Shown: one piece after another, positions 1 through 21,160 of the stretch | Position numbering within the stretch: the first letter of the stretch is position 1 | Layout of the letters: every line of letters starts with the position of its first letter | Source of the DNA: a virus | Length of the DNA stretch: 21,160 nucleotides | Strand: one strand, 5' to 3' | IMG/VR virus record: IMGVR_UViG_3300032282_001948 | Coordinates: 1-21,160 of that record | Notes under the pieces: model-generated | Seen by the model: only the letters and a program-made list of their open reading frames with translations | Told to the model about the DNA's origin: nothing | Databases searched by the model: none | Translations under genes and position numbers: made by a program

Positions 1-3000
1 ACTTGTTCTATCAAATTTTAGTGTTGAAGTTAATTCTCTTGTAGGAGTATTAGATACAATAGGTACTGCTCTTGCAGAGACTTCTAATTTGTTATTAACA
101 CTATTAATGCTTTCAGCCAAATTCACTCTATGTGAATCTATCATTGCATTATTTTTAGTGGTGTATAAAGCAATAACTGATTTTTTGTGGAACAAGCTAT
201 CAGTGCTAATCACACGCACATAGTAATATTTGCTATTCAACAATCCAGAAATACCAAGACTTGTCAATCCTTTGGTATATTTAACTGCATCGCCAGTTAT
301 CAATGATACTACATTGATATTAATAGTATTATCCTGATAGTTAATATCTGAACTGTTGAACAATACAGTAATAGATGCTTGGAACACAATATCAGGTTTG
401 GTTGTGTAGCCCAATCCAGGATCAGTTACAATAATATCAATAACTTTTCCACTAGACATGACTGGTTCAAGTATTGCAGGTCTTTTTGGTGCTGGATAAA
501 TTTTTGTATCAACCACTGCTTTAATCTGAGGAGGGTCAATATAGTCTCTACCGGAATCTAGTAATACTACTCCAGGTAAATCAATATATACTGTTGTTCC
601 CGGGATGTGTTCTGCTACATCACTATCACCTGCGCCACGTGTTAAACTATATAATTTACCCTTTTCTCTATCAATTTGCGAGTAGTCAATATATTCATCA
701 TCAATCTTAATTCTACCCGTCATAGGTAAACCAAATGCATCATCTACATACAAGACTGCTTGAATAGTATCCAAATACACTTTTAAAGATGTGATTGGGG
801 TGTTTGAACTTCCAGTTAATGATATACCATAATTACTATACCAATCAGAATATAGACTATCATTCCAAATAGTATCAGTAGGTAACACTTGCCCAGTAGC
901 TCTAACTGAATCAAACACTAGATTAGGTGTTATAAATCTATCGGTAGTTGGATTATATCTACCTGGCAAGTCAAAGTCAGTTATTTTACCAGTATAAGAT
1001 TCTGTCTTAGTATACTTCAATAAGAATTCTTTAATTACAACACGATATGGCTTCACTTCATTAATGAATCCTTCTAAGAATACTTGATTATCACGCTTAT
1101 AATTCTTATCTTGTGCCAATTCACGTAATGTGTGTTGTACATCCACCAATGATGTTTTATTCAACCAAGTTAAATTGTTTTGTGATGTTGTATTCTCGCT
1201 TACAATGTACTCAAACAACAATATCAAACTTTTATTGCGATGGATACGCAATGTTTCTGTATAAATTTGTTCGTTCAATGCACGTATGATGTAACGAGTT
1301 TCCATTGAAGGGTATGAATCAAATGAATCCAATTCATAAAAATTACTATCAAAGCCAATTTTATTATTTGAATAATCCCATAATGAACTCTTAATTTGAA
1401 CTGTACCTTGTTCTAGTCCAATTCTATCCCAACTTGTTCCGTTATAGGTATATACTTCACGTTTACCCTCACTGTTCATAGTGACGCCAGCAATCATTCC
1501 TGTAAAAGGAGTCAATGTTGCAAGACCATAGTACTTAGATACTTCAACGTCAATCTTGGTGTTAACGCTATATCCCTCAGCCCACCAGTACACGTATTCC
1601 CAATACTTAGTTGTATCAAAATCTACACCAGTTATTGTAAAGAATGTAGGTGCTCTTACTGTGCTACTTGCACTATTACTAGAACCTAACAAACTAGGAG
1701 TCTTAAACTCTGCAATAGGATATTGTTTTAATACATTATTTGCATATCCAAAATAATTAGCCAATGCTTTTAATCTATTCTTAAACATGCTTTGTCTAGG
1801 TCTATATGCTGTACCAGTTTGCATTAACTTAGGTAATGCGATATCAGGAACTACACGCCCTTGACTGTCCATACCAGCAAGACTGTCAAGTAATTTTTCA
1901 TACATTGATTCGGGCTCTGTATGTTCAGTGTACATTGACGGGATACCTGCAATGAAATCATCTTCATAACCAGCACGAATCAATTTGAATTCATTGTATG
2001 CAGGGGTTTCATTACTACCAGAACTAAATCCAATATATAAACTAGATGTTACATCTGTGATAAACTCGCTTGCATTGTATAATCCAAACACGTTAGGTTT
2101 ATATGCCGCAAAGAACGGTACACCTGAAGTAATTGGGTTGGCAATGTACAATTCTAATATTGTATCAGATAGAGTTTTACCCTTAGTGCTTTGAATAACG
2201 TTAGTGTTTTTGACCCAGTAGTAATATTTCAACACTAAGGATCCTGCACTGTCAACTTCAACTGTAGTAGTGTATGATTCCAAATCGTACGGTGTGCCAG
2301 TACCTGCATAATTTACCGGAGTAACATCACTTTCAACCCAAGTATAAACACTTACAATACTGTCAGGAAAAACAGTACCCCAGTATTTGCTATTGTATAC
2401 AGTATCTTCTTGGTGATAATTTACAAAACGTGTTGAAGATGTGTCAAACCATAATTTACCAATATGGTCACTAGACCAAACTAAGTTGTGATTTCTAACA
2501 TCTGTATTATATCCAGCAGGATCAATATTATCAATGTAATCTAAATTTTCTAACACTATTCCTAACAATTTGCCTTGTAATGGATCAATATAATCTAATG
2601 ACTGGATACGTTCATTAGTATCATTATCATATATTTGAACTCCGGTTAATCTGTCAACGTCAACAATATCATTTGATTTTCTAAATATATTCCAATTTGG
2701 TTTGTTTGTCTCATTTCTATACGCAACAACTCTACCACCAAACCCATCATTGGTGTTATTGTCAGGTACACCCACTATCAAAGCATATTCACTAAATGCT
2801 ATTTTCTTTCCATAGAATGCATTAGGACCAATATTAGTAATTAAATCATTTGCTGATTGAGCAAATACATAACTACCTAAATTGTTTAAGCTTTCATTAT
2901 ATTCCGGCATGTAATCATAAACAAATACTGCCCCGGCATTTGCAAACGAGTCAATGAATCTAGTAAAGTTGTTGTCAAAATATGTATCATTGTTAGTTTT

Positions 3001-6000
3001 ACTATCATCAATAAAATCAAATGTCGTAGCGGCAAATCTATTTGCTGTTGGTGCACCAATTGCTACAGAATTATATTCATTAAATTTAATTGAATATCCA
3101 AATTGAGTTGGATGAGTTGTATTATGAACTTCACGGATGGTTTGTGTTTGCGTAAATTCTTTAATTCCCAAACTATCTAGAACTGCTTTACTGAATACAG
3201 TGAGTGTTAACTTGTCATTTAGTTTACCTATGTTAGGGTCACGTAAACTAATTTGTAATATACCACCGTCTAGTACTGTAGCTACTACATTCAAAATGTG
3301 TGCTTCATTGATAGCAGTTGCGACTCCAGATACACCTGTACCAGGTAACGTAACTGCTGTCCCGTTGATTAAAACTGTAGCGGAAGTTGATAAAGTTACT
3401 GAACTTATACCTGTAATTGTTCCATACTTCTTACCTTCATGGGTATATCTATAAACTGCACCCTCATAATTTTCAACTGACACATCAAAAGGCGCGCCAA
3501 CTAAAACATCATTACCAAAAATATTTGTATCTAGCCCTGTACCAAATGCAATACCGGATCTAATACTTGTTCTATAATCATACGGGGTAAGTGTTTGTGT
3601 AAAAACAAAATCCCCAGAACTAATATTTACGATATCCCCGGCGCCAACTCGGAATGGATACTTAAATGTTATAGTATTAGACGTAGTAGTGTAGTCTATT
3701 GTTGGGACTAGTAATTTACCGTTGTGTGACACAGAAATACCATTTGAAGGAGCCCAAGCTATCTTGGTAGTCAAATCAGTCCAATCAATTGAATCTCTGA
3801 CATACGTGATATTTTGTACTAGTCTGCTATATACATAGACTGCTCCCATGTTGAAGAATGTTGGAGTAAAATCTAGTGCGGGCGCACTGATAAAAACTTT
3901 GGTGCCATCATAATTAGTAGAAAGAGTGGTGCCAAAGCCCGTATTAGATATCTTCCAATATATTGGTTGGGTGCTAGGATTTTGATTAGTATTCCCACCA
4001 ACTGCAATATATGTGTTACCACTATAGTAAACAACTGCACCTATGTTATAAACAGTAGAACTTGACCAAGCAGGAATTACATCTGAAACATTTAATGACG
4101 TTACGCTAGAATAGTTATAAGTTGATTTGTAAACTGTAGTACCGGAAGCAACTGCTGATTTAAAATTACCTTGAATATAGAAAGTAGTTTTATTAGTACC
4201 TAAATTGTATTCACTTGTTTCAATAACATAAGTCTCTGCTTTGATGGCAGTAGAGAAAGATACTTTATCTCCGTGACCTAATCCATCAGTTTGGTCTCCG
4301 TTTACAATAAAACCAGTGGCATAAATTACAATAGGAGAAGAAAGAGCGAATCCAGCAGATACACGAATAACATTATCATCAAGTCTATAAACATAAACTT
4401 TTGATTCAGGTAACGAACCTATGAATAACCATTTCTTATCACCAGACAATGCTACGGTGTCTCCTACCCTTTTACCAGCAATAGTAATAGTTTGCTGAAC
4501 AACAAAAGATTTATGAGAACTAGGATGTAATACACCGACATAGATATAACTATTTGCCGCATCAGGTGATGTAATGATGATAACATCATCTGACTTAGCC
4601 ATAGCAGTACCAAATCCATTTGTAGCAACAGTTACTGATTCCTTATATTCGTATGTATTTGCGTTGAGTGACGTTACACCATATGTACCTGCTTTAGCAT
4701 ACGTATATCTATAAACTGTTTTTGCTCCCGAATCCCCTACATAGATTCCCAAATCTTTATCAAATACTACAGAGTTGCCAAATTTTTGAGTACCTGATTT
4801 CTTCAATAAATTCGTGTATTTGTAGCTTAAATCTTTTTGATATACTGCCCATTTACCATTTTGGTCTGTATCAACCCATACTTTCTGTTGGCTTACACCG
4901 TCGTTCATTAACAATAGGTTAGATAATTCTTTTGTAGAAGATATACGTTGAGTTTGAAACTTAGATGCAATTCCCAAACTAGTAATAACGGTGATCTCCG
5001 ATGGCAATGATAAATCTACTGTCACCGTTGTTAGTCCACCTACAGTATTAACTCTATAAAATCCGTCAATAGAAGAATCATAGTTAACAATCATGAATGT
5101 ATCATTTTTAATCAATCCATGCGGGAAATCAAATTCAAATGTAGCAGTACCATTAAAATTATTATTTACATTGATGGCATTGACATGTTTTTCAATCGTA
5201 CCCATTGGAATTGGTGTAATTACTTTCCAATTACCATAGTCATCAGCAACCCAAATGTAATCACCTTGATATATTTCATTTGCAGTCAATGTGCTTACGC
5301 TTAATCTATCAAATGAGAAGCTAGACATTTTGATATCATTGAAGTTCACATATCCTGCGCTTGGTAATTTCTCAAAATAGTCAAGTGGTTTTCTAGGTAA
5401 TATATTTGTGTCAGGGATAACTGAACCAAAATTAGTTAAACTGTATAACGGAATAGTCTGTAATAACCCTGCTTCAGCTTGGTCATTAACGACCCCAATG
5501 ATGTTAGGATTACCGGTTAGTTCTGTTTTATTAAGTTTGAATTCTATGAAATTGTGGTTAGTTACTCCGCCATACTCGGCAGTTTTAATAGCCCAATTCT
5601 CATATATATCATATTTGATTTGACCAACATCTAATGTAATGTTTTGTGCAATATTAGCGGCATTTTTAGTGCCTTTCTCGCTAATAAAACTTTTGAATAA
5701 ATTGACTTGAGATATATCAGATAAGTCACTGGCTGCTAGATAATCTCTAGGTCTATAACCAATCAATGAGAAGCCTAATAGGTCTCCGTCATTTTTTAGA
5801 TTAGCATTTTTAATGTCATAGTACAATGCGCTTTCTGATGCACGTGTACTTGCATTAGGTAATAGACCCTTTTGAATCTTTTCATAATCAGTTTCAATCC
5901 AGTCGTTATTGTTGAATGTAAGTGAAGCTAACACTGTTTTATTAGCCATCCAATATTTGTTTTGATAGGTTACAATAGAACCCTTAACATATTTTACGTT

Positions 6001-9000
6001 AGCTGACCAATTTTCAATGTTATCCTGGTTTAGTATAAACCCTTGAGCATTTAATGTACCGTTCCATTCAGCAGTTTTTTGTCCTCGCAAGAACAATCTA
6101 TTCTGACGCAAACCAGTAAGTTTGTTGAATATTGTATCATTGAACAATGACACATTATCAAACACGATGCCATGTTCTAATGAATTTAAACTGGCAGTAA
6201 AATAAGAAATAGTATCACCGTCATTCAATGGTCTAACTTCAAAGCGTGTGTCATCTCTTAAGATTGCTAAATCACTTGAATGGATAGCATACAAGTTTTG
6301 ATTTAGAATAAAATTCTTGTCTTGTGCAGATAAAGGTTGAACGATTAGGCTCTCTTTATCAATTACCAACCGATTAGCTATTGGGTTAATAGCAATCATG
6401 CTTCCAACTTCCCAGTTAGCGCCTACCCAATACAATGCTTCGGCAACCATTTGATCCCAGTTTAATATAAATCCATTTTCTTGATTATCGAACTGTATTC
6501 CCTGGTCAATTAAATATCTACCATAGTTAGTAATGAATTCGCCTAATGCTTGGGCTGTAGTAAATACAGTGCCATAAGGAACATATTTAATTTTAGTATT
6601 GTAATTATTAGGTATGTTTACTTTTGTACCATTGACCTCAATTACTTTATACATTCCATCTATGTCTGATGTGTATGTCATAAAGTATGCACGTGTTTGA
6701 CTGTTACCAGTAACTGAGTACCCCAAAGTTGTTCGTTGAATAATTATACTACTATAATGAATAGTAAATTCAGGTTGATTTTGATATAACAGTACACTGT
6801 AACTTTCGCTAGGTAATAATAATGAAACGTTAGATGAACTTGTGCTTGACTTCTCTAAATAGAAATTCAAGTATTCCTTGTCTGTAAAGCCGGCGATTCT
6901 ATAAATCAATCTAACATCTAAATTGTTTAATAATGTGCTTACGTTATCATATCCTACATGACCGGTACGTTGAACATAGTCAACGATCCAATTCATGTAA
7001 CTATGTTGTGCTGTTCCATTACCATATAATAACGGAATTTTGTTCTCATATAAAAATCCGTCTAATAAGAATTGATTAAATTCTGAACTGTATGTATATA
7101 AATCTACATCTTGCGCTAATGAGAAGAACTTAGCCGGTTTCAATAAAGCAATTATCTTCATTAAATCAAATGGCCAGTTACTACTTCTTCTATAACTATA
7201 TTCAGCAGGACCAACATCTCCTACAGCCCATGGCGTATTAAATACTGCCTTGCTATAATCACGGATCATATTGTTAAACGGGTTCTTTAACTTACCATAT
7301 GAATCAACTGGTAATATTTTGGATAGTCCTGGTCTTGCTCTGCGTGAGTTAACAACACCATTAATTTTACCAGCTTCAATGTCTGCCCACAATACAGCGT
7401 TGTCACTTGTGTAGGGTGCTTCACCGTAACGACTATCCCACCAAGATGGCTTATCTGCTAATCCTAACATCTCCCACGGAGTTGAATGTGGTGTTGAAGT
7501 ATCATAGTACCAAAGATATATACCTCTCCAGAAACCCTGAGTAATAATTTTATTGCTCTTATCAGTAGAATTTTTATAATTCCAAGTAAATTTTTCACTT
7601 GATGAATAGAAATTATTTGCAAAGTCAATATTATTTTTGCCAACCCAATCTAAAAAATTAGCAGAATAAATTTTCTGAACTTCTTCAATTGAATTACCTG
7701 TACTTCTAAAGTATCCGGGGATAATTTCTTCTTCTTTGATTGGTATAGGGGCACTTACTTTGATGTTGTTGTAGATACGAGTTTCAAACTCTAATAATAC
7801 TTTGTCTTTGAAATCTTCCAAGTAACCATTATTATAGTCACCAAACAACTTAGTTAATGATCCATCATGTCCTTTAATAAAGTATGTAGGGATTAAATAG
7901 CTGTCATCTAGCACAATACTCGGACGACTTGCAGGATATAAACCTAATTTACTAGGAGTACTCGGAACATAACTACCATAGGTTGTATTGTATTCATTGA
8001 TAATGATGGTATCACCTGCAACTAAATCCTTAGTAATCTGCAATTTAGGTTGTGTGCTACTGACAGTATAATCTAAATCTTTAATTAATTGCGTATATCT
8101 ATCCACTCCACTAACTGTGTTTTTACTATAAACTAATATTGAGTTATAGTTTGCATTTTTAAAGTCATATATCTTACTTAATGGGAAGAAACTTGTGTCA
8201 ATAAATGCATTGAACGTGTATGTCTTAGAGATATAAGGTGCTCTTGCTGGTAGCATATCTGACCAGAAGAAGCTATCACTTTCTTGTTTATATGAAGCAA
8301 TCTGTTGTAATACATCATCTAACATCTGTGCACCAGACATTGTTGGGAAATATTCTGATTGGTCAACTGTTGACAACATCAATTGCTTAAACTTAACATA
8401 CTCTTGTGCATTAAATGATAGTGAATCTATCAAGTTGTATTCTTTGTGACGCATGAATGCGGCAACATTAACCAGTGGCGCACTGTTTCTGATTATCTTT
8501 GTTGCATAAGGAATCAAATCACCTGCATCTCTAAAATTGTTTGCACCAAATACATCACCGGTAATTTTTCTGCTATTTTTGTAAATGCTTTGATAGTGAC
8601 CGCGTAAATCACCCATACTCAATTCAGGAATATCAACATTAAATGGGTTATTAGATAGATTACTTGGTATTGTAAAATAAGCTTTTGGATCCAACGGATC
8701 ATTACTGTATATCAACACCTGCATCATTGTATTGACTGTTGGTGGGTTTAACAAAGTTATAATTGTGTGATTTAATGCAGTCGATGTTGTAACTTTATAT
8801 TCTGATGGATCAAGTTCAGTACTATCAGAGTAGACTCTAATTGTTGGCCATGGACTAGATGTTACAGGTAAAATATTAAATTTGATAGCATTTGAAGTAA
8901 CACCAATTTTAAATTCAGCTTCAAATGCTTGATATTGGAAACTTTCTCCTACTGCTGTCTCCCAGCCAATTTTTCTATTGTAGCCTGTACGTGAAGTATA

Positions 9001-11352
9001 GTTATGAACATATCCGTCAGTAATCTTATAGGTAGTTGACACAAAGTTTTTAATGAAATTAAATGCGTCACTGTTAAAATCAACATTGAAACTAATATCA
9101 CCTATGTTAGCAACTGAACTATATTTAATAGGAAATCCCAATATAGTATCGTCACCACCTGTGCCAGTAGCATATGAGAATAGTTTACTACCCTTGAAAT
9201 CACTACCTTGATAGTATGACTGATTGCTAAAACTTATACCATTAATATCAAACACATCAAATATAGGAGGTTGATTAATTAACGTCTTTGATTGAGCATA
9301 TATCCAAGTTGTTCCGTTGAAGTAATAAGTTTTACCAACGTTGTCTGTTCCTCTTTTAGAAACTACTTGTTCATTAGCAAGAACAGTATCTTTGTTAATG
9401 TTAGTTAACGTAATTACCGGGGTACTGATTCCTGTAATTGATTGAAATTTTACAGTAAAGATTTTGTTTCGTATTTCAATATCAGCATCGGCAGTAAACA
9501 CAATTGTTGCACCGTCAAATAGAGGTAAGCTACCATCAGGAATATATGATGTTTGACCTGACACCTGTGTGTTTGCGTTTGTCGTTCTAGTATCAATAAA
9601 ATCAACAAATGTTTTGTGAATTGTACCAGAATTAAATAATTTTAAGTTTGGATAGAACTCAATGATTGGTCTTTTAGCACGATTCTCTGCATTGTTTAAT
9701 GCGGCATTGGCTATCTTACCGCTTGAATATTTTGCAGTAGCTTTTAATACGTCAATATGGAACCAGCGATTACTGCGACTCCATGCATTTCTATTTTTGG
9801 CATCTCTATGAATAGTGATATAATCTTTAACAACCGGAACGTTTAATCGTTCACTAAATGTAGAAGTATCAAAACCTTCATTATCGTATGATTTGTAAAT
9901 TATTTGACTGAATGTTTCCGGAACCAATACATCAGTTTCCGGTACTAATTCAATGCCAGACCCTACACCCTCTACATAAAACTTTTTATCTCTATATGAT
10001 TCAGGAGAAATGGAACCCACTAAATGAACTTTCATTCCGTTTGTAAATACGACGCCAAACGGACTCTTATAAGTTTTTTTACCTAGAATATCAGTCTCAA
10101 CATTAATTTTATGTGATACATTATCTTCTACTAATCTAATTAGACCCGTCTTTAATGGATCAAGCGCATCTTGATAATACAGTGTATCTAAATCGGCAGT
10201 AATTTGAGCCAATTTAACTATCTCACCTAATTGATTTTTAACAAAGTCTCTGCTAATAAAAGTCTCACCAAATATAGCAGTTATGCGTTGATTAGTTGGA
10301 ATAACTTTATGTTCAGTTAAAATAATTACAGGATCTCCGCTATCTTCACTCACGTAGTTAATTTTATAAAAATTGTTCGTAATTACAGTGGTATCACCAC
10401 CATCATATGTAACATCATCAAACGCTACGTTGTCGTAGAAATTTGTTAATTTAGCAGTTGTTCCGGGTTTAAATCCATAAAACATCAATGTTCTATTACG
10501 TAATGAATTAACTCCGTCAATCTCTTTCAATTTACTTAACGGCATTCCATGAACTTTTTCAAAAGGCAATGTACAAACAATGTCAACTGGATTGTTACCT
10601 GGATATTTAATATTATCTTGGTCAGTTGCATGAGGTACAGTAAATGTCATAAAGCCAGCACTAATACCGTTGTTATCTAAACCATAAATTTCTCTGTTGC
10701 TTAAATTAGTGCGACTTGGATTCTTGCCAGAAGTTCCTGGACTAGTTTGAATATAAAAATTATTTGGTTGTGATACATTAAATGTATATGTGCCGCCGCG
10801 CAATAAGGTTATGATTGGGTTCTTACCTAAACTAACGTCATTGGCTGAAATTTGATAATCAACGGATTGATTTGTTACAACGTAGTCTAGTTTATTATAC
10901 AATAAACTTGTCTTAACATCTACTAAATCAGGACCATCGGGTAACCAATAGTATTGACTGAAGTTAACAAGTTTGTCTAGGTCAACAAAACTATCCCATG
11001 AATAAAATTGGTTTGCAAATAGTTTAGAATGATTAATTACTGATCCGTTTTCAGAAGCTAGTGCATCAACTAATCCAGGGTATGTTAAAAAGTCAACTGC
11101 GGTACTAGTATTGGTTTTAGTAAACACTACACCCGGTTCAAATTGATAATGTTGTCTAGTATTATTAGGCTCAACAATATAACTGTCACTAGCAGTTAAT
11201 CCATATTCAAACTTACGACCAATATATCCTTCAATCTTATCTAACTTGGGAGGAGTGACTAGTTGGTCTAGTGTGGCACCCAAAAATTGATTATTAGTTT
11301 CTGTTCTAAAAATCTCAGGAAGAAAATCAAGTGTTCTAACTCTATTTGCCAT
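1..11352 (-). CDS. Giant virion structural protein, baseplate-wedge type (C-terminus cut by window edge)
   Basis: I translated this frame from the ATG at 11352 to base 1. It gives 3784 codons with no stop, so the gene runs off the left edge. The start follows the gp6 stop by 5 bases, with a weak GGA-type ribosome site 8 bases upstream. The N-terminus (LDFLPEIFRTETN, then LVNFSQYYWLPDGP near residue 135) and a Trp-rich core at about residues 1265-1400 (PWEMLGLADKPSWWDSRYGE, LLKPAKFF) match my memory of very large uncharacterised structural proteins in marine T4-like phages. Downstream are two CBM5/12-like modules, seven FG-GAP-like blades (about residues 2190-2880), an EGFINEVKPYR motif near residue 3430, a TRG...H..GTTVYI module near 3580 and a PGLGYTTKP motif near 3650. 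It lies where T4 has gp7. I infer a baseplate wedge/peripheral protein with adhesive parts. The exact role is unknown, and gp7/gp10 or tail-fibre-base functions are all possible. Confidence 0.85.
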   Translation of the reverse strand, partial: MANRVRTLDFLPEIFRTETNNQFLGATLDQLVTPPKLDKIEGYIGRKFEYGLTASDSYIVEPNNTRQHYQFEPGVVFTKTNTSTAVDFLTYPGLVDALASENGSVINHSKLFANQFYSWDSFVDLDKLVNFSQYYWLPDGPDLVDVKTSLLYNKLDYVVTNQSVDYQISANDVSLGKNPIITLLRGGTYTFNVSQPNNFYIQTSPGTSGKNPSRTNLSNREIYGLDNNGISAGFMTFTVPHATDQDNIKYPGNNPVDIVCTLPFEKVHGMPLSKLKEIDGVNSLRNRTLMFYGFKPGTTAKLTNFYDNVAFDDVTYDGGDTTVITNNFYKINYVSEDSGDPVIILTEHKVIPTNQRITAIFGETFISRDFVKNQLGEIVKLAQITADLDTLYYQDALDPLKTGLIRLVEDNVSHKINVETDILGKKTYKSPFGVVFTNGMKVHLVGSISPESYRDKKFYVEGVGSGIELVPETDVLVPETFSQIIYKSYDNEGFDTSTFSERLNVPVVKDYITIHRDAKNRNAWSRSNRWFHIDVLKATAKYSSGKIANAALNNAENRAKRPIIEFYPNLKLFNSGTIHKTFVDFIDTRTTNANTQVSGQTSYIPDGSLPLFDGATIVFTADADIEIRNKIFTVKFQSITGISTPVITLTNINKDTVLANEQVVSKRGTDNVGKTYYFNGTTWIYAQSKTLINQPPIFDVFDINGISFSNQSYYQGSDFKGSKLFSYATGTGGDDTILGFPIKYSSVANIGDISFNVDFNSDAFNFIKNFVSTTYKITDGYVHNYTSRTGYNRKIGWETAVGESFQYQAFEAEFKIGVTSNAIKFNILPVTSSPWPTIRVYSDSTELDPSEYKVTTSTALNHTIITLLNPPTVNTMMQVLIYSNDPLDPKAYFTIPSNLSNNPFNVDIPELSMGDLRGHYQSIYKNSRKITGDVFGANNFRDAGDLIPYATKIIRNSAPLVNVAAFMRHKEYNLIDSLSFNAQEYVKFKQLMLSTVDQSEYFPTMSGAQMLDDVLQQIASYKQESDSFFWSDMLPARAPYISKTYTFNAFIDTSFFPLSKIYDFKNANYNSILVYSKNTVSGVDRYTQLIKDLDYTVSSTQPKLQITKDLVAGDTIIINEYNTTYGSYVPSTPSKLGLYPASRPSIVLDDSYLIPTYFIKGHDGSLTKLFGDYNNGYLEDFKDKVLLEFETRIYNNIKVSAPIPIKEEEIIPGYFRSTGNSIEEVQKIYSANFLDWVGKNNIDFANNFYSSSEKFTWNYKNSTDKSNKIITQGFWRGIYLWYYDTSTPHSTPWEMLGLADKPSWWDSRYGEAPYTSDNAVLWADIEAGKINGVVNSRRARPGLSKILPVDSYGKLKNPFNNMIRDYSKAVFNTPWAVGDVGPAEYSYRRSSNWPFDLMKIIALLKPAKFFSLAQDVDLYTYSSEFNQFLLDGFLYENKIPLLYGNGTAQHSYMNWIVDYVQRTGHVGYDNVSTLLNNLDVRLIYRIAGFTDKEYLNFYLEKSSTSSSNVSLLLPSESYSVLLYQNQPEFTIHYSSIIIQRTTLGYSVTGNSQTRAYFMTYTSDIDGMYKVIEVNGTKVNIPNNYNTKIKYVPYGTVFTTAQALGEFITNYGRYLIDQGIQFDNQENGFILNWDQMVAEALYWVGANWEVGSMIAINPIANRLVIDKESLIVQPLSAQDKNFILNQNLYAIHSSDLAILRDDTRFEVRPLNDGDTISYFTASLNSLEHGIVFDNVSLFNDTIFNKLTGLRQNRLFLRGQKTAEWNGTLNAQGFILNQDNIENWSANVKYVKGSIVTYQNKYWMANKTVLASLTFNNNDWIETDYEKIQKGLLPNASTRASESALYYDIKNANLKNDGDLLGFSLIGYRPRDYLAASDLSDISQVNLFKSFISEKGTKNAANIAQNITLDVGQIKYDIYENWAIKTAEYGGVTNHNFIEFKLNKTELTGNPNIIGVVNDQAEAGLLQTIPLYSLTNFGSVIPDTNILPRKPLDYFEKLPSAGYVNFNDIKMSSFSFDRLSVSTLTANEIYQGDYIWVADDYGNWKVITPIPMGTIEKHVNAINVNNNFNGTATFEFDFPHGLIKNDTFMIVNYDSSIDGFYRVNTVGGLTTVTVDLSLPSEITVITSLGIASKFQTQRISSTKELSNLLLMNDGVSQQKVWVDTDQNGKWAVYQKDLSYKYTNLLKKSGTQKFGNSVVFDKDLGIYVGDSGAKTVYRYTYAKAGTYGVTSLNANTYEYKESVTVATNGFGTAMAKSDDVIIITSPDAANSYIYVGVLHPSSHKSFVVQQTITIAGKRVGDTVALSGDKKWLFIGSLPESKVYVYRLDDNVIRVSAGFALSSPIVIYATGFIVNGDQTDGLGHGDKVSFSTAIKAETYVIETSEYNLGTNKTTFYIQGNFKSAVASGTTVYKSTYNYSSVTSLNVSDVIPAWSSSTVYNIGAVVYYSGNTYIAVGGNTNQNPSTQPIYWKISNTGFGTTLSTNYDGTKVFISAPALDFTPTFFNMGAVYVYSRLVQNITYVRDSIDWTDLTTKIAWAPSNGISVSHNGKLLVPTIDYTTTSNTITFKYPFRVGAGDIVNISSGDFVFTQTLTPYDYRTSIRSGIAFGTGLDTNIFGNDVLVGAPFDVSVENYEGAVYRYTHEGKKYGTITGISSVTLSTSATVLINGTAVTLPGTGVSGVATAINEAHILNVVATVLDGGILQISLRDPNIGKLNDKLTLTVFSKAVLDSLGIKEFTQTQTIREVHNTTHPTQFGYSIKFNEYNSVAIGAPTANRFAATTFDFIDDSKTNNDTYFDNNFTRFIDSFANAGAVFVYDYMPEYNESLNNLGSYVFAQSANDLITNIGPNAFYGKKIAFSEYALIVGVPDNNTNDGFGGRVVAYRNETNKPNWNIFRKSNDIVDVDRLTGVQIYDNDTNERIQSLDYIDPLQGKLLGIVLENLDYIDNIDPAGYNTDVRNHNLVWSSDHIGKLWFDTSSTRFVNYHQEDTVYNSKYWGTVFPDSIVSVYTWVESDVTPVNYAGTGTPYDLESYTTTVEVDSAGSLVLKYYYWVKNTNVIQSTKGKTLSDTILELYIANPITSGVPFFAAYKPNVFGLYNASEFITDVTSSLYIGFSSGSNETPAYNEFKLIRAGYEDDFIAGIPSMYTEHTEPESMYEKLLDSLAGMDSQGRVVPDIALPKLMQTGTAYRPRQSMFKNRLKALANYFGYANNVLKQYPIAEFKTPSLLGSSNSASSTVRAPTFFTITGVDFDTTKYWEYVYWWAEGYSVNTKIDVEVSKYYGLATLTPFTGMIAGVTMNSEGKREVYTYNGTSWDRIGLEQGTVQIKSSLWDYSNNKIGFDSNFYELDSFDSYPSMETRYIIRALNEQIYTETLRIHRNKSLILLFEYIVSENTTSQNNLTWLNKTSLVDVQHTLRELAQDKNYKRDNQVFLEGFINEVKPYRVVIKEFLLKYTKTESYTGKITDFDLPGRYNPTTDRFITPNLVFDSVRATGQVLPTDTIWNDSLYSDWYSNYGISLTGSSNTPITSLKVYLDTIQAVLYVDDAFGLPMTGRIKIDDEYIDYSQIDREKGKLYSLTRGAGDSDVAEHIPGTTVYIDLPGVVLLDSGRDYIDPPQIKAVVDTKIYPAPKRPAILEPVMSSGKVIDIIVTDPGLGYTTKPDIVFQASITVLFNSSDINYQDNTININVVSLITGDAVKYTKGLTSLGISGLLNSKYYYVRVISTDSLFHKKSVIALYTTKNNAMIDSHRVNLAESINSVNNKLEVSARAVPIVSNTPTRELTSTLKFDRTS
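2714..4782 (-). other. Seven FG-GAP-like blades (putative beta-propeller) inside the giant protein
   Basis: Seven segments share the pattern FG-x-S/T-h ... hhhG(A)P ... G-A-V-Y-V-Y (h, hydrophobic). They start at about residues 2191, 2247, 2296, 2473, 2603, 2751 and 2846. The clearest are FGTTLSTNYDGTKVFISAP with GAVYVYSR, FGTGLDTNIFGNDVLVGAP with GAVYRYTH, and FGYSIKFNEYNSVAIGAP with GAVFVYDY. The third begins VGDTVAL instead of FG, and the seventh begins FYGKKIAF. Known family: FG-GAP repeats form the seven-bladed propeller of integrin alpha chains and related bacterial proteins. The calcium loop (DxDxDG) is only weakly kept (DKDLG, NYDG). Blade spacing is uneven (49 to 177 residues), so the later blades carry insertions. 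The count of seven is read by eye. Confidence 0.6.
3945..4074 (-). other. CBM5/12-like module inserted between propeller blades 3 and 4
   Basis: Residues about 2427-2469 of the giant protein contain PAWSSSTVYNIGAVVYYSG, then NTYIAVGGN and a closing YWKI. The pattern W-x(5)-Y-x(2)-G-x-x-V-x-Y-x-G-x-x-Y-x-A followed by a final W resembles chitin/cellulose-binding modules of CBM families 5 and 12. The glycan-binding role is inferred from this short pattern only. The module explains most of the unusually long gap between blades 3 and 4. Confidence 0.45.
5882..6015 (-). other. Second CBM5/12-like module in the giant protein
   Basis: Residues about 1780-1823 contain ENWSANVKYVKGSIVTYQNK, then YWMANK and, 16 residues on, NDWIETDY. 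The W...Y..G..V.Y....W.A...W arrangement matches the other module at 3945-4074. It lies about 370 residues before the first propeller blade. The fold assignment is inferred, and no binding target can be read from the sequence. Confidence 0.4.
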
Positions 11353-11357
11353 TATTA

Positions 11358-14300
11358 TTATCCGCTAATTGTTTGAAATTCATTTGCTGTCAATGATGTA
11401 ATTACTTGTATATCCGATACTTGTAATGCACTTACAAATATTTCATTAGGTGCACTACGAATTTCGTATAAGTCACCAAATTTTAATGTTGGGTCTTTAG
11501 GGATCAATATTGCTGAACCTATTAAATCACCTAATTCACTGTGCAAATATGCACTTAATTCACTGAAATAAAAGGTATCCCCAAAGTCCCAATTAGTTAT
11601 ATCAAAATATTTGTTAATTGCATTAACTACAGCAATACTTATCTCACTCTCACTTGCTGTGGTTTTACTTGCTTTGATAACTTTAATAATAGCTTGTAAT
11701 TGTGGATCAGCTTTAGTTCCAAACAATGGCTTGAACTTGACGCTGTTTAAAATAACACTATCACTCAACATCTTATAATCTTCAATCTTGCCATATGATT
11801 GAGTTAATTCATTAATCGTAGGCATAGTTGGTTCGCTTACTTTATTAGTAGTATCAGTAATCCACTGACGATATTGAGTATAATAAGATTGTGTAACCAA
11901 ATACATATCAATGATATTTGTAGTTGCTGGATTAATTCTACCGGTATTGTTACTGTTATGTTTATACTGGAAGTACAGTCCTTGTCTGCCTGAGAATGTG
12001 CTAATGTTACTTAACACATTTAATTTCAATACGTTTGCTGATGTAGCGTCTGCGGCTGATTGATAAAATACCTTATCATCTGTTGCATAGAATTTTTGTC
12101 CAATTGGGAATTCATATTTTATTGCTTGTATTTCTACTTTATTTTTGAATGTAGTTACAATTTCTGTACTTGGAATAATTCTATATTTGTTTAATAGGTT
12201 GTTATCAATAATCTTTTCAACAAACACGAAATTCTTTAACCCTGAACTGTATCCGGTAACATAGTTAAAGAAATCCGGATTACTGATAATCTTGTTATTT
12301 GCGGGGTCAATGACACTTACTTCAATAGAGTAGTCATCTACATATCCATCAGATTCTACCGGTTGCCCAACTACTGCTAACATCACATCATCACCAAAGT
12401 TTGCATTTGTTCCGGGTAATGTGTTTGTTTTTAGCATTTTTACTGTGTCATACAGTGACTTACCAGACAGCGGATCATAAATGATTTTGCTTCTATCAAA
12501 TGAAAAACGTGTATCATTTGCGCTACCAAAGTAATATGCTAATGCCTTATTGGTTACTGAGTATATTCCATCACCCATGCTTTTAAAGTTAACCAAAAAG
12601 TTAGTTGTACTATAATCAGAAATAGACCAGCGTCTTGTATCTGCTAATGATAATGAGTTGTCGTAATTCAACGAGAAGCTTTGATTGTTTATACAACGTG
12701 CAATGGCATTTTGTATAATTGCACTTGGAACAATATTATCAAATACAGGAATAACAGTTGATACTAATGCACCGGTTGGAATGTTGTGACTCAATGTTAC
12801 CGGACCTAAACCGTTATATAGATTACCAACTCCACCATTATAACCATCATCAATTACGTTTACAACCGATGTCCAGATATAAGTTAAGTCACCGGGACCG
12901 GGTAACTTTGGTACTAGTCTATTGTTTTGAAATACAAAACCACCAGGTGCAACAAATTTAACTAATGCGCCGGTAGTACAATACTTCATATTGGTTGCAC
13001 TATATATACCTACAGGAATTGCAGTTCCTATACTTACTAATTTAAAATAACCAGTAATGTTAGTTGAATTAAAAGATGTTTGTTTCCAAGCAGTATCAGT
13101 TACTGTATATCTAGATGCATTATTAACATAATATTGTTGCATTCTACGACTAGACAGTATTGACAGTAGCTTATTAGTTAAAAAACTAATAACACTTGTG
13201 GTGCCACGGTCTAAATTAAGAGTTTGAAACTCATCATCTTGTTTGAAATATAATGCCCCATCTTCTGCAAATGAATTAACGCTTGAATATTTTGCTGTTG
13301 GGTCAAGCAAATCAAAATTACGTGATGTACCAATACTACTACGATTCAATGCTTTACTTTTTAGTACGCTACTGTATAATGTCTTTGGAAATACATTATA
13401 ATCTTCACCGTTAACCATACGATTTTGTGTATAGAATCTTGTAGGAGCACGTAATTTAATATCAGCAATGCTCTCACGTGCTTGTGCATTTGTTACCGGT
13501 TGTGTTAGTTGCAGGGTGATAGTTAATGTTTCAATTCTAGCAGTCTTACTGACATAACTAAATGAAACAGTAGTTCCTTGTATGTCACTTGGGTCAATAT
13601 TATATTGTAGTGCATTGCCAGTTCTATAATATGCCCTAAAGTTACCAATAGGTATTTCACCAAACACACCGTCACCAAATACATAACTTACTTGGTCGTT
13701 GAATCTTGAATCAACCGAGAATATGTTCATTTCGGTCAATGAGTTATTATAAATGTTATCTACTTTAATCCATTCTGTTAGCGCACCGGTAACTGAATCA
13801 ACTTTAAATAACCATGTATCAGTATCATTAATACCTTCAGTATTGATATCTACTACTTGATTAGAAATTTTTTGTGTCAATGAGAAAGACTGGCTCTTTA
13901 GTGTACCTTGTTTAAAGTACATAAAAAACCCTGTATTAGCACTACCATAACCTAAGTTATCGTTTCTATATAATATATTGAATATCCCGTTTGCTTTTGG
14001 GGATGTTTCATATACATAATCTTCACCTGCACTGCTTGAACTTACTAATTCAAAATTCATTGCAGTACCATTGATAGTTTGTGTAAAGCCGATTGCAGGT
14101 AATGCGTTAGTTGGAATCTTTAAACTGTATTCACTAGTCTTTACACCCAAAACTGTTTGAGTATTGCCTGGTCGACCAATGCGCTGAGAAGTAACTAGTG
14201 CCGCATTTAATACTGTGTTAAATTGCTCTTGCCAGTTACCGTTTGAAGGATCATTCCACAATACTGTAGTGCCACTAAGGTTGATACCATTAATATCGTT

Positions 14301-14687
14301 GACATTTTCCGTTGTTGCTACGCTTACTACTTTTAAGAAGCCTTGGCCAGATAGATTACGCTTTGGGCTGTATCCAACTAGATTTGCTAGTTTGATTACT
14401 GAATCTCTACGTTCTGCTGTGTCAATAAAGTTTTCACGTGTGTTCAAATCATCACGGAAACTCAAACTTTGCCCCATGAAGGCAATCAAATCTAACAATG
14501 CAATATACTCACTAGATTCAACATAATCATTGAATGTTTCAGGGTAGTATGTCTTTAGATAATCTACAAATGACTTGCGTAGGGTTTCGTAGTCGTAGCT
14601 TTGGAAATCAGCTTGACTAAAGGTTTTATAGATAGTTTTCCAGTCATTGGAACCAAATATTGTTGATTGTCTTGAACTTGTGGCCAT
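11358..14687 (-). CDS. 6: Baseplate wedge protein gp6, enlarged form
   Basis: In T4, gp6 dimerises to join neighbouring baseplate wedges into the inner ring. This 1109-residue protein has the typical gp6 N-terminus: an IYKTFSQADFQSYDYETLR segment at about 19-37, ESSEYIALLDLIAFMGQSL at 57-75, and NTRENFIDTAERRDS at 82-96. A Baseplate_J-like core follows, with VFGDGVFGEIPIG at 336-348 and LRAPTRFYTQNRMVNGEDY at 412-430. The last 130 residues resemble the gp6 C-terminal dimerisation part (INKYFDITNWDFGDTFYFSE). T4 gp6 is about 660 residues, so roughly 450 extra residues sit mainly between about 460 and 980. I recall similarly long gp6 proteins in marine T4-like phages. The start at 14687 has only a weak AGAG ribosome site 10 bases upstream. 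The gene ends with two in-frame TAA codons, 5 bases before the giant gene. Confidence 0.93.
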   Translation of the reverse strand: MATSSRQSTIFGSNDWKTIYKTFSQADFQSYDYETLRKSFVDYLKTYYPETFNDYVESSEYIALLDLIAFMGQSLSFRDDLNTRENFIDTAERRDSVIKLANLVGYSPKRNLSGQGFLKVVSVATTENVNDINGINLSGTTVLWNDPSNGNWQEQFNTVLNAALVTSQRIGRPGNTQTVLGVKTSEYSLKIPTNALPAIGFTQTINGTAMNFELVSSSSAGEDYVYETSPKANGIFNILYRNDNLGYGSANTGFFMYFKQGTLKSQSFSLTQKISNQVVDINTEGINDTDTWLFKVDSVTGALTEWIKVDNIYNNSLTEMNIFSVDSRFNDQVSYVFGDGVFGEIPIGNFRAYYRTGNALQYNIDPSDIQGTTVSFSYVSKTARIETLTITLQLTQPVTNAQARESIADIKLRAPTRFYTQNRMVNGEDYNVFPKTLYSSVLKSKALNRSSIGTSRNFDLLDPTAKYSSVNSFAEDGALYFKQDDEFQTLNLDRGTTSVISFLTNKLLSILSSRRMQQYYVNNASRYTVTDTAWKQTSFNSTNITGYFKLVSIGTAIPVGIYSATNMKYCTTGALVKFVAPGGFVFQNNRLVPKLPGPGDLTYIWTSVVNVIDDGYNGGVGNLYNGLGPVTLSHNIPTGALVSTVIPVFDNIVPSAIIQNAIARCINNQSFSLNYDNSLSLADTRRWSISDYSTTNFLVNFKSMGDGIYSVTNKALAYYFGSANDTRFSFDRSKIIYDPLSGKSLYDTVKMLKTNTLPGTNANFGDDVMLAVVGQPVESDGYVDDYSIEVSVIDPANNKIISNPDFFNYVTGYSSGLKNFVFVEKIIDNNLLNKYRIIPSTEIVTTFKNKVEIQAIKYEFPIGQKFYATDDKVFYQSAADATSANVLKLNVLSNISTFSGRQGLYFQYKHNSNNTGRINPATTNIIDMYLVTQSYYTQYRQWITDTTNKVSEPTMPTINELTQSYGKIEDYKMLSDSVILNSVKFKPLFGTKADPQLQAIIKVIKASKTTASESEISIAVVNAINKYFDITNWDFGDTFYFSELSAYLHSELGDLIGSAILIPKDPTLKFGDLYEIRSAPNEIFVSALQVSDIQVITSLTANEFQTISG

Positions 14688-14708
14688 ATAATTAGTATCT
14701 CTTTATTA

Positions 14709-14716
14709 TATTTATC
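14709..14716 (-). promoter_or_regulatory. Candidate T4-type late promoter upstream of gp6
   Basis: On the minus strand this reads GATAAATA, a 7/8 match to the T4 late octamer TATAAATA. It lies in the only sizeable intergenic gap of the window (48 bases). Transcription would start about 15 bases before the gp6 ATG. In such AT-rich DNA a 7/8 match can arise by chance, so position is the main support. A site here would allow separate late expression of gp6 and the giant gene. Confidence 0.35.
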
Positions 14717-14735
14717 GTTGTAAAAATACCGTTTT

Positions 14736-15185
14736 TTAAGCTAACGAAGCGGTGCTTGTCTGTTGATTGAATAGAATAGCAATATCTCTAACTTTGTTAG
14801 CAGGGCTTACTGCCAATTCAATTGATGCTACAATACCATTTTCTTTAGCATAAATTTCTATGTTATTCAGAATAAGTCTAGGATCCAATCTGGCTACACG
14901 AATCAATTCTTCTTTTAATTGGGTTGCAGTTTCGTAATCATTTGGCTCAAAAATAAAGTTCCAAAGATTTGTCCCATACGATGGTTTACCGGGCTTAGAA
15001 CCCTGAGGAATGTTAAGCGCATTTAGAAAATTCAATATAACAGCCTCATCATCCGTGACTGAATATTTGGTAGAAGATACGGCTGAACGTCCCGCATTAG
15101 TAGTATAATCAACTAGTCCTGTTGGGATATTAATTGAACGTGTTGCATTAACATTTTGTGTAGAGAAACCTTTATATATTGTCAT
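14736..15185 (-). CDS. 25: Baseplate wedge protein gp25 (GPW/gp25 family)
   Basis: gp25 is a small wedge protein of the inner baseplate. In T4 it binds the gp6 dimer with gp53 and contacts the first sheath ring, helping to trigger contraction. The protein is 149 residues (T4 gp25 is about 132). It has the family signature KPGKPSYGTNLWNFIFEP at 64-81 and the DPRL segment at 101-104, which corresponds to the EPR motif of the family. Helical and strand segments after it (IEIYAKENGIVASIELAV) fit the usual C-terminal half. The start at 15185 is supported by an AAAGGA site 6 bases upstream. It follows gp5 by 3 bases and precedes gp6, its structural partner, so the order matches assembly. The first 35 residues are Ser/Thr/Asn-rich and less conserved. 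Confidence 0.93.
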   Translation of the reverse strand: MTIYKGFSTQNVNATRSINIPTGLVDYTTNAGRSAVSSTKYSVTDDEAVILNFLNALNIPQGSKPGKPSYGTNLWNFIFEPNDYETATQLKEELIRVARLDPRLILNNIEIYAKENGIVASIELAVSPANKVRDIAILFNQQTSTASLA

Positions 15186-15188
15186 TTC

Positions 15189-16991
15189 TTATCCTTTAGT
15201 TTGTAGGTCATACATTTCTTTTCGTATTTCTTCAATGCGAATCAAACAATCTTTGTAATTCTGTAGAGCAGTTTTATACTCAGAACTATCAGATCCGTAT
15301 TTTTTATCTGCTTTATTCTTCTCAGTTTGCAGGTCCCACTTCTTATTTTTATCTAAATCGTCTAATTCTTTCTTCAACGTATCATATTGTTTAGTTGCGT
15401 CAGGACTTAACGGTTGCACATTTAATGCACCGCCCGAAGTAATAGGTAATGCAATTCCACCACCTAACAATGATGCGGCTGCTGAATTCATACTTGTTCT
15501 ATCAATCGTATCTACTGCAAACGTAGGTAATATAGTAGAACCTTCTCCACCTTTTGGTATCGCATCTAAATTAGGTTTAGAGCTACCTGCATTTGCTTTA
15601 TTAACAAACGATCCTAATGAAGCGATGCCATCTTTAAATGCACCAAGACCCATTCCAGGAGGTATGACACTAGCGGCGGTAGTTCCAGTTGGAATCTTTG
15701 GCTTGCTAACTCCTGCTAATGGGTTCTGCGGTAATGTCGATGGTAATGATGTTGGATTTGGTAGACCGGTCAACGATGACAAGTCAGGTACACCACTAGG
15801 TAATGATTTTAATTTATCAGTTAAGCCAGTGACAGCAGACGCTCCGGGAACAGTTATACCTAATTTTGAAGCTGCGGCAGTTGCGGCTGCTACACCTGCA
15901 GTTATTGAGCCTGCCGTAGCAGCCAATGAACTTGCTGATGGTATAGAGCTGGCTAATGAACTAACGCTAGCAGGCGTTATACCAGCTAAAGGACTACCTG
16001 ATGAGGGGCTAACTGACGCTGCCATTGTTTTTAAATCAGGGGCACCGCTAAGTTTATCTTTCAGTGCAGTCACCGCCTCTTTGACAGAAGCAGGTGGTTT
16101 ATAGCTAGGATCACTTTCTGCCGCCGCTACTGTTAAGTTAACTGGCTTGTTGGCTTCTAATTTTTTGAATACTGATTTAACTGCATCAAATCCTTTTGCT
16201 GCCGCTGATTTAGCACTGTCTACTGCTGATGTAATTCCTTCTTTAATTGAGTCTCCTAATGAACCGGCTGATTTCTGTCCCATTGACGCGGCAAAATTAC
16301 CTTCACTTATACTTGCACCAACTTTTGATCCTACACCACTTAGTGGATTAACTATTCCAGCACCTGATGTACTTGGTAAATTACCTGCCATACCCTTAAC
16401 ATAATCAGTAGTAGCATCCACGCCATTTGTTGCCGCACTTGAGATTAATCCGCTTATACTACCCGCACTTTCAGCACCTGTAATAACTCCGGCAGCTTTT
16501 AAACCACTATATCCTTGTTGCATTAATGTAGATGCGGTTCCTACTTGTGCGCTTGGGTTGTTTACAAAATCCGATACACTATTAATTCCACCTTGACCAG
16601 TGAATAGATTAGTAGGTAATGCTTCTGTTAATGACTTACCTTTTGCTACTAAAGAATCTGCTAGTGCGGCACTTCCAGGTTTAAGTACTCCTGCCTGTTC
16701 TAATTGTGCGGGTGTTTGTGCTAGTGCGCCAAGTACTGCTTGTTTTGTCCCGTTTAAGTCTACTACACCTGAACCATTTGCTACAGCAGTAGTGGTTGCT
16801 GGATTTGTTGCCGCACTAACTGCTTGTTGAGAAACAACAGATTGAGTTGTTCCTTTATCCATATTACCAACTGGAGCTGCCGGTGGGACCGTTGCGGCGA
16901 CCGCGGGTGTTGTGGGGTTCTTTGGTGCGTCTGGTGCTGAATTGTTAGCCGCTTGTACTGCTTTAGGTGGGGGACTCGGTAATGAATCGTC
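15189..16991 (-). other. Low-complexity C-terminal extension of the gp5-like protein
   Basis: Residues about 480-1079 are beyond the predicted beta-helix. They begin with a Pro/Ala linker (SLPSPPPKA, PPAAPVGN) and continue with long Ala/Ser/Gly/Pro stretches such as SVSSLASSIPSASSLAATAG. They end with a charged helix-like segment (KKELDDLDKNKKWDLQTEKN). Small residues make the opposite strand free of stops over long runs, which creates false plus-strand frames there. No catalytic motif is visible. Its function is unknown. Confidence 0.7.
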
Positions 16992-18428
16992 TGCTGATGT
17001 TTTAACTTCAACGTCAACACCCATGTTAGCATTAACCCAAGGAGTATGTGCAGGGGCACGATTTACTATACTAGACAATTTACCCGGTGTTGCTATCCAA
17101 CCCTTTACAGAATCAAACAACGTATCAATGTGTGTTGTTTTGTTATATGCTTTTATTTTTTCTGGGCTTAATGAAGACGTGCCGGTGTTTAAATTAACTA
17201 CACTACCATTAATATATGTAGCCGATCCTGATTCAAAACTTGCGGCATCGCTTGACTTTGAACTCATACCCTTATCAACCTTAAGTGTATGATTACCAAC
17301 AGTATGTTGAGTAAAATCATCTCCGACTCTTACATTAGTTTTCTTATCACTTTGAATATTAATTTCTTCTGAATATATGTTTAATTTCTTCTCAGCATGG
17401 ATATTAATGTTGTTGTCAGCATGAAAATTAATATCGCCTTGGGCACGAACATTAAAACTGTTCATAGCATAGATATCAACTGTTCCTTCTTTACCCAACT
17501 CAACATAACTTTGTCCGTTAGCGTGGACTATGAATAATGTTTGTCCATCGTCACTCATTGTGATTTGATGTCCAGAACTAGTACGCAATCTAACTAATTG
17601 ATTTTGTCCTTGTACATCACCGTCATCCATTACAAAACTATGTCCACCCCTACGTGCAGTTATCTTAAGTTTTGAATCAGCTTCTCCGGATAAGCCCTGA
17701 GCAATAGCAGTATCATTTGATCCATCACCCAATCCACCTTTGTATATAGGTCTTCCTGGTGTAGATATACCAAATACACGTGACGGTGATTCACGCATAC
17801 TAGAACTTGATATTGCACCTCTGATTGGATCACGCAATAATCCTTGTTGGTGCAATTGTCCAGCAAGTGCGCTATGCACTGGTCTTGGCACTTCAATAAA
17901 GTCACTTATTTTTTCTTTACCAATATCATTCCATTCAACGACTGGTAATTTTGTTGCGCCGCCGTAGCTGTCTGCTTCTGATTCTCCGGCAGTTATTTTA
18001 GTTGATGCCCCTATACCAGGAACCATATGATGTGATCCTGTCTTTGGTACACCACCAATATAGTATCCAAAGTCTTTTTTGCCATTTAAGAAAATACAAA
18101 TAACTTCACTACCAACATCAGGTGGTGTAGCCCATAGCCCATAGCTATGATGATTAGTTTTAAATGTACCGTCATTATTGCTATCTGTCGCATTATCACC
18201 CGGAGTCATTCCAAAGAAAGGACTCATGTATTGAACTGTTGTCCAACTCTTATTATCATCTTCAGTGCCACCAAAGTCAGCAACATACACTTGAATTCTA
18301 CCAGCACGGTTAGCATCAATAGTATTCTTAACTATTCCTTTAACTGGATAGTTAACACTTATCTTACCGCCAGCATCTGGTTTATTTGCGGCTGTTGTGC
18401 CCGTTACTTTAGCTACGTTCTCACTCAT
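15189..18428 (-). CDS. 5: gp5-like baseplate hub/spike protein, no lysozyme domain, long C-terminal extension
   Basis: In T4, gp5 trimers form the cell-puncturing needle under the hub. Here, residues about 28-130 form an OB-fold-like domain (KGIVKNTIDANRAGRIQVYV, then GSEVICIFLNGKKDFGYYIG). Residues about 195-230 hold RDPIRGAISSSSMRESPSRV, which I recall from gp5 proteins of marine T4-like phages. Residues 253-385 are a VgrG/gp5C-like beta-helix (GHSFVMDDG, GHQITMSDDGQTLFI, then short alternating strands such as GDINFHADNNINIHAEKKLN). T4 gp5 has about 575 residues with a lysozyme domain between OB fold and spike. I see no such domain here. Residues about 480-1000 are Ala/Ser/Pro/Gly-rich, and 1009-1077 look like a charged coiled coil. 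The start is fixed by GGAG 7 bases upstream. It overlaps the preceding gene by ATGA, which suggests translational coupling to the proposed hub protein. Confidence 0.88.
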   Translation of the reverse strand: MSENVAKVTGTTAANKPDAGGKISVNYPVKGIVKNTIDANRAGRIQVYVADFGGTEDDNKSWTTVQYMSPFFGMTPGDNATDSNNDGTFKTNHHSYGLWATPPDVGSEVICIFLNGKKDFGYYIGGVPKTGSHHMVPGIGASTKITAGESEADSYGGATKLPVVEWNDIGKEKISDFIEVPRPVHSALAGQLHQQGLLRDPIRGAISSSSMRESPSRVFGISTPGRPIYKGGLGDGSNDTAIAQGLSGEADSKLKITARRGGHSFVMDDGDVQGQNQLVRLRTSSGHQITMSDDGQTLFIVHANGQSYVELGKEGTVDIYAMNSFNVRAQGDINFHADNNINIHAEKKLNIYSEEINIQSDKKTNVRVGDDFTQHTVGNHTLKVDKGMSSKSSDAASFESGSATYINGSVVNLNTGTSSLSPEKIKAYNKTTHIDTLFDSVKGWIATPGKLSSIVNRAPAHTPWVNANMGVDVEVKTSADDSLPSPPPKAVQAANNSAPDAPKNPTTPAVAATVPPAAPVGNMDKGTTQSVVSQQAVSAATNPATTTAVANGSGVVDLNGTKQAVLGALAQTPAQLEQAGVLKPGSAALADSLVAKGKSLTEALPTNLFTGQGGINSVSDFVNNPSAQVGTASTLMQQGYSGLKAAGVITGAESAGSISGLISSAATNGVDATTDYVKGMAGNLPSTSGAGIVNPLSGVGSKVGASISEGNFAASMGQKSAGSLGDSIKEGITSAVDSAKSAAAKGFDAVKSVFKKLEANKPVNLTVAAAESDPSYKPPASVKEAVTALKDKLSGAPDLKTMAASVSPSSGSPLAGITPASVSSLASSIPSASSLAATAGSITAGVAAATAAASKLGITVPGASAVTGLTDKLKSLPSGVPDLSSLTGLPNPTSLPSTLPQNPLAGVSKPKIPTGTTAASVIPPGMGLGAFKDGIASLGSFVNKANAGSSKPNLDAIPKGGEGSTILPTFAVDTIDRTSMNSAAASLLGGGIALPITSGGALNVQPLSPDATKQYDTLKKELDDLDKNKKWDLQTEKNKADKKYGSDSSEYKTALQNYKDCLIRIEEIRKEMYDLQTKG

Positions 18429-18439
18429 CCTCTTACTCC
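18425..18439 (-). promoter_or_regulatory. Ribosome site and 4-base stop/start overlap for gp5
   Basis: GGAG at 18439-18436 lies 7 bases before the gp5 ATG (18428-18426). The upstream TGA stop (18427-18425) shares bases with that ATG. The arrangement points to coupled translation of hub and spike and confirms this start over internal ATGs. Confidence 0.7.
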
Positions 18440-21037
18440 ATACATTACAAACGGTCTACCTTCAGGTTTTACGTTTGTTGATACTGCATAACCTGAGTTA
18501 TCGTCATCGGGACCTTGAACTACATTTTGAACACTTGTACTAGATAAACTTGTTTCACTTGCAACTTTAACTCTGCCTCCTGTTATTGCTCCTAATATAC
18601 TGCTATTAGTAGAATTTGTATCAGCAGAGTATTCAGGTGCACTACCAATTGATGATGCAGCTTCTGTTGTAGGTGCATCATTACTAGCTGCCGCGTCTGG
18701 TGTAAATCCTTTTGTTGGCGCCGGATATCTTGACGCTAATGAATCTACTTCTCTAGTATTTTCAGCTTTATTATCAGGTTTATCCGGGGGAGGACTGTAC
18801 ATTACTAAGTGTAACTCTTGTGTGAATCTACCCTTTGAAAAAGTAGACACAACATCAGTAGCAGAATAAATGATACCTTTTGTGTCTTTAAGATACTTAG
18901 GATAGTCATATAATTGTATATTAGTTTTAATGTTCATTAAACCCACATCATGGTCATAATCAACACCTTCATTGAATATGATTTGCACAAAGACTTGTCC
19001 GGCATGAGGGTCAACCGATTTATCAGGACCATAATACTCATCATATACACCGTAATTCATGCCTACGGTAGTACATATAAAATCAGGATCACCTAAAATT
19101 TGTATAGTTGCCATAGCTTGTTCACCTGGACTATACAAACTTGTACGAACACTTGCTATCATCTGTCCGGCTTTATCAAACAACCCAGAATCATCTGCAT
19201 TTTGTTTTGAGCCGGGCTTGATTGGTACTGTAAGTCCACTTGAGTTGGGGAACGGTTCACCGGGATTTGCATTTTCTAATGCATCCATATAAAATAAACC
19301 ATTGTATTTTTGTTCGTAACTTAACACTTCACTGTTCTTACCAGTAAACCAATATTCATAAATTTTATGTGCGCCGTGATATGGTGTAGGTTCAGATACA
19401 TAAGCTGACCTAACTCTTGGAATTTTGTATTCATTAATTAGGTATGTAATCTCATATGCATAATCATTTACAAGAGGATCAAATGCCAACATCTTACATA
19501 TCGGAGTAATCACAAACCATTCTAATCTTGTTCTGTCCGCAGCCTTAGCTTCATCACTCCAGTCTTCCATATCTTCATTACCTTTCGCAGTCAATGCATC
19601 AGTAATATATGTACTCTGTGCAATAACTCTTTCTATTGCCTGAGTAATAGATGTTCCTGCTGGGATTTCAAACGTGCGAGTATTGTTGTCTGGTTTTGCT
19701 GACTGTGCTGTCTTGTCATTTGCTTTAGATGAGTCAGTTACTTTTGCACTACCGCTCATTGCTGATTTATTTCTATCAGATGCTTTTCCGGTAGCTAGTA
19801 TTGAGTCTTTTATTTTGCTATTCTCGCCTTTTTTAAACTGTATTTTAAATACGTTTTTAACACTAATCTGCTTGGGATATTGGTCTTCTTGAATCTTGTT
19901 CAATAATTTTTCTAAACTATTTTCTCCAGTAGACAACAATTCTTCAACTGTCTTACCTGTTAAACTCTGACTAGTTTTAATTTGATTATGCTTAACACCA
20001 TTGCCAGTATTGATTGATACATTGATTGCTTTAAAATTATAAACAGTTGCTTTACCGTCTAATCTAAATTGCATTTCAGTAATGTTAATTGGAAAATATC
20101 TAGCAAATACTCCATTATCTGCAAACTGGTCATTTGAACTACCGTTATCAGTGTTTGGTATAAGTTGATTAGTTGTATCATCTGTTACTAAATTACCTTC
20201 AGCATCATATCCATAGAACTTTATACCAATCATGTATAATTGTTGTAAATGATGTTTTGCTTTATCTTGTCCGGGCAAATCACTTTTACCAACTACTTTC
20301 AATGCCGCGGCTTTTAGTGCAGACATAAAACTAAACCCAAAAGGTTCATAAATTTTAAAACTGAATGACAGTGAATCAACACTAGCACCCTTAGTTGCAT
20401 TTGTACTTAAATAAGTTTGAAAGCTAAAATCGTCAATATAAAAATCTAAATCAAACAGTCGTTGATTCTTACCATTTACATTTGTTCCGCCCGATTCAGC
20501 AACAACAAACATATCTTTAGGAGAAATACCTTTATTTCCCTGCTCAATAAATTTGTTATAGGCATACGGAGTAATCATATACAATGTAATATGATATGTG
20601 TAGCTACTGAACATAGACAAAGGATTGAAGAGTCTTGCTCCGGGTGCTGATTTTTGTGATGTGTTATTTGATGGTGGTGATGTTGGTGATGACTTTACTT
20701 CAACATCACCGGGAGTAGTACTAGTATTACTGGCTTTTAGGGCAGCAACACTATCATCTTGTGGTAAATCTCTAAATCGTTGAACAGGAGCATTATCCAA
20801 AGCTTCTGTTGCTTTAGCTTCTGTTTTAATTACAGGATCATTAGCAATTTTAGTAGAATCTACTACTGCTGCCGGTGTAAAATTACTTACTCCTGGTGTG
20901 GTTGTAGTAATTAACCCTGTTGGGTAGCCTGACGAATCAAAAACTGTTTTTCTAGTAGTAGTGCCTCCACCAGTAACTGTTTCTCCACCGGTAGTAACTC
21001 CACCGGGAATATCTGCGTTCAGAAAATCATCTGCCAT
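18425..21037 (-). CDS. Probable baseplate hub protein (gp27-like role inferred)
   Basis: This 870-residue protein is not recognised with certainty. The ends are low-complexity: residues 10-60 are rich in Gly and Thr, and 750-850 in Ser, Ala, Asp and Asn. Folded regions lie at about 136-345 (LFNPLSMFSSYTYHITLYMI, DFSFQTYLS, LYMIGIKFYGYDAEG), 454-580 (FEIPAGTSITQAIERVIAQS, EWFVITPICKMLAFDPLVND) and 628-748 (ATIQILGDPDFI, GQVFVQIIFNEGVDY). A Lys/Ser linker at 405-450 separates the first two. The GDPDFI segment and the FEIPAG...IERVIAQS helix resemble tail hub proteins as I remember them. The gene lies directly before gp5, with its TGA stop overlapping the gp5 ATG, and in contractile tails the hub is the direct partner of the spike OB fold. 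I therefore infer a hub role. A fused tail-tube-initiator or a novel scaffold protein remains possible. There is no signal peptide or membrane segment. Confidence 0.6.
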   Translation of the reverse strand: MADDFLNADIPGGVTTGGETVTGGGTTTRKTVFDSSGYPTGLITTTTPGVSNFTPAAVVDSTKIANDPVIKTEAKATEALDNAPVQRFRDLPQDDSVAALKASNTSTTPGDVEVKSSPTSPPSNNTSQKSAPGARLFNPLSMFSSYTYHITLYMITPYAYNKFIEQGNKGISPKDMFVVAESGGTNVNGKNQRLFDLDFYIDDFSFQTYLSTNATKGASVDSLSFSFKIYEPFGFSFMSALKAAALKVVGKSDLPGQDKAKHHLQQLYMIGIKFYGYDAEGNLVTDDTTNQLIPNTDNGSSNDQFADNGVFARYFPINITEMQFRLDGKATVYNFKAINVSINTGNGVKHNQIKTSQSLTGKTVEELLSTGENSLEKLLNKIQEDQYPKQISVKNVFKIQFKKGENSKIKDSILATGKASDRNKSAMSGSAKVTDSSKANDKTAQSAKPDNNTRTFEIPAGTSITQAIERVIAQSTYITDALTAKGNEDMEDWSDEAKAADRTRLEWFVITPICKMLAFDPLVNDYAYEITYLINEYKIPRVRSAYVSEPTPYHGAHKIYEYWFTGKNSEVLSYEQKYNGLFYMDALENANPGEPFPNSSGLTVPIKPGSKQNADDSGLFDKAGQMIASVRTSLYSPGEQAMATIQILGDPDFICTTVGMNYGVYDEYYGPDKSVDPHAGQVFVQIIFNEGVDYDHDVGLMNIKTNIQLYDYPKYLKDTKGIIYSATDVVSTFSKGRFTQELHLVMYSPPPDKPDNKAENTREVDSLASRYPAPTKGFTPDAAASNDAPTTEAASSIGSAPEYSADTNSTNSSILGAITGGRVKVASETSLSSTSVQNVVQGPDDDNSGYAVSTNVKPEGRPFVMYGVRG

Positions 21038-21038
21038 T

Positions 21039-21160
21039 TTATATACCTAACGCAGTTTTTAAATTTGTTAATTGCGGTAAGAAAATCCATGTACCAGCAA
21101 CAAAATCAAACAATGTGTCCTTAATACGATTTGGGTTTCGTTGTGCAAATACCCACCATA
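21039..21160 (-). CDS. 53: C-terminal end of a probable gp53-like baseplate wedge protein (partial)
   Basis: An open frame enters from the right edge and ends at TAA (21041-21039), one base before the ATG of the next gene. It supplies the last 39 residues, starting WWVFAQRNPNRIKDTLFDF and ending in LPQLTNLKTALGI. The WW followed by a hydrophobic stretch, Asn/Pro, DF..GT and a near-terminal I.LP strand resembles the C-terminus of T4 gp53 and its LysM-like relatives. A gp53 next to gp5/gp25/gp6 would fit, since gp53 binds gp25 and gp6 in the wedge. With only 39 residues visible the family call is tentative, although the coding frame itself is well supported by its tight junction to the next gene. 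Confidence 0.5.
   Translation of the reverse strand, partial: WWVFAQRNPNRIKDTLFDFVAGTWIFLPQLTNLKTALGI

Follow-up and report, generated by a model that had tools for sequence, protein, structure and literature searches.

A closed, seven-bladed β-propeller of the integrin-alpha type is confidently predicted mid-chain in the giant virion protein of a virus whose lineage is that of the uncultured, Rak2-related jumbo myoviruses. The window, by which we mean the whole stretch of DNA analysed, is an entire virus contig of 21,160 nt with five large genes, all on the minus strand; feature coordinates are given below as window positions on that strand. The FG-GAP/integrin-alpha-type propeller occupies residues 2178-2879 of the giant protein (2716..4821). 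Its putative role, to which we give about an even chance, is that of a rigid baseplate platform from which modules particular to each lineage are presented to the surface of the host.

The giant protein and its operon

The giant open reading frame (1..11352; phrog_10938, E 8e-256) runs uninterrupted from its ATG at 11352 to the contig edge at position 1, giving 3784 aa, with the 3' part lying off the contig. In L001 and L005, close relatives from other samples, the frame is complete at ∼5370 aa, and the protein is 89-90% identical to that of the window across the window part. Ahead of it lie genes for a virion structural protein (18425..21037; phrog_11190, E 2e-21), a gp5-like baseplate hub protein (15189..18428; phrog_13211, E 1.3e-36), a gp25-like baseplate wedge protein (14736..15185; PF04965, E 3.3e-6) and a gp6-like baseplate wedge protein (11358..14687; phrog_10646, E 1.5e-257; phrog_219, E 3e-24). 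The gene order is 5-like, 25-like, 6-like, giant, where T4 has the order 6-7-8, and the giant gene, following a gp6-type wedge gene, stands in the position of T4 gp7. This order, together with the phrog and Pfam matches, bears out the proposal, first made in a sequence-only reading of the window, that the propeller forms part of a single giant protein encoded in the baseplate operon. Phage phAPEC6, of the 121Q group, has a virion protein, gp245, of 381.88 kDa, with 17 unique peptides, which adjoins the baseplate wedge protein gp244 (PMC7247149). Judging from size and neighbour, gp245 would be a homologue of the giant protein, which, on gene order and the mass spectrometry of this presumed homologue, is probably a baseplate protein.

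The same reading had ascribed to the giant protein a wedge-like N-terminus, and this part was not upheld. An 18-sequence profile of the giant protein, compared by hhalign, had no detectable similarity to T4 gp6, gp7 or gp8, and the predicted structure of residues 1-1100 (pLDDT 76, pTM 0.63) gave no match to a wedge fold, though its match list is filled by a single cupredoxin-like domain with insertions (about residues 151-414; 10111..10902), which aligns with rusticyanin (2cal) at Z 9.7 over 93 residues and 1.9 A, and a wedge fold may still be present. At the nucleotide level the window has no similarity to phage records, and a host search in bacterial genome contigs returned matches to four MAG contigs only, of mixed origin.

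Repeat units, predicted fold and blade inserts

The seven FG-GAP-type units that had been proposed within one open frame (minus strand, 2716-4782) were confirmed at these coordinates. Their FG, VG or YG starts fall at residues 2191, 2247, 2296, 2473, 2603, 2751 and 2847, that is, from window position 4782 down to 2716. Units 1 (2191-2219; 4696..4782), 2 (2247-2275; 4528..4614) and 3 (2296-2324; 4381..4467) are each defined by the FG start, the structural model and profile-profile comparison. For units 4 (2473-2508; 3829..3936), 5 (2603-2638; 3439..3546), 6 (2751-2815; 2908..3102) and 7 (2847-2879; 2716..2814) there is, in addition, a match to a unit HMM built from relatives. This HMM, from whose training the window and relatives L001, L002, L005 and L017 were left out, recovered units 4-7 in the window protein with i-E values of 8e-13 to 1e-3 (single target).

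Profile searches for FG-GAP repeats, the other check suggested with that reading, were sub-threshold in the window itself. Of the Pfam repeat profiles considered (PF14312/PF01839), none placed a unit of the window protein over its cut-off; the best FG-GAP_2 score was a single match of 17.5 bits (E 0.0049; cut-off 23), obtained with a cut-out piece only. Among homologues FG-GAP_2 was found, at E<=0.01, in 22/22 and 30/41 members of two sets (best 3.1e-18), or 52 of the 63 alignment rows scanned, and in one relative (L074) it scores 43.9 bits against the cut-off of 23. What links all seven units is profile-profile comparison. With seven unit profiles cut from a 41-sequence alignment, the 21 pairs had a median probability of 90.7, and when the units were compared with segments drawn at random from that family of proteins, the control on which we rely, the median was 0.2 and the maximum 3.1. 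In a random-random control a single maximum reached 99.3, presumably because some of the random segments overlap.

Structure prediction and structure search, also proposed at the outset, gave a confident closed propeller. The AlphaFold2 model of residues 2171-2982, made with 41 sequences, has a mean pLDDT of 79.9 and a pTM of 0.80; blades 1-5 are mostly at 80-95 and blades 6-7 at about 75-90, and values below 50 occur only at model residues 1-3, in a blade-6 loop and in the flank downstream, where the modelled stretch ends within a domain. The top Foldseek match in the PDB is integrin alpha5 (E 4e-8), and when the top chains were re-aligned, all 50 of 50 rows were integrin alpha subunits, with Z 32-36 over ∼340 residues. 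The best of these, 7usm_A, aligns at Z 36.3 over 340 residues, 2.6 A and 17% identity, and the integrin alpha alignment covers model residues 5-722, with chain start and chain end in register over the whole ring. FG-GAP proteins of phages and of giant viruses occur among predicted viral structures; closest is A0A6J5L8L4, which belongs to an uncultured phage and is uncharacterized.

From the order of the DSSP strands we assign four to each blade of the ring, least certainly the fourth of blade 3. In the other blades the outer strand precedes the next FG, and by the same arrangement the N-terminal strand (residues 2178-2184; 4801..4821; DSSP strand 8-14 of the model) would be the fourth strand of blade 7, closing the ring as a velcro. 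The sequence-only reading did not include this strand.

The likeness to integrin alpha (alphaM, 7usm; alpha5, 4wjk) extends to the seven-bladed ring and to the FG/GAP/GxVYVY repeat pattern. DxDxDG calcium loops are missing from the window's propeller and from that of every other row in two alignments, and the a-b loops, from first to second strand, are of 2-6 residues; the fold is therefore of integrin-alpha type, and the protein is not an integrin. An integrin is a transmembrane receptor paired with a beta subunit, whereas this propeller lies within a phage virion protein from a baseplate operon, without thigh, calf or membrane parts and without a beta subunit. The presence of a module within an inter-blade loop is reminiscent of the alphaI domain, but the phage inserts fall within blades 3, 4 and 5 and in the loop joining blades 3 and 4, not between 2 and 3.

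Across 37 relatives, a number that leaves out L001, L002 and L005 as close copies, the lengths of the unit cores are nearly fixed and it is the loops of the neighbouring blades 3 and 4 that vary. The c-d insert of blade 3 (2325-2411; 4120..4380) is hypervariable, at 4-186 aa in relatives, and that of blade 4 (2513-2579; 3616..3816) ranges over 64-236 aa. Between pairs of sequences, 29% of residues are alignable in the blade-3 insert and 62% in the blade-4 insert, compared with 97% in the units. The c-d insert of blade 5 (2639-2732; 3157..3438), an alpha/beta subdomain, is usually of 94 aa and reaches 201. Between blades 3 and 4, in the d-a loop, is a CBM5/12-like module (2428-2467; 3952..4071) that matches Pfam CBM_5_12 at E 2.4e-4 and 21.5 bits, short of the cut-off of 26.2 for membership of that family, and also has a chitinase C match; it is seen in the close clade of the window (the window, L001-L005 and L017) and is rare in relatives. 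The most conserved stretch, at a pairwise identity of 0.62, is the b-c loop of blade 6 (2768-2807; 2932..3051), which is of 33-40 aa in relatives. By propeller topology, one face would carry the chain ends together with the c-d inserts, and the blade-6 loop and the CBM5/12-like stretch would fall on the opposite one.

Distribution among relatives

Relatives were gathered from IMG/VR, using three rankings, by means of the conserved domain that follows the propeller (2884-3209; 1726..2703), which is common to isolated jumbo phages and served as an anchor; the 1400 residues preceding it were then scored. After thinning there were 93 rows with the propeller (the window included), 37 without and nine ambiguous, so that 130 were scorable, where ‘without’ means undetected by the models used, which a very diverged propeller could escape. 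The fraction 93/130 is biased by the choice of locus, since the relatives ranked nearest to the window all carry the propeller. All 93 of the propeller-bearing rows are metagenomic, and in the same sense the propeller is absent from each of the seven isolates compared (slurp01, GAP32, PAC2, Vibrio 2.275.O, SCTP-2, Atu_ph07 and Phosso). Three propeller queries of 50,697 records found none inside a giant protein of an isolated phage, returning flank matches only, plus a short local match in S-CAM3. The giant virion proteins of 121Q, GAP32, PA5oct, SCTP-2, Atu_ph07 and similar jumbo phages share the gene position and have homologous flanks (24-33% identity), but at the site itself the propeller is undetected. 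The regions standing in its place in isolates, among them stretches of 1518 aa in Atu_ph07 and 1513 aa in Phosso, gave nothing informative with Pfam.

At this site, propeller-less proteins have as little as 150 aa and propeller-bearing ones at least 611 aa, and by sequence comparison it constitutes a discrete module, which a protein either has or lacks at a single site. On a tree of the flanks (short search, SH-aLRT only), the propeller label needs two changes over the 130 scored rows. Its history would essentially consist of one deep gain or loss, followed by a further loss in L139, a relative whose sisters retain the propeller. We also considered a rapidly swapped cassette; this was rejected on the same tree, as the propeller follows the tree of the protein with few changes, unlike a swapped host-range cassette.

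Possible roles at the baseplate

Propellers on phage baseplates are already known. The receptor-binding protein of Staphylococcus phage phi11, Gp45, has a baseplate propeller for host recognition in which an N-terminal strand closes the last blade (PMC4901313); it differs from the present one in having five blades, in belonging to a separate, trimeric protein, and in being closest to glutamine cyclotransferase in the DALI search of that paper. As described there, gp131C of phiKZ (PDB 4GBF) is a seven-bladed propeller at the baseplate of a jumbo phage, with a suggested receptor-binding function (PMC4901313); on that description it is the C-terminal domain of a peripheral protein in its own right, whereas ours is mid-chain in a giant protein at the gp7 position. 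The nozzle protein of phage SU10, a tail structural protein, has a seven-bladed propeller with velcro closure and loop-inserted domains (PMC9509320), but SU10 is a podovirus, the protein has a structural and DNA-channel role, and the inserts are between blades 2 and 3. A full-text search of mainly open literature found no paper describing a propeller of FG-GAP or integrin type at the baseplate of a phage.

The role that we put forward is that the propeller would be a rigid platform at the baseplate, holding lineage-specific modules outward, with the c-d inserts and both chain ends on one face and the CBM5/12-like module and the blade-6 loop on the other. The modules so displayed would contact glycans or receptors of the host surface, and this contact would probably be a secondary one, made in addition to that of separate fibres. 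A discrete, rigid and conserved scaffold with its fastest-changing inserts in neighbouring blades is as expected of a display platform, and the location at the baseplate makes the cell surface a natural target, with which the CBM5/12-like insert fits; the phi11 and phiKZ propellers are precedents. Receptor or glycan contact by the propeller is plausible, though putative. Variation in loop length is not, however, proof of recognition, and several points count against host contact: the nearly vertical inheritance of the propeller, the sub-threshold CBM_5_12 score and the rarity of this match in relatives, the structural role of the insert-bearing SU10 propeller, and a separate adhesin-like gene in the nearest relative. 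This gene lies downstream and encodes a 1255-aa LamG/fn3/Gly-rich protein, and its presence leaves unsupported the earlier suggestion that the propeller takes the place of a separate tail fibre.

The deep, nearly vertical conservation of the propeller would also suit a structural docking hub, a rigid ring binding other baseplate or fibre proteins, whose variable inserts would be matched to the fibres of each lineage or to adjacent subunits and not to the host. That the blade-6 loop is the most conserved stretch, yet is modelled with low confidence, suggests a binding partner, and the propeller loops of SU10 bind the tail needle and a short fibre (PMC9509320). On the other hand, the propeller is undetected in the seven related isolates and lost in L139, which argues that it is dispensable for a baseplate of this type, and the CBM5/12-like insert points to carbohydrate. 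We regard docking as a serious contender that falls somewhat short of an even chance. Docking and display are also compatible, since one face could dock while the other displays.

A more specific version of host contact, in which the integrin-alpha-type propeller is, across a large lineage, a permanent platform within the protein at the gp7 position, the blade-3/4 loops are its evolving host-contact surface and the whole is a receptor device of the wedge and not of a fibre, with an alphaI-like inserted domain, seems to us less likely than not. Many propellers bind ligands on one face, and such a lectin-like site could make the inserts incidental; for this reading there is also the cavity of the five-bladed phi11 propeller, which could accommodate GlcNAc (PMC4901313), but here the integrin calcium loops are absent and the face is far less variable than the inserts, so we consider it improbable. 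Some seven-bladed propellers are hydrolases, and the N-terminal units have weak lactonase/paraoxonase sequence matches, but a carbohydrate-active enzyme (a depolymerase) is very improbable here, as no enzyme family scores over its cut-off and every best fold match is an integrin alpha, none an enzyme.

The protein adds to phage structural proteins a propeller that is clearly of the integrin type and lacks calcium sites, which is useful for tracing the fold. If the display platform is correct, these jumbo phages, which are widely sampled, would have part of their host contact built into the body of the baseplate, near the trigger of the sheath, and the variable loops would be a place from which host specificity may be read from sequence alone.

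Alternative contents of the propeller site

The predicted propeller has been lost in one relative (L139), which sits within a propeller-bearing clade, and there the anchors that bound the site in the giant protein are separated by 232 aa. This loss is a natural deletion, and it shows where the propeller module begins and ends. In Atu_ph07 and Phosso, the site is occupied in each case by a stretch of ∼1515 aa (L007 7447–12000 and L012 7462–12000, respectively), which is a large insert other than the propeller at the same location.

The blade-6 loop and CBM5/12-like stretches

Within the propeller, conservation is highest in the blade-6 loop (33–40 aa; window 2932–3051, minus strand; residues 2768–2807), where the prediction confidence is nonetheless low. 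The loop is a candidate for binding a partner. A second CBM5/12-like stretch of the giant protein lies upstream of the propeller (window 5944–6012, minus strand; residues 1781–1803), and chitin-binding or CBM5/12 annotations are also found in the homologous operons of Pseudomonas phage PAC2 and Vibrio phage 2.275.O.

Separate proteins

Predicted structures similar to the propeller were seen in the BFVD entries A0A2L0UZX4 (Atu_ph07) and H6WG31 (S-TIM5), named as hemagglutinin and virion structural protein. Both are separate proteins of ∼400 aa. In the nearest relative (L097), a likely adhesin or fibre is encoded separately (L097 13132–16899), ∼11 kb from the giant gene on its downstream side; this protein is 1255 aa long and combines four LamG stretches with fn3 and a Gly-rich domain.
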